Shown: in pieces, positions 1 through 64,000 of the stretch
Numbering within the stretch: the stretch's first letter is position 1
Layout of the letters: each line of letters begins with the position of its first letter
Source of the DNA: Sphingobium sp. 66-54
GTDB taxonomy: Bacteria > Pseudomonadota > Alphaproteobacteria > Sphingomonadales > Sphingomonadaceae
NCBI GenBank assembly: GCA_001899715.1
Contig: MKWI01000020.1
Coordinates: forward strand, 1 to 64,000
Reading direction: 5' to 3'
DNA length: 64,000 bases
Notes under the pieces: generated by a model
Told to the model about the DNA's origin: nothing
Database searches by the model: none
Seen by the model: the letters and a program-made list of their open reading frames with translations, nothing else
Program-made: the position numbers and the translations under genes

Positions 1-41
1 CTTCCCGAAGCCTTGAATCAACCGCGCCCGCGCCGCGCAAG

Positions 42-1220
42 TCAGTTTATGAGTTTACGGCCTAGGAGCAAGAAGAGCGCAGCAGCGACCAGCAACGCGC
101 CCTCGGTCAGATTGGTTTCGACTGTTCCTACGGTCGCACCGACCAGTTCGGCGCGGTTTAGGACGATGTTTACATCGACACCGGGGGGCAGCGTCTTCGA
201 AACCTGATCAATTTTCTCTGTTACAGATTCCGCCACAATCCGGCTGTTCTGATCAATCAGCATGAGCACGGTGCCAATCACCGCTTCCTTGCCGTTCAGA
301 CTGCCAGCGCCGGTCCGCAAATCACCGCCGACCTTGACGTCGGCGATCTGGCCAACCGTGATCGGAACACCGCCGCGCGTTGCCACGACCGCGTTCCTGA
401 TTTCATCGCCGGAGCGCACCCGCGCATCGACACGCACGAGATAGGCTTCACCGCCGCGGTTGAAAAAATTGGCGCCTACCGCAAGGTTGGCATCTTCCAG
501 TGCTTCGCCGAGTTCGCTGTAGGAAATTCCGTAACTAGTCAGTTTGGTCGGATCGGGCTCCACCACGAACGTCTTGGCATAGCCGCCGATCGAGTCGACC
601 CCTGCCACACCGCGCACGGCCTTCAGCTGCGGGCCGATGATCCAGTCTTGGACGGTCCGCAAATATCCGGCTTTGGCAACCTCATCGGTGAGCAACTCGC
701 CCTCAGGCGTAAGATAGCTGCCGTCGGGCTGCCAGCCCGCCTTTCCAGCCATTTTCTTTGCGCCCTTGCCGTCGGGATTGGTGTAGCCGACGGTATACAT
801 GACTATCTCGCCAAGACCGGTTGTCACCGGCCCGATCTGCGGCTGCACGCCATCGGGCAGGTTCTCGGTAACCTGGGTCAGCCGCTCCCCCACCTGTTGC
901 CGTGCGAAATACAAATCGGTAGATTCGGAGAAGATTGCCGTTACCTGACTGAACCCGTTGCGCGAGATGGATCTGGTCGTTTCAAGTCCGGGGATGCCGG
1001 CCAGAGAGATTTCGACCGGGTAGGTGACGAGCTTTTCGATTTCTTCCGGGGACAGACGCGGATCGACCGTATTTATCTGCACCTGGTTGCTGGTGATGTC
1101 CGGCACTGCGTCGATCGGTAGCTTGAACAGCTGCCATGTACCGAGCGCTGCTACCGCCAGGAAGAGGAACAGGACCATCCAGTGGGCGCGGACGGAGAGC
1201 GCAATAAGTCGTGCGATCAT
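42..1220 (-). pseudogene. czcA: Truncated CzcA/CusA-family heavy-metal RND efflux permease (N-terminal ~385 aa only)
   Basis: MIARLIALSVRAHWMVLF...DAVPDITSNQVQINT is typical of the HME-RND N-terminus. The ORF ends ...ALFLLLGRKLIN*, where the family normally continues for about 650 more residues. Confidence 0.75.
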
Positions 1221-1223
1221 GAA

Positions 1224-2384
1224 TTAGTGCTCCTCGCCCGCGCCCTTGCCGAGCTCGGCCTTGAGCAGGAATGCGTTTCTGGTTGCGATCATCTCGCCCG
1301 GTTTCAGACCCGAGACGATCTCGACGCGACCGGCGCTGCGCCGACCCACCGTGACGTTGCGTAAGCGAAAACCCTGTTTGGTGCGCACGAAGACCACGTC
1401 TCGTCCTTCCAGGGTTTGAAGCGCATCTTCGGATATGACGATCGCGTCCGACACTTCGCCACGGCTCGGCAGCAAACGGACACGTACCGGAAGCCCTGGT
1501 TGGAGGCTTCCGGGAACGTCGAGCACGGCTGTGGCCGAACGCGTTTCGCCTGCGAGCCCCGGCGTGATCGCGCGAACCCTGGCCTCGATCGTGCGGCCGT
1601 CGGGCAACTCGACGATAGCCCGATCACCGGGAGCGAGACGCTCCGCATCGGTCGGCCCAACCGCAGCCTCGATTTGCACTTTCGACGGATCGGCGACGCG
1701 GAATAGCTCGGTTTCCGGTTGGACGAATGCGCCAAGACTTACATTTTCGGCAGTTACCCGTCCGGAAACCGGGCTGGCGACAATCGCACCGCTGCCATCG
1801 CCCGTGACATTCGCGGCCCTCGCAGCGACCTGGGCACGCCGAGCTTCTGCTGCTGCAACCCCGGCCTCCGCCTGCGCCTGTTCATAATCGACGCGGGCCG
1901 ACACCTTCTGTTCATAGAGTTGCCGCTCCCGAGCGAGATTGCGCTGGGCGAGCACCGCGCGTGCTTCGGCCGCTGCCTTGTCCGCCGCGATCTGAGCGGC
2001 ATCTCGGCTTTGGACAATGGCCAGCGCCTCTCCGGCACGAACTGGATCACCCAGCCGTTTGTACACACGAGTAACAGCGCCGCCGGCGCGCGCGGTGACG
2101 ATCGCCTCACCATTCGGTGCTGCGGCAACAGTGGCCTGGGCAATAATTTCCGATCCAAGTCCACCAGCGCGCACCGCTTCTACGGCGATATCGGCAGCGC
2201 GGATCGCACCGGCTGTCATAGGCAGGCTGTCGGCGTGAGCTTCGGCGTCTTCTTCCGCCTTTTCGCCACTTTGGGTGTCGGCAGCCGGGTCTGCGGTGCA
2301 GCGGGCGACCGAAAAGCCGCCGACTGCTGCGAGCAGCACGGCACCAGCCACACCGCCGAGGAGGCGTTTGTCCTGTGTGATCAT
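1224..2384 (-). CDS. czcB: Efflux RND transporter periplasmic adaptor subunit (CzcB-like)
   Basis: Membrane-fusion protein with lipoyl/barrel-sandwich pattern (IVTARAGGAVTRVYKRLGDPVRAGEALAIVQS); directly upstream of czcA on the same strand. Confidence 0.88.
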   Translation of the reverse strand: MITQDKRLLGGVAGAVLLAAVGGFSVARCTADPAADTQSGEKAEEDAEAHADSLPMTAGAIRAADIAVEAVRAGGLGSEIIAQATVAAAPNGEAIVTARAGGAVTRVYKRLGDPVRAGEALAIVQSRDAAQIAADKAAAEARAVLAQRNLARERQLYEQKVSARVDYEQAQAEAGVAAAEARRAQVAARAANVTGDGSGAIVASPVSGRVTAENVSLGAFVQPETELFRVADPSKVQIEAAVGPTDAERLAPGDRAIVELPDGRTIEARVRAITPGLAGETRSATAVLDVPGSLQPGLPVRVRLLPSRGEVSDAIVISEDALQTLEGRDVVFVRTKQGFRLRNVTVGRRSAGRVEIVSGLKPGEMIATRNAFLLKAELGKGAGEEH

Positions 2385-2523
2385 TCAACATCTCCGAATA
2401 TCATGTGAGCTGGCCGCGACAGGTTGCGCTTCGCTGCGAGCCGTGAGGCAGTGGTTGAGGAATGCGGGATGGCGCAGGCTGTCGGTGATGACAGGGGGTT
2501 GCGAATCTCCGAGACAAACGCGG

Positions 2524-3831
2524 TCATTGGCCTATGTCCGCAGCATCAGCGGCCGCAGCCTGGCGCGCCAGGGTAGCCTGGGCTTCCGCCCGGGCGCGGC
2601 GCGCCGCTATGAGTTCGCCCTGGGTCGAGGCATAAGCCTGCTGCGCGTCGAGCAATTCGATCAGCGAGGATTTGCCGGCCCGGTAGGACAGCTGCGCAAG
2701 ACGCAACGCTTCGCGCGCTTGACCGATGCCGCTTCCTTCGAGAGCGGCGACCCGCGCCTCGGCCGCGTCCAGGGCCGCGCGCGCGTTGGCGATTTCAGCC
2801 TGCGTGTTGGCGAGCACGCTGTTGCGGCGTGCCTCCGCTCCCTGCACACCCGATCGCGCGGCGGCGACATTGCCCTGGTTGCGATCAAAGACGGGAAGCG
2901 GCACCGAAAGGCTGGCGATCAAAGCGCGGTCGCCGGTTTCGCGCAATTGGCGCACGCCAACACCGACGGACGGATCGAGCCGACCCTCCGCGCGGGCCTG
3001 ACGCAGCTCGGCATCGGCAATGACCCGTTCCGCTTCGGCAAGGCGTACATCGAGCGTCGCCATTGCATCGACAGTGGCTGGCGGGGCCAGCATGTCGCTG
3101 CCGGCGAGCTCTGTAGGAGGAACATCGACCCCAAGGAGCGCAGCAAGCGATCGGCGGGCGGCCGCCTCATCGGCTTCGGCCGCACGCAGCGCCGCGGTTG
3201 CTTGTGCAAGCGCCGCCTCGGCACGCAAACCGCGCAGCGGTGGTTCCTTTCCTGCGTCAACGAGTTCGCGTGCGACGCGAGATAGCTCGCGCGCCCGGTC
3301 TTCATTTTCCCGCGCGAGCGCCAGATTGTCGCGCGCGGCTACGCCAAGCGCGAAGAGATTGCGGACCTGCTGGCCGAGATCGGCGCGAGAGATCGCGAAG
3401 CGATATTCCTGGGCGGCGAGTTCGGCCTCGGCAAGTGTCATTCTCGCCTTTCGCCTACCGCCGAGGTCGAGTCTCTGGTTGACCGAAACCGTGGTCTCGG
3501 TGCCATTGAAGCCCGAATAGGGTCCGGTGCCCGCGAAATTCTCGACTTCGACGTCCAGGACTGGATTGAAGCGGAAGCGTGCCTGGCGCAGGAGACCGCG
3601 CGCAGCTTCGACGTCGGCGCGGGCTGCGATAAGGGCCGGAGATCTTGCCTCAGCTTCCTCGAGCGCGCGGGCAAGTGTCAGGACTGCGGGTAACGGCCCA
3701 GTGCGGACCTCGGGCGGGATAGCTGGTGCCGGGGGACCGGCAACCGCTGGGTCCGCCACCTGCGCTGCAGCGGGGGTGGCTGATGTGGCCACAAGCGCCG
3801 CAACAATGGCGGACGCAAACAGAACATGCAT
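2524..3831 (-). CDS. czcC: TolC-family outer membrane protein (CzcC-like)
   Basis: Signal peptide, repeated coiled-coil OEP pattern, operon position upstream of czcB. Confidence 0.87.
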   Translation of the reverse strand: MHVLFASAIVAALVATSATPAAAQVADPAVAGPPAPAIPPEVRTGPLPAVLTLARALEEAEARSPALIAARADVEAARGLLRQARFRFNPVLDVEVENFAGTGPYSGFNGTETTVSVNQRLDLGGRRKARMTLAEAELAAQEYRFAISRADLGQQVRNLFALGVAARDNLALARENEDRARELSRVARELVDAGKEPPLRGLRAEAALAQATAALRAAEADEAAARRSLAALLGVDVPPTELAGSDMLAPPATVDAMATLDVRLAEAERVIADAELRQARAEGRLDPSVGVGVRQLRETGDRALIASLSVPLPVFDRNQGNVAAARSGVQGAEARRNSVLANTQAEIANARAALDAAEARVAALEGSGIGQAREALRLAQLSYRAGKSSLIELLDAQQAYASTQGELIAARRARAEAQATLARQAAAADAADIGQ

Positions 3832-3895
3832 GTACGAAGAACTCCTGACAAACCGAAGTCGCGCGCCCGGGCTCGGCCGGGCGAAGCTTCAGCTG

Positions 3896-4231
3896 TCAGG
3901 CTATCGGAGGTCGGAAGGTGTCAGAGCGGGTCGGTGGAGAGAGGCTTGTGCCGTTTCGTGTCGGCACAGCCTTGACCGAAACCACGGGCACGGGTTCGGG
4001 CTTCGCCCCGACCGGAATTCCGACATGGTGACAATGGCAGCCGTGAAAATTGGCCGACGCCTTGGAAGGGTCGGACGGGCCGTCGTCATTCTTTTTCGAG
4101 AAGTTCTCGCAACCGCCGATAGATGCAACAGCGCTGGTGCCCACGCCCAGCTCAGTTGCGTGCGCCATTGTCCCCGCCGTCACACCGAGGGCGAGGAAAA
4201 GACCGAGAATGATGGAAAGCCAGCCCTTCAT
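3896..4231 (-). CDS. Small exported protein with Cys/His-rich segment at the head of the czc operon
   Basis: Start placed at MKGWLSIILGLFLALGVTAG (signal-like); contains GCENFSKK and FHGCHCHHVG. Confidence 0.55.
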   Translation of the reverse strand: MKGWLSIILGLFLALGVTAGTMAHATELGVGTSAVASIGGCENFSKKNDDGPSDPSKASANFHGCHCHHVGIPVGAKPEPVPVVSVKAVPTRNGTSLSPPTRSDTFRPPIA

Positions 4232-4323
4232 CGCCTGCGCGTCTAGCCTCTTATGAGCTGGAAAGAAAGAGGGTAATTCCACATCTGCCCAAAATCACTT
4301 GGCAAACAGTGTTCGCCTATCTT

Positions 4324-4345
4324 CATGATATGGTGTGACATCATG
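4324..4345. promoter_or_regulatory. Candidate operator dyad CATGAT-N10-ATCATG upstream of czc operon
   Basis: CATGATATGGTGTGACATCATG read directly, in an AT-rich intergenic region. Confidence 0.3.
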
Positions 4346-4545
4346 TGTCGAGGCTGACCATCTTGTTTCGTTATTTTCGTTTGACTGAATCTATACCCGT
4401 AAAGTTGATTAAGAAATCTCAGAACGATCTCTCTCTTCCAGAGTGGCGGATTGCCAATCATATATTGTACTTGATGTCGATAGCGTGCTTGAGTTGCTCG
4501 CCTTGCCTCATCGGTTTCCGGCCGATCCGATGAATAAACCAGCGT

Positions 4546-4872
4546 TCAAGCTGTACGCGGCCCCAACAGGATCACGCCCGCGCCAACCAGACAGATCAAC
4601 GCTCCCCATACATCCCAACGGTCGGGACGCACGCCCTCGACCGCCCAGAGCCATAGCAGGGAAGCGCTGATGTAAACGCCTCCATATGCGGCATAGGCGC
4701 GCCCCGCCGCATCGCTATCGATCAGCGTCAACAGCCATGCGAACAGCGCGAGCGACACCATCCCCGGGGCTATCCAGAGAGGCGATCGGTCAAGTCTCAG
4801 CCACGCCCAGAAAGCGAAGCATCCGGCGATTTCGGCCAATGCAGCCGCCGCATAGGCAAATGGCGTCAACAT
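4546..4872 (-). CDS. YnfA-family small membrane protein
   Basis: 108 aa: [26 protein letters not shown]...[29 protein letters not shown], typical of YnfA/UPF0060. Start taken at internal ATG 4872. Confidence 0.88.
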
Positions 4873-5032
4873 CAGCCCTTCTCCCTGGTTGAATACCCCA
4901 AGGAATAGGGCAATCGAGCAAACGGATTGATCGGAAGCACTGGATGCCTTTCCGCAGGATGGCAACCAGCAGATGCTGGCACCCGAAAGACAGCAGATGA
5001 GCGCCGCGTGTGCAAGCTGGATGTAAGAGTGC

Positions 5033-6997
5033 CTATTCAGCAACCGTGTTGGCGGCAGCGTGCTTGCGCCCGTTGTACCAGAACCCGAGCCACAAAATCG
5101 CCAGCGCGAGGAACTGGAGCAGCAGCGGCTGCAATGACGGGAAGATGCCCAGCATCGAGAGCCTCGGCACATGCGCGACCGGCGTGATGTCGATGAGCCC
5201 GGCCTCCTGAAGCGCGGCCGTGCCCTTGCCGGCGAGCACCACCGCGAGGATGGCGATGAGCACCGAGCTGTAGGCGAAGAATTTCCCGATCGGCAGTGAG
5301 CGGCTGTAACGCAGCATCGCCCAAGCAACCACCGCGAGCACCGCGACCGCGGTTGCCGCACCTGCCGCGATGACGCTCCCGCGCCCTTGTGCTGCCAATG
5401 CTGCGAAGAACAAGATCGTCTCGAACGCCTCGCGATAGACGACGAGAAAGGCAAGGCCGAACAGGAACCAGGCAGAGCGGCGCGATAGAGCCTTGCCCAG
5501 CGCTTCGCGTATATAGCGCTGCCAGCTCTCGGCATGCGACTTGCCGTGCATCCATATGCCGACCGAGACCAGCACCAAGGCTGCAAAGAGCGAGCCGAAC
5601 CCTTCGGTGAGCTCGCGGCTCGCGCCGCTGATCGCAATTGCATAGGTGGCGACCGCCCAGGTCGCGCCGCCCGCCACCAGCGCGGCGATCCAACCGCCAT
5701 GGACATAGGGTAGCACCTCGGGGCGGTCGGCCTTGCGCAGGAATGCGATCATCGCAACGACGATCAGCAGGGCCTCCAGCCCCTCGCGCAGCAGAATGGT
5801 GAGCGCACCAATGAAGGTTGAGGCGTCGCTCGCCGCATCCGGAGACAACACGGTCTCTGCGTCTGTGAACAGACCCTCGATCACGGCGGATTTGTCGGCG
5901 AGGACGTCGGCCGGCTCACCGCGCCCGATCGCGGTTCGGAATTCCCCCATCGCGCCCTCGATGCGCGCCATCAGCGTCGCGTCTCGGGCAGTGAGGACCG
6001 GCTCAAGCGGTTCGAATCCGTCGAGATATGCGGAGAGCGCAAGCTGTTCAGCGCCGCGTCTGTCGCCCGCGCGATAGGCGGCAAGGCTCTGGGCAAGCTT
6101 TTCGCGCGCGACCGCGAGCGATGCGGGCGTCGGCGGGCGCAGCGCCTGCGGGTTCGCACGCAGATAGGCGATGACGGCATCCGCCTTGTCCTGCCCGATC
6201 GCGCGGCCGAGCGCCTCCGGCGTCATGCTGGTGAAGGCCTGGAGATCGGGAAAGCGCTGGCGCAGGGCCGGATCGGTCTTCCAGATGCGTTCGCCCGCAA
6301 CAGAATCCTTGAACGCAAAACCGCCGACATAGGCCGAAAGCGCCCAACGGTCTTCCGATGGCAGATGCGCAAAGCTCTGCATCGCCGTGCCGTCGAGGCC
6401 TTGGTCGATCACCTGATAAAGCGCGAACAGGCTGCGCTTGCGCGCACGCTCTGCGTCAGTGAAGGCGATCGGCGGCGGATCCATTCCAATCGTCTGCGGG
6501 CCGTGACCATCGCCCTTGGCGCCGTGGCAGCTCGCGCAATTCTCGGCGTAGAGCGCCGCGCCGCGCGCCGGATCGGGCGCCTTGGCGGGCGCAAGCGGCA
6601 CCGGATAGGCGGCCAGCAAATCGCTAGCCAAGGCTCGCGCCTTCTGCGCCACCGCTTCCGGCGCGGCCTTTGAAGCGATGGCGGCCTCAAGCCCTTGCGC
6701 CTCGGCGATCAGCCTGGCGCGTCCGGGATTCGAAGGGAGGGCCGCGATGCCGGTCCGGATCGTCGCCGAGAATTCGGTCATCTCGGCATATTCGGTCGTA
6801 CTCGTGACGCGGCCGCCCGACACGGCTCCGGCATAGTCGACGGCCACATAGTCGAGAAGCCGCCAAACGGTCTGAACCTCGCCGCCTTGTGCTCGCGCAG
6901 CCGCCGGATGGAGCATGATGCCGCCCAGGGCAGCGAGGAGAAGGGTGAGCAGGCGAAGGCGGAAAAGCAAGACCACGCAATAAACTCCAAAGATCAA
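5033..6997 (-). CDS. Cytochrome c / FTR1-family permease (PbrT-like)
   Basis: N-terminal c-type haem motif ([14 protein letters not shown]) followed by FTR1 membrane domain with REGLEALL and REAFETILF motifs. Confidence 0.85.
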
Positions 6998-7638
6998 GCC
7001 GTCTGCGCCAGTTCGCGCAGCTCGCCACGCGCGCCGCGGAGGATTTCATAGGCGGAGTGGAGGAAGAGGACCGCGATCACCGAGGCGACCGCGAGGTCGG
7101 GCCAGGCGCTGTCCGTCCACGCGACGAGTCCCGCAGCCACGATCACCGCAACATTGGCCAGCGCATCGTTGCGGCTGAACAGCCAGACCGCGCGTACGTT
7201 GGCATCGCCTTCGCGAAACCGAGAGAGGACCAATGCCGAGGTCACATTCACGATGAGCGCTGCGAGGCCCAGACCTCCCATCAGATCGGCCTCGGGCGCG
7301 ACGGCGGTCAGTGCGCGCCAGAACGCAACACCGATCACGCCCAGCCCCAGCGTCAGCAGGAATACGCCCTGGACAAGGGCGATCCGCGCACGCGCCACAG
7401 TGGTCCAGCCAAGGGCGATGAGCCCTGCCAGCGTGATCGTTCCGTCACCGATGAAATCGAGCGAGTCGGCCTTGAGCGCCTGGCTGTCGGCGATAAACCC
7501 GCCGACGATCTCGCATGCGCCGAAGCCGAGATTGAGCAGCACGACAATCCAAAGCGCACGCCTGTAGGCTGGGTCCTTTTCCGCCCGCGCGCTATCTCCA
7601 GTGCAGCCGCAGCCGCCTGCTTCATCCGAATCTGCCAT
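6994..7638 (-). CDS. Cation diffusion facilitator (CDF) family transporter
   Basis: NLGFGACEIVGGFIADSQALKADSLDFIGDG; N-terminal GCGCTG metal-binding-like segment; 4-bp overlap with the FTR1 gene. Confidence 0.87.
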   Translation of the reverse strand: MADSDEAGGCGCTGDSARAEKDPAYRRALWIVVLLNLGFGACEIVGGFIADSQALKADSLDFIGDGTITLAGLIALGWTTVARARIALVQGVFLLTLGLGVIGVAFWRALTAVAPEADLMGGLGLAALIVNVTSALVLSRFREGDANVRAVWLFSRNDALANVAVIVAAGLVAWTDSAWPDLAVASVIAVLFLHSAYEILRGARGELRELAQTA

Positions 7639-7644
7639 GTGCTG

Positions 7645-7675
7645 CTTCTACAACCTCCAGTAACTGTAGAAGCAA
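7645..7675 (-). promoter_or_regulatory. MerR-type promoter of the CDF/FTR1 operon
   Basis: Leftward -35 TTGCTT, 19-bp spacer containing CTACAGTTACTGGAGG, -10 TAGAAG; outer dyad CTTCTACA-N12-TGTAGAAG. Confidence 0.6.
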
Positions 7676-7697
7676 GCATTTCTGCAAATGGTTCGCG

Positions 7698-8384
7698 TTA
7701 TATGCTTTCGGGAACCTTGAAGTGGAACAGGCTGATCGCGCCGGTGAGTGTCGGGATCACCCGCCGGGGGGCCACCGGCGCGCCCACCAGATCGGCCAGA
7801 ATGGCCTCGATCGCGCCATCCGCATTGGGCTGGGTGTCGGTCATGCCATCGAGGCGCTGCACGGTCAGCCGGAACAGCGATCGCATTAATGGCGATGTTT
7901 GCGCCGCGTAATCGGCGATATGTAGCTCTCCGCCGGGTTTCAGGGCTGCGGCCATCGCTGCAACACCGCTTCGCTTTCCTGCGATCGGCACCTGGTGAAA
8001 GACAAGGCTGGAGACCGTCTTGTCGAAGCGCACGCCCAAGGTGGCGGCATCACTTGCAAAACCTTGTCGCCACTCGATCTCCACGTCTGCCTTTCTCGCT
8101 TTGGCTTCGGCGCGATGAAGAACGTCCGGATCAGGATCGAGCCCTATGATCCGAGCACCTGGCGCCCGATCTTTCATCAGGAGCGCAAAGCTGCCCGTGC
8201 CGCAACCGACATCGAGGATGGTTTCGCCGTTGCGCGGCGCCAACTGCTCAAGGAGCGCGGTTCGCCACAGCCGCTCGCGCGTCAGCAGCCTGATCGCCAA
8301 ATCATAGGCGCCGGTCAGTCCGGCTCGCCCAAGGGCGGGCGTGAAGCGCTCATCGGCTGAGACTGTTCTTTCGGGTCTGGACAT
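7698..8384 (-). CDS. Class I SAM-dependent methyltransferase
   Basis: ILDVGCGTGSFALLMK motif I. Start moved to MSRPERTV because the upstream start lies in the promoter. Confidence 0.85.
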   Translation of the reverse strand: MSRPERTVSADERFTPALGRAGLTGAYDLAIRLLTRERLWRTALLEQLAPRNGETILDVGCGTGSFALLMKDRAPGARIIGLDPDPDVLHRAEAKARKADVEIEWRQGFASDAATLGVRFDKTVSSLVFHQVPIAGKRSGVAAMAAALKPGGELHIADYAAQTSPLMRSLFRLTVQRLDGMTDTQPNADGAIEAILADLVGAPVAPRRVIPTLTGAISLFHFKVPESI

Positions 8385-8390
8385 GGATAG

Positions 8391-8421
8391 GCTATACAAC
8401 CTCCAGTAACTGGAGGATCAA
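8391..8421 (-). promoter_or_regulatory. MerR-type promoter between methyltransferase and merR-family gene
   Basis: Leftward -35 TTGATC, 19-bp spacer, -10 TATAGC; perfect dyad CCTCCAGT-A-ACTGGAGG at 8400..8416. Confidence 0.7.
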
Positions 8422-8426
8422 GAGGC

Positions 8427-8846
8427 ATGACCAAGCGGCTGGCGATCGGTGATCTGGCGCGGCAGACCGGAACCAAAGTCAACACGATCCGCTTCTACGA
8501 GGATATTGGTCTCCTCCCCCGCGCCCTGCGCACCGCCTCGGGACGGCGCACCTACGGCGCTGCGGATGTGCGCCGCCTTGCTTTCATCCGACATAGCCGG
8601 GGGCTTGGCTTCTCGGTCGAGGAGATCCGCTCGCTCCTTGCGCTCGCCGACGAGCCGGAACGCGACTGTGCCGAAGCGGCAGCAATTGCACGCCGCCACC
8701 TCCGGGACATCGAAATGCGGATCGCTCGGCTTGAGACGCTTCGAGATGCACTCGCCGATGTCGCTATTTCCTGCGAAGGAGGCCGCGCCGCAGACTGCCG
8801 AGTGATAGAGGCGATTGCCGGCGCAGAACTGCCTGTTGAGGTCTGA
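8427..8846 (+). CDS. MerR-family transcriptional regulator (heavy-metal responsive)
   Basis: MerR HTH (LAIGDLARQTGTKVNTIRFYEDIGLLP); C-terminal SCEGGRAADC metal-site-like Cys pair. Confidence 0.9.
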   Translation: MTKRLAIGDLARQTGTKVNTIRFYEDIGLLPRALRTASGRRTYGAADVRRLAFIRHSRGLGFSVEEIRSLLALADEPERDCAEAAAIARRHLRDIEMRIARLETLRDALADVAISCEGGRAADCRVIEAIAGAELPVEV

Positions 8847-8852
8847 AATAGG

Positions 8853-9413
8853 ATGGACAGGATGGAACTGGCTGCCGAGCAGCGCAAGATCATCCAGCGG
8901 GCCGCGGCGGCAATTGTCTTTTGCGCGCTTGTGCTTGCCGGAAGCTACCTCCTGTTACCGCGCCTGTTCGCTTTTCCGACCGGTCTTGCCGAACGCATCG
9001 CGTTCGCGCTTCAGGCAGACCTCTTCGTTCTCGTCTGGATCGTCATCGGAGTCAGAATGGTGTCCAGGGGACGCTTTCATTCTGCCATCGATAATCCGGG
9101 ATCGGCCTTTGCGCCGCCCAGCCCAGCGATCGCCGTCCAGGTGGCCTTCCTTCAGAACACGCTCGAGCAGGCGGTGGCCGCCGTCGGCGCTCATCTGGCG
9201 CTTGCAACCTTGATCAGCGGCCCACCGTTAGCGTTGATCCCCGGTGCCGTCTTCCTGTTCGCGATTGGACGGATCACCTTTTTGCGAGGATATCGGCAGG
9301 GAGCGGGTGCAAGGGCGTTCGGCATCGTGACGACGGTCATCCCGACCATCGGCGCCTATGGCTGGGCGATTGGCGTCATTCTTCTCCGATCGCTTTCCGG
9401 GCCGACGACTTGA
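8853..9413 (+). CDS. MAPEG-family membrane protein
   Basis: Four TM-like segments; FLQNTLEQAVAAVGAHLAL resembles the MAPEG signature. Confidence 0.7.
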   Translation: MDRMELAAEQRKIIQRAAAAIVFCALVLAGSYLLLPRLFAFPTGLAERIAFALQADLFVLVWIVIGVRMVSRGRFHSAIDNPGSAFAPPSPAIAVQVAFLQNTLEQAVAAVGAHLALATLISGPPLALIPGAVFLFAIGRITFLRGYRQGAGARAFGIVTTVIPTIGAYGWAIGVILLRSLSGPTT

Positions 9414-9415
9414 GC

Positions 9416-9559
9416 CTAGCGCGGTCCCGATCGCAGATATTTCACAAGAGCCGCAGCCGCGAGCACAAGCACGACAATGACCAGAAGCCATATGAGCCCC
9501 ATCCCGATCATCATCAGTCCGCCACCACCGCTCATCATCTCCATGCAGTTGGCAGGCAT
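9416..9559 (-). CDS. Small Met-rich single-pass membrane protein (47 aa)
   Basis: MPANCMEMMSGGGGLMMIGMGLIWLLVIVVLVLAAAALVKYLRSGPR; one TM helix. Confidence 0.5.
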   Translation of the reverse strand: MPANCMEMMSGGGGLMMIGMGLIWLLVIVVLVLAAAALVKYLRSGPR

Positions 9560-9883
9560 CGTTTCTCTCCTTTGTGCCTGAGTCCTGTTATGCGCCGTGA
9601 GACACCCAGCGGCGATAACCAGGCGGGTGCCATTCGCGGGAGATTCGATTCCTATGCGCTGCCTGCGCTTGAAGCGTGACGACAACAGGAAACGCGGAGC
9701 CTCGCTTATATGTGCATAATTCTTGATCTGCCTGATCGTTGCACGAACAGGATCGAGCCTTGCCCACGAGGAGAGTGAGCTGACCCCCAAACACCTCGTA
9801 ATGCGGTGCGAATCCTTTCATCCGCCGAAGAAGGTGGATGATCCGAGCTTGACGCAAGTCGGCGAGAGGCAGACAATGTTCAC

Positions 9884-10243
9884 ATGAGACGAGCACTTCA
9901 ATTCGTGCTGGTCATAGCCGCCTTGCTTGGGCTCTTCGGCCAGACGATGGCGATTGCTGCAAGCCCCGCCACGACGGCTATCGAGACAGCGGCTCCGGCA
10001 AATATGCCGATGGACTGCGTCGGCATGATGCAGGGCAGAGGCGATAATTCGGTTCCTTGCGATCGGATGACGCTTGCCTGTATCGCCGGCATGGGATGCG
10101 CCATGCTGCTGACGCTTGATGCTGGACAGGCCGTTGTTACAGCAGCGTTGGCTGACATGGGTTCCTTGGGATGGCCTTTAATGCCGTCAATGGAGGGTCA
10201 GTCGGCCACGCCTGAACTCCATCCTCCAACCTCCGCGGTCTGA
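9884..10243 (+). CDS. Small exported Cys/Met protein, paralogue of the 17562..17918 product
   Basis: Signal peptide then DCVGMMQGRGDNSVPCDRMTLACIAGMGC. Confidence 0.65.
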   Translation: MRRALQFVLVIAALLGLFGQTMAIAASPATTAIETAAPANMPMDCVGMMQGRGDNSVPCDRMTLACIAGMGCAMLLTLDAGQAVVTAALADMGSLGWPLMPSMEGQSATPELHPPTSAV

Positions 10244-10342
10244 TTGTTCGCCGGGCGAGCTCCTTTGGCCAGCAGCGTAAAACGCTGCTGGCGCCCCTCA
10301 GGTTGGCTCGCCCATGGCAAATCCAGTCCAAGGAGAGGATCA

Positions 10343-10675
10343 ATGAAAATCTTGATAACCTGCGCTTCAGCCGCAGTGGTCGCGTTGTTCATGGCCGGTT
10401 CGGCCCCGGCGTCGGCGCAATCGGATGCACCAAAGCCCGAAGCCAGCCGCTGCCAATGGCAATCGCAACCCCAGTATGGCCCGCGTGCGCCGCTGCGCGC
10501 GCCGGTCTGTATAAAGCCTGGAGATGAACTGAAGGGCACCGGCGGCCCCAATTGCGATCCGACCTATAAAGGCGAGACCGGGCGCTATGTGTGGCGCTCG
10601 CGGCCGCAATATGGTCCGCGCGCGCCGTTGCAAGCACCGGTCCGCGTTTGGGTCGACGGGACCGACGTCTGCTGA
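10343..10675 (+). CDS. Small exported protein with duplicated PQYGPRAPL(R/Q)APV motif
   Basis: MKILITCASAAVVALFMAGSAPASAQ signal peptide; internal repeats QSQPQYGPRAPLRAPV and RSRPQYGPRAPLQAPV. Confidence 0.65.
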   Translation: MKILITCASAAVVALFMAGSAPASAQSDAPKPEASRCQWQSQPQYGPRAPLRAPVCIKPGDELKGTGGPNCDPTYKGETGRYVWRSRPQYGPRAPLQAPVRVWVDGTDVC

Positions 10676-10684
10676 TGGCGTGAT

Positions 10685-10719
10685 GCGACGGCGAGGTGCC
10701 GAGGTGCCCTCGCCGTCGC
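10685..10719. terminator. Strong hairpin between convergent genes
   Basis: GCGACGGCGAGG-N11-CCTCGCCGTCGC, 12-bp perfect stem; no clear T-tract. Confidence 0.45.
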
Positions 10720-10774
10720 TCATGGATTGGCGGACGTCACCTGTTCCAGACTTGCCGAAGCCTCCGTCGGCTGT

Positions 10775-11182
10775 CTATTGTTTCTGAATGGCCGTCACCT
10801 CACCGGCGTTGCCGTTAAGCGCGAGGTCGAAGGCAACCTTGTCGCCGACCTTCACGCTGTCGAGCAGTTCGGGTTTCGCCTTGAATGCCATTGTCATCGC
10901 GGGCCAGTCGGCTTCCGCAATGGGGCCATGGTCAAGCGTGATCGTCCCCGCGGACTTGTCGACCGCCGTCACCGTCCCGGCCCCTTTGGCCATCTTCGCG
11001 GAGCCTGCCATGGGCATCTCCATATTCCCCATGTCGCCTGACATATTACTGGCCATGGCGTCCATTTTGCCGGTCGCTTCGGCAGTTGTATTGGATGCCG
11101 CGTCGTCGGTTTCGGCTTTCTGACCGCAGGCGGCGAGCAGCGCCGCAAGGCCAAGCATCGCCGCGAGTGTGAGAGGTTTCAT
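10775..11182 (-). CDS. cusF: CusF-like copper-binding lipoprotein
   Basis: Lipobox LLAAC; CusF domain with HGPIAEADWPAMTMAFKAKPELL. Confidence 0.88.
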   Translation of the reverse strand: MKPLTLAAMLGLAALLAACGQKAETDDAASNTTAEATGKMDAMASNMSGDMGNMEMPMAGSAKMAKGAGTVTAVDKSAGTITLDHGPIAEADWPAMTMAFKAKPELLDSVKVGDKVAFDLALNGNAGEVTAIQKQ

Positions 11183-11193
11183 TGCTTTCTCCT

Positions 11194-14100
11194 TCAGTGT
11201 TGATCGGGTTGAGGGTTGGGTTTGGCATTTCGCTGCCGCATCAGCAGATAGGCGGCGGGGATGACGAACATGGACAGAAGCGGCGCGGTCAGCATGCCGC
11301 CGACCATCGGCGCGGCGATCCGGCTCATCACTTCCGAGCCCGCGCCCGAACCGATGAAGATAGGCAGCAGGCCGGCGATGATCACGGCCACCGTCATCGC
11401 CTTGGGACGTACACGCAGGAGCGCGCCCTCGCGCACCGCTGTTGCAACCTGCTCCGCCGTGGGATTCTCACCGCGATCCTCCAGAGCGCTCTTGAGATAG
11501 ATCAGCATGACGACGCCGAATTCGGCGGCGACGCCTGCGAGCGCGATGAACCCGACCCCCGTCGCAACCGACTGATGGTATCCAAGCAGGTAGAGGAGCC
11601 AGAAGCCGCCGGTGAGCGCGAACGGCAGCGTGCCCATGATGAGCGCGGCCTCATCGAGCCGGCCGAAGGTCATGAACAGCAGCACGAAGATGATCGCGAG
11701 CGTGGCAGGAATGACGATTTTCAGCCGCTCGGTTGCGCGTTCCAGATATTCGAACTGGCCCGACCAGGCGATCGAGACGCCGGGCGAGAGTTTGACATCC
11801 TTCGCCACCGCAGCCCTGAGATCATCGACAACCGAGGCGAGGTCACGTCCGCGCACATCGACATAGACCCAGGTCGAGAGCCGGCCGTTCTCGGTCTTCA
11901 GCATGGGGGGCCCATCGCTCACCTTGAGCTCAGCCACGGTGCCGAGCGTGATCTGCTGACCCGAAGGCGTGAGGATGGGCAATGCCCGCAGTTCCCCGAG
12001 GCTGTCCCGGATTTCGCGGGGATAGCGCACGTTAATCGGATAGCGCGCCAGCCCTTCGACCGTCTGGCCGACATTTTCGCCGCCGATCGCGCCCGAGACG
12101 ATCTCCTGCACATCGGCGATATTGAGGGAGAAACGAGCCGCGGCGGCGCGGTCGATGGTTACATCGACATAGCGCCCCCCGGTCAGTCGCTCGGCAAGGG
12201 CGGAACTGACGCCGGGCGTCTTTTTGGCTACGGTCTCTACGTCGTGGGCAATGCGATCGAGCTCGGCAAGATCGGGGCCTGAGACCTTGACCCCGATCGG
12301 GCTCTTGATGCCGGTCGCGAGCATGTCGATGCGGTTGCGGATCGGCGGGATCCAGATATTGGCAAGGCCGGGCACCTTCACCACACGGTCCAACTCGTCG
12401 ACCAGCTTTTCGGGTGTCATCCCCGGCCGCCACTCCTCGCGCGGTTTGAAGCGGATAGTGGTCTCGAACATTTCGAGTGGTGCGGGATCGGTCGCGCTCT
12501 CGGCACGCCCCGCCTTGCCGAACACGCTTTCCACTTCGGGCACGCTCTTGATCATCCGGTCGGTCTGCTGGAGCAGCGCGGACGCCTTGGCGGCGGACAG
12601 GCCCGGCAGTGCCGACGGCATGTAGAGCAAATCGCCTTCGTTCATCGCGGGCAGAAATTCTCCGCCGAGACGTGACAGCGGCCAGGCCGTGGTCGCGAGC
12701 ACCAGCGCGGCGATGATGAGCGTTGCCTTGGGCCGTTTCAGAACCCAGTCGATCGCCGGGCGATAGGCGCGTGTCAGAACGCGGTTGACCGGGTTGGCCT
12801 GTTCGGACGGGATTTTCCCTCGGATCAACCAGCCCATCAGCACCGGCACGAGCGTCGCCGACAGGATCGCGACGGCGGCCATCGCATAGGTCTTGGTGAA
12901 GGCGAGCGGCGAAAACAGCCGCCCCTCCTGCGCTTGGAGCGTGAATATCGGCACGAAGGACAGGGTGATGATCAGGAGTGAGAAGAACAGCGCCGGGCCA
13001 ACCTCCATCGCGGCTTCGGTAATGACGATCCAACGCTTCGTTCCATCAAGATGTTCGTCCGGATGATCGGCCTCCCAGCGCTCGATCTTCTTGTGCGCGT
13101 TCTCGATCATCACGATCGCGGCATCGACCATCGCGCCGATTGCGATGGCGATGCCGCCCAGCGACATGATATTGGCATTAACGCCCTGGAAGCGCATCAC
13201 GATGAAGGCGGCGAGCACGCCCAAGGGCAAGGTCACGATCGCGACCAGCGCCGAGCGGACGTGCCAGAGGAACAATGCGCAGACCAGCGCAACTACGACG
13301 AACTCCTCGGCGAGCTTGTGTGTCAGATTCTCGATGGCATGGTCGATGAGCTGCGAGCGGTCATAGGTGGTGACGATCTCGACGCCTGGTGGCAGACTCT
13401 TTTTCAGGTCGTTAAGTTTCGCCTCCACGGCGGAAATCGCGCTGCGCGCGTCCGCGCCCTGGCGCAGCACGACGATGCCGCCGGCCACTTCTCCCTCGCC
13501 ATCGAGCTCGGCGATACCGCGCCGAATTTCAGGGCCGAGCTGGATGGTGGCGACATCGCCCAGCGTCACGGGCACGCCGCCGGCAGCCGTACGCAGCGGG
13601 ATGGTGCGGAAGTCGTTGAGCGATTGCAGATAGCCCGAGGCGCGGACCATATATTCGGCCTCGGCCAGTTCGATGACCGAGCCGCCCGTCTCCTGGTTCG
13701 CCCGCCGGATCGCCTCCACCGCCTGGCTATGCGTGATACCGTAGCCGGCCAGCTTCACCGGATCGAGCACCACCTGATACTGCTTCACCATGCCGCCGAC
13801 GCTGGCGACCTCGGCGATGCCGGGAATCGTTTTCAGTTCATAGCGAAGGAACCAGTCCTGCAGGGAGCGGAGCTGGGACAGATCATTGCGTCCCGTCCGA
13901 TCGACCAGCGCATATTCATAGATCCAGCCAACGCCGGTCGCATCGGGTCCGATGGCGCTTTTGGCCGTCTCCGGCAGCCCGCCCTGCACCTGATTGAGAT
14001 ATTCGAGCACGCGCGAGCGCGCCCAGTAGAGATCGGTGCCATCCTCGAAGATGACATAGACGAAACTGTCACCAAAGAAGCTGTAGCCTCGAACCGTCCT

Positions 14101-14337
14101 CGCGCCCGGCACCGAGAGCATGGTGGTGGCGAGCGGATAGGTGACCTGGTCCTCGACGATCCGCGGCGCCTGTCCCGGATAGTTCGTCCGGATGATGACC
14201 TGCGTGTCCGACAGGTCCGGCAGCGCGTCGATGGGTGTGGTTCGCACCGCCCAGAGCCCGGCGAAGACGAGCACCAGTGCGCCCAGAACTACGAAGAAGC
14301 GGTTCTGGACCGACCAATGGATGAGCCGGGCGATCAT
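11194..14337 (-). CDS. cusA: CusA/CzcA-family heavy-metal RND efflux permease
   Basis: 1047 aa full-length HME-RND ([51 protein letters not shown]...). Confidence 0.93.
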
Positions 14338-15809
14338 TGGGCCGTCTCCCGCGTCATGGAGCGCACCGTTGGGCCTTCGGACGGCTGATCGAAGGTGAAG
14401 CGCACCCTGTCGTCCACCTTGAACCCGCGCCCCGCTGCGGGATCGGCAAGCCGGAAGCGCATGGTCATGGACGGCCAGTTCAGGGCAGCGACGGGTCCGT
14501 GGTTCAACGTGACGCTGTCCGGCGCGATCTTCTCGATCCGTCCGCTCGCCGTATAGGTCTTCGGCTTGGCTGCCTGGGGCGCCGCCGCACCACCGATCGG
14601 CCGCACGTCCATTCCCGACAGGCTGGCCTCGGAATCGATGAGGAACTGCCCTGAAGTAATGACCTTCTCGCCCTCGGAAAGTCCGGCGAGGATTTCGGTC
14701 TGGCCGTCCGCCTCCAGGCCGGTCTTCACTTCGGCTGGCTGATAGCGGCCCTTGTCCAGCGCGAGCATCACCAGCGCACGCTTCCCGGTGCGGATGACCG
14801 CCTCGGACGGAACAAGCAGCGCCGAACGGGGCGCGCCTGCGAAGTTCACGGTCGCGAACATGCCCGGCCGCAACCGTCCCCCACGATTGGCAAGCTCGAT
14901 GCGCGCGGTGATAGTCCGGCTTTCGGTCTCCGCCTGCGGGAGGATCGCGCGTACCTGCCCCGGGAATGTCTCGCCGGGGAAGGCCGTCAGGATCGCCGTA
15001 ACGGGTCTGCCGGGCCGTGCCTGCGCCGCCATCGCTTCGGGAACGGCGGCGTCAAGCCAGACCGTGCCGAGCCCATTGATCTCGGCAAGCGTCTGGCCTG
15101 CCATCACGCTCATGCCCGGCCGGACGGCCAGGGACTTGATCGTGCCGGCAATGGGCGAGGCAATGGTGATGACGGTGCGGGGCCTTCCACTCCGTTCGAC
15201 CGCTGCGATGGTGGACGGCGGCATGCCCAGCAAGACCAGCCGCTGCCGCGCGGCGCTGGCGAGCGCCTGGTCGCCCGTGCGGCGCACGGCGAGATATTCT
15301 TCCTGCGCGCCGCCCCAATCGGGAATGAGGAGATCGACGAGCGGTGCGCCCGCGCCGATCACGTCGTCGGGCGCGCGGTTATAGGTACGCTGGACAAAGC
15401 CGCTCGCACGCGGCTGGACGATGGCGATGTCACGTTCGTTGTAACCGATCGTGCCGGTGACGGTCAGGCCGCTGCCCAGCGTTCCGCGATGCGCCTCAGC
15501 GGTGCGCAACCCCAGGCTCTGGACGAGCGCGGGGTCGATGCGCACGCCTGCCGCATCGCCTGCCTCACCGGCATATTTGGGGACCAGCTCCATGTCCATG
15601 AACGGCGATTTGCCCGGCTTGTCGAAATGCTGGTTGGGGTACATCGGGTCGTACCAGTAGAGCACTTCGCGATCGTCCGCGGTCGCTCCGGATGTGCTTG
15701 CCCTGCTGCCGTCAAGGGAGGCCACGCCGTAGCCTGCAGCGGCCGCGACAAGCGCGATGGCTGTTGCCGCTGCGCCGAGCCGCGCCCGGGGCGAAAGTTC
15801 GAGCTTCAT
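14334..15809 (-). CDS. cusB: CusB-like periplasmic adaptor with heavy-metal-binding N-terminal segment and C-terminal CusF-like domain
   Basis: [29 protein letters not shown] near N-terminus; C-terminal [18 protein letters not shown]. Confidence 0.9.
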
Positions 15810-17032
15810 AAGTTGTCTCCATAGGTCAGCGCGAGCAGCGCCTCGTGCCGGGCAACGGCGGCTTCGCGGTCCAGCATGTCGAGTTCGGTCCGGGCCAGGC
15901 CGGCTTCAGCCTCGATCACATCGAGCAACGCGGCTCGTCCGGCGGCATAACTTGCCGTTTCGAGTTGGGCTTCCCGTTGTGCGAGAGGCAGCAGTGTGTC
16001 ACGGGCGCGCATCCATTGCTCGTGGTGCATCGCATGTTCGGCCAGCGCGGTTTCGAGCTGCGCCTCCAGCGTCCGGCGAATATCCTCCTTCTCGGCGCCG
16101 GCCGCCACCGCATCGGCGCGGGCCGCTTCGATCCGCGGGTTCTGCCGGCGGCCGGGAAAGAGCGGCAGCGTCATGGTGGCGCCGACCGAGACCATGCTGC
16201 CGAATTGCGGATCACGGCGTTGAAAAGCAACGTTGAACCCCCAGTCGGGACGCTTCTCCGCACGGGCGGCATCCACGTCCGCCAAAGCTTGACCGACACT
16301 GGCGGAAGCCAGCTCGAGCTCCGGATGACGCACAAGAGCCGCCCTCAACGCTTCGCGCGACACCGCGAAATGCGGCAACGGGCCGAAGGGTTGCGGGTCG
16401 GGATCGCCCGTCCACCGCGCCAGTTCGGCGCGCGCCTTGCCGGCTTCGGCGACGAGCATGCTGCGGCGGTCTTCGAACAGCTCGGCAATCGACTGCCGGA
16501 TATTGAGGCTCTGCGCTGGCCGACCCGTTCCCGCAGCCACCGCCGAGACAGCGGCGCCGGGCAGGCGGCGCAGGCGCTCCAGCACTACATCCATCGCCTC
16601 CAGGCGCTTTTGCGCGTAGTAGGCATCGATCCAGGCGAGGGCGGTGGCGACCTTGATCCTGCGAAGGTCCGCCTCGCTTCTTGCCAGAGCTGCCGCGATG
16701 TTCGCATCCGCACGGTTCTGCGAGGCGTGCCGCTTGGCGAGGTTCGGCACGTCCTGCTCGATGCCGATCCGCTCCATTGTCATGTTTTCGCGCGTGAGAC
16801 TGAAGGCGGGTGGGCCGGAAATAGGGAAATTGTCGATGCCGACCCCAAGCTTGGGATCCGGCAACTGCCCCGCCGCGATCGCAGCCGACTGGCGGGCACG
16901 AATTTGCTGCTCCCGCGCTTCGAGCAGGGGGGCGCTGTTCGTTGCGCGAGCAAGTGCGTCGTCGAAACTAAGCGGCTCCGCAAGCGCTGCTTCCGGAATT
17001 GCCAAAATTAGCGCCAAAATTATCGTTCGCAT
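15806..17032 (-). CDS. cusC: TolC-family outer membrane protein (CusC-like)
   Basis: OEP pattern; start moved to MRTIILALILAIPEAALA signal peptide; overlaps cusB start. Confidence 0.87.
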   Translation of the reverse strand: MRTIILALILAIPEAALAEPLSFDDALARATNSAPLLEAREQQIRARQSAAIAAGQLPDPKLGVGIDNFPISGPPAFSLTRENMTMERIGIEQDVPNLAKRHASQNRADANIAAALARSEADLRRIKVATALAWIDAYYAQKRLEAMDVVLERLRRLPGAAVSAVAAGTGRPAQSLNIRQSIAELFEDRRSMLVAEAGKARAELARWTGDPDPQPFGPLPHFAVSREALRAALVRHPELELASASVGQALADVDAARAEKRPDWGFNVAFQRRDPQFGSMVSVGATMTLPLFPGRRQNPRIEAARADAVAAGAEKEDIRRTLEAQLETALAEHAMHHEQWMRARDTLLPLAQREAQLETASYAAGRAALLDVIEAEAGLARTELDMLDREAAVARHEALLALTYGDNL

Positions 17033-17174
17033 GAACTTCTCCTGGGTCGCAGCAACCAGACCGATTTCCAATACAGCCGTTGCCGGACAAACGGGCGCCG
17101 GCGAAGGTGAGGGTTCCCCGCCGGCGCCACGCGCCTGGCCCTTGTATTTATCGGTATCGGCCAGGAAGCTCGCT

Positions 17175-17453
17175 TCAGCCGGCCGACGGTGCGGCGCTGC
17201 CGTCATGCATGGGCTTCATGCAGTCGTGCGCGCTCATCTTCATCATCTCGCAGTCGCAATTGGCCATCTGCGCATTGTCGGCCACCCAGACACGCTTCCG
17301 CGCCGGACCGGTCGCGCGCGGCCCGAATTGCGGAACCTCGCGCCATTCATAATGGCCACCGGACGGAGAAGCGTCCGCTTGCGCGAAAGCTGGAGTCGAG
17401 CCGAGGCCAAGCGAGAGGGCGGCAACGGCCGCGCCAAACAATATAGTCTTCAT
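17175..17453 (-). CDS. Small exported protein with PQFGPRA motif and Cys/Met/His-rich C-terminus
   Basis: Signal peptide; WREVPQFGPRATGPARKRVWV; MANCDCEMMKMSAHDCMKPMH. Confidence 0.6.
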   Translation of the reverse strand: MKTILFGAAVAALSLGLGSTPAFAQADASPSGGHYEWREVPQFGPRATGPARKRVWVADNAQMANCDCEMMKMSAHDCMKPMHDGSAAPSAG

Positions 17454-17561
17454 GATTCATCTTCCTGAATTGAATGTTGGAAAGTGCCTGCATGGGCGAC
17501 TGCCAAGCGCAGTCACGCTCTGCCCGTATGAAAATCGGGCAAGCAGGCCGTGACATTCAAA

Positions 17562-17918
17562 TCAGGCAGTAGGCGGAGGAGGCTCCGGTCCGGTCGACAG
17601 GCCGACAAGCTGATGGATGGCGGGCAGGAAATGCACCTGCCGTGCGTGCAGCGACCCGCCGAGCGTGCCCGGTTCAGGCACGGCGAACAGTGGGATCGTG
17701 CAGCCCATCGCGGCGATACAGTCGAGCGTAAGCCCCTTACACGGCATTTTGCCAGGCTCTTGCCGGCCTTGTTGCATCATTTCCATGCAGTCGGCGGACA
17801 TTGCGCCGGCTGCCATCTCGACCATCGGCGCGCGCGGACTGCCGGCAAACGCCGCCTCCTGACCGAGCAAGCCGGTCAATGCGCCGATGAGCAGAAGGAG
17901 TGACAAAAATCGTTTCAC
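17562..17918 (-). CDS. Small exported Cys/Met protein, paralogue of the 9884..10243 product
   Basis: Signal peptide; DCMEMMQQGRQEPGKMPCKGLTLDCIAAMGC; start overlaps cueR stop. Confidence 0.65.
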   Translation of the reverse strand: MKRFLSLLLLIGALTGLLGQEAAFAGSPRAPMVEMAAGAMSADCMEMMQQGRQEPGKMPCKGLTLDCIAAMGCTIPLFAVPEPGTLGGSLHARQVHFLPAIHQLVGLSTGPEPPPPTA

Positions 17919-18379
17919 GACGACTGTGATTTACTGGCATCCGCGAACAAATTCAATCGCGACGCCCGGGTTTTCTTTGCCACGTCATTCCCGATGCGCC
18001 CGAGGCCATCGAGAATCGGGCATTCGGGACGCTCATCGCCGTGGCAGCGTTCTGCGAGGTCAAGCAGCGAACGGCGCATGGCTTCGAGTGAGCGGGCCTT
18101 GCGATCGAGTTCTTCCGCATGCATCAAGGCCAGCTTCTTGACCTCTGCGCTCGCGCGATTTCGATCCGACCAGAGCACAAGCAGCTTGGCGATCTCCTCA
18201 ATCGGAAAGCCCAGATCGCGGGCATTGGCGATGAAACGAAATCGCTCGATTTCGGTCGGCGAATAGTCCCGGTAGCCACTGTCCCGCCTGGATGCCGGCG
18301 GGACGAGGCCGATCTTTTCATAGTGGCGGATCATCCTTTCGGACACTCCACTCGTTTTTGCTGCCTGTCCGATGTTCAT
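17915..18379 (-). CDS. cueR: CueR-like MerR-family copper regulator
   Basis: [30 protein letters not shown]-terminal [16 protein letters not shown]. Confidence 0.88.
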
Positions 18380-20574
18380 AGCGTTTGCCGGTTGAGCCGC
18401 AGCGCGTTCCCCACCACGCTGACCGAGGAAAGCGACATGGCTGCGGCCGCGATGATGGGCGACAGGAGGATGCCGAAGAAGGGGTAGAGCGCGCCTGCTG
18501 CGACCGGCACGCCCGCCGCGTTATAGATGAAGGCGAAGAACAGGTTCTGGCGGATATTCGCCATAGTCGCCTGGCTCAGGCGGCGCGCCCGCACGATCCC
18601 CGTCAGATCGCCCTTCAGCAGCGTGACACCGGCGCTTTCGATCGCGACATCCGTTCCCGAGCCCATGGCGATGCCGACATCCGCCGCAGCGAGGGCGGGC
18701 GCATCGTTCACGCCGTCACCCGCCATCGCGACCACCTTGCCCGCCTGCCTGAGCCGTTCGACCACAGCACTCTTCTGGTCGGGCAGAACTTCGGCCTCCA
18801 CCTCCGAGATGCCGAGCCGGCGTGCCACGGCCTCGGCCGTGGTCCGGTTGTCGCCGGTGAGCATGACCACGGCGATGCCTTCCCGGCGCAGAGCGGCAAG
18901 GGCGTCGGGCGTCGTTTCCCTGACCGGATCGGCAATGGCGAAGATGCCGGCCGCGGCCTCCTCGATGCCGATGAAGATCGCCGTCGCGCCATCGCGGCGC
19001 AGCGCATCCGCCTGTTCGCTCAGCATATCGGTGGCGATGCCGCCTTCCTTGAGGAAAGCAGCGTTGCCGAGAACGATCCTCTTGCCTTCCACCGTCCCCA
19101 CCGCGCCCTTGCCAGTAGGGGAATCGAAGCTGCTGACCTCGGGAAGCGCCAGCTTGCGCGCCTCGGCCGCCGCAACGATGGCCTGGCCGAGCGGATGCTC
19201 GGAGGCCCGTTCGACGCCGGCCGCAAGGCGCAGCAATTCGCTCTCGTCCCACCCCTCGCCCACAACGATGCGCGTAACGCTGGGCTTGCCTTCGGTAAGC
19301 GTACCAGTCTTGTCGATAACGAGCGTATCGATCTTCTCCAGCCGCTCCAGCGCCTCCGCGTTCTTGATGAGCACGCCCAGGCCCGCACCGCGTCCGACGC
19401 CCACCATGATCGACATGGGCGTCGCAAGCCCCAGCGCGCAGGGGCAGGCGATGATAAGCACCGCCACAGCCGCAATAAGGCCATGTGCAAGGCGCGGCTC
19501 CGGCCCCCAAATGCCCCAGGCGACGAAAGCGGCGACTGCCACCGCCAGCACGGCAGGGACGAACCACCCCGCGACCTGATCGGCGAGCCGCTGGATCGGC
19601 GCGCGCGAACGCTGCGCCTCGGCGACCATCTGGACGATGCGCGACAGCATCGTGTCGCGGCCGACCTTTTCCGCGCGCACCACGAGCGCACCGCTTCGAT
19701 TGAGCGTGCCGCCGATCACGGGATCGCCGGCCGCCTTGGTGACGGGCATCGACTCTCCGGTCACCATCGATTCGTCGATCGCCGAGCGGCCCTCTTCCAC
19801 CCTGGCGTCGACTGGCACCTTTTCGCCCGGACGCACGCGCAGCCGGTCGCCAACCGCAACTGCTTCGAGCGCGACTTCCTCGTCGCTGCCGTCCTGCCGG
19901 ATGCGCCGCGCCATCTTTGGCGCCAGATTGAGCAGCGCCCTGATCGCGCCCGAAGTCCGCTCGCGTGCCCGGAGTTCGAGCACCTGGCCGAGCAGCACCA
20001 GCACGGTGATGACAGCCGCCGCCTCGAAATAGACGGCGACCGACCCGTCCACGCCCCGGAAGGCGGCCGGAAAAATCGACGGCGCGGCCGTCGCCACCAC
20101 GCTGTAGAGCCAGGCAACGCCAGTTCCCATCGCGATCAGCGTGAACATGTTGAGGTTGCGCGTCCTGACCGATTGCCAGCCGCGCTGGAAGAACGGCCAG
20201 CCCGCCCACAGCACGACCGGCGTCGCCAACGCCAGTTGGAGCCATGTCGAGAGCCTCGGTGAAACCAACTCGTGGAACGTGGGGAGCAGATGGACTCCCA
20301 TTTCCAGAACCAGCACCGGCAGCGTGAGCACGAGTCCGATCCAGAAGCGGCGAGTCATGTCGACAAGTTCGGCGCTCGGCCCCGCCTCGGCACTCACTGT
20401 CTCGGGTTCCAGCGCCATGCCACAGATCGGACAGGCACCGGGGTGATCCTGGCGGATCTGCGGATGCATTGGGCAGGTCCAGATCGTCGCCTCGGGCGTA
20501 TCAACCGGTGGGGGCGTTGCCGCATCCGGATGCTGATGATGGCCGCAGGGTTGCGCCATGGAATCGCTCCTCAT
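18376..20574 (-). CDS. copA: Copper-translocating P-type ATPase
   Basis: CPC motif ([15 protein letters not shown]), [19 protein letters not shown]-terminal [21 protein letters not shown] domain. Start after the operator dyad. Confidence 0.93.
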
Positions 20575-20586
20575 GTGAGATCTCCG

Positions 20587-20617
20587 CTTTTGCACCCTGA
20601 CATGATGTCAGGGTCAA
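20587..20617 (-). promoter_or_regulatory. CueR-type promoter of copA
   Basis: Leftward -35 TTGACC; perfect dyad CCCTGACAT-C-ATGTCAGGG (20595..20613) in a 19-bp spacer; weak -10 CAAAAG. Confidence 0.65.
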
Positions 20618-20752
20618 GCGCAAAAAATTCCAGCTGAGGAACGCCATAACGCAGGAAATGCGCTCGCTCATGATTGGCTGTCGCAGTGATTCTTCCTCAC
20701 CGCGGTTGGCCGACCAGATCGGACCCGTGTTCTTGGCATGCTGTGCCCAAGT

Positions 20753-20778
20753 GTAACCAGACGGCTTGCCGCACCGAA
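20753..20778 (+). promoter_or_regulatory. SigF-type ECF promoter of bufferin operon (GTAACC-N16-CGAA)
   Basis: GTAACCAGACGGCTTGCCGCACCGAA read directly, 52 bp before bufA1; matches the Caulobacter SigF consensus as recalled. Confidence 0.75.
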
Positions 20779-20830
20779 CATGGTCATGCGAGGCGCGAAG
20801 GGCCTTGCGCCATCCATGGAAAGGATCGTC

Positions 20831-21127
20831 ATGAATACTTCCGCCAAGTTCGCCGCCGCCGCGGCATCGCTTGCCGCAGCGGCTCTTTTGGCTTCGTCGC
20901 CCGCCAGCGCCGAAGCGCCGTCCGGGGCCAAGGAAAAGTGCTACGGTGTGGCGCTGAAGGGTAAGAACGACTGCAAGGCCGGCCCGGGCACGAGCTGCGC
21001 CGGCACGTCGACGGTCGATTATCAGGGCAACGCCTGGAAATATGTCGCGAAGGGCGAGTGCGTGAAAGTGGGCGGCACGCTCGAGGCGCATGCGGGCAAC
21101 GCAGCCCCCATGCCGAAGCGTAGCTGA
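20831..21127 (+). CDS. bufA1: BufA1-family periplasmic bufferin-type metallophore (DUF2282)
   Basis: Signal peptide; [43 protein letters not shown] with four Cys. Confidence 0.88.
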
Positions 21128-21137
21128 CCGAGCGAAC

Positions 21138-21160
21138 GGGGCGCTGACGCAGGGCGCCCC
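21138..21160 (+). promoter_or_regulatory. Intergenic hairpin between bufA1 and bufB
   Basis: GGGGCGC-N9-GCGCCCC. Confidence 0.45.
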
Positions 21161-21208
21161 ACAACTTTACCCGCCGCCCGGAGAGGCTAAGCTCTCGGGT
21201 CGCAAAGG

Positions 21209-22132
21209 ATGCTGGCTGACATGAAATTCCTGACCGATCTGCCCCCCTCGGTGGGAATTGGACTGAAACCCGAGCACTATGCCCGGGTGCTCGAGTCCGT
21301 GTCGGTCAGCATCCACCCACCTGTCACGCACGATCATTTCTCGCCTGGCTGGGTCGAAGTGCATCCGCAGAATTATTTCAGCGCGGGCGGGCCGCCGCAT
21401 CGATGGCTTTCGGCGATCGCCGAAAAATATCCGCTCAGCTTTCACTCGGTCGGCCTTTCGCTGGGCAGCGCACATGGGCATGACCGCGAGGAACTCGATC
21501 AGCTTGCGGCTTTGTGCGACCGCTATTCCCCGGCATCGGTTTCCGACCATCTGAGCTGGAGCGGAAGCGCGAACAACCGCTATCCCGATCTGCTTCCGGT
21601 GCCCTATACCGAAGAGGCGCTCCGCCATTTCACAAGGCAGGTTTCGATCGTGCAGGACTGTCTCAGGCGGCCACTCCTGATCGAGAACCCCTCGCGCTAC
21701 CTCGCCTTTGCCGGTGACGAGATGGACGAGGCGGATTTCCTGCACCGCCTGTGCCGGGCGGCAGGCTGCGGCATATTGTTCGACATCAACAATGTCGAAG
21801 TCACCGCCACCAACCTGGACCTCGATCCATTTTCCATGATCGACGCCATCGACCCGGCGCTTGTGGGCGAGATCCACCTGGCCGGACATAAGCGGGAAGA
21901 GCATGAGCACGGACCGCTGCTGATCGACGACCACGGCTCGCAGGTCTCCGATCCGACCTGGGCCATGTTCTCTCGCTTCATCCAGCTGGCGGGAAGAATG
22001 CCGGTCCTCATCGAATGGGATACGAACATTCCGGACTACGCAGTGCTCATCGCCGAAGCGCGCAAGGCCGATGCGATCATGAGCGAGCAGGCGGCGCTGT
22101 CCGCCGGGAGCCGGTCAGATGTTTTCGCTTGA
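21209..22132 (+). CDS. bufB: DUF692 (MbnB-like, MNIO) enzyme BufB
   Basis: VEVHPQNYFSAGGPPH, FHSVGLSLGS, DHLSWSG, FDINNVEVTA, EIHLAGH, VLIEWDTNIP: DUF692 signatures. Confidence 0.9.
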   Translation: MLADMKFLTDLPPSVGIGLKPEHYARVLESVSVSIHPPVTHDHFSPGWVEVHPQNYFSAGGPPHRWLSAIAEKYPLSFHSVGLSLGSAHGHDREELDQLAALCDRYSPASVSDHLSWSGSANNRYPDLLPVPYTEEALRHFTRQVSIVQDCLRRPLLIENPSRYLAFAGDEMDEADFLHRLCRAAGCGILFDINNVEVTATNLDLDPFSMIDAIDPALVGEIHLAGHKREEHEHGPLLIDDHGSQVSDPTWAMFSRFIQLAGRMPVLIEWDTNIPDYAVLIAEARKADAIMSEQAALSAGSRSDVFA

Positions 22133-22865
22133 ACAGACACAGGCGGCCATGATGCGCGGCCTCGATCATGGTCCGGCGCACCTTCCGGACGGACTGTTCC
22201 GCGGCGGCCGCACGCGCGCGCTTCTGGGTATGAAAGTCCATGCCAACACCGTATCCCATGCCCGGCTTGTCGCGCTGGAAGACACGTTTCCGCGGACACG
22301 CGTCCTGCTTGGCCATGAGCAATTCAACGAACTTTCCCGTCGCTATCTCGATTGGCCGGGGGTGGCCGCCCGCCCGCTCGCGCATATCGGGCAGGACTTC
22401 GCAGCTTTCCTCAGCGCGGTCGGCGAGACGCGCGCGGCCAGCGATCTTGCCGCATTCGAATGGGCGTGGCTGGAAAGCTATCACGCCGCCGAGGCTGCGA
22501 TCCTCGCGCTGGCGGACATTGCCGGTGTCGGCGAAGATGCGCTGCTCGGCATCGTGCTGATGCGCCATCCGGCAGCGCGCCTGCTCCACACGGACCGCGC
22601 GGTCCACCAGATCCTCGGCGAGGAAGTGTCTGGACTTGGCGACGCAGATTCCATCCTGCTCACCCGTCCGCAGGAGCAAGTGCTTGTCTCGCCCGCGACC
22701 TCGGTGATGTCGGCAATCTTCACGTATGTCGATAAGCCGGTCAGCATCTGTAACCTTTTGGAGAGCTGCGGCGAATTTGAACGTAAGGATCGACCGTCGC
22801 CGGACGACATCATGGCCGCGCTGATTGCGCTGATGGAAGCCGGGGCGCTGCAACGGGTGGGATAG
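22119..22865 (+). CDS. bufC: DUF2063-type partner protein BufC
   Basis: Overlaps bufB end; FPRTRVLLGHEQFNELSRRYL fits DUF2063 N-terminal domain. Confidence 0.8.
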   Translation: MFSLEQTQAAMMRGLDHGPAHLPDGLFRGGRTRALLGMKVHANTVSHARLVALEDTFPRTRVLLGHEQFNELSRRYLDWPGVAARPLAHIGQDFAAFLSAVGETRAASDLAAFEWAWLESYHAAEAAILALADIAGVGEDALLGIVLMRHPAARLLHTDRAVHQILGEEVSGLGDADSILLTRPQEQVLVSPATSVMSAIFTYVDKPVSICNLLESCGEFERKDRPSPDDIMAALIALMEAGALQRVG

Positions 22866-22868
22866 GCG

Positions 22869-23348
22869 ATGCGGGTTCTTGCCCTTTATAACCGGACAAT
22901 CGACTGGCTCGCGGGACGGATCCCGGAAGGCGTCGTGCTTGCGTTCATGCGCGTGGTGCTGGCCGGGATCTTCTGGCGATCGGGCCAGACCAAGATTGCC
23001 GAAGGCACCTGGTTCACGATCAGCGAGAACACGTTCTTTCTCTTCCAGGACGAATATGGCGGCGTGCCCTTGCCGAGCCATCTTGCCGCTGTGATGGCGA
23101 CCGTTTCCGAACACCTGTTCCCGATCCTGCTCGTGCTGGGGCTGCTCACCCGGCTTTCGGCATTGGCGCTCCTGGGCATGACCATGGTCATCCAGATCTT
23201 CGTCTACCCCGACGCCTGGTGGCAGGTGCATTCGCTATGGGCAGCGATGGCGCTCGTGCTGATCATTCGCGGAGGCGGATGGTTGTCATTGGATGCGCTG
23301 CTGGCTCGCGCTGGCGCCCGCCGTAGAGCCTCGCATGAAATCGGATGA
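22869..23348 (+). CDS. DoxX-family membrane protein
   Basis: RVVLAGIFWRSGQTKI, FPILLVLGLLTRLSALALLGMTMVIQIFVYP: DoxX pattern; operon position. Confidence 0.82.
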   Translation: MRVLALYNRTIDWLAGRIPEGVVLAFMRVVLAGIFWRSGQTKIAEGTWFTISENTFFLFQDEYGGVPLPSHLAAVMATVSEHLFPILLVLGLLTRLSALALLGMTMVIQIFVYPDAWWQVHSLWAAMALVLIIRGGGWLSLDALLARAGARRRASHEIG

Positions 23349-23859
23349 GCCATCGCTTGCCCGCCTGATGGCGATGGCGCAGCAGGGCGATCGGCTGGCC
23401 TATCGCACGCTGCTCCTCGAATGCGGGAACTGGCTCAGGCGCTATTTCGGCCGGCGCGTGCCGCCGGGTCATCTGGAAGATCTGGTGCAGGAAACTTTGC
23501 TGGCGTTGCACCACAAGCTCGCGACTTATGATCCGGACCGCGCTTTCCTGCCCTGGCTCTCGGCCATCGCCCGTTATCGCTGGGTAGACCATCTGCGCCG
23601 TATCTATCGCGCCGAGGAAACCGAGCTTGATGAGGACATGATCGGAGCCAACGACGAACCTGCGATTGCCGCGCGCATCAGCCTGGAGAGGCTTTTCAAG
23701 CAACTGCCCTCGGCGCAGGTGCGGGCGATCGAACTGGTCAAGATCGAGGGACTCTCCGTCGCCGAGGCGTCCCGGGCCTGTGGCCAGAGCGAGTCCCTGA
23801 TCAAGGTCAACATTCACCGCGGCCTGAAGAAATTGACCGCGATGATCGAGAAAGCGTGA
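23335..23859 (+). CDS. ECF RNA polymerase sigma factor (SigF-like)
   Basis: Sigma-70 regions 2 and 4 (LEDLVQETLLALHHKL; LPSAQVRAIELVKIEGLSVAEASRACGQSESLIKVNIHRGLKKL). Confidence 0.9.
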   Translation: MKSDEPSLARLMAMAQQGDRLAYRTLLLECGNWLRRYFGRRVPPGHLEDLVQETLLALHHKLATYDPDRAFLPWLSAIARYRWVDHLRRIYRAEETELDEDMIGANDEPAIAARISLERLFKQLPSAQVRAIELVKIEGLSVAEASRACGQSESLIKVNIHRGLKKLTAMIEKA

Positions 23860-23865
23860 GTGCCC

Positions 23866-24510
23866 ATGTCCCGTGATACCAATTCCCTGATTGCCGAACT
23901 GGCCGGAGGACTTCAGCCGGTCCGGCCGCTGCGCTTTTCAATCGGGCTTGGGTTCGCGCTGGCGGGGCTCGCCGCAACGCTGTCGGTCGTCGCCTTGCTG
24001 TTCGGAATTCGCCCGGACGTGCTGGTGGGCAACTTCGATCCGGTTTTCCTGCTCGCGACCGGTCTGTTCCTGCTGCTTGGTCTGGCGGCCACGGCGACCG
24101 TCATCGTCATGAGCCGGCCCCATGTCGGCAGTGATCACAGCGGCTGGAGATGGGCAGCGGCGATGACGGCGCTCCTGCCGATTGCCGCTATCATCACGGG
24201 CATTGAGCGAGGCCCTGCGGCTATGTCGGTCGCCGAGGCCGGACATGGTCTCGATTGCCTGATGGCAGGAAGCGCGCTCGGCCTGCTGGTCGCTGCGGTG
24301 CTTGTCTGGTGGCTGCGGCGCGGCGCGCCGACGTCACCGGAACGCGCGGGGCTGCTCACCGGGATTGCTGCGGGCAGCTTCGGCATTTTCGCCTTTTCCT
24401 TCCACTGCCAATATAACGACATCGTGCATATCGGCCTGTGGCACGGCCTTGCCGTGGTGGTCAGCGCGGCGCTTGGCAGACTTATCGTCCCGCACGTGAT
24501 CCGCTGGTAG
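23866..24510 (+). CDS. NrsF-family (DUF1109) membrane anti-sigma factor
   Basis: Six TM-like segments; HGLDCLMAG...FHCQYNDIVHIGLWHG resembles NrsF; follows the sigma gene. Confidence 0.85.
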   Translation: MSRDTNSLIAELAGGLQPVRPLRFSIGLGFALAGLAATLSVVALLFGIRPDVLVGNFDPVFLLATGLFLLLGLAATATVIVMSRPHVGSDHSGWRWAAAMTALLPIAAIITGIERGPAAMSVAEAGHGLDCLMAGSALGLLVAAVLVWWLRRGAPTSPERAGLLTGIAAGSFGIFAFSFHCQYNDIVHIGLWHGLAVVVSAALGRLIVPHVIRW

Positions 24511-24616
24511 GCAAGTCTTCGCCATCCTGACGGCTCGGTTTCGCTTCGAAAGACGATCTGTCGGGGCGGTTACATACTGGTCATTTACGAACCTCGACGG
24601 CGGAGCTGCCTCGCGC

Positions 24617-24964
24617 TCATTCACGCACGAAGCTCTCTGGCGGTGTCCAGGTGCCCGGAACGTAGCGATTGGCCCAGCGGCACATTTCGCGCAGCATTGG
24701 GTGCAGAGCGCGACCCATGTCGGTCAGGCGATAGGCGTGGCGAAGGGGACGCTGTTGATAAGGCGATCGTTCGATCAGCCCTGCCGCCTCCATCTTCTCG
24801 AGCCGATCGGCAAGGATGTTGGTGGTGATCCGCTCTGGAGACGTGAGGAACTCCGAATAGCGCGATTTGCCGGTGAGGAGGTCGCGCAGGATGACAAGCG
24901 TCCAGCGGTCGCCGACGATATCGAGCGTCGTGGCGATCGGGCAAGGTGAGCGATATGCGGTCAT
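24617..24964 (-). CDS. HxlR-family winged-helix transcriptional regulator
   Basis: CPIATTLDIVGDRWTLVILRDLLTGKSRYSEFL. Start moved to MTAYRSPC because the longer ORF begins inside the dyad. Confidence 0.88.
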   Translation of the reverse strand: MTAYRSPCPIATTLDIVGDRWTLVILRDLLTGKSRYSEFLTSPERITTNILADRLEKMEAAGLIERSPYQQRPLRHAYRLTDMGRALHPMLREMCRWANRYVPGTWTPPESFVRE

Positions 24965-24974
24965 GCAGTCCCTT

Positions 24975-24997
24975 GTAACTTGCAATTCTCAAGTTAC
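24975..24997. promoter_or_regulatory. Operator dyad between HxlR regulator and GFA gene
   Basis: GTAACTTG-N7-CAAGTTAC, perfect 8-bp arms. Confidence 0.6.
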
Positions 24998-25036
24998 TAT
25001 CGCCGGTGAGCCCGGTCGAATCAAGGGAACCCAGCG

Positions 25037-25477
25037 ATGAGCGAAGCTTTGGAAGGCGGATGTCTGTGCGGCGCTGTCCGGTATCGCGCGACCACGCAGC
25101 CGATGATGGTCGGAAACTGCTATTGCGTCGATTGCCGCAAGAGCAGTGGTACGACACATTGCACCCACGCCATGGTGCCCGACGCAGCCTTCGCCGCTAC
25201 CGGCGCGATCAAGTTCCATGGTCGGCCCGCTGACAGCGGCAACATCATCAGCCGGGGCTTCTGCCCGGAATGCGGATCGGCGATCCTCTCGCGCAATTCA
25301 GGGATGCCCGGCATGGTGTTCGTGCGTGTCTCCAGCCTCGATGATCCCGGCGCTGTCGAACCGCAGATGACAGTCTATGCCAGCAGGGCACCTGCATGGG
25401 CACCGCTCGACGGGAGCAAGCCGGTGTTCGACGAAATGCCCGAGGGCGGCCCGCAAGCCGTGGTCGCGGGCCTCTGA
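25037..25477 (+). CDS. GFA-family (Mss4-like) protein
   Basis: GGCLCGAVRY, NCYCVDCRKSSGT, FCPECGSAI zinc-binding Cys motifs. Confidence 0.9.
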   Translation: MSEALEGGCLCGAVRYRATTQPMMVGNCYCVDCRKSSGTTHCTHAMVPDAAFAATGAIKFHGRPADSGNIISRGFCPECGSAILSRNSGMPGMVFVRVSSLDDPGAVEPQMTVYASRAPAWAPLDGSKPVFDEMPEGGPQAVVAGL

Positions 25478-25480
25478 GCG

Positions 25481-25819
25481 ATGGCCTTCGACGAGGCCCT
25501 GACGCTGCGCATGCGCGCCGCCCTTGGCGACGGGCCGGACATTTCCGAGAAGCGGATGATGGGCGGCGTCTGTTTCTTCCAGGACGGCAACATGGTCTGC
25601 GGCGCCGACCGCTCGAAGGAGGGCGAGCGCCGCTTCATGTTCCGGGTCGGCAAGGGTAATGAGACTGCGGCCGATTTGCCCCAGGGTACGCCGATGTTTC
25701 TTGGCGATCAGCCGATGCCAGGCTTCTATTTCGTTGATGGCGACTGCTGCGATGACGATCTCCTCCAGCGCTGGCTCGATGTCGCCTTGAGCCATGCGCG
25801 CAGCCTCCCGCCCAAATGA
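25481..25819 (+). CDS. TfoX/Sxy N-terminal domain family protein
   Basis: SEKRMMGGVCFFQDGNMVCGA. Confidence 0.8.
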   Translation: MAFDEALTLRMRAALGDGPDISEKRMMGGVCFFQDGNMVCGADRSKEGERRFMFRVGKGNETAADLPQGTPMFLGDQPMPGFYFVDGDCCDDDLLQRWLDVALSHARSLPPK

Positions 25820-26466
25820 CGCTCCTGTCCCGCGATACCGCCGACTTCCTTGGCCGATTGCGCGCGAACAACGACCGGCAGTGGTTCGAGGCCCACAGGG
25901 ACGAATATGAGGCGCACGTCAAACGGCCTGGCGAAGCCTTTGCCTCGGCGCTGGCGGGCCAGCTTGAAGCAGCGACCGGCGAGCCACATGAATACCGCAT
26001 TTTTCGCATCCACCGCGACGTCCGTTTCTCGAAGGACAAGACGCCCTACAATGCGCATCTGCATACTACCTTCTCGCCCGACGGAGGATGCAAGGAGGGC
26101 GGGCCGGTGTGGATGTTCGGCCTCGATCCCGATGGACTGACGCTGGGCGCGGGAATTTTCGCGTTTTCCACGCCTCGGCTCGACAGTTGGCGAGCGCTGG
26201 TTGCGGCCCCCGAGGGCGCATGGGTGGCGGAACTGATCCATCGGCTTCGCGCGGAGCAGGTCCGCGTCGGCGAACCGGGATTAAAGCGCGTGCCGGCACC
26301 CCATCCCGCGGACCATCCACGCGCGGACCTTCTCCGCCGAAAAGGATTGACCGCATGGATCGACGGCCTCGCCACCGAAACCGCATTCGGGGCGGCCGGT
26401 CCGGCGAATTGCACCCTCGAACTGCTGAGACTGCGCGAGCTTTTTCAGGTGCTACGCAGTCTGTAA
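25816..26466 (+). CDS. DUF2461 / TIGR02453-family protein
   Basis: TADFLGRLRANNDRQWFEAHRDEYE, RDVRFSKDKTPYNAHLHTTF. Confidence 0.87.
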   Translation: MTLLSRDTADFLGRLRANNDRQWFEAHRDEYEAHVKRPGEAFASALAGQLEAATGEPHEYRIFRIHRDVRFSKDKTPYNAHLHTTFSPDGGCKEGGPVWMFGLDPDGLTLGAGIFAFSTPRLDSWRALVAAPEGAWVAELIHRLRAEQVRVGEPGLKRVPAPHPADHPRADLLRRKGLTAWIDGLATETAFGAAGPANCTLELLRLRELFQVLRSL

Positions 26467-26515
26467 CCTGCATGGGAAGGCATGCCCCGCATCGACGGCA
26501 ACGCCATGTTCCGCC

Positions 26516-27946
26516 TCAGCCGGCACAACAGGAGAGCTTTGCCACGTCCTTGCGGAAAGCTTGCGCCGCGAGCTTCAACGCTTCGACCGTCGTCAGGTAG
26601 GGGAAGATCATCTCGCCAAGGGCGTCTGCCGTCATTCCGTGCTTGAGCGCCAACGCCAAAGTCTGGATGCTGTCCGCACCTTCGGGCGCAAGGATCTGTC
26701 CGCCGAGCAGCAGCCCGGTGTCGGCGTCGGCGACCAGCTTGACAAGCCCGCGCGTATCGCGGGCGGCGAGCGCACGAGGCACCTGGTCGAGCGAAATCAC
26801 CGACGTTTCAACGGCAAAGCCCCGCTGCCTGGCCATGGCTTCGGTCAGTCCCACTCCTGCGACCTGTGGATCCGTGAACACGACCCACGGCATTGCGCTG
26901 TTGTCGTAGGCGAGGCTGTCGCCGTTCAGCGCATTGAGCGCGGCAAGCCTTGCCCCATAGGCCGCCATATAGACGAACTGGTCGCGGTCGGTGACGTCGC
27001 CAGCGGCGTAGACTCCCGCCTTTGACGTGCGCATGCGGTCATCGATGATGATGGCGCCGCGTGCATCTTGAGCGACGCCGGCGTATGGCAACTCCAAAGC
27101 TTCGGTATTGGGCGTGCGGCCTGTGGCGACCAGCAGCCGTTCGGCCTTGAGTTCGTGTCGCCGGCGCCCATCCTCGACACAGACGGTAACGCCCCTCTCG
27201 TCTTCCCGGCAGGCGTCGTACGTAATTCCGCAATGGAGCCCGATGCCCTCGGACCGGAACGCTTCCGAGAGCGCGGCGGACACGTCTGGCTCCACCTGTG
27301 GCAGCAGCCGCGACCTGCAAGCCACGGTGACATCGACGCCCATGCGGCGCATCATCTGGGCAAGCTCGGCGCCAACATATCCGCCGCCGACGACGATCAG
27401 GCTTCTTGGCAGATCCTTGAGGTCTAGCAGCGATGTGCTGGTCAGATAGTTGACCTTCTCGATGCCCGGTATCGACGGCACGGCGGGCCGGCCGCCAGTG
27501 GCGATGACGATCTTGCCGGCTGCAACGGGCGTATCGTTGACGATGACACCTGCGCCGTTCAACCGCGCGCGCCCTTCGAGATAGGTGATGCCGTCATATT
27601 CAGACAGAAGGTCGATATATTTCTTCTGCCGCAACATCCCAACGAGATCGTCCTTGGCCGCGATCAGGCGGCGCCAGTCGGTAAGCTGTGCATCACCGGC
27701 AAGGCCGGGAAACCGTCCCGCTGCGCGCGCATCGTGAAGCGCTTCGGCCGCGCGAATCATGGTCTTTGACGGCACGCAGCCGACGTTGACGCAAGTGCCG
27801 CCGATAGTGCCGTGGCCGACGAGGACCACTTTTGCGCCCTGCTCGGCTGCGGTTATCGCTGTGGAGAAACCTGCCGACCCTGCGCCTATGACAGCAAGGT
27901 CATAGCTTCCCTTCCGGTTCACATGGCGAACGCCGATACCAGCCAT
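26516..27946 (-). CDS. merA: Mercury(II) reductase lacking N-terminal HMA domain
   Basis: GTIGGTCVNVGCVPSKTMIRAAE active site; C-terminal AAQAFRKDVAKLSCCAG vicinal Cys. Start moved to MAGIGVRHV. Confidence 0.92.
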   Translation of the reverse strand: MAGIGVRHVNRKGSYDLAVIGAGSAGFSTAITAAEQGAKVVLVGHGTIGGTCVNVGCVPSKTMIRAAEALHDARAAGRFPGLAGDAQLTDWRRLIAAKDDLVGMLRQKKYIDLLSEYDGITYLEGRARLNGAGVIVNDTPVAAGKIVIATGGRPAVPSIPGIEKVNYLTSTSLLDLKDLPRSLIVVGGGYVGAELAQMMRRMGVDVTVACRSRLLPQVEPDVSAALSEAFRSEGIGLHCGITYDACREDERGVTVCVEDGRRRHELKAERLLVATGRTPNTEALELPYAGVAQDARGAIIIDDRMRTSKAGVYAAGDVTDRDQFVYMAAYGARLAALNALNGDSLAYDNSAMPWVVFTDPQVAGVGLTEAMARQRGFAVETSVISLDQVPRALAARDTRGLVKLVADADTGLLLGGQILAPEGADSIQTLALALKHGMTADALGEMIFPYLTTVEALKLAAQAFRKDVAKLSCCAG

Positions 27947-27956
27947 ATCAGTCCAA

Positions 27957-28289
27957 TCAGTTCTTCGCGATTGCCGGGTAACCGGCATTGGTCGATGCGG
28001 CGGCGATCGCCTTGAGCGTCGTGATAGATGAATCAAACACGACGGTCGCGGTCTTGGCATCGAAATCGACAGCGACCGATCGCACGCCGCGCACGTGCTC
28101 CATCGCCGATTTGACCGTTACCGGGCAAAGCGCACAAGTCATGTTCCGGATCACGAAAGTCGCCGTCCGTGTGGCCTCAGTCCGTGCTGCTGCCGGTTGC
28201 GCGGCAAGCGGTGATAGAACGCTCACGAACGGGATCGAAGCAGCGCCCAGAGCGAGTGCGCCAGCGGCAATAATGACGGGATGTTTCAT
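27957..28289 (-). CDS. merP: Periplasmic mercury-binding protein MerP
   Basis: Signal peptide; IRNMTCALCPVTVKSAMEHVRGV HMA motif. Confidence 0.88.
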   Translation of the reverse strand: MKHPVIIAAGALALGAASIPFVSVLSPLAAQPAAARTEATRTATFVIRNMTCALCPVTVKSAMEHVRGVRSVAVDFDAKTATVVFDSSITTLKAIAAASTNAGYPAIAKN

Positions 28290-28300
28290 GTCAGCTTCTC

Positions 28301-28693
28301 CTAATAGAATAGCGGCGCCCACCAATTGATCGTCAGGGCCAGGGCGACCAGCAGCGTCGCCAGCCAGAGGACGGTCTTGATGATCAGTGAGGACTCCGGC
28401 CGCGCGCAGTACGATCCATCCACACAGGCCGGCTTGGCCTTGAAATAGACCTGCCGGAAGCCAAGCCCGATGAAGATGACGGCCACGGCCGCGAAATAGG
28501 GCTTGTAGGGCTCGAACGCGGTGAGGGTTCCGATCCAGGCGCCGGAAATGCCCAACGTCAAAAGCAGGAGTGGCGCGATGCAGCAGGTCGATGCGAGGAC
28601 CGCGCCAATGACGCCGCCGGTCGCGAACAGGGTCTGCTTTCGCTTTTCGGTTGGCGTATTCAGCCCCGTCGTTTCGACATCGTTATAGCTCAT
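28301..28693 (-). CDS. merT: Mercuric transport protein MerT
   Basis: GGVIGAVLASTCCIAPLLLLTLGISGAWIGTLTAFEPYKPYF. Confidence 0.92.
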   Translation of the reverse strand: MSYNDVETTGLNTPTEKRKQTLFATGGVIGAVLASTCCIAPLLLLTLGISGAWIGTLTAFEPYKPYFAAVAVIFIGLGFRQVYFKAKPACVDGSYCARPESSLIIKTVLWLATLLVALALTINWWAPLFY

Positions 28694-28723
28694 GCGACTC
28701 GGCCTCGCTTTTGATTCGATATG

Positions 28724-28754
28724 AGCCTAAGGTCTGTAGTAGATACAGACTCAA
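28724..28754 (-). promoter_or_regulatory. MerR operator/promoter for merTPA
   Basis: Leftward -35 TTGAGT, 19-bp spacer, -10 TAGGCT; dyad GTCTGTA-N5-TACAGAC. Confidence 0.7.
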
Positions 28755-28767
28755 GAGGTTTTTCTGA

Positions 28768-29181
28768 ATGAGCCATCCTGCCTTGGGAATGCGCTTGCAG
28801 CGCGCCGATTTGGCGAAAGCCACGGGCTGCAATCTCGAAACCATCCGCTACTATGAAAAGACCGCATTGCTCGCCGAGCCGCTGCGCAGCGCCAAGGGCT
28901 ATCGCCTCTACGGCGAGAACGACGTTCGTCGCCTTCGCTTCATCATGCGCGCGCGTGCGCTCGGCTTCACGATCGAGGAAATTCGCGGCCTGCTCACGCT
29001 GGTTGACGGCGGCACGCAGACCTGCGCCGAAGTGAAGGCGCGCACCGAACTGCATCTGGCCGACGTACGTGCGAAGATCGCCGACCTTCGCCGGATCGAG
29101 ACCATCCTTGCCAAAACCGCGGCGCAATGTTCGGGCGATGCCGTTCCGCAGTGCGCGGTTCTCGAAGCGCTGGCTGCATGA
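28768..29181 (+). CDS. merR: Mercury-responsive MerR regulator
   Basis: LAKATGCNLETIRYYEKTALL HTH; TCAEVKARTELHL and QCSGDAVPQC Hg-site pattern; divergent from merT. Confidence 0.9.
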   Translation: MSHPALGMRLQRADLAKATGCNLETIRYYEKTALLAEPLRSAKGYRLYGENDVRRLRFIMRARALGFTIEEIRGLLTLVDGGTQTCAEVKARTELHLADVRAKIADLRRIETILAKTAAQCSGDAVPQCAVLEALAA

Positions 29182-29365
29182 ATGCTGTCATTCCAACGCG
29201 GAGATGCCGGCGACCGATTTCTAATGTACCCAAATTTTCGAAGGGAAAGGAGTGTGAAACAGGACATCAGGCGTAGCGTGAGACGGGATTCCTGGTGTCC
29301 ATTAGTTGAAGGGCGGTGCGTGGGTTTGCGGGTTGGGACTGCGCTCGCGGCCGTAACAGGGGTCT

Positions 29366-30118
29366 ATGCGACTTGCATTGGTGGAGTTACTTGGTGACAG
29401 CATTCTAACGGCATCCTCGATCGACGATCTACACGAGGCTTTGGCGCGCGCGGCCGGCGACATGGGTTTCGATCGTTTTGCGCTTTCGCTTGAAATCGGC
29501 TGCGGCGCCGACAGCGGCGCATCCTTGCTGGTCCATGATTATCCGGCAAGCTGGGCCGATGTGTATATCGGCTTCAATCTGGCGGCGACCGATCCGGTCC
29601 GCCGCGCGGCGGAGCGCAGCGTGTTGGGCTTCGGCTGGCAAAATATCCTCGACCTGGTTCCCATGACCGACATGGAAAGAACCACCTTCGAGACCGGACG
29701 ACGGCATGGCCTTGCCGACGGATTCACCGTCCCGCGACACCTCCCCGGCGACGTCATCGGATCGTGCTCGTTCGTTACCGGCCTTGGTAAATCACTCCCG
29801 CAGGCAATGCTGATCGTTGCCGAAATGCTCGGCGCAATGGCCATCGCCAGCGCAAGGCGGCTCTCGGGATGGACGGGCCGGTCGGCACACTCAAGGTTGA
29901 CCGACCGGCAGCGCGACTGCGTCCTTTGGGCTGCGCGCGGCAAGACGGACTGGGAGATCTCACGGATTCTCGGCATCAGCCATGAAACGGTGATCCAGCA
30001 CCTCAAGGACGCCCGCGAACGCTACGATACACACAAGCGCGCGTCGCTGATCCTTTACGCCTTGTACGACGGCCTCATCAGCTTCGCCGACATTTTCCGC
30101 TGGCGGATACGACACTGA
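29366..30118 (+). CDS. LuxR-family autoinducer-binding transcriptional regulator
   Basis: N-terminal autoinducer-domain pattern; C-terminal LTDRQRDCVLWAARGKTDWEISRILGISHETVIQHLKDARERY. Confidence 0.9.
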   Translation: MRLALVELLGDSILTASSIDDLHEALARAAGDMGFDRFALSLEIGCGADSGASLLVHDYPASWADVYIGFNLAATDPVRRAAERSVLGFGWQNILDLVPMTDMERTTFETGRRHGLADGFTVPRHLPGDVIGSCSFVTGLGKSLPQAMLIVAEMLGAMAIASARRLSGWTGRSAHSRLTDRQRDCVLWAARGKTDWEISRILGISHETVIQHLKDARERYDTHKRASLILYALYDGLISFADIFRWRIRH

Positions 30119-30226
30119 AGTTCGATTCCTGCGGTTTCGTCCCGCGTCTCTCCCCATTTCTTGGTATGGGCCGCTGGTAGGCAACGATGTTCTTTCCTGC
30201 GTGGCTTCAACCACGGAGGGACTGTT

Positions 30227-30853
30227 ATGCCAGAGGAGATCGGGGAACGGATCGAAGTTGACGAGGACAGCGCGCTGCGGGCGATGTTCCGGGCGCGTAA
30301 GGAGGTCTTCATCGATCTTCTGAAATGGGATCTGCCCGTCCTTGCAGACGAGTTCGAGGTCGATCAGTTCGACCGCCAAGCAGAATATCTCATCCTGCTC
30401 GAACAGGGCGTCAAGCATCGTGCGTCTACGCGATTGCTGCGGACCGACCAGCCCCATCTGCTCGGTAATCTTTATCCCCATCTGTGCGCGGGTCCGGTGC
30501 CGGCTGGCACCACCATTCGCGAGATCACCCGTTTTTGCCTCGACCGTCACCAGCGAGCGCCCGAGCGGCGCAGCGCCCGCAACCAGCTCGTCACCGCACT
30601 TGCGGAGCATGCGCTGGCGACGGGTATCACGGCCTACACCGGTGTCGCCGAGCAGGAGTGGTTCGAGCAGATCCGGCATTTCGGCTGGGACTGCAAAGCA
30701 TTGGGGCAGCCCGTCGTTCACGAGGGGCGCCGCCTCATCGGGCTTCACATCCGGATCGACAGCGATACGATCAAGGGCTTGCGGGCCAGTGGTGTATATG
30801 AAGCGCCAAAGCTGATGTTGACGGCCCCGCGCACAGGCGGGAGCGGCCGATGA
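30227..30853 (+). CDS. LuxI-family acyl-homoserine-lactone synthase
   Basis: FRARKEVFIDLLKWDLPV, DEFEVDQFDRQAEY, HRASTRLLRT, IREITRFCLD signatures. Confidence 0.92.
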   Translation: MPEEIGERIEVDEDSALRAMFRARKEVFIDLLKWDLPVLADEFEVDQFDRQAEYLILLEQGVKHRASTRLLRTDQPHLLGNLYPHLCAGPVPAGTTIREITRFCLDRHQRAPERRSARNQLVTALAEHALATGITAYTGVAEQEWFEQIRHFGWDCKALGQPVVHEGRRLIGLHIRIDSDTIKGLRASGVYEAPKLMLTAPRTGGSGR

Positions 30854-31725
30854 ACAACCTCGTTCCTCTCCGCCGCGCCGAGCCGGCCTGGACCGATCAG
30901 CTCCGCACCGAGGGCTATTGCATCATTCCCGATGCTTTGCCGGTCGGAGCCATTGCCGCGCTCGAAGCCGATCTTGATCCGGTCTTCGCGGCAACGCCCT
31001 TCTGCCGGGGCCGCTTCTATGGCGAGCGGACCAAGCGCTTCGGCTCCCTGCTCAGGCGTTCGCCCCACGCGGCGCAGCTCGTCCTCAATCCGATGATCCT
31101 TTCGATGGTCGAGGAGATTCTGGTGCCGGCCTGCGACCGGATTCAGCTCAACGTGGCGCAAGCCATCGAGATCCATCCCGGCGAAATGCGCCAGTTTCCG
31201 CACCGCGATCACGATATGTGGCAGGGCGAAAAGGGAAATCACGAATATCTCGTCAATGTGATCTGGCCGCTGACGTCCTTCACGCGCGAAAACGGCGCGA
31301 CACAGATCTACCCCGGCAGCCATGGGCCGAAAGGCATGGCACGCGAGGAAACAGGTAAGCCGATCATCGCCGAATGCGGTCCCGGCTCAGCCATCTGTTT
31401 TCTGGGTTCGACGGCGCATGGCGCGGGCGCAAATCGAACCGACCATGTGCGGCGCGGTATCGTGATCGGTTACTGCCTTGGCTGGCTCAAGCCCTATGAG
31501 AACCAGTGGCTCGCCTATCCGCCCGAGGTCGCTCGCACCTTCCCGCCCGAACTGTCCGCCCTCGCGGGCTATAGGCAGCACCGGCCCAATCTCGGCAATT
31601 TCGAGGGTCAATGCCCGTCGATCCTGCTCGGCAAGGACGTACCTGAACATATCGGGGCGATCGACGCGCTCAGGCCCGATCAGGCAGCGATGATAGAAGG
31701 CTTCGGTCAATCGGTCGGGGGCTGA
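30850..31725 (+). CDS. Phytanoyl-CoA dioxygenase (PhyH) family protein
   Basis: LRTEGYCIIPDALP; QFPHRDHDMW (HxD) and ATQIYPGSHGPKG. Confidence 0.87.
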   Translation: MNNLVPLRRAEPAWTDQLRTEGYCIIPDALPVGAIAALEADLDPVFAATPFCRGRFYGERTKRFGSLLRRSPHAAQLVLNPMILSMVEEILVPACDRIQLNVAQAIEIHPGEMRQFPHRDHDMWQGEKGNHEYLVNVIWPLTSFTRENGATQIYPGSHGPKGMAREETGKPIIAECGPGSAICFLGSTAHGAGANRTDHVRRGIVIGYCLGWLKPYENQWLAYPPEVARTFPPELSALAGYRQHRPNLGNFEGQCPSILLGKDVPEHIGAIDALRPDQAAMIEGFGQSVGG

Positions 31726-31729
31726 ACAT

Positions 31730-32344
31730 ATGAGCCCGGCCTATGTTCTCGAGCCAACCTACGACACGCTCAGGCGGCGGCTGTTCACTGGCGTCTGGCC
31801 ATCGGGCCAGCGCCTTGAAGCCGCCCGGCTCGCTACAGAACTGGGCGTCAGCATGACGCCCGTGCGCGACAGCCTCAATCGACTTGCCGGCGAGCGGCTC
31901 GTCCATTCGTCGCCCGGCGAGGGCTTCCAGGTTCCCCTGCTCAGCGAGACCGAGCTTCGGGGACTGATAGACTGGCACCGCGCTCTCATCGGCGTTGCAC
32001 TTGGACGGTGCGGTGCAATCGCCATGTCCACGGATTTGCCGCAAGGCCATGACGGTATCGGCGAGCGCACGGCGATCCTGTTTACGGCAATCGCAAGTAC
32101 GGCCGGAAGCCTCGAGCTTCACTGGGCTCTCGGAAATGCCGCCGCGCGCCTCGGCTGTTATCGACGACATGAGGAAAACGTCCTCGATGGCGCCCATGCA
32201 GAACTGGCCGCTCTCGAAGCGCTTGTGCGTGAGGGAAAGCGGGCCGGGCTCGCGCGGGCAATCGAGCGGTATCATGATCGCCGCCACGCCGTTGCCGGTG
32301 ATCTGGTGCATGCTGCACGGTATGCAGGATCCTCTGATGCGTGA
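31730..32344 (+). CDS. GntR-family transcriptional regulator
   Basis: TYDTLRRRLFTGVWPSGQRLEAARLATELGVSMTPVRDSLNRLAGERLV wHTH plus FCD-like C-terminus. Confidence 0.85.
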   Translation: MSPAYVLEPTYDTLRRRLFTGVWPSGQRLEAARLATELGVSMTPVRDSLNRLAGERLVHSSPGEGFQVPLLSETELRGLIDWHRALIGVALGRCGAIAMSTDLPQGHDGIGERTAILFTAIASTAGSLELHWALGNAAARLGCYRRHEENVLDGAHAELAALEALVREGKRAGLARAIERYHDRRHAVAGDLVHAARYAGSSDA

Positions 32345-32396
32345 AGCCACGTCACGGACGCCGTTCGACCTCACGACCGGGACTACGGGAAGGAAA

Positions 32397-32633
32397 ATGA
32401 TGACGAAGAAGAAGCTGATCCTCGCGGTGTTCACAGGCCCGTTCAGCCTCGCGGCCTGTTCCCAGGCCGCCCCGCGCAGCAGCGAATATTTCGCCGAGCA
32501 TCTGGACGAGGCTCGCCAGGTCGTCGCCGGCTGCCGCGACGGGACAATGCGCGGCGAAGAGTGCGCGAATGCGAACCTGGCCGTCGAGGAGGCCGATGCG
32601 AAGGAGCGGTTCAGGCGTTTCAGGGGCCGCTGA
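32397..32633 (+). CDS. EexN-family entry-exclusion lipoprotein
   Basis: Lipobox SLAAC; HLDEARQVVAGCRDGTMRGEECANANLAVEEADAKERFRRFRGR. Confidence 0.75.
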   Translation: MMTKKKLILAVFTGPFSLAACSQAAPRSSEYFAEHLDEARQVVAGCRDGTMRGEECANANLAVEEADAKERFRRFRGR

Positions 32634-32644
32634 TCGATGCGCGG

Positions 32645-33034
32645 CTATCGAATGACCGAGACTTTCACGCTGGCGGCGTCAGCGATCGTCCGCCACGTCC
32701 TGTCCGCCGTGAGAGCGGGCAGCCCGTCGCGCAGCGCGAGCGCCAGGCAGAATCTGTCGCCAAGCGACAAGCCTGCCTCGGCCGTCACGGCCCTCAGCCT
32801 TCCGGCGATGGTCGCAAGGGCCTGGTCCGCCTCGACAATGATCATCGGCAAGGGATGCAGCATGGCATCGACTTCGCTGGCAGGCATGCCCGCGTGAATG
32901 AAGTGGCTCACGACCTCGGCATAGTTGACCGAGGTCATGCGCGATGTAGCGATCGCGTCGGCCACCTTTCCGGCTCCGGCTTCTTCTTTCAGCAATGCCA
33001 GCAGCGCCGAAGCATCGAGGACCGCTTCGCTCAC
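32645..33034 (-). CDS. vapC: PIN-domain VapC-family toxin
   Basis: AVLDASALLALLKEE and LSLGDRFCLALA...LTADRTW PIN residues. Confidence 0.9.
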   Translation of the reverse strand: MSEAVLDASALLALLKEEAGAGKVADAIATSRMTSVNYAEVVSHFIHAGMPASEVDAMLHPLPMIIVEADQALATIAGRLRAVTAEAGLSLGDRFCLALALRDGLPALTADRTWRTIADAASVKVSVIR

Positions 33035-33276
33035 TCGCCGGAATCCTCGCGGCGGCCCGCAAGGAACGCATCCACCGACGCCTCGGGTTTGCCGGCGGTA
33101 TATTTCTTGGCCAATGCCTGCGCATGCGCGATCGACTGGGCAACAGTCCGCAGGATCACGCCATCGGGCGTCTCTTCGACGAGCAGTGATCCGCCTCCAG
33201 CGAGGCCCAGGCGTTTGCGGATATCGGCGGGCAAGCTCATCCGGCCGTTCGGAGTGATGGTCACCTGAACCGTCAT
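33031..33276 (-). CDS. vapB: AbrB/MazE-fold antitoxin (VapB-like)
   Basis: VQVTITPNGRMSLPADIRKRLGLAGGGSLLVEE; overlaps vapC start. Confidence 0.87.
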   Translation of the reverse strand: MTVQVTITPNGRMSLPADIRKRLGLAGGGSLLVEETPDGVILRTVAQSIAHAQALAKKYTAGKPEASVDAFLAGRREDSGE

Positions 33277-33437
33277 CGCGTACCTCTTAAACCCCTTCGT
33301 TCCATGAGTGCCGAAGCCAGTCGTTATCCAGTAGCACCATTATGCCATGAATATCCTTTCGTGTCTCGATTCAATTTTTGAGGCATGATTGGTGTTTCAT
33401 GGGTGCAAAGTGCGCCCTGTGCTGTTAGGTTGTCCCG

Positions 33438-34370
33438 ATGCGCACCGGCCTCGATCATCTTCCGGCACAGAAAAGACGCGAAATCGAGCGCGTCGTGCAG
33501 ATCATCTTCGAGGAGTTTGAAGATGCGCTGGCGCTCGCCACGCATCAATGGAAGAAGAAGGGCCGGATCGAGAAGATCATTCTCTATGGCAGCTATGCAC
33601 GCGGCGGCTGGGTCGATGAGCCGCATACGGCCAAGGGCTATCAATCGGATTTCGACCTGCTGATCATCGTCAATGACAAAAGGCTGACCGACCGGGTCGA
33701 TTATTGGCTGAAGCTGGAGGATCGGCTCAACCGCGAGCTGTCGATCACCAAGTCGCTCAAGACGCCGGTCAATTTCATCGTCCACACGCTGCAGGAAGTA
33801 AATGATGGCCTGGCGCACGGCCGCTATTTCTTCATGGATGTCGCACGCGACGGCGTCGCGCTCTACCAGTTCGAGGACAGCGAACTGCACAAGCCCAAGC
33901 CGAAGACGCCCGAGCAGGCGCTGGCTATGGCGACGGAATATTTCGAAGAGTGGTTCCCTGCCGCGATGCAGCGCTTCGAAATTTTCAAGGTGGGTCTCGA
34001 GAAAGGTTTCCTTAGACCGGCGGCATTCGATCTCCACCAATCCACCGAGTTCCTCTACCACTGCGTCCTTCTCGTCGCGACCTTCTACACGCCACATGTC
34101 CACAATCTCGGCTTCCTGCGCACCCAGGCCGAACGTCTCGACCTTCGGCTGGTCGATGCCTGGCCGCGCGAACGGAAGGCCGACCGGACGCTCTTCGAAA
34201 AGCTCAAGGAAGCCTATGTGAAGGCCCGCTATTCGAAGCATTACCGGATCAGCACCGAGCAGCTCGAATGGCTCGCGGCGCGCGTCGAGGAACTGGGCGG
34301 ACACGTCCATGCGATCTGCACTGAACGCCTCGTCGCCCTCGAACAGGATGTCACGCGGGAGGGATCGTAA
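33438..34370 (+). CDS. Nucleotidyltransferase-HEPN fusion protein (MNT-HEPN in one chain)
   Basis: IILYGSYARGG...YQSDFDLLIIV nucleotidyltransferase motif; C-terminal LHQSTEFLYHCVLLVATFYTPHVHNL...YSKHYRIS HEPN-like region. Confidence 0.8.
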   Translation: MRTGLDHLPAQKRREIERVVQIIFEEFEDALALATHQWKKKGRIEKIILYGSYARGGWVDEPHTAKGYQSDFDLLIIVNDKRLTDRVDYWLKLEDRLNRELSITKSLKTPVNFIVHTLQEVNDGLAHGRYFFMDVARDGVALYQFEDSELHKPKPKTPEQALAMATEYFEEWFPAAMQRFEIFKVGLEKGFLRPAAFDLHQSTEFLYHCVLLVATFYTPHVHNLGFLRTQAERLDLRLVDAWPRERKADRTLFEKLKEAYVKARYSKHYRISTEQLEWLAARVEELGGHVHAICTERLVALEQDVTREGS

Positions 34371-34502
34371 CCCTCCGGGGCCGGGACGCGCACGGCCCGG
34401 TCGCCGCGAATGCGGCGATAGAGCCCGACGACCGCAAGGCCGGCCCGCCCAATCAAGAACTGGCGTGACTGACCGCACCGGATTTGCAATTCACAATCCA
34501 CA

Positions 34503-34553
34503 ATGTTACAAAACCTCTAACTAAAACTGAATTTATTAGAGGTTTTGTAACAT
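34503..34553. promoter_or_regulatory. Perfect 18-bp inverted repeat overlapping abiEi start codon
   Basis: ATGTTACAAAACCTCTAA-N15-TTAGAGGTTTTGTAACAT. Confidence 0.75.
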
Positions 34554-35172
34554 GCCGACCATGCCATACACTCAGCGTGATCATCTCCGCGCGATGGTGG
34601 CGCAGCATGGGATCGTCCGCGCGCAGGAACTGCGCAAGGCGGGGGTCGCGGGCACGACCATCCAGCGGGCGCTCGAAAATGGCGAACTCGTCAGGATCGG
34701 CCGCGGCCTCTACCAGGATTCGCGAAGCGACATCGACACGGACCAGGCGCTCGCCGAGGTCGCCAAGCGTACCCCCAAGGGCGTGATAGCCATGATCTCG
34801 GCGCTCGCTTTCCACGGTCTGACCGATCAAATGCCGCGCAGGGTCTGGGTCGCGATCGGACCGAGCGGCTGGTCCCCGGTTCCAGCCTATCCGCCGACAA
34901 GGATCGTCCGCTTCGCCGAGAAATATCTGCGACAGGGCATCGAGCATCACAAGATCGCAGGGGTCGATGTGCCGATCTACTCGGCGGCCAAGACGCTTGC
35001 CGACCTGTTTCGCAACGGTCGGCTGGTCGACCGCTCGGTCGCCGTCGAGGGACTGCGCGCTGCAATCGAGCAGCGCAAGGCAACACCAGGGCAGATCGCC
35101 GAAGCCGCTCGCTCGGGCGGCGCGTGGCGGATCATGCGTCCCTATCTGGAGGCACTCACTTTCAATGGCTGA
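34552..35172 (+). CDS. abiEi: AbiEi-family antitoxin (type IV TA)
   Basis: N-terminal wHTH (LRAMVAQHGIVRAQELRKAGVAGTTIQRALENGELVRIGRGLYQ) and AbiEi_4-like body. Confidence 0.85.
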   Translation: MPTMPYTQRDHLRAMVAQHGIVRAQELRKAGVAGTTIQRALENGELVRIGRGLYQDSRSDIDTDQALAEVAKRTPKGVIAMISALAFHGLTDQMPRRVWVAIGPSGWSPVPAYPPTRIVRFAEKYLRQGIEHHKIAGVDVPIYSAAKTLADLFRNGRLVDRSVAVEGLRAAIEQRKATPGQIAEAARSGGAWRIMRPYLEALTFNG

Positions 35173-36031
35173 TGGTCTCACCAATATCGCCGCGTCGGTG
35201 AAACAGCGCCTCCTCAACAAGGCGCGGCAGGAGGGGCGCGCATTCGATGTCCTGCTCGTCCGCTTCGCGCTCGAACGCCTGCTCTGCCGGCTTTCGCTCT
35301 CGCAATATCGCGATCACTACATCCTCAAGGGCGGAATGCTTGTCACCCTGTGGCTCGAAGGGGGAATGAGGGAAACGCGCGATGCCGATTTCCTCGGCTT
35401 CGGCGAAGCCGATGAGGAAACCCTGAAACAGATTTTCGCCGAGATCATGGCGGTCCCGGCGGGGGACGGGCTGGTATTCGATACCGATGCGCTGATCGCC
35501 ACGGCAATTCGCGAAGACATGGAATATGGCGGCATTCGCCTGCGGACATCGGCCTATCTCGAGCGCACCCGCATTCCGGTCGTCCTCGATATCGGCTTCG
35601 GCGATGCCCTGGCAGATGCCGCGCATCGCATCGACTATCCCTCGCTGCTCGACATGGATCAGCCCAGCATCCGCGCTTATCCGCCGGCATCGGTCATTGC
35701 CGAAAAATTCCAGGCCATCGTCGCGCTCGGCCTTGCCAATGGACGCATGAAAGACTTCCACGACCTATGGGCCATTCCGAAGATGGTGCCGATCGATGCG
35801 GATGCGCTCGACGCGGCGATCGCCGCCACATTCGCGCGCAGGTCAACCGAGGTTCCGGCAAAGCGTCCGCATGGCCTGTCGGAGGATATGGCGGCGGATC
35901 CCGCCGCGCGGCGACGATGGTTCGCCTATGGCGAATCACTTGAGCTGACCGGTGTGGATTTTGGCGAGGTGCTGGACGATGCTTGGAACCTGCTTGGACC
36001 ATCATGCGAAAGGCTGAACAATCGCGCATGA
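35165..36031 (+). CDS. abiEii: AbiEii-family nucleotidyltransferase toxin
   Basis: FALERLLCRLSLSQYRDHYILKGGMLVTLWLEGGMRETRDADFLGF; overlaps abiEi stop. Confidence 0.88.
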   Translation: MADGLTNIAASVKQRLLNKARQEGRAFDVLLVRFALERLLCRLSLSQYRDHYILKGGMLVTLWLEGGMRETRDADFLGFGEADEETLKQIFAEIMAVPAGDGLVFDTDALIATAIREDMEYGGIRLRTSAYLERTRIPVVLDIGFGDALADAAHRIDYPSLLDMDQPSIRAYPPASVIAEKFQAIVALGLANGRMKDFHDLWAIPKMVPIDADALDAAIAATFARRSTEVPAKRPHGLSEDMAADPAARRRWFAYGESLELTGVDFGEVLDDAWNLLGPSCERLNNRA

Positions 36032-36278
36032 GACCAACACGTCGCGCCATATAAATCCGTCACTCTTCAGCTATCGCGGTGAATGCTGAGTAACTTGAAT
36101 GGCTTGCCTTCCCGGTTCGTTCCCGCCATGTTCGGGTTGCGAGGACGAACAGTCTGGCGATCGTTCGCGCCTTAATCGCGCCAGGCATCAAGAGCGCCGG
36201 TCCATGAAGGACAGGCGGCCGTACCGGACAAGGGCATCCGTCTGGATTGCCTGACGGCGGCACAGCGTTGGAAGTATC

Positions 36279-36932
36279 ATGGCCGGCTTCCCGGCCATCA
36301 TGCGCTGCTGCCCCGGGAAGTTCCACGTGTCATCGTCCGCTCCGCCATTTCGCGGCCATCGGCCTCCTTTTTCCGTTTCGTCGGGAGCGCATAACTGCCC
36401 GGTCGACGTCTTCGAGCCTGCCTGTGAAGAGGCCCCGGCGACCAGCCTGGACGAGACGTTTCGCACAGAACGCAGCGCGCTCTTGCGCTATCTGGGACGC
36501 CGGGCGGGACATGACGCCGCGCCCGATCTGGTACAGGAGGTGTTTGCCCGGGCGGCGAGCAGTGCGCAGGCATCGCGTCTCGCCAACCCGGCGGCGTTCG
36601 TCAGGCGCATTGCCAGGAACCTGCTGATCGACCGCGCGCGCCGCCGCGAGAGCGATAACAATATCGTGATCTTTCCTCTCGACGAGCAGCGCGATGCGAG
36701 CGTTCTGCCGGAACAGACACTGAATCTCGAAGCTGCCGACCTGTTGCGAATCTACGAGCAGGCCGTCAATGATCTGCCCGAGAAAACGCGCCGGGTCTTT
36801 GTGATGAGCCGGGACGAAGAACTCACCTATAGTCAGATCAGCGAACAACTCGGGATCAGCATGGCGACAGTGCAATATCATATGGTGCGTGCGATCGCCT
36901 TCGTCGCCGCGGCGGTGAAGGATCATCGATGA
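36279..36932 (+). CDS. FecI-like ECF RNA polymerase sigma factor
   Basis: LLRYLGRRAGHDAAPDLVQEVFARA and LPEKTRRVFVMSRDEELTYSQISEQLGISMATVQYHMVRAI. Exact start uncertain. Confidence 0.85.
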   Translation: MAGFPAIMRCCPGKFHVSSSAPPFRGHRPPFSVSSGAHNCPVDVFEPACEEAPATSLDETFRTERSALLRYLGRRAGHDAAPDLVQEVFARAASSAQASRLANPAAFVRRIARNLLIDRARRRESDNNIVIFPLDEQRDASVLPEQTLNLEAADLLRIYEQAVNDLPEKTRRVFVMSRDEELTYSQISEQLGISMATVQYHMVRAIAFVAAAVKDHR

Positions 36933-38026
36933 GCGATGAAGAATGGCCGGGCGGCAGAGCCTCGTCATCAACCGATCTCGAAGCGGCAGCCTGGTGTTTC
37001 CGGTTGAAGGAAACGCCAACAGAGGCGCTGCTCGCCGAATTCCAGTCCTGGGTCGCCGCATCCAAGACCAACGCCGAGGCGTTCGCCAATGCGATGCTGG
37101 TGGCACCGATGAAGCCCGCCGAGCGTGAGCGCATCGAACAGTTTCTGGGGCAATCCCTCCCGGCCCTCTACAAGCCCGGTCGTAAGACGCGAGCCGGTTC
37201 GCCCAGTGCAACGATTCACTCCTTTCCGGCCAAGAATCATGCAACTCCGCTCAACCCCGCAGGCCCCAGCCGCAGGGGACGCAGATGGGCGACCGGCGCG
37301 ATCGCGGCGGCGGCAATGGTTGCCCTGACCGTCGGGCTCCTCCCAAACTTGCCGCTCCCGTGGCTCTTGTCGCAGGCCCGAGCCGAGACCTATGCGACGG
37401 GTCATGGAGATATCCGGCGTTTCACGCTGGCCGATGGATCGTTGGTGACTCTCGACACCGATAGCCGGGTCGAGGTGGTGATCGAACGGAGCAAACGCCA
37501 CGCCCTGCTGCGCAAGGGCCGCGCGCGCTTCGTCGTGGCGGCCGATCCGCGCCCCTTCACGATCCGGGCCGGTAATGGCGATGTCGTCGCGGCCGAAGGG
37601 GCGATCGATGTCGGGGTGGACGGAAATGGGCGTGTCGAACTGCGTCTGCGGTCGGGCTCAGCCGGTGTGAAGGCACGCGATACGAAGGATAAGCAGAGCG
37701 AGAGCATGCCGCTCACGATCGACCATCCCGTCCTCTACGCGGGAGGCGATTTCGCGCTGCGAGTGGTTACGGCGCCGACGGCCGATACGCGCGACTGGCC
37801 GAGCGGATGGGTGGAATATCGCACGATCTCGCTCGGCGAGCTTATCCGCGAAGCCAATCGCTATGCCAAGAGACCGATCATTCTCGACGACCCGAAACTT
37901 GCGAGCCTCGCCGCGTCAGGGCGGTTCCAGCTCACCGAGACGGACAGGTTCACCAGCCGGATGGCCGAGTTGTTCCAGCTCCGCATCTCACGCCGGGCCG
38001 ATGGTATCCATCTGCGCCGCCAATAG
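36929..38026 (+). CDS. FecR-family anti-sigma / signal transducer
   Basis: N-terminal FecR segment, TM at TGAIAAAAMVALTVGLLPN, ATGHGDIRRFTLADGSLVTLDTDSRVEV. Confidence 0.88.
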   Translation: MSDEEWPGGRASSSTDLEAAAWCFRLKETPTEALLAEFQSWVAASKTNAEAFANAMLVAPMKPAERERIEQFLGQSLPALYKPGRKTRAGSPSATIHSFPAKNHATPLNPAGPSRRGRRWATGAIAAAAMVALTVGLLPNLPLPWLLSQARAETYATGHGDIRRFTLADGSLVTLDTDSRVEVVIERSKRHALLRKGRARFVVAADPRPFTIRAGNGDVVAAEGAIDVGVDGNGRVELRLRSGSAGVKARDTKDKQSESMPLTIDHPVLYAGGDFALRVVTAPTADTRDWPSGWVEYRTISLGELIREANRYAKRPIILDDPKLASLAASGRFQLTETDRFTSRMAELFQLRISRRADGIHLRRQ

Positions 38027-38138
38027 AATAGCCGAAAAAATAATTTGCGGGGGTGACTGACGGCCCCCCTGCAGCCTGCGTCGATACCCCGATCAAGAGC
38101 GCGCCGACCGGCAAAGCTCATGATCATCAGGGGGACAT

Positions 38139-40709
38139 ATGGCAGAGAAACGGTTTCACGGGCTTTCGGTGCTGCTGGCGGGTGCCGCGATGGCGACGTT
38201 GCCGATGCCGGCGTTGGCGCAGAGCGATCAGACTTATCAGTTCGACCTCCAGGCCCAGGATCTGGGTGATGCGTTGCGCAGCGTCGCGGCCAAGGCAGGC
38301 TGGGAGCTTTATGCGTCGGCCGAGGATGTGAACGGCGTTCCCGCGCCCAGGCTCGAAGGCGCGCTCACCGCACGGCAGGCGATCGAGCGCTTGCTGGCCG
38401 ACACGAACCTGCGTGCTCGCTTCCGCGACGGAGCCGTGATCATCCGGGGGCGATCGGCAGCGATAGCGACGGCAGACGATGAGGCGGCCGACAGCGAGAT
38501 CGTTGTGACTGGCAGCCTCATACGTGGTGCCGATATCCCCTCCGCCAGAATTACAGTATCCCGGTCGGACATCGAAAATGCCGGACAGTCGGATCTGGGT
38601 GAGGTGGTTCGCAATATCCCCCAGAACTTCAGTGGTGGCCAGAACCCTGGCGTCGGCTTCGGTGCCGGGCAGCTCAACACCAATCTCAATTCAGCGGCGC
38701 ATCTCAACCTGCGTGGTCTTGGTTCCGATGCGACGCTGACGCTGCTGAACGGCCATCGGCTCCCTTATGATGGCGCGTTCGGGGGCGTCGATATTTCCGC
38801 CATACCGGTCGAAGCGGTCGAGCGGATCGAGATCGTGCCCGATGGTTCTTCCGCGCAATATGGGTCGGACGCGGTGGCAGGCGTCGCCAATATCATACTT
38901 CGCAGAGACTTTACGGGATTGAAGACCTCGGCACGGATCGGAGGTTCAACCGATGGCGGCAACTTCCAGCAAGGTGTTGATGTCGTCGGCGGTGCAAGCT
39001 GGGCATCCGGCAACCTGATCGCCGCCTATCACTTCGCACACAATTCAGCGATCTATGCGCGGGAACGCAGCTATACGGACTCGCTGGCGCCGGGGAGCTC
39101 CCTCTACCCCTCGATCCGCCAACATTCCGTAACGATTTCTGGTCGCCAGACGATAGCACCGGGCATCGAGTTCAAGGTTGACGGACTCTACAGCAACCGG
39201 CGTTCGACTATTACCTCGGGCAGCCTGGGGAACGCTGGTCTCACAGAGTCCCGATACGCTCCAACGACGAAGGCCTTCTCCATCATCCCGGCCATCGATG
39301 TGAACCTGGGCGGCCAATGGATGGCAAAAGCCTCGCTCGCCTATGGCAGGGACGACAGTCGCTACAACAGGTTGTTCAACCAGCCGGGCATGACCGGCAC
39401 GGTGACGTCCGGCTGCTACTGTAACACTACCTTGACCACCGAACTGGTGATCGATGGACCGCTCGTCTCCTTGCCCGCAGGAGATCTGCGCGTGGCGATC
39501 GGTGGAGGATATCGCTCCAGCAGCATGCGCTATTCGCGTTACGAAAATGAAGGTCTTGCCGCTGCGTTCGACGCCAGCCGGAAAAGTCACTATCTCTTTG
39601 GAGAGGTCCAGCTTCCGGTGATCGCTCCAGAGCAAAGTGTGCCGCTGGTCCGTCGGTTCACAATTACCGCCGCCGCACGTTATGAGAATTATCCGGGCAT
39701 GGCGAGCGTCACGACGCCGAAACTTGGTGCTGTCCTCGAACCCAATAGCGACCTCACGATCAAGGCCTCGTGGGGCCGATCGTTCAAGGCACCCACGCTC
39801 TATCAGCAACATGTCGGTTACGAGGCCTATCTTCTCCCCGCCAGCTGGTATGTTCCAGCCGCCTCGGGCACGATCTTCTATGCAAGCGGCGGAAACCCGG
39901 ACCTGGAACCCGAACGTGCGCGCAGTTGGTCGGCGGGGTTCGAATTTCATCCTCAAGCGCTCGAAGGGTTTCGCGTCGGCGCGAGCTATTTCAACGTGCG
40001 CTATCGGGATCGCGTCGCCAGACCGATCGCCGGATCGATCGCATCCGCGTTCAGTCAGCCCGGCTATGTCAGCCTGTTGAACTATTCCCCTTCGACCGGG
40101 CTGCTGGGCGGACTCGTGGCGGGCTCGCTTTATGGCTTGACCAACTATACCGGTGCCCCATTCGATCCAGCAAACGTGCTCGTCCTCGTGGACAACCGCA
40201 ACCTCAATCTTGCCCGACAGGACATTGAGGGCGTCGACATACACACCAGCGTTCGGTTCTCCATCAGCCCGGATCAAAATATCGGGCTGAACGGATCGGC
40301 GACTTATCTCAAAAGCGACCAGCAGCTCACCCCGCTCCTGCCGCTCACCCAGCTTGCGGGCGTGATCTTCAACCCGCCCCATTGGCGCGGACGTCTCGGC
40401 GCCAGTTGGGAAGCGCGGCGCTTCAACGTGTCGATGTTCGCCAACTATACGGGCAGCGTCACGGACAATCGCTTCCTCCCGTCGAGTTCGGTCGACTCCA
40501 TCCTGACCTTCGACTTCGCGGCCAGGGTGGACATTGGGAACTCTTCCTCCCGGTCGCCAGCGCTGACGATCACGATCGTTGCCAACAATATGTTCAATGC
40601 AAAGCCTGACATCATTCGGGTAACCGGTTCGACCGACACACCCTATGATTCGACGAATTATTCGGCGATCGGTCGCTTTCTCGGATTGACCGTATCGCGG
40701 AGCTGGTGA
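38139..40709 (+). CDS. TonB-dependent receptor with N-terminal STN domain
   Basis: QFDLQAQDLGDALRSVAAKAGWELYASAEDV (STN); IVVTGSLIRGADIPSARITV TonB box/plug; C-terminal FLGLTVSRSW. Confidence 0.9.
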   Translation: MAEKRFHGLSVLLAGAAMATLPMPALAQSDQTYQFDLQAQDLGDALRSVAAKAGWELYASAEDVNGVPAPRLEGALTARQAIERLLADTNLRARFRDGAVIIRGRSAAIATADDEAADSEIVVTGSLIRGADIPSARITVSRSDIENAGQSDLGEVVRNIPQNFSGGQNPGVGFGAGQLNTNLNSAAHLNLRGLGSDATLTLLNGHRLPYDGAFGGVDISAIPVEAVERIEIVPDGSSAQYGSDAVAGVANIILRRDFTGLKTSARIGGSTDGGNFQQGVDVVGGASWASGNLIAAYHFAHNSAIYARERSYTDSLAPGSSLYPSIRQHSVTISGRQTIAPGIEFKVDGLYSNRRSTITSGSLGNAGLTESRYAPTTKAFSIIPAIDVNLGGQWMAKASLAYGRDDSRYNRLFNQPGMTGTVTSGCYCNTTLTTELVIDGPLVSLPAGDLRVAIGGGYRSSSMRYSRYENEGLAAAFDASRKSHYLFGEVQLPVIAPEQSVPLVRRFTITAAARYENYPGMASVTTPKLGAVLEPNSDLTIKASWGRSFKAPTLYQQHVGYEAYLLPASWYVPAASGTIFYASGGNPDLEPERARSWSAGFEFHPQALEGFRVGASYFNVRYRDRVARPIAGSIASAFSQPGYVSLLNYSPSTGLLGGLVAGSLYGLTNYTGAPFDPANVLVLVDNRNLNLARQDIEGVDIHTSVRFSISPDQNIGLNGSATYLKSDQQLTPLLPLTQLAGVIFNPPHWRGRLGASWEARRFNVSMFANYTGSVTDNRFLPSSSVDSILTFDFAARVDIGNSSSRSPALTITIVANNMFNAKPDIIRVTGSTDTPYDSTNYSAIGRFLGLTVSRSW

Positions 40710-42835
40710 TGTTGGCCGGCATCGCGCTGTTAGTGGCCGTCACCGCGGGCATTCCGGCTCAGGGCATCGACCCTTGTTCTGCCCTTGAGCAAGAAGCGGC
40801 GCCGCTTTCGCCTCCTCGCGTCATGACCTCGCGCGACCTTGCAACCATTTCCGACATTGGCCGATCGAGTCCCTTCGATACGGAAAGTCCATTCAGCGTG
40901 TCACCTGATGGCCGCCAGATTGCCTTGATGGAGCGGCGAGGCAATCCGGAAACGAACAGCTTTTGCCAGCGACTCATTCTGGTCCCTCGATCGGGATCGG
41001 GCAGCCCCGTCGAACTGGACCGAGGCGGGCAATTCATCCGTTCTCTCTTCGATCTACGCAATTTGGCGGCGGTGCGTGCGGGGACCGCGCAGATTATCAC
41101 ACCGCGCTGGTCGCCCGACGGGGCAACGATCGCTTATCTCAAACGGGTCAACGACAGCACGCAGGTCTGGATCGTCCCCTCCACTGGAGGCGTTGCTCGT
41201 GCTGCAACGGATCTCGATTTTGAAGTTGAGGACTTCGCCTGGGCCGCTGACGGAAAGAGCCTAATAGTGGCAGGACGTCCCGACCTCGCCAGGGCCGAGG
41301 CCAGGATCGATGAAGAGGCGCGCAGGGGCTATCTGTTCGACGCACGTTTCAGTCCCATGATGTCGGATCGGCCCTACCCGGTGGGAAGCTACCCGACGCG
41401 ATACTTCCATGTCGCTTTGTCCGATCATGATCGGCGGGACGCTTCGCCCGAGGAAATAGCGCTGCTCGGGCCTTCGGCCGGTGCCGACCGGCCACCGGAC
41501 GCGATCCGGTTCGCGGCTGACGGGCGCGGCAATGTGGCATGGTCCCGGAAGCTTGACCGATCGCTTCTATTGTCTCCCAGCCAACTGCACATTCGGTGGC
41601 GCTCCGGCAGCATCACGATATGCGACACGAGCGCATGCGGCGGCATCCAGAGTTTATGGTGGATGCCAAAGAGCGACACCCTGCTGTTCCTCGCCCGCGA
41701 TGGATGGGGAGGAAGCCGCGCCACTCTCTATCGGTGGAATGGCGGCGCCAAAGCCCCAGTTGCCATGATGAGCACAGAAGACGCGCTGGTCGGCTGCGCA
41801 TTGAACGCTGCCGAACTGATCTGCCTGCGCGAAGGCCCGAGACAAACCCGGCACTTGGTGGCGATCGGCATCCGCACGATGCGATCGCGAACGATATTCG
41901 ATCCCAATCCCCAAATGGCCGGGCTGCGCCTAGGCAAAGTCTATCGGCTGCGATTTCGCAACGCTTTTGGCATGGAGTGTTTTGCCGATCTGGTTTTGCC
42001 GCCCAACACAGCGACAGGCGAAAAGCTACCGATGGTTGTCGTGCAATATAATAGTCGCGGCTTTCTCCGCGGCGGCACCGGCGATGAAGTCCCTATTCAG
42101 GTATTGGCTGGACGAGGATTCGCCGTGCTGAGCTTTGAACGCCCATTCGGCGTGCCGGGAACGCGGGAAGCACGAAGCGAGCTCGAATATCGGCAATTGG
42201 CGCGCAAGGATTGGATCGATCGCCGCAGCGTTCAGTCCGCGCTCGAGGAAGCTGTTCGCCGGGCAATCGCGACCGGACTGATCGATCCCGACCGGATCGG
42301 CATTTCCGGGTTCAGCGAAGGCACGACAATGACCCAATGGGCGCTCATCAACAGCCGGATCTTCAAGGTCGCTTCCCTTGGCGTTTGCTGCGAGGACAAG
42401 GTGGCGCTGCCGCTCAACGGAGGTATTGGCTACGAGAGCTATCTGAGAGAGATGGGCTATCCTCTCTTCGAAGACAGCAATGATCGCTTCTGGAACCCGC
42501 TTTCCTTGGCTCAAAACGCCGGCAAGATCGACGTGCCCATCCTGGTGCAGACAAGCGACGATGAGTATGAAGCGGGTCTGGATGTCATGGAGGCTTTCCG
42601 CAGGCGCGGCAATCCCATCGAAATGTATGTGTTCAAGGATGAGCCGCATATCAAATGGCAGCCTGCGCACCGGTTGGCGATATACGAGCGGAATGTCGAC
42701 TGGTTTGAATTCTGGCTGATGAGGCGAATGGATTGTTCGCCGGACAAGCGTGCCCAATACGCCCGATGGCAGACCATGCAGGGTGCCCCGGATTTATCGG
42801 CCCAATGCGCTATCGCTGCTTCCGGCGGACCATGA
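40706..42835 (+). CDS. Atxe2-family lasso peptide isopeptidase (S9-like)
   Basis: Beta-propeller-like N-terminus; Ser-hydrolase GISGFSEGTTMTQWALI; DEPHIKW; context downstream of the TonB receptor. Confidence 0.87.
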   Translation: MMLAGIALLVAVTAGIPAQGIDPCSALEQEAAPLSPPRVMTSRDLATISDIGRSSPFDTESPFSVSPDGRQIALMERRGNPETNSFCQRLILVPRSGSGSPVELDRGGQFIRSLFDLRNLAAVRAGTAQIITPRWSPDGATIAYLKRVNDSTQVWIVPSTGGVARAATDLDFEVEDFAWAADGKSLIVAGRPDLARAEARIDEEARRGYLFDARFSPMMSDRPYPVGSYPTRYFHVALSDHDRRDASPEEIALLGPSAGADRPPDAIRFAADGRGNVAWSRKLDRSLLLSPSQLHIRWRSGSITICDTSACGGIQSLWWMPKSDTLLFLARDGWGGSRATLYRWNGGAKAPVAMMSTEDALVGCALNAAELICLREGPRQTRHLVAIGIRTMRSRTIFDPNPQMAGLRLGKVYRLRFRNAFGMECFADLVLPPNTATGEKLPMVVVQYNSRGFLRGGTGDEVPIQVLAGRGFAVLSFERPFGVPGTREARSELEYRQLARKDWIDRRSVQSALEEAVRRAIATGLIDPDRIGISGFSEGTTMTQWALINSRIFKVASLGVCCEDKVALPLNGGIGYESYLREMGYPLFEDSNDRFWNPLSLAQNAGKIDVPILVQTSDDEYEAGLDVMEAFRRRGNPIEMYVFKDEPHIKWQPAHRLAIYERNVDWFEFWLMRRMDCSPDKRAQYARWQTMQGAPDLSAQCAIAASGGP

Positions 42836-44557
42836 CCGCGCCCAAGCCTCTGCGTCGGCGAGATCAAGAATACGGTAGAGGAGTTGGTCGCGACTTGTCC
42901 GCGCGCTGGACAGGGCCTGCTCCACGGCCACGGGATCGATAATCCGATTTTGACGGAGAAGGCCATCGAGCAACAGTTCGCGAAGCTTTGGCCTACCTGA
43001 TTCGAAGGCGGCAGCCGTTACGCTGTCAGGGCCGGCCTTGGACGTCCTATGGACCACCTGTCGGGGGAGAAAGCCGCCAAATGCCCGCCGCGCGACCGAT
43101 CGGTTGATGCCGCCTTCGCACCACTGCCAGCTCGATATGCGCAGACAGGTCTCGACGATGGGCTGAGCGAGAAGCACCGGAACCATGGGAGGAAAGGTGG
43201 TGCGATCTTGCCCTTCCACGAAGTTCTGGATGCGCTGAAGCAAGCGGACGTGCGCCAGTTTGCCGGGAAACCGTCCGGCCCCCCTATCCATATAGGGCGT
43301 GAGCGGCGCGGATTGCGCAAGGACGGCACACGCGGCATTGAGGAGTGTCAGGTCGGGTTCAGACGCCACGAGAGACGGCCGGGTGCGCGACAACTTAAAG
43401 GCCGCGCGAGCCATCGTCGGGATGTCGCATTGGGTCACCCGGCACATATCCAGCAGCGTGTTCCAGGCTGGCTTCAGGCCTTTCTCTTGGCGGAAACGAT
43501 CAACGACCGGGGCTGCGGAATGGAGAAAGCAGAAGACGTTGTCCCCGCCATTCCCTGTAAATATCGCGTCCGCACCAGTCTTGCATATTTCCGCAGCGTA
43601 GGCCCTGTCCAATTCCTGCAAAAACGGGCGCCCAACAGGGCGCGGCAGGTGCGCTGCGGATGAACGGCTAAGGTCGATATTGTCGACGGCATATTGATGC
43701 GCCGCAAGAGGGACTCCGGCCACGGCTGCGACGCTGGCGGCATAGCGGCGTTCGTCACCGCTGGCATCAGTGGTCGCCATGGTCAGACAACTGAAGCGGT
43801 GTCCTCCCCGTGTCAGTGCGGCGCAGACGATCGACGAATCCAGACCGCCGGACACGCCCACGATGATATTTTGATAGTCTGACGCAAGAGCACTGACCGA
43901 TGCAAAGACGGTGTCGCGCAGGCGCGTGACGGCCTGATCCGGATCGATCGCCATGTTCGGGTGAACGAATATCCACGGCTCCCACAGCATTCGATCTCCA
44001 GCTTCATGGCCGGATACTGTCCTTGCGCTGCCGGGCGCCAGTTCCGACACGCCATCGATGCAACTGTGCCGACGGCGCACGTCAGGCCATTGGAGATGCT
44101 CATAAAGGCGTTCCCAATCCACCTTCGACACGGCAATGCCCGCCGCGGACAGCGTATGCAGGTCCGAGGCCCAGATATGATGCGCGTGCGTTTCAACCTG
44201 GTAGCATGGCAAAAAGCCCGATGGGGCTCTTATGATGGAATAGCCGCCGACATCGTCGCTTTGATGGACGGCAACATACGCGCCCCAATAGTCCTTGATC
44301 AACGCGGCACCGCCCGAATCGACAAGCCTAGCTGCTTCGGCAGCGGTCATCTCCTCAATGGCTGAAAATGTCTCGCGGGAGAACAGGCGGCCGATGATCA
44401 CGCCCTGATCGGCCGGAAGGTGCAGCACCCTTGCTGGATCGCTGCACCATAATAGAGCCTCATCATCGGAAGAAACGGATGGAGATTGAACGAGGCTGAT
44501 CCGCAGCGGGGATTGCCGGCCCTTTCGCATGCGCAGGAGAAAGCGAAGGGCGCTCAC
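42794..44557 (-). CDS. Asparagine synthase-like lasso peptide cyclase
   Basis: IIVGVSGGLDSSIVCAAL PP-loop; ADAIFTGNGGDNVFCF; LPRQVVHRTSKAGPDS. Confidence 0.9.
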   Translation of the reverse strand: MSALRFLLRMRKGRQSPLRISLVQSPSVSSDDEALLWCSDPARVLHLPADQGVIIGRLFSRETFSAIEEMTAAEAARLVDSGGAALIKDYWGAYVAVHQSDDVGGYSIIRAPSGFLPCYQVETHAHHIWASDLHTLSAAGIAVSKVDWERLYEHLQWPDVRRRHSCIDGVSELAPGSARTVSGHEAGDRMLWEPWIFVHPNMAIDPDQAVTRLRDTVFASVSALASDYQNIIVGVSGGLDSSIVCAALTRGGHRFSCLTMATTDASGDERRYAASVAAVAGVPLAAHQYAVDNIDLSRSSAAHLPRPVGRPFLQELDRAYAAEICKTGADAIFTGNGGDNVFCFLHSAAPVVDRFRQEKGLKPAWNTLLDMCRVTQCDIPTMARAAFKLSRTRPSLVASEPDLTLLNAACAVLAQSAPLTPYMDRGAGRFPGKLAHVRLLQRIQNFVEGQDRTTFPPMVPVLLAQPIVETCLRISSWQWCEGGINRSVARRAFGGFLPRQVVHRTSKAGPDSVTAAAFESGRPKLRELLLDGLLRQNRIIDPVAVEQALSSARTSRDQLLYRILDLADAEAWARSWSAGSSDSALGR

Positions 44558-45219
44558 AGGACAAAGATCGGCGTAAAGCGCGCGACCTCCTCGGGCGAGT
44601 CGTTGAGAACGACGTCGCCAATCTGTGCCCAGCTATGCGCGGCGAAAGGAATACCCCTGACACCCATCACGAGATGGGCTGCACATCCAAGTGCGGCGAG
44701 CCGTTGAACAAGCGCGATCGAGCGCGACAGGCATCGGTTTGCCGGCGTCCTGGCGAGCTTCGCCAGTTCGAAGGCCCTGATTGTTCTGGCTGGCAGACGA
44801 TGATCGATTGAAGCAGTGACCGCCCGGGCTTTCTCGCTGCGCAGGGAAGAAATGACCGATGCCAGTCCCTGCCGGTCGAGCCGTTTCCTGATCCGGGTTT
44901 CGGTAAGGAGAGTTCTCAGCGTTTCGCCCAGGGTTGTCTCACCCTTCAGCGCATCCGCTGCCCGAGACGGCACAGGCAATTCGACCTGCTGCCTCACTTC
45001 GTTGCCGTCTTTCGAACACAGGATACCCCTCTCGGTCAGGGTTGAAACGGCCAACGTCGGTGCGGAATGTCCTTCGATGACGGACAGGAAACTGGCTTCG
45101 AGATCTGCGCCTAACTGGAAATAGCGATCCCTATTCACATCCAGAAAAATTACGCGTGACCCTGCGCGACAGTAGAATATCCCGGGTGCCGTCCCATAGT
45201 GCATTGCGGGCATCCGCAA
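44554..45219 (-). CDS. Lasso peptide biosynthesis B protein (RRE/PqqD-like domain fused to leader peptidase)
   Basis: N-terminal FLDVNRDRYFQLGADLEASF; C-terminal NRCLSRSIALVQRLAALGCAAHLVMGVRGIPFAAHSWAQIGDVVLND (Cys-His-Asp). Confidence 0.88.
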   Translation of the reverse strand: MRMPAMHYGTAPGIFYCRAGSRVIFLDVNRDRYFQLGADLEASFLSVIEGHSAPTLAVSTLTERGILCSKDGNEVRQQVELPVPSRAADALKGETTLGETLRTLLTETRIRKRLDRQGLASVISSLRSEKARAVTASIDHRLPARTIRAFELAKLARTPANRCLSRSIALVQRLAALGCAAHLVMGVRGIPFAAHSWAQIGDVVLNDSPEEVARFTPIFVL

Positions 45220-45222
45220 GAA

Positions 45223-45249
45223 AGGGCGTGCGAAGAAAACGCACGCCCT
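45223..45249 (-). promoter_or_regulatory. Hairpin between lasso precursor and B gene
   Basis: AGGGCGTGCG-N7-CGCACGCCCT, perfect 10-bp stem; minus-strand reading followed by TTTCTTG. Confidence 0.6.
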
Positions 45250-45255
45250 CTCCAG

Positions 45256-45390
45256 TCAGTCCTGCGCGATTCCGGTGAGGAACTGCTGCCGGCCTCCGCC
45301 GACATCCTGATCGATCAGCGCCTCGCCCTTGGTTTCGACCGACGCCTTGCCCAGGTCGATGACCTCCTCTGTTACTTCGGTGCGTTCCAT
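45256..45390 (-). CDS. Lasso peptide precursor (44 aa)
   Basis: MERTEVTEEVIDLGKASVETK|GEALIDQDVGGGRQQFLTGIAQD; Thr at -2, Gly1, Asp8; directly upstream of the B and C genes. Confidence 0.85.
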   Translation of the reverse strand: MERTEVTEEVIDLGKASVETKGEALIDQDVGGGRQQFLTGIAQD

Positions 45391-45466
45391 TGTTTCACTC
45401 CTTCCTTCACGCGACTCGATTAGCCGCAAGCGGAAGGGTTTCAGATCGAGTTGCAGCAATCTATTT

Positions 45467-45497
45467 TATAATCGAATTATAATCCGATTATAATCGA
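45467..45497. repeat. AT-rich iterated TATAATC(C)GA motif upstream of lasso precursor
   Basis: TATAATCGA/TATAATCCGA/TATAATCGA at 11-bp periodicity; palindrome TTATAATC-C-GATTATAA at 45477..45493. Confidence 0.6.
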
Positions 45498-45690
45498 AGC
45501 TATCGGCTACGCAGATATGGTCAATTACGTGAAAATGTGACCGAGTAGTGAGATCGTGCGTTGGGAGCACGCACCGACGCCTTTAGCTTGAGCCTGGACA
45601 TGCGCGCCAGTCACCCGGTCACTCCGCTCGCAAGCAAGCGGCGCGCTATTCTAGCGTATAGGAAGCGCTTGTGTATCCGCTATCCGAAAT

Positions 45691-45927
45691 TTAATCCGAT
45701 TTGGACCCGGACTGACTTCTGTTCCTGACAAAGCCGCGATCGGTGGCCATGAACCGATCAAGCATCGGCGCAATCAGGCGTTCGACGGAAAGCGGTTGAG
45801 AAAGGCCGGTCTGGGCGGCGTGAACCCTGGCATAGGCAATGAGATCGCGGTGGACGGACGCGGGCAGGTCCAGTGTCAGCTTGACCGGCTTGTCATCGTC
45901 GATCGGCCCCAGTTTCAGCTTGCTCAT
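45691..45927 (-). CDS. DUF2274-family small protein
   Basis: MSKLKLGPIDDDKPVKLTLDLPASVHRDLIAYARVHAAQTG; start overlaps trbI stop. Confidence 0.78.
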   Translation of the reverse strand: MSKLKLGPIDDDKPVKLTLDLPASVHRDLIAYARVHAAQTGLSQPLSVERLIAPMLDRFMATDRGFVRNRSQSGSKSD

Positions 45928-47219
45928 CACTGTTCCTCCCGCGGCGGCTCGAGCACCAAATCTCGCGTCACGATGACGTGAAGGACATGGCCTGGGCGTA
46001 TGGTGAGCGTCGGGGGGATACCGAGTTGACGCTGCACGACCTGGCGTCCCGTTTGATTGATCGTGTCCTGCGTGCCGTAGCGCAACGCCTCGACCAACGC
46101 GTCGTCGCTGTCGGTTGCGAGTTCGGTGCCGACGCCCAGCAACGTCGAGATCAGCGCGGCCTTGAGCATGCTGCCCCAATGATAGTTCACGCGATCCCGG
46201 ATCCCCGCCATACCGGACGCATCGGCACCTGGCTGGCGGTCCAGCAGGATCGAGCGGCCGCCTGGAAGAATAAGACGATCCCAGGCGAGCAGCACGCGGC
46301 TTTGGCCCGCCGAGACTTCGCTGTCATATTCTCCGATCAGCCGCGAGCCCTGCGGGATGAGAAGGATGCGTCCCGTCGGGCTGTCATAGACATTCTGTGT
46401 AACCTGGGCGGCGATCTGGCCGGGCAGGTCCGACTGGATGCCGGTGATCAACGCGGCCGGGATGACGCTGCCCGCCTGCACGATATAAGGTGAAGCCGGT
46501 GGCGCGATCCGCTCATCGCTGGCGGTGGAGCGGTCGGCGGCGACGGCCATAAAGCCCCGCTTGCCAGTCGGCGCGGGAGCCGGATTGGCCGCAATGCCAA
46601 CTGAAGCGGGCGGCATAGCCTGCTCTGCAGACGCCGCCGAAGCGCGCGCGCCGCTCATTGCTTCGCCGAGGAACAATCGACTGGTGCGCGCGGTGTCGCG
46701 CTCCTGCACGATGCGCTGGCGGGCCTGTTCCGCTGCAGCGATGCGCGGGTCCACCGATTGAGGAGCCGGCGTCCCCATGGGCGGCGCGGGAACGGGCTGA
46801 CCATTTTGCTGCGCCGAGAGGATCGGGCGGCCGAGGTCGCCCGGGAGCGGCTGACCGAGCTTGGGAACCTTGTCGTAGCTGGCCGGCGCCGCGGTCACAT
46901 TATCCGCCTTATTCCGGCTCTCGGTTTCGACGAGATTCGGTGCGTCGGCATGACGCGCGGGCAGAAGTGCATAGACGAGCGCGCCGCCGATGCTGAGGCA
47001 GGCGACCGCACCGACAGAGGCAAGCGCCTTGCGCGAAAGGCGCATGACGGACGGCGGATCGCCGCGCAACCGGAATGCCTGCCCATCATGGACGGGGCGC
47101 GGAGCGGTAACTGGCGCCGCTTCCGGTTCCTCCCCGGTATTCGGCCTGGCTGCGGGATCCTGCGGCAGGCCGGCTACCGGCTCCCCAGCTTCAGCCCTTT
47201 CTCCTCCCGGCCCGCTCAT
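45927..47219 (-). CDS. trbI: TrbI/VirB10-family conjugal transfer protein
   Basis: YIVQAGSVIPAALITGIQSDLPGQIAAQVTQNVYDSPTGRILLIPQGSRLIGEYDS. Confidence 0.93.
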   Translation of the reverse strand: MSGPGGERAEAGEPVAGLPQDPAARPNTGEEPEAAPVTAPRPVHDGQAFRLRGDPPSVMRLSRKALASVGAVACLSIGGALVYALLPARHADAPNLVETESRNKADNVTAAPASYDKVPKLGQPLPGDLGRPILSAQQNGQPVPAPPMGTPAPQSVDPRIAAAEQARQRIVQERDTARTSRLFLGEAMSGARASAASAEQAMPPASVGIAANPAPAPTGKRGFMAVAADRSTASDERIAPPASPYIVQAGSVIPAALITGIQSDLPGQIAAQVTQNVYDSPTGRILLIPQGSRLIGEYDSEVSAGQSRVLLAWDRLILPGGRSILLDRQPGADASGMAGIRDRVNYHWGSMLKAALISTLLGVGTELATDSDDALVEALRYGTQDTINQTGRQVVQRQLGIPPTLTIRPGHVLHVIVTRDLVLEPPREEQ

Positions 47220-48232
47220 GACCGGCCCTTACGGTGCGGGCTTTCGCGCTCGATGCTGACCTTTGCCTCGCGTTTGCCCGAAGCAAGCCGCAGTTCGGCA
47301 CGGGAAAAAAGCCGGTCGACGATCATATAGCGGCCGACGACGCGGTAATTGACCAGCTCGGTGGTTCCGGTGTCGCCCACGACGAACAGCGGCGGCATGT
47401 CGGTGCGCTCCACGCCTTCAGCAAATTCGATGAAGATCTGCCGGCCATCATCGAACACACGCACCGGCCGCCAGTCGGGCCTATCCCCGTCGATCCGATA
47501 GCCAAAATTGAGGGCGGTGAGGTCCACACCCGAAGCCAGCGGCGTATTGCGCGCCCGCTCGGTTTCGGTGGTCCGCAGTGCGATGAGCTGATCTTGCGGA
47601 TAGATCCACGACACCGAGGCCATCCAGGTGGAGGGCGTTGCACGCAGTTCCAGATGATAGGTGCGCCGGTCGGTATTGATGATCAGATTCGTGGTAATGT
47701 CCGGCCGGGTGGGCTTCGCGAGGATATGTACGCGCGCCGTCGGACCAGCCCCGCTCACCGTGTCGCCGATGATCCAGCGCACGGTGTCACCGGCCGCGAC
47801 CGGCCCGGGGCCTACAAGCTGTTCGCCTTCCTGAAGCGCGATGTCGGTCACCTGACCGGGCGCGGCATAGACCTGATAGAGCGCTCCTTGCGTCCAGGGA
47901 TATTGCTGGATCGCATTGACGAATCCGTCGCGAACGGGCTGCACGCGGGCGGCGTCATTGGCCGCTCCGACACGGCGGCGCGGATCGGCCGGCTCCGGCG
48001 GTAGCTGCGCCGTATCCCCGATCGGCTTCAACTGGCCGGGCAGCGGCAAAGGCTCGGGGATGGCTACGACCTGCACGGCCCGCTTCGGTTCCGGCGCTGG
48101 CGTCGCGAGCACCTCGCGCGGCGCTTCCTGGACGGTCGCGCGCGGCTTCGCGGACGTCGTGGCGCAGGCGCCAAGCGCGGACGCGGAGATCAGCAAGGCC
48201 GGAACAGCCTTGCGAAATGAAATCTGTCTCAT
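47216..48232 (-). CDS. trbG: TrbG/VirB9-family conjugal transfer protein
   Basis: TNLIINTDRRTYHLELRAT; NYRVVGRYMIVDRLFSRAELRLG-like C-terminus. Confidence 0.92.
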   Translation of the reverse strand: MRQISFRKAVPALLISASALGACATTSAKPRATVQEAPREVLATPAPEPKRAVQVVAIPEPLPLPGQLKPIGDTAQLPPEPADPRRRVGAANDAARVQPVRDGFVNAIQQYPWTQGALYQVYAAPGQVTDIALQEGEQLVGPGPVAAGDTVRWIIGDTVSGAGPTARVHILAKPTRPDITTNLIINTDRRTYHLELRATPSTWMASVSWIYPQDQLIALRTTETERARNTPLASGVDLTALNFGYRIDGDRPDWRPVRVFDDGRQIFIEFAEGVERTDMPPLFVVGDTGTTELVNYRVVGRYMIVDRLFSRAELRLASGKREAKVSIERESPHRKGRS

Positions 48233-48912
48233 TGGCTGAGTTCCTTCGACCAGTTGAGGGCATTGACGAACACGCCCAGCGGGTTCTTCCGCAGGCCGTC
48301 GGGCGTGCGTGGGGTCTGGACGGTGACGGTGAGGATCGAGGACCAGCGCGAGGTCTCGGCAAGCGCACCGTCAGAATAGCGCCGCTCGGTCCAGGCGATC
48401 CGGAAGCTGTCATTGGAGGCGCGGATCACGCTCGACACATCGACCGCGACCTGCACCTTGCCGACCAGTGCGAAGGGATCGTTGCTCCGCGCATAATCGT
48501 TGAGCGCGAGCCCGCCCTTGTCGGTGGTAAAATCATAGGCGCGCAGCCAGTTCTGACGCAGCACGATCGGGTCGGCGGGAACCGAGCGCACCCCTTCGAT
48601 GAAGCGCGCGAGATGGAACGCGATCTGCGGATCGGTCGGACGATAATCGACGTCGGCGGGAGCAACGGCCTGCGCCGCACCCAGCTTATCGACCTCGACT
48701 ACCCAGGGGGTGATATGCCCCCGCGCCGATTGCCAAACGAGGCCGGCAGACAATCCGCCCGAAAGCACAAGGCATCCGAAAAAGGCGAGCCGCCAGTTCT
48801 TCGCTGCGGATCGCGCCGAGCCGATACGATCGTCCCAGACCTGCGCGGCACGCTGGTAGGGCGTGACCGGCTCAGGCGATTGGCCATAGCGGATGGAGGG
48901 TCTTCGAAACAT
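48229..48912 (-). CDS. trbF: TrbF/VirB8-family conjugal transfer protein
   Basis: TPYQRAAQVWDDRIGSARSAAKNWRLAFFGCL. Start moved to MFRRPSIRYG. Confidence 0.9.
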   Translation of the reverse strand: MFRRPSIRYGQSPEPVTPYQRAAQVWDDRIGSARSAAKNWRLAFFGCLVLSGGLSAGLVWQSARGHITPWVVEVDKLGAAQAVAPADVDYRPTDPQIAFHLARFIEGVRSVPADPIVLRQNWLRAYDFTTDKGGLALNDYARSNDPFALVGKVQVAVDVSSVIRASNDSFRIAWTERRYSDGALAETSRWSSILTVTVQTPRTPDGLRKNPLGVFVNALNWSKELSQ

Positions 48913-48932
48913 GCAGGTGTCCTTTCGAGAAT

Positions 48933-50309
48933 TCAGCTCTTGTCGGAGACGTCGGGGCCGTTGCCGCCGCCATGGCTGTCGCCGCCCTTGAGGGTGTGCG
49001 CCGCCATGGTCGCGCCCTGAGTCATGGCCTGGCGATGCTTCATGGCTTTCGCCCAGGAGGGCGGCCCGCTCGATGAAGATGCCGGTCCCGCTCCGGACTC
49101 CGCGGGAGCGGCGGCAGTCGAAGCAGCCGGGCCTTCCGGTGCCGCTCCGAAGCTGGAGCGCGCGCCGCTGCGAAAGTTCGACCACAATGCCTGCCCGGCC
49201 TTGTCGGCCATCTTGCGCAAGGGCGAGACGGCAGCCCTGCCGGCACCGGCAAGCGCGGCCTCTCCCGTAGCGGCCATCCCTCCAGCAACAGCGCTGGCGC
49301 CGGCCTTGCCGAACGAGCCCATGCTGTAGGCGGCAGCCGCGGCGCCGGAGGCGCGGGCGGCACCGCTGGCCGTCGCGGTGGTCGCCCTGCCGCCCGCGGC
49401 GACCGCAGAACCGGCGGCGCCGGCTGCAAGTTTTGCGCCTGCGGCACCTCCGGCCAACGAGGCGCCCGCGAGCAGCGCCGTTCCGGCGGCAGCGCCTGCG
49501 CCGAGCTGCGGACCGCCGGCGACGATGCCGTTGGCGATCCCGGGGCCGAAGATGCCGAGCCCGAGCAGCGTCAGCGCGCCGAGAGCGATCGCCATGACCT
49601 GCTCGATGTCAGGTTCGGGACCGACGCCAGCGTTGATGAACTGGGTGAACAGCGTCGTGCCGATGCCGGTGATGACCGCCAGCACCAGCACTTTGACGCC
49701 CGACGAGATGACATGCCCCAGCACCTTCTCGGCCATGAACGCGGTGCGATTGAAGAAGGCGAAGGGAAGCAGCACGAAGCCGGCGAGCGTCACCAGCTTG
49801 AATTCGATGATGGTGACAAACACCTGGATGGCGAGGACGAAGAAAGCCAGCACCACGATCAGCCAGGCGACGAGCAGGATCATGATCTCGGGGAAATTGG
49901 TGAAGAGGCCGACCGGTCCGACCAGATCCTCGGTCGCGTCGAGCAGCGGCGCGCCGGCATCGAGCCCCGTCGCAGCGACCGTGCCGGGCTTCATGAAATC
50001 GGCGAGCGCCATCCCGCCGCCCGAAGCCTTGAGACCGAGCCCGGCGAAGCTGTCGAACAGGATCGTGGCGAGACTCGAGAAATTGCCGATGATGTAAGCG
50101 AAGACGCCGATATAGAGCGTCTTCTTGACGAGGCGCTGCAGCACGTCCTCGTCGGCGCCCCAGGCCCAGAACAGGGCGGCAATCGTCACGTCGATCGCGA
50201 TCAGCGTCGACGACAGGAAGGCGACCTCGCCGCCAAGCAGGCCGAACCCGCTGTCGATATAGCCGGTGAAGACGCCGAGGAAGGTGTCGATAACGCCGGT
50301 ATCGTTCAC
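48933..50309 (-). CDS. trbL: P-type conjugative transfer protein TrbL
   Basis: NDTGVIDTFLGVFTGYIDSGFGLLGGEVAFLSSTLIAIDVTIAALFWAWG; polytopic; Ala/Gly-rich tail. Confidence 0.92.
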   Translation of the reverse strand: MNDTGVIDTFLGVFTGYIDSGFGLLGGEVAFLSSTLIAIDVTIAALFWAWGADEDVLQRLVKKTLYIGVFAYIIGNFSSLATILFDSFAGLGLKASGGGMALADFMKPGTVAATGLDAGAPLLDATEDLVGPVGLFTNFPEIMILLVAWLIVVLAFFVLAIQVFVTIIEFKLVTLAGFVLLPFAFFNRTAFMAEKVLGHVISSGVKVLVLAVITGIGTTLFTQFINAGVGPEPDIEQVMAIALGALTLLGLGIFGPGIANGIVAGGPQLGAGAAAGTALLAGASLAGGAAGAKLAAGAAGSAVAAGGRATTATASGAARASGAAAAAYSMGSFGKAGASAVAGGMAATGEAALAGAGRAAVSPLRKMADKAGQALWSNFRSGARSSFGAAPEGPAASTAAAPAESGAGPASSSSGPPSWAKAMKHRQAMTQGATMAAHTLKGGDSHGGGNGPDVSDKS

Positions 50310-50554
50310 GGCCGCTCCTCCTTGCGATAGAAGCGGCGGCGCTTTTCTTCCCAGGCTGCCTCGCAGCCGCTGTCGGGCATCGTGAGCGTGCGGCAGCGGC
50401 GAAGATCGCGTGTCTGTGGATCGGCTGCGCTCTCGTCCGCCGGGGCGATCACTGTCTCCAAGTGGCGGTCCTCGCGGAGCGTGATGCCGATTGTCAGCGC
50501 CATGAGCAGCCCGCCAAGCGCGCTGGCCGCTGCGATCTTCGCCGTGCGGCTCAT
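50306..50554 (-). CDS. TrbK-alt-like putative entry-exclusion protein
   Basis: One TM; CRTLTMPDSGCEAAWEEKRRRFYRK; between trbJ and trbL. Start moved to MSRTAKIAA. Confidence 0.72.
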   Translation of the reverse strand: MSRTAKIAAASALGGLLMALTIGITLREDRHLETVIAPADESAADPQTRDLRRCRTLTMPDSGCEAAWEEKRRRFYRKEERP

Positions 50555-50555
50555 G

Positions 50556-51278
50556 TCAGTTCTTCCCCCGGAAGCGGCGGAACCGTTCGAGTGCCTCGGC
50601 CTCGATCGCAGCGTTGCGCGCGGATTCGAGCGCCTGAGCGCGGCCCTGCGCAGCAATTGCGGCGGTGAGGTCGGCGAGCTGCTGCGACTGGAGCGCTAGC
50701 AGCTGGTTGCCGGCCTGCGCCGCCTGCAAGGCACCGCTCGCCGACTGGCTGGCGCCGACGAGCGTGTCGATCGACGTGCGGGTGCCGCCCAAATTGCCGA
50801 CCACGCCCGCCTGCACACGCAGCGCATCTTCGAGGGCCCCGACGCTGTCCTCCCAGCGCGCATTGGCATTGGCGACCATCTGGGCATGGTCGCCGGTGAG
50901 CGCACTGCCCTTGTAGCGGCCATCGAACGCTTGCTGGATGCTCTGCACATCATAGGCGATGCGTTGAGCCTGGCTCAGCAACTGCCGGGTCTGATCGACC
51001 TGTTGCTGCAAGGTCGAGAGCGTCGAGACCGGCAGGCTGGCGAGATTCTTCGCCTCGTTGATGAGGCTGGTTGCCTGATTCTGGATCTGCTGGATTTGAT
51101 TATTGATCTGTTGCAGCGCGCGGGCCGCCTGCAGCACGTTCGACGCATAGTTGGTCGGGTCATAGACGATGCCGCCGAAACCGAACTGCGCCTGCGCCGG
51201 AACAGAGGTCATCGCGCCGGTGACGGACAGCGCGATAGCGCCGGCCAGCAAGGCGCTACCAAGCGGATACTTCTTCAT
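50556..51278 (-). CDS. trbJ: P-type conjugative transfer protein TrbJ (VirB5-like)
   Basis: VYDPTNYASNVLQAARALQQINNQIQQIQNQATSLINEAKNL. Confidence 0.92.
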   Translation of the reverse strand: MKKYPLGSALLAGAIALSVTGAMTSVPAQAQFGFGGIVYDPTNYASNVLQAARALQQINNQIQQIQNQATSLINEAKNLASLPVSTLSTLQQQVDQTRQLLSQAQRIAYDVQSIQQAFDGRYKGSALTGDHAQMVANANARWEDSVGALEDALRVQAGVVGNLGGTRTSIDTLVGASQSASGALQAAQAGNQLLALQSQQLADLTAAIAAQGRAQALESARNAAIEAEALERFRRFRGKN

Positions 51279-53764
51279 GGGTGTAACTCCTCAGGGTCGA
51301 GCGGCAGCAAGAGCTCGTCGCTCGAGATGGATGCAGTCAGCGGATCGGGTTCGGGCAGCAGGCTGGCGGCCCAATCGAGGCCGCGATGCCTGAGCCAATG
51401 GGCGGCGAAGGCGTGCGTCCCATGCTTGGCGACGAGCTCGCCGATGCGGAGCTGGTCGGACTTTGACGATGCGGCGGTGAAAGCGAGCGCGACCTCGCCC
51501 AGGCCCAGTTCGAACAGCCGATTGCCGCGCCGCGACTGACAGTAATAATCGCGCTTGGGCGTTGCCCGGCTCAATATCTCGATCTGCCGGGCGTTGAGCC
51601 CGAACCGTTCATATACGTGTGAGATCTGCGGCTCGGCGGCGCGCTCATTGGAGAGGAAGATGCGCGTCGGGCAGCTTTCGATGATGGCGGGCGCGATTGC
51701 GGACGTCTCGATATCGGCGAGGCTCTGCGTGGCGAACACGACGCTGGCGTTCTTCTTGCGCAGCGTCTTCAGCCATTCACGAAGCTGCGCGGCGAAAACC
51801 GGGCTGTCGAGCACCAGCCAGCCTTCGTCGATGATGATGAGCGTGGGTCGCCCGTCGAGCCGGCCTTCGATCCGGTGGAAGAGATAGGCGAGCACGGCGG
51901 CGGCCGATGCCGCGCCGATCAGCCCTTCGGTCTCGAACGCCTGGAAACTCGCCTCGCCCAGTTGTTCGGTCTCGGCATCGAGCAGCCGCCCCCAGGGACC
52001 GCCGACGCAATAGGGCGCGAGCGCCTGCTTCAGCTCCTGGCTTTGCAGCAGCACGGCCAGCCCGGTGAGCGTGCGCTCGGACGGCGGCGCCGAGGCGAGC
52101 GAGCCGAGCGCGGTCCACAGATGCTCCTTGGCGGCGGGATCGACGGTGACGCCTTCACTGGCAAGGATGGCAGCGAGCCATTCCGCAGCCCAGGCACGCT
52201 CGCCGGGATCGTCGATCCGAGCGAGCGGTTGCAGGGCGACGCCCTCACCACCTTCCCGGTCATGCAGCGCGCCGCCTAGATCCTGCCAGTCGCCGCCGCA
52301 GGCGATGGCGGCAGCACGGATCGAGCCGCCGAAGTCGAAGGCGAAGATCTGATTGTCGGGATAGCGGCGGAACTGCATCGCCATCACCGCCAGCAGCACC
52401 GATTTGCCGGCCCCCGTCGGCCCGACGATCAGCGTATGGCCGACATCGCCGACATGAAGCGAAAGACGGAACGGGGTCGAGCCTTCGGTCTTGCCGTAAA
52501 GCAAGGGGGCGTCACCGAAATGCTCGTCCCGTTCCGCTCCCGCCCACACCGCTGACAGGGGGATCAGGTGGGCGAGATTGAGGGTGGAGATTGGAGGCTG
52601 GCGGACGTTTGCGTATACATGGCCGGGCAACGAACCCAGCCAAGCCTCGATCGCGTTCATGCCTTCGATGGTCGCGGTGAAGTCGCGGCCCTGGATGATC
52701 TTCTCGACCAACCGCAGTTTCTCGGCCGCCAATGCAGGATCGCGATCCCACACAGTCACGGTGGCGGTCACATAGGCGATGCCCGAATGGTCCGCACCAA
52801 GTTCCTGCAAAGCGAGGTCCGCATCCGCCGCCTTGTTCGACGCATCGGTGTCGGTCAGCACCGACGCCTCATTGGTCATCACCTCTTTCAGAATCGCGGC
52901 GACGCTCTTGCGCTTGGCGAACCACTGGCGCCGGATCCTGGTCAGCAATTTGGTGGAATCGGTCTTGTCGAGCATGATCGCGCGCGTCGACCAGCGATAA
53001 GGGAAGGCCAGCCGGTTCAGTTCGTCGAGCAGACCGGGAAAGGTCGCTGTTGGAAAGCCGGTGACTGTAGCCACGCGCAGATGATGCTCGCCCAGCTTCG
53101 GCTCGAGCCCGCCGGTCAGCGCCTCATCGGTGAGCAGCGCATCGAGATAGCAAGGCGTCTCGGGCACCCGCACGCGCTGGCGCTTGGTCGATACGCATGA
53201 ATGGAGGTAGGTCAGCGTATCGGCGTCATCGAGCCAGCGCACCTCGGGCATGAAGCCGTCGACCAGGTGGAGCACGCGGTTCGTCCGGTCGATGAAGCCC
53301 GCCAGCTGCTCATGCGGATCGACGCCGCTGCCCGAACGGCCTTCATAGAGCCAGTTCTCCGCGCGCGCGGCCTCTTCGGCGGGCGGCATCCAGAGGAGGG
53401 TCAGGTAATAGAAGCTCTCGAAATGGCTTCCCGCCTCCCGGAATTGCTCGCCTCGCTCCATGTCGACGAGCGCCGAGACCGGATCGGGAAAGGCACTTTC
53501 CGGATAGTCCAGCGCGGGAACGCGCTGTGCTTCCACGAACACGGCCCAGCCGGAGCCGAGACGCCGCAGCGCGTTATTGAGACGCGCGGTCACCGAGACC
53601 AGTTCGGCGGGCGTGGCGCTGTCGAGATCGGGACCGCGAAAGCGCGTCGTGCGCTGGAACGATCCGTCCTTGTTCAGCACCACGCCCGGCGCCACCAGTG
53701 CGACCCAGGGCAGGAAATCGGCAAGGCAGGCGGCCTTGGAGCGATATTCGGACAAATTCATCAT
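51275..53764 (-). CDS. trbE: TrbE/VirB4 conjugal transfer ATPase
   Basis: Walker A VGPTGAGKSVLL; TLIIIDEGWLVLDSPVFAAQLREWLKTLRKKNASVVFATQSL. Confidence 0.94.
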   Translation of the reverse strand: MMNLSEYRSKAACLADFLPWVALVAPGVVLNKDGSFQRTTRFRGPDLDSATPAELVSVTARLNNALRRLGSGWAVFVEAQRVPALDYPESAFPDPVSALVDMERGEQFREAGSHFESFYYLTLLWMPPAEEAARAENWLYEGRSGSGVDPHEQLAGFIDRTNRVLHLVDGFMPEVRWLDDADTLTYLHSCVSTKRQRVRVPETPCYLDALLTDEALTGGLEPKLGEHHLRVATVTGFPTATFPGLLDELNRLAFPYRWSTRAIMLDKTDSTKLLTRIRRQWFAKRKSVAAILKEVMTNEASVLTDTDASNKAADADLALQELGADHSGIAYVTATVTVWDRDPALAAEKLRLVEKIIQGRDFTATIEGMNAIEAWLGSLPGHVYANVRQPPISTLNLAHLIPLSAVWAGAERDEHFGDAPLLYGKTEGSTPFRLSLHVGDVGHTLIVGPTGAGKSVLLAVMAMQFRRYPDNQIFAFDFGGSIRAAAIACGGDWQDLGGALHDREGGEGVALQPLARIDDPGERAWAAEWLAAILASEGVTVDPAAKEHLWTALGSLASAPPSERTLTGLAVLLQSQELKQALAPYCVGGPWGRLLDAETEQLGEASFQAFETEGLIGAASAAAVLAYLFHRIEGRLDGRPTLIIIDEGWLVLDSPVFAAQLREWLKTLRKKNASVVFATQSLADIETSAIAPAIIESCPTRIFLSNERAAEPQISHVYERFGLNARQIEILSRATPKRDYYCQSRRGNRLFELGLGEVALAFTAASSKSDQLRIGELVAKHGTHAFAAHWLRHRGLDWAASLLPEPDPLTASISSDELLLPLDPEELHP

Positions 53765-54030
53765 GGCCGCATCCAGACCGGGTATTTGAGGTGGCGGCGG
53801 GCGACATCGACGAACTGCGGATCGCGACGCGCGGCCCAGACCGACAGCACATGGCCGATCGCCCAGAGCGCGAGGCCGGCGATCCAGAGCCGGAGCCCCA
53901 GGCCGATGGCCCCGGCGAGCGTGCCGTTAACGATGGCAAGGCTGCGCGGCGCACCGCCGAGCAGGATGGGCTCGCAGAGCGCGCGGTGGACCGGCGCATA
54001 ATAGCCCGGGATGTCTTCGCTCACATTCAT
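53761..54030 (-). CDS. trbD: TrbD conjugal transfer protein
   Basis: PVHRALCEPILLGGAPRSLAIVNGTLAGAIGLGL; start moved to MNVSEDIPGYY. Confidence 0.9.
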   Translation of the reverse strand: MNVSEDIPGYYAPVHRALCEPILLGGAPRSLAIVNGTLAGAIGLGLRLWIAGLALWAIGHVLSVWAARRDPQFVDVARRHLKYPVWMRP

Positions 54031-54362
54031 CACACCAGCGCGCCGCCGCCGAAGCTGAAGAAGCTGAGGAAGAAGGAGCTGGCGGCAAAAGCGATCGACA
54101 GGCCGAACACGATCTGGATCAGCCGGCGGAACCCGCCCGAGGTGTCGCCGAAAGCGAGGCTGAGGCCCGTCACGATGATGATGATCACCGCGACGATCTT
54201 GGCCACCGGACCTTCGATCGATTCGAGGATCGATTGCAGCGGCGCTTCCCAGGGCATGGACGACCCGCCGGCATGGGCCGCACCGGCGGTCATCAGCGTG
54301 ACGAAGGCTGCAGAGGCGGCGAGCGCGGCGCGGCGAGCGCCACGCCGGAGGGCATGAGTCAT
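54030..54362 (-). CDS. trbC: TrbC/VirB2-family pilin
   Basis: Signal peptide; MPWEAPLQSILESIEGPVAKIVAVIIIIVTGLSLAFGDTSGGFRRLIQIVFGLSIAFAASSF. Confidence 0.92.
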   Translation of the reverse strand: MTHALRRGARRAALAASAAFVTLMTAGAAHAGGSSMPWEAPLQSILESIEGPVAKIVAVIIIIVTGLSLAFGDTSGGFRRLIQIVFGLSIAFAASSFFLSFFSFGGGALV

Positions 54363-55342
54363 GAAGTTTCTCCGTTGGGGGCTGAGTGGGAAATGAGGCG
54401 ATAGTCGCCCGAGGCGGGATCGAGCCCGTCGACACGGGCCAGTTCAGCGAGGCGGCGGCCATGGCCGTCGCGGACCAGCACAGCGACGAGGTTGATGGTC
54501 TCGGCGATGAGCGCACGCGGGACGGTCACCACCGCTTCCTGGATGAGCTGCTCCATCCGGCGCAGCGCACCCAGCGCGCTGCCGGCATGGATGGTGCCGA
54601 TGCCGCCGGGATGGCCGGTGCCCCAGGCCTTGAGCAGATCGAGCGCCTCGGCGCCGCGGACCTCGCCGATAGGGATGCGATCAGGGCGCAGGCGGAGCGA
54701 TGAGCGAACGAGGTCGGAGAGCGACGCGACGCCATCCTTGGTCCGCATGGCGACAAGGTTCGGCGCTGCGCACTGCAGCTCGCGCGTGTCCTCGATCAGC
54801 ACCACGCGATCGCTGGTCTTCGCGACTTCGGCCAGAAGCGCGTTGATGAGCGTCGTCTTGCCCGTACCGGTTCCGCCGGCAACGAGGATGTTCAGCCGAT
54901 CCGTGACGCTCGTGCACAGCACCTCGGCCTGGGGCTGGGACATAATGCCCGCCGCCACATAGTCCGCCAGCGCAAACACAGCGACGGCCGGCTTGCGGAT
55001 GGCAAAGGCCGGCGCGGTCACGACCGGCGGCAACAATCCTTCAAAGCGCTCGCCGGTTTCCGGCAGCTCGGCCGAGACGCGGGGACTGCGGGCATGAACC
55101 TCGACGCCGACATGATGCGCGACCAGACGGATGATCCGTTCCGCGTCGGCAGGGGCCAACCGCCTTCCGGTATCGGCAAGGCCGGTGCCCAGCCGATCAA
55201 CCCACAGGCAGCCGTCGGGGTTGAGCATGACTTCGACGACCAGGGGATCGGTCAGCCAGTGTCCGACCATCGGGCCGATCGCGGTGCGCAGCATCCGCGC
55301 TCCGCGTGATCGTGCTTCTGTATCGGTCCAGTTCGATGCCAT
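54359..55342 (-). CDS. trbB: TrbB/VirB11 conjugal transfer ATPase
   Basis: [57 protein letters not shown]. Confidence 0.94.
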
Positions 55343-55719
55343 TATGATCCCCGTTTCCGGCGCGGATCAGAAATGTCCGCGCGATGGGGATGATTAAGAG
55401 ACGCAGAAAAAGTTCATATTCAACAAGGATTTGCGATAGTAGCAGACTGGCGAAGTAATACAGGGAATGGCGTAGGCTGCGGCGACCTTTGTGCAATCCG
55501 ATAGAGCCCCGCCCGAAGCGCCGCGTATGGAACAGCTGAGCAAATCCAAGGAAATTCGACAGGCTGATTGGGAATGATCGTAGACGACAGATATGCATGT
55601 TTCATAGCATCCGGCGTTCGGGGTTTTTTGCTTAAGGCCGGGATGATCCCGGTGCTGTTCGCCTGCGCCGATCCCAGTGCACCTTATGTGCTGATCAACT
55701 GAAGGAGTGAAACGTGACG

Positions 55720-56448
55720 ATGAACGAGTTTTCCCGGCGCAGCGCGATCGCAACCCTTGGCATCGGAGCCGCCACCTTGACTGTGAACGAAGCCTCCGCG
55801 CAAGGCCCTGCCGCGTCGCCGCCGCCTGTTCCGGCTTTTGCCGGCAACCACCAGGTCAGGCCGCTCAGGTTCGATCCCGCCAAGCTCGACGGACTCTCCG
55901 AGCGGCTGATCAAATCGCACCACGAGAACAATTACGCCGGCTCGGTCAAGGCACTGAATATGATTGAGACACGGCTTGCCGCCGCGCTCGCCGACCCGGA
56001 CCTGCCGCCGGTGGTCTATGGCGGCCTCAAGCGCGAGGAGCTGCACCGCACCGGCTCGGTCGTGCTGCACGAGATCTATTTCGACGGGCTCGGCGGCAAC
56101 GGTCAGGCGGCCGGCTCGATCCGCGACGCGCTGAGCGCGGCGTTCGGTTCGTTCGATCGCTGGGAAACCGATTTCCGCCGCACCGGCATGAGCCTTGCCG
56201 GCGGATCGGGCTGGTGCGTGCTCGTCTATAATCTCCACACCCGCTCGCTGCACAATCAATGGGCGTGGGATCATATGCACGGGGCGATCGCCGGCGTGCC
56301 GCTGCTCGCGCTCGATATGTACGAGCACAGCTTTCACATGGATTACGGCGTCGCGGCCGCGCGCTACGTCGATGCCTATTTCCGCAACATCGACTGGGAG
56401 ACGGTCGAGCAGCGCTACGCACAAGCGCTCCGGCTCGCCGCCGGCTGA
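55720..56448 (+). CDS. Fe/Mn superoxide dismutase with twin-arginine-like signal (ChrC-like)
   Basis: MNEFSRRSAIATLGIGAAT; WAWDHMHGAIAGVPLLALDMYEHSFHMDYGVAAARYVDAYF. Confidence 0.87.
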   Translation: MNEFSRRSAIATLGIGAATLTVNEASAQGPAASPPPVPAFAGNHQVRPLRFDPAKLDGLSERLIKSHHENNYAGSVKALNMIETRLAAALADPDLPPVVYGGLKREELHRTGSVVLHEIYFDGLGGNGQAAGSIRDALSAAFGSFDRWETDFRRTGMSLAGGSGWCVLVYNLHTRSLHNQWAWDHMHGAIAGVPLLALDMYEHSFHMDYGVAAARYVDAYFRNIDWETVEQRYAQALRLAAG

Positions 56449-56481
56449 GCCGATCGGGTTCTGCAAGAGAGGATATCCACC

Positions 56482-56690
56482 ATGAAATGGGTCACCCGCG
56501 AGCGTCCGAAGATCGACCGCATCGCCTGTCCTTGGCTGATCGCCCGTTCATCGACGAGGAGCCAGAGTTCCTCTACGTGCCGAGCGATCAGGTGTTGACG
56601 GTCGCCGAGGATCGACGGCGTTCCACTGCCCGGCGGGTGAGGGATTCGCCGAAATGCCAAGTGTGGCTTTACGTTTGGGCCGTTTCATAG
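56482..56690 (+). pseudogene. chrB: Frameshifted, truncated chrB C-terminal-domain (chromate resistance) remnant
   Basis: MKWVTRERPKIDRIACPWLIAR then +1 frame FIDEEPEFLYVPSDQVLTVAE; a one-base loss near 56547; family sequence ends around 56605. Confidence 0.7.
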
Positions 56691-56704
56691 ACCGCCTGTA
56701 TCGA

Positions 56705-56805
56705 TGCGGTGAATAGCTGCCTCATTCGCCGCATATCATGCGGCGAATACCCTTGCATTCTGCGGTGAATAACTGCTATATTCACCGCAGAAGGTGCGGT
56801 GAATA
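56705..56805. promoter_or_regulatory. Array of six 11-bp TGCGG(T/C)GAATA motifs upstream of the Fic gene
   Basis: Copies near 56705(+), 56724(-), 56738(+), 56761(+), 56779(-), 56795(+); the second and third form ATTCGCCGCAT-atc-ATGCGGCGAAT. Confidence 0.75.
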
Positions 56806-57911
56806 TGACCTATATCCATGAACTGCCGGATTGGCCGAACCTGCGCTGGAGCGACGAGCAGCTTGCCCAGCCACTCGCCGCCGTGCGTCACCGGCAGGGC
56901 CGGCTGATCGGCCATATGGAGGCGCTCGGATTCCCGCTACGCGAAGAAGCCGTGCTTCAAGCGCTCACCGAGGACGTTGTCAAATCCAGCGAGATCGAGG
57001 GCGAGGTGCTGGACAGGGAGCAGGTGCGCTCCTCTATCGCCCGCCGTCTCGGCATGGACATCGGCGGCCTGGTCGAAGCCGACCGCCACGTCGAAGGCGT
57101 CGTGGAGATGATGCTCGACGCCACGCAGAACTATGCCCAGCCGCTGACCGCCGAACGGCTGTTCGGCTGGCACGCGGCGCTGTTCCCCACCGGGCGCAGC
57201 GGCATGAGCCGCATCACCGTAGGCGCGTGGCGCACCGCCGAAGCTGGCCCGATGCAGGTTGTCTCGGGGCCGATTGGCCGCGAGCGCGTCCATTACGAAG
57301 CCCCCGCATCGGAGCGGCTCGACGCGGATATGTCCCGCTTTCTCGACTGGTTCGAGACAGCCGCACCGGATCCGGTCCTGAAAGCCGGGATCGCGCACCT
57401 GTGGTTCGTCACCATCCACCCGTTCGATGACGGCAACGGACGAATTGCCCGCGCCATCGCCGACCTCGCGCTGGCGCGCGCGGAGGGAACCGCGCAGCGC
57501 TTCTACAGCATGTCCGCGCAAATCCGCACCGAGCGCAAAGCCTATTACGACATGCTGGAGCGGGCGCAGAAGGGTGACCTCGACATTACGCCCTGGCTGT
57601 TGTGGTTCATCGGCTGCCTGGATCGCGCCTTCGACGGCGCCGAGGTCATCCTCGCCAGCGTCATGCGCAAGGCGCGGTTTTGGGAGTCCGTCGCGGGCCA
57701 GTCCTTGAACGAACGCCAGCGCAAGGTCGTGAACCGCCTGCTGGACGGCTTCGAGGGCAAGTTGACCAATGCCAAATGGGCGGCGATCACCAAGGCATCG
57801 TCCGATACCGCCTTGCGCGACATCAACGATTTGCTCCGGCGCGGCATCCTTGAGAAGGAGCCGGCCGGAGGGCGCAGCACCAGCTATTCACTGGTGCTGC
57901 CCGAGTCCTGA
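56805..57911 (+). CDS. Fic/DOC-family protein (DUF4172-type N-terminus, C-terminal wHTH-like)
   Basis: Fic motif HPFDDGNGRIARAIADLAL; N-terminal KSSEIEGEVLDREQVRSSIARRLG; C-terminal DTALRDINDLLRRGILEKEPAGGRSTSY. Confidence 0.9.
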   Translation: MTYIHELPDWPNLRWSDEQLAQPLAAVRHRQGRLIGHMEALGFPLREEAVLQALTEDVVKSSEIEGEVLDREQVRSSIARRLGMDIGGLVEADRHVEGVVEMMLDATQNYAQPLTAERLFGWHAALFPTGRSGMSRITVGAWRTAEAGPMQVVSGPIGRERVHYEAPASERLDADMSRFLDWFETAAPDPVLKAGIAHLWFVTIHPFDDGNGRIARAIADLALARAEGTAQRFYSMSAQIRTERKAYYDMLERAQKGDLDITPWLLWFIGCLDRAFDGAEVILASVMRKARFWESVAGQSLNERQRKVVNRLLDGFEGKLTNAKWAAITKASSDTALRDINDLLRRGILEKEPAGGRSTSYSLVLPES

Positions 57912-58336
57912 TCCGACCGAGTCGACCGCGTTACATCTTCCGCGATCTCGTTCCTGAACCGCGGCCCCAGCTCCATGCGCCGGTTCAACATATCGACGAA
58001 CCGCTCCCATCGCTCGCGGCCCTGCGCCCTTGCGGCCTGCGTCGCGCTGTCCGGGAGCGACGGCGTCGCGTTGAGCCAGTTCCGCACAAACAGCGCGAGG
58101 GTTTCGTTGGTGAGGTCAACATGCCATTCGAGGCGGCCAAGATCACGGGTTAGCCGGTCGAGCCGGCGAGCAAGTGCGGCTTCAAGCCGCTCGGCGGCGT
58201 CGGGCGACAGGAAGGACTCCAGCGCAGCCTCGATGATCGCGGCCTGGCTAGTGTTCCGCGCGGCAGCGTGATCGGCGAGACGGCGCGCCAGATCACTCCG
58301 CAACCGGATGCTGCGCTTGACGTGGCCTCCGCTCAC
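57884..58336 (-). CDS. CopG/ribbon-helix-helix family protein linked to traG
   Basis: MSGGHVKRSIRLRSDLARRLADHAAARNTSQAAIIEAALESFL; overlaps the TraG start region of the transfer operon. Confidence 0.78.
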   Translation of the reverse strand: MSGGHVKRSIRLRSDLARRLADHAAARNTSQAAIIEAALESFLSPDAAERLEAALARRLDRLTRDLGRLEWHVDLTNETLALFVRNWLNATPSLPDSATQAARAQGRERWERFVDMLNRRMELGPRFRNEIAEDVTRSTRSDQDSGSTSE

Positions 58337-60396
58337 AGCACGATCCCGTCATCCGGGTCGAGCGACGCATTACGGGCATTGCGGCGCATGGTCCGCTCCG
58401 CCTCGCGTTTCGCCCGGGCGGCATCCTCATCCTGGTTGTCCTCATCGGGCGTTTCTTCCTGGGACGCTTCCTTCGCCGGAGGAGCGATTTCCTCATGTTC
58501 GCCAAGGTCGGGTTCGCGGCGGATGCCGGCATTGGCGGTGTCGGCTGAAGCATCCGTCTGATCACTATGCTTCACGTCCTGAGTTTCCCCGGCATCCGCT
58601 TCTCCCTTCTCGGCCTCTTCGCCAGATGCAGGCGGGCTGGATGGCGGGGCCGGCGGCGCATTTACCGGCATGAGAGCGGACCAGTCATCCTTGGGCCGTC
58701 GCTTGGGATCGAGTGGCTTGGGTGTCGGTGGCGGCAGCAACCGCACGGTAAAGCGCGGATCGGTGAAGTAGCGTGCCTTCATAGCCCGGATTGGCGGCAC
58801 GCCCCCCACCATGACAATCTCCTCGTCGGGGGACAACTGGATGATCTCGCCTGGCGTGAGTAAGGGGCGCGCCGTCTCGGTTCGCGAGACCATCAAATGT
58901 CCGAGCCAGGGCGAGAGCCTGTGTCCGGCATAGTTTTTCATCGCCCGCATTTCGGTGGCGGTGCCGAGCGCATCCGATATCCGCTTGGCGGTGCGCTCGT
59001 CATTGGTCGCGAAGGCGACACGGACATGGCAATTGTCGAGGATGGCATTGTTCTGCCCATAGGCCTTCTCGATCTGGTTGAGGCTCTGGGCGATGAGGAA
59101 CGCCTTGATCCCATAGCCCGCCATGAAGGCGAGCGCGCTTTCAAAGAAGTCGAGCCGCCCGAGTGCGGGGAACTCATCGAGCATCAGCAGCAGCCGGTGC
59201 GGACGGCCTTTGGGATTGAGTTCTTCGGTCAGACGCCGGCCGACCTGGTTGAGGATCAGGCGGATGAGCGGCTTGGTGCGGCTGATGTCGGAGGGCGGCA
59301 CGACGAGATAGAGCGAGACCGGCGCCGACCCGTCGACCAGATCGGCGATGCGCCAGTCGCAAGCCCGCGTCACCGTCGCCACGATCGGATCGCGATAGAG
59401 CCCCAGGAATGACATGGCGGTGCTGAGCACGCCCGAGCGTTCGTTCTCCGACTTGTTGAGCAGCTCGCGTGCCGCGCTGGCGACGACAGGATGAACCCCC
59501 ACCTCGCCCAAGTGCGGCGTCGTCATCATTGCGCGCAGCGTGGTCTCGATCGGGCGGCGCGGATCGGAGAGGAAGGCGGCGACCCCGGCCAGCGTCTTGT
59601 CTTCTTCCGCATAGAGGACATGGAGGATCGCACCGACCAGCAGCGCATGGCTGGTCTTTTCCCAGTGGTTGCGCTTCTCGAGGCTGCCTTCGGGATCGAC
59701 CAGCACGTCGGCGACATTCTGAACGTCGCGCACTTCCCACTCGCCCTTCCGGACCTCGAGCAGCGGATTATAGCAGGCGCTCGCCGGATTGGTGGGATCG
59801 AACAGCAGCACGCGGCTGTGCCGTGATCGGAAACCGGAAGTGAGCTGCCAGTTCTCGCCCTTGATGTCGTGGACGATGCAGCTTCCCGGCCAGGTGAGCA
59901 GCGAGGGTATGACGAGGCCGACGCCCTTGCCCGACCGGGTCGGCGCGAAGCACAGCACATGTTCGGGACCATCGTGGCGCAGATAGCGCTGCGCGAAGTG
60001 GCCAAGAACGACGCCATCGTCGCCGAGCATCTTCACTTTTTTGACTTCGCGCTCGCTGGCCCAGCGCGCCGAACCATAGGTTTCGGCTTTCTTCGCTTCC
60101 TTTGCGCGCCAGACCGACATGGCAATCGCGATGACGATCCCGGCCATCGCGCCTGACACCGCGATGAGCGCCCCGGTCTCGAAGATCTTCGGCGCATAGG
60201 CGTCGAACGCGAACCACCACCAGAAGAAGGCCGGCGGCGGATAGATCGGCCATGACCCCAGCGAGAACCAGGGCTCCCCCAGCTCGGGCTGATAGGCGAG
60301 TGCGTGCGCGGTCCATTGGGTTGCCGCCCAGATGCCGGTCAGCGTCACACCGAAGACGGCGATGATCTGGCCCCAGAGGATACGGGTTGCGTTCAT
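58333..60396 (-). CDS. traG: Type IV coupling protein TraG/VirD4
   Basis: FAPTRSGKGVGLVIPSLL Walker A; LLMLDEFPALGRLDFFESALAFMAGYGIKAFLIAQSLNQ. Start moved to MNATRILWGQ. Confidence 0.94.
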   Translation of the reverse strand: MNATRILWGQIIAVFGVTLTGIWAATQWTAHALAYQPELGEPWFSLGSWPIYPPPAFFWWWFAFDAYAPKIFETGALIAVSGAMAGIVIAIAMSVWRAKEAKKAETYGSARWASEREVKKVKMLGDDGVVLGHFAQRYLRHDGPEHVLCFAPTRSGKGVGLVIPSLLTWPGSCIVHDIKGENWQLTSGFRSRHSRVLLFDPTNPASACYNPLLEVRKGEWEVRDVQNVADVLVDPEGSLEKRNHWEKTSHALLVGAILHVLYAEEDKTLAGVAAFLSDPRRPIETTLRAMMTTPHLGEVGVHPVVASAARELLNKSENERSGVLSTAMSFLGLYRDPIVATVTRACDWRIADLVDGSAPVSLYLVVPPSDISRTKPLIRLILNQVGRRLTEELNPKGRPHRLLLMLDEFPALGRLDFFESALAFMAGYGIKAFLIAQSLNQIEKAYGQNNAILDNCHVRVAFATNDERTAKRISDALGTATEMRAMKNYAGHRLSPWLGHLMVSRTETARPLLTPGEIIQLSPDEEIVMVGGVPPIRAMKARYFTDPRFTVRLLPPPTPKPLDPKRRPKDDWSALMPVNAPPAPPSSPPASGEEAEKGEADAGETQDVKHSDQTDASADTANAGIRREPDLGEHEEIAPPAKEASQEETPDEDNQDEDAARAKREAERTMRRNARNASLDPDDGIVL

Positions 60397-60430
60397 GGGA
60401 TTAAGCTCCTGCTGATGAAGATATGTAAGA

Positions 60431-62176
60431 TCACAGGCCCAGCCCCCGGCCGCGGCCGAGCGACCAGTCGACGCCGCCACCGGGCGTCATCGTGCCGCTG
60501 ATATGCTTGCCCAGATGCTGGTCGAGCGCTGGCCGCCAGGGCACGAGCTGAAAACCAAGTCCGTCATCGATCATGGCGAACCGGCCCGAGGCGAGCGTCA
60601 CCCGCTCGCGATAGACGCCGCTCACATAGTCGCCGGCGGCCGATGGCCGATGCGAAAGGCCCGTGCGCCTGGAGATGGCGTCGATCTCCTGATCGACCTC
60701 ATTGCCCTTGAGGGTCGCGATGAGGTCGCGCGCGAACAGGAAGCCAGCGCCGCGCCGCTGAGCGAGACCGGCGCTTTCGAGATGGAGGGAGCGCGCTTCC
60801 ATCGCCTCGCGGATCTCGAGTCCGAACCCGGCGCCGGACGCGACCGGCTCGCGAGCGATGAGCTGGCGGTCGAGCCAGGTCGCGCCGGGCGCGTTCACCT
60901 GCTGAGCCAGCGTCAGGTCGGAGCGGGTCGCGAGCGACAGGCGCGTATTGCCCTTGGCGTCCTGCCAGTTCCGCGTCTCAACAATCGCCCCGGGTCTGGC
61001 GTCGCCGGTCATCTCCATATCGTCGAAGCGCAGATGATGCGTTCGCCCGTCGGCGCCGTCGATCACCGCATAGGCCGTGCCCGCCAGTTCGTCGTGCAGA
61101 CCGCGCTCGACCAGGCGGCCGACGATGGGATCGGCCGGAGCTTCACCATGGAGAGCGAAGCTGCCGGTATCGGGCACGCGGCCGCCATCACTCATCGCCC
61201 GGTGCATGGTCTTGATGATGTCGGTGCGGATGGAGAGGTCGCGCAGCGTCTTTTCCGCGCCGGGCCTCAGCGACCAGACCGCCGGTCCTTGCCCGTAGGC
61301 AAGACCCAGCCGTTCGAGCTTGCCGGCACGGCCGATCAGCAGGCGGCGCATTTCGGGATCGTCGCCACCACCCGGACGCAGATCGACCATGCCGGTCATC
61401 TCATCAGCCATGCGCTGCAGACGGCGATCGAGGCTCGTCCAGCGATCGGCGTCAACTTCCCGCTCCAGGGCGGCGCGGATCTCTTGTTCGGTGCGCGGTC
61501 CGAGTTCGATCGTGACGCGCTCCTCCGCGCGGGCGCGCATGCCTTCGCGGATATAGTCGCGGTCGATGACGAGATCGGCACCGGTCTCGTCGACGCCGCG
61601 CACGAGGACATGGATATGGGGATTGTCGGTGTTCCAGTGATCGACCGCCACCCAGTCGAGCCGGGTGCCGAGATCGGCCCTCAAATCGTCCATCAACTCG
61701 CGAGTGAACGCCTTGAGGTCGGCCATCTGGCCTGCGTCCTCGGGCGAGACGATGAAACGAAAATGGTGCCGATCATCTTCGCACCGCTCGGCGAAGGCGT
61801 CGCCATCCGCCTGGTCGGAGCGGGCATCGAACAGGCTGGCGTCGCGACCGTCGCGCGTCACGCCATCGCGTTTCAGATAGGCGATATGCCGGGCGAGCGG
61901 CGCCGCGCGAAACTTCGATCCCTTATGCCTGACCACACGGGCCTTGATGACGACGCGCCGGGCATTGGCTGGGGCTCGGGTGCGCAGACGTGCAATGCGG
62001 CCTCGGCCATGGCGCCCCGTGCCTTTGCCGCGTGATGGCCCCCGGCGACTGTACCCTGCCTTGGCCGCTGCCCGGCGAACCTGTGCGGCGAGGCTCTGGA
62101 CCTTACGTCCCGATCCCTTGCCAGCATCGCGGCTTCTTCCCGGCCGAACCCGGAAATCATCGTCGCCAGCGGTCAT
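60431..62176 (-). CDS. Relaxase (VirD2-like / DUF3363)
   Basis: HWNTDNPHIHVLVRG histidine motif; HHFRFIVSPEDAGQMADLKAFTRELM; DUF3363-like C-terminal half. ATG start at 62176 preferred over TTG at 62230. Confidence 0.88.
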   Translation of the reverse strand: MTAGDDDFRVRPGRSRDAGKGSGRKVQSLAAQVRRAAAKAGYSRRGPSRGKGTGRHGRGRIARLRTRAPANARRVVIKARVVRHKGSKFRAAPLARHIAYLKRDGVTRDGRDASLFDARSDQADGDAFAERCEDDRHHFRFIVSPEDAGQMADLKAFTRELMDDLRADLGTRLDWVAVDHWNTDNPHIHVLVRGVDETGADLVIDRDYIREGMRARAEERVTIELGPRTEQEIRAALEREVDADRWTSLDRRLQRMADEMTGMVDLRPGGGDDPEMRRLLIGRAGKLERLGLAYGQGPAVWSLRPGAEKTLRDLSIRTDIIKTMHRAMSDGGRVPDTGSFALHGEAPADPIVGRLVERGLHDELAGTAYAVIDGADGRTHHLRFDDMEMTGDARPGAIVETRNWQDAKGNTRLSLATRSDLTLAQQVNAPGATWLDRQLIAREPVASGAGFGLEIREAMEARSLHLESAGLAQRRGAGFLFARDLIATLKGNEVDQEIDAISRRTGLSHRPSAAGDYVSGVYRERVTLASGRFAMIDDGLGFQLVPWRPALDQHLGKHISGTMTPGGGVDWSLGRGRGLGL

Positions 62177-62240
62177 GTCAGCGCCGAAATCGGCGCTGCC
62201 ACCCGCCGACCTCTTGAAATCACGCCACAATCGGAAAATC

Positions 62241-62315
62241 GCGCCACCCAGCCGATTATGGCGCCACCTGAAAACCCCCTCGACTTACAACCACATGACG
62301 TCCCACAGGTGGCGC
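62241..62315. other. Candidate oriT / relaxase-promoter region
   Basis: Inverted repeat GCGCCACCTG (62261..62270) / CAGGTGGCGC (62306..62315) plus an extra GCGCCACC copy at 62241. Confidence 0.35.
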
Positions 62316-62420
62316 GCCTTTTATCTCGCCATCGACTTTCCCCTTCGATTCCAGTGCGTTGACTTCTTTTCCGACGCAGTAGATTCCACGCCTGCCAACA
62401 CCAGCGGACGCCATGACCGC

Positions 62421-63209
62421 TCATTGTTCGCTCCGCCCGGGAAGCGGGACGAAGAGGCCGTGCGAACCAGTCGATGAAAGGCGCGGCGGGAGGCCCGAGG
62501 GCGACGAGACAGGCGCGGATGCGATGTCGCCCGGCTGAGATACCGGCGCGGGATCGGCGGCGGCTTGGCTGCCGTCCGATGCGCCGTCACCGCGCAGCAC
62601 GAACAGCGCCGCGTCGCGCCAGGATGGCGCAGCCGGTGCGCGCGGAATTGCAGGCACGACGGCAGGCGAAGCGATGCCGGAGGTGCCGAGGTTGGGCGCG
62701 AGCTTCGCGACATAGGCGATCGTCTCGGCGGGAAGCGGACGGCCGCGCCGGCGCCAGTCGTCGACACGGCCCGGCCCAGCATTATAGGCAGCGAGCGCGG
62801 TGGGCAGATCGCGATACCGATCGACCATCTCGCGCAGGTAGGCCGCGCCAGCGTGAATGTTGGCGCGCACATCCCAGGGGTTGTCACCGAGCCCATAGCG
62901 CGCGGTGAGTTGGCCCCAGGTGCCGGGCATGATCTGCATGAGGCCCATGGCGCCGGCGCGCGAAATCGCCGCCGGATCGCCGTTACTCTCGGCGCGCATC
63001 ACCGCCCAGATCCATACCTCGGGAATGTCGAAGCGCTGTGCGGCTTCGGTCACATGAACGGCGTAGGGATGCGCCGTCGCGGCGGCGGCAGGCGCGGTGG
63101 CCAGCGCCGTCGTGGCCGGAAAGAGGGAGACGAGTATGCCGGTCAAGGCCGATGCGCCAGCGAGGCGAACGGCGCAGGACCGGCAGCGCGACGCGAAGCG
63201 GATGCGCAC
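62421..63209 (-). CDS. Lytic transglycosylase (VirB1-like)
   Basis: VWIWAVMRAESNGDPAAISRAGAMGLMQIMPGTWGQLTARYGLGDNPWDVRANIHAGAAYLREM. Confidence 0.9.
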   Translation of the reverse strand: MRIRFASRCRSCAVRLAGASALTGILVSLFPATTALATAPAAAATAHPYAVHVTEAAQRFDIPEVWIWAVMRAESNGDPAAISRAGAMGLMQIMPGTWGQLTARYGLGDNPWDVRANIHAGAAYLREMVDRYRDLPTALAAYNAGPGRVDDWRRRGRPLPAETIAYVAKLAPNLGTSGIASPAVVPAIPRAPAAPSWRDAALFVLRGDGASDGSQAAADPAPVSQPGDIASAPVSSPSGLPPRLSSTGSHGLFVPLPGRSEQ

Positions 63210-63212
63210 GGT

Positions 63213-63557
63213 TCACTCCGCTTTCGGACGCCGCAGGCGCGGCGACCAGAGCAGGACATGCCCCTCATCGCCGCGATTGGAGCGCAGGAGATTGGCGCGG
63301 ATCGGGCGGGCAAAGCCCGGACAATCGAGCTGGACCGCGACGAAGGCGCTGGCCTTGCCGTCATGATTCCAGCCCGATCCGACCTCGGGACCAATGCCTT
63401 CAGGCGCGCTGGCGTCTGTGAGATGGACGCGCCAATCCGGTGCTCGGCCGTGCCCGGTGAAGCCGGTCGGCACGAGCCGCAGCGCGACATCGAGCGTGAG
63501 CGTTCGCAGACGGCCGACGAACCCGTCGCCGTCCCGGGTGAAGCAACCTATCTGCAT
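63213..63557 (-). CDS. DUF736-family protein
   Basis: MQIGCFTRDGDGFVGRLRTLTLDVALRLVP...GSGWNHDGKASAFVAVQLDCPGFARPIRANLL. Confidence 0.8.
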   Translation of the reverse strand: MQIGCFTRDGDGFVGRLRTLTLDVALRLVPTGFTGHGRAPDWRVHLTDASAPEGIGPEVGSGWNHDGKASAFVAVQLDCPGFARPIRANLLRSNRGDEGHVLLWSPRLRRPKAE

Positions 63558-64000
63558 AAGATGTCTCCTTCTTTGCTGGTGAGAGGGGCACCCTGCGCGC
63601 AGCCGGAGTGCCAGCGCAGCGGCGCGTCAGGCGTGTCGCGGGTGAGGAAGGGTGCGGCGCGGCCGATCAGGCCGGAGGCTGGAATCGGCCCGAAATAGCG
63701 CCCGTCGAGACTGTCGGGCACAGCGTTGAGCAGGAACAACTCGTCGGCCCTAAGGACGCGGCAGCCGCGCCAGACCGGCAACGGGCGGCCATGGCTGTCG
63801 GACGCGTGCGCGATCGCGACGGTGCGCCCCTCGATCGTCACCGTCGCACCGCGGCGGCAGATCAGCGCACCCGGACGCGCGGCGACACGCTTGAGCAACG
63901 GCACGCCGACGGGCAGATAATGGCGCTCGGCCATGAACCGGGCGAGCGCGGGCGGCGGCGAGACGGCGACCATGTCGCCGACCGCGGGCCGGGCAAACGG
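63548..64000 (-). CDS. traF: S26-family signal peptidase TraF-like, cut by the right window edge
   Basis: MVAVSPPPALARFMAERHYLPVGVPLLKRVAARPGALICRRG...GRYFGPIPASGLIGRAAP; frame stays open to the edge. Confidence 0.8.
   Translation of the reverse strand, partial: PFARPAVGDMVAVSPPPALARFMAERHYLPVGVPLLKRVAARPGALICRRGATVTIEGRTVAIAHASDSHGRPLPVWRGCRVLRADELFLLNAVPDSLDGRYFGPIPASGLIGRAAPFLTRDTPDAPLRWHSGCAQGAPLTSKEGDILCR

What the first reader, a model, noticed from the sequence alone, without database searches (positions are those of the whole stretch)
45256..45390. Predicted 23-aa lasso core GEALIDQDVGGGRQQFLTGIAQD
The leader ends ...ETK with the conserved Thr at -2. Gly1 to Asp8 would give an 8-residue macrolactam; tail bulky residues such as R13, Q14/Q15 or F16 are plug candidates. 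From memory this resembles or equals the reported sphingopyxin II sequence, so the peptide itself may be known.
Basis: partly seen in the sequence, partly recalled or inferred. Interest (0 to 1): 0.65.

Follow-up and report, generated by a model that had tools for sequence, protein, structure and literature searches.

The report
Lasso peptide gene on conjugative DNA
The predicted peptide is a genuine lasso-peptide core, probably already described as sphingopyxin II, but its genes sit inside a quorum-sensing conjugative element and lie behind a conserved structured RNA of a phage-like antisense kind, a setting I found described nowhere.

Summary
ATG at 45390 (minus strand) opens a 44-aa precursor, MERTEVTEEVIDLGKASVETK|GEALIDQDVGGGRQQFLTGIAQD, above the curated cut-offs of the Pfam subterisin and NCBIfam benenodin families. 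Protease B, cyclase C, isopeptidase E, TonB receptor and FecI/FecR complete a known cluster type. In 18 precursors core Gly1, core Asp8 and leader Thr(-2) are invariant, so the 8-residue ring is well supported; plug residues stay untested. Identity with sphingopyxin II rests on memory: no held paper prints the sequence. The same core occurs in Novosphingobium clariflavum.

The new part lies beside the gene. (1) The cluster lies between luxR-luxI-phyH-gntR and a trb conjugation operon; the order trbI-DUF2274-A-B-C recurs in ten loci of seven genera, with no trbI or trbE in 20 control stretches. (2) A 92-nt three-stem RNA (45534-45625) recurs upstream of A in 24 of 36 lasso loci and upstream of fecI in four more, with strong covariation; phage members of the motif resemble Rfam sRNA-Xcc1, a C4-like architecture. 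(3) A hairpin in A's leader pairs with its Shine-Dalgarno sequence (permutation p=2e-4). What the RNA targets is not shown.

The parts
45256..45390 (-). lasso precursor gene A (44 aa)
45328..45390 (-). leader peptide (21 aa, Thr at -2)
   Evidence: sequence; T20 invariant
45259..45327 (-). core peptide GEALIDQDVGGGRQQFLTGIAQD; predicted Gly1-Asp8 macrolactam
   Evidence: G22 and D29 of the precursor invariant in 18 sequences
45391..45450 (-). 5' leader of A: inner hairpin GCGGCU/AGUCGC inside a stem that pairs CCCUUCC with the Shine-Dalgarno GGAAGGAG
   Evidence: fold; own versus swapped pairing in 18 loci, permutation p=2e-4
45461..45499 (-). AT-rich repeats GATTATAATCGGATTATAATTCGATTATAAAATAG, promoter- or operator-like
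   Evidence: role inferred
45534..45625 (-). conserved three-stem RNA, C4/sRNA-Xcc1-like architecture
   Evidence: covariation, model R1 87.1 bits
45691..45927 (-). DUF2274 protein that follows trbI
   Evidence: Pfam PF10038 109 bits
44554..45219 (-). lasso protease B (Cys163, His195, Asp207 as putative triad)
   Evidence: NF033537 and PF13471; residues located
42794..44557 (-). lasso cyclase C (asparagine-synthetase fold, ATP motif SGGLDSS from residue 236)
   Evidence: PF00733; motif
40706..42835 (+). lasso isopeptidase E (Ser537, His648)
   Evidence: NF033523 784 bits against a cut-off of 400; PDB AtxE2 5txc 452 bits, aligned Ser and His
38139..40709 (+). TonB-dependent receptor
   Evidence: PF00593, PF07715, PF07660
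36929..38026 (+). FecR anti-sigma regulator
   Evidence: PF04773
36279..36932 (+). FecI-type sigma factor
   Evidence: PF08281, PF04542
33438..34370 (+). nucleotidyltransferase-HEPN protein, recurrent neighbour of lasso clusters
   Evidence: Pfam; neighbourhood
31730..32344 (+). GntR regulator
   Evidence: PF00392
30850..31725 (+). PhyH dioxygenase
   Evidence: PF05721
30161..30853 (+). LuxI autoinducer synthase
   Evidence: PF00765
29366..30118 (+). LuxR autoinducer receptor
   Evidence: PF03472, PF00196
45927..55342 (-). trb conjugation operon (trbI at 45927-47219 ... trbE 51275-53764 ... trbB 54359-55342)
   Evidence: NCBIfam TrbI/VirB10 (below the family cut-off); nucleotide matches to annotated trb genes
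58333..62230 (-). coupling protein TraG (58333-60480) and DUF3363 relaxase (60431-62230)
   Evidence: Pfam

Best explanation
Gene A encodes an isopeptidase-type (benenodin family) lasso peptide. B removes the 21-residue leader, C joins the Gly1 amine to the Asp8 side chain around the tail, giving an 8-residue ring (minus one water, calculated monoisotopic mass 2369.16). The TonB receptor takes up the peptide (or a ligand bound to it), FecI/FecR signal this, and E opens the ring. The cluster is a resident module of a quorum-sensing conjugative element (LuxR-LuxI-PhyH-GntR on one side, trb/traG/relaxase on the other), not merely a neighbour. Expression of A is set partly at the RNA level: a leader hairpin hides its ribosome-binding site, and a C4-like three-stem RNA lies 143 nt upstream. 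Shown: precursor, enzymes, conserved residues, gene order, RNA covariation, leader pairing. Inferred: ring closure, uptake and signalling, what the RNA acts on.
For: Precursor and enzymes above curated cut-offs (A, B, E); invariant Thr(-2), Gly1, Asp8; E aligned to AtxE2 with catalytic Ser and His. Gene order trbI-DUF2274-A-B-C convergent with E-TBDR-fecI in ten loci of seven genera; LuxR, LuxI, PhyH, trbI and trbE absent from 20 random control stretches. ICE form with integrase beside the quorum-sensing end in three other genomes. TrbI distances correlate with those of C, B, E and TBDR (Mantel r 0.60-0.75, p<0.01). RNA: 12 of 20 pairs with changes on both sides, 50 compensated cells against 17.5 by shuffling and at most 9 for slid structures; 24 of 36 lasso loci upstream of A, four upstream of fecI; controls at most 20.6 bits. 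Leader pairing p=2e-4.
Against: No expression, mass or structural data. C scores below NCBIfam cyclase cut-offs (only the broad Pfam Asn_synthase is met). Seven lasso loci lack the RNA and about half lack trb within reach. Antisense pairing of the RNA with A's ribosome-binding site is no better than with other loci's sites. Reported isopeptidase-type lasso peptides mostly lack antimicrobial activity and their role is unsettled (PMC9266682).
Confidence: 0.8

Rival explanations
1. It is exactly sphingopyxin II, already made and characterised; the cluster is ordinary cargo that happens to sit on a mobile element.
For: Sphingopyxin II was expressed in E. coli (PMC7549694, PMC6092494).
Against: Sequence not printed in any held text; S. 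alaskensis not among the hits of the C-protein scan; its F plasmid shows no lasso gene. The recurrent trb and luxR order speaks against accidental cargo.
Confidence: 0.6
2. The upstream three-stem RNA belongs to the mobile element (end of the trb operon or plasmid control) and has nothing to do with the lasso gene.
For: Same motif occurs upstream of GGDEF genes, upstream of a small regulator beside TraR in a Rhizobium plasmid, and in phage contigs; in L075 it lies on the trb side.
Against: It stays just upstream of A in clusters without trb (L014, L061, L062, L076, L120, L121), and where missing there it is found upstream of the cluster's fecI in four loci.
Confidence: 0.3
3. The conserved block is a DNA element (binding site or recombination site), not an RNA.
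For: Inverted repeats are also DNA features; an AT-rich promoter-like stretch lies between it and A.
Against: Three stems covary with conserved loops, including G-U pairs on the A-sense strand; related phage members match the RNA family sRNA-Xcc1 with the same stems.
Confidence: 0.1
4. A degenerate or silent cluster.
For: Frameshifted precursors occur in relatives (L031, L041).
Against: All genes here are intact; purifying selection between window and N. clariflavum (pN/pS 0.16-0.22 for A, B and C).
Confidence: 0.05

Closest known systems
Benenodin family / AtxE2-type isopeptidase lasso clusters (astexins, benenodin-1, subterisin, sphingopyxins)
   Same: Precursor family, B, C, E, TonB receptor, FecI/FecR, GntR, no ABC transporter seen
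   Different: Here embedded in a trb conjugative element with LuxR-LuxI-PhyH, and preceded by a conserved structured RNA; I found no report of either
Sphingopyxin II
   Same: Core sequence, from memory
   Different: Host here is inferred to be Sphingobium; identity not verified
sRNA-Xcc1 (RF02221) and c4-type antisense RNAs (RF01695, RF02944)
   Same: Three-stem layout with an outer P1; phage members of the motif score 39 and 34 bits with RF02221
   Different: Lasso members match no Rfam family at E up to 10, have a conserved P3 loop, and show no special pairing with the downstream ribosome-binding site
Quorum-controlled trb elements (Ti-type plasmids, rhizobial ICEs)
   Same: LuxR/LuxI genes beside trb/tra genes
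   Different: A lasso module lies between the quorum-sensing genes and trb; control of transfer by LuxR is not shown
Sphingocin cluster of Sphingomonas BPH (PMC11006600)
   Same: Benenodin-type A-B-C with divergent isopeptidase and TonB receptor
   Different: Different core; a Tn5 insertion in its B gene abolished phenanthrene use, a phenotype untested here

Membership tests
Lasso peptide (class) | Leader with Thr at -2, Gly1, acid at ring position 7-9 | tested here: met
Lasso peptide (class) | B protease and ATP-dependent C cyclase adjacent | tested here: met
   C by Pfam only
Lasso peptide (class) | Threaded macrolactam | not testable with these tools
   needs MS, NMR or protease assays
Benenodin family, isopeptidase clade | Precursor model NF033522 over cut-off | tested here: met
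   59.4 against 33 bits
Benenodin family, isopeptidase clade | AtxE2-type isopeptidase with catalytic Ser and His | tested here: met
   784 against 400 bits
Benenodin family, isopeptidase clade | TonB receptor, FecI/FecR, GntR | tested here: met
Sphingopyxin II | Identical core sequence | not testable with these tools
   sequence not in held papers
sRNA-Xcc1 / C4 antisense RNA | Three-stem architecture | tested here: met
sRNA-Xcc1 / C4 antisense RNA | Rfam gathering score | tested here: not met
   no match for the window's RNA
sRNA-Xcc1 / C4 antisense RNA | Antisense to the ribosome-binding site of the gene below (C4 mechanism, from memory) | tested here: inconclusive
   lasso loci: own -16.7 against swapped -15.8 kcal/mol; some phage members pair strongly
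trb-type conjugative element | trb genes, coupling protein, relaxase | tested here: met
trb-type conjugative element | ICE integrase and ends (as against a plasmid) | tested here: inconclusive
   integrase found in relatives G302, G337, G383, not shown on this contig

The most novel reading that the evidence does not exclude
Sphingomonad conjugative elements carry a lasso-peptide signalling module: the lasso peptide, its TonB receptor, FecI/FecR and isopeptidase form a second, peptide-based sensing circuit beside LuxR-LuxI, with precursor output controlled by a new subfamily of C4-like RNA and by a leader hairpin that hides the ribosome-binding site, so that production is tied to the state of the element.
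Probability: 0.3. Interest if true: 0.85.

Novelty: new variant of a known kind. Interest (0 to 1): 0.55.

Why it matters
The role of isopeptidase-type lasso peptides is an open question: most tested ones kill nothing, and a siderophore-like role has been proposed (PMC9266682). Finding the module fixed inside quorum-sensing conjugative elements, next to trb and luxR, and finding two conserved RNA structures in front of the precursor gene, gives concrete hypotheses that can be tested by knock-outs: a role in signalling or competition tied to element transfer, and RNA-level control of precursor synthesis. It also extends C4-like RNAs, known from phages, to lasso clusters.

Tried and rejected
Naming the host by 16S failed (no 16S in the assembly); genus Sphingobium was inferred because G092, in the same genus, has a contig of 1,247,975 bases, the length of Sphingobium sp. 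V4 NZ_CP081002.1. The core was not found with its exact pattern in 400 other Sphingomonadaceae genomes. Six-residue ring to Asp6: rejected, Asp6 not conserved. RNA as antisense to A's ribosome-binding site: not supported. One hand-drawn structure had two empty pairs and was replaced. Viral contigs hold no C relative. PDB search with the precursor gave chance hits only.

Full report
OBSERVATION. The stretch 45256-45390 on the minus strand encodes a 44-residue precursor with the stated 23-residue core. It scores 59.4 bits with NCBIfam NF033522 (benenodin family, cut-off 33) and 50.6 bits with Pfam subterisin (cut-off 27).

CLUSTER. Downstream on the same strand lie B (44554-45219; putative Cys163, His195, Asp207) and C (42794-44557; SGGLDSS). 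Convergent to them lie isopeptidase E (40706-42835; 784 bits, best PDB relative AtxE2, Ser537 and His648 aligned), a TonB receptor, FecR and FecI. This is the published architecture of isopeptidase-type lasso clusters (PMC9266682). C is assigned by Pfam and position; it stays below NCBIfam cyclase cut-offs.

RING. I collected further benenodin-type precursors from Sphingomonadaceae genomes and aligned 18. Leader L13, G14 and T20 (-2), core Gly1 and Asp8, and G40 are invariant. Asp6 is not. An 8-residue ring follows by homology; threading and plug residues cannot be tested here.

IS IT SPHINGOPYXIN II? But no held paper prints it, the primary paper is not held, and the one scan of named genomes with the C protein found N. 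clariflavum and S. formosensis, not S. alaskensis. I therefore treat the identity as likely but unproven. N. clariflavum carries the identical core in a 10.7-kb block 92.9% identical to the window, reaching from C through trb. The window's genus is inferred to be Sphingobium, so the peptide occurs in at least two genera.

CONJUGATIVE SETTING. The trb operon ends with trbI and DUF2274 just upstream of A, on the same strand; traG and a DUF3363 relaxase follow further out. On the other side lie luxR, luxI, phyH and gntR. The order trbI-DUF2274-A-B-C is found in ten loci: the window, N. clariflavum, Novosphingobium PP1Y plasmid Lpl, and seven loci from genomes of Novosphingobium and five further genera, with at least six different cores. 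In four further loci trbI lies 4-8 kb away. In 20 random 20-kb stretches of the same genomes no trbI, trbE, luxR, luxI, phyH or HEPN homologue was found at E 1e-6; one had a 32% trbB match. In PP1Y Lpl the whole luxR-to-A module lies between traG and trb. In three other genomes an integrase lies beside the gntR end, as in an ICE. TrbI distances correlate with those of C, B, E and the receptor (Mantel r 0.60-0.75, p 0.001-0.008, nine loci), as expected if module and element share a history.

UPSTREAM RNA. A block of about 92 nt (45534-45625, minus strand) ends 143 nt before the ATG. Its loops are conserved (GCRUGUCCARGC...GCUAAAGGC; CCCAAC) and its three stems change in step: 92% of cells paired, 12 of 20 pairs with changes on both sides, 50 compensated cells against 17.5 (sd 3.9) in shuffles and 1-9 when the partner is slid. 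Model R1 finds it upstream of A in 24 of 36 lasso loci; in four others (L053, L058, L064, L080) it lies upstream of fecI; in one on the trb side; seven lack it. In control stretches the best match is 20.6 bits. 18 of these sequences built the model, so their own scores are no independent evidence; the independent points are L120, L121, L053, L080, L064 and the loci outside lasso clusters. Outside lasso clusters it occurs about 100-150 nt upstream of GGDEF genes, of a small regulator beside TraR in Rhizobium plasmid pRACO34Aa, and in phage contigs. The window's RNA matches no Rfam family, but phage members match sRNA-Xcc1 (RF02221) at 39 and 34 bits, below its gathering score of 53, with the same stems. 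Some phage members are complementary to the ribosome-binding site of the gene below (for example L136, L139, L143), the mechanism known for C4 RNA. For lasso loci this is not so: own pairing energies are no better than swapped ones. The target is therefore open.

LEADER HAIRPIN. Between the RNA and A lie AT-rich repeats and then a hairpin whose outer stem pairs with the Shine-Dalgarno sequence. Over 18 loci each 5' arm pairs better with its own Shine-Dalgarno region than with others (-13.4 against -9.5 kcal/mol, permutation p 2e-4). Relatedness of the loci is not corrected for in this test.

WHAT IS SHOWN AND WHAT IS INFERRED. Shown by sequence: precursor, enzymes, conserved residues, gene order with controls, RNA covariation, leader pairing. 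Inferred: cyclisation and threading, uptake by the receptor, sigma signalling, control by the RNA, any link to transfer. For scoring, the peptide alone is a known kind and perhaps a known molecule; the mobile setting and the RNA make it a new variant.

Noticed in passing
window 20738-22865: A second RiPP-type locus: DUF2282 protein, MbnB/TglH/ChrH-type enzyme and DUF2063 protein beside a heavy-metal P-type ATPase, of the bufferin/methanobactin-like kind.
   Followed up: no
window 32645-36031: Toxin-antitoxin-like genes (AbrB/PIN pair, HEPN-nucleotidyltransferase, AbiEi/AbiEii) are interposed between gntR and fecI of the lasso module; the HEPN gene is a recurrent neighbour of lasso clusters.
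   Followed up: partly
L116, L117, L118 (upstream of GGDEF); L124 2997-3085: The same three-stem RNA lies upstream of GGDEF genes in Agrobacterium, Sphingobium and Sphingomonas plasmids, and upstream of a small regulator next to TraR in a Rhizobium plasmid; BLAST also lists 57 Agrobacterium plasmid records.
   Followed up: partly
L129-L152 (viral contigs): The motif GUCCARGC...GCYAAAGGC with the same stems occurs in many phage contigs, often just upstream of antirepressor-like genes, with P3 complementary to the ribosome-binding site in several.
   Followed up: partly
L031, L041/L060: Frameshifted lasso precursors in relatives (a second copy in G512; Novosphingobium THN1), either real decay or assembly error.
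   Followed up: no
L042, L049: Sphingopyxin-I-like precursors (cores GIDPVGPRDEATGEHFLLSGGITTDD and GIEPVGPRDEDTNEHFLLVGGITAED).
   Followed up: no
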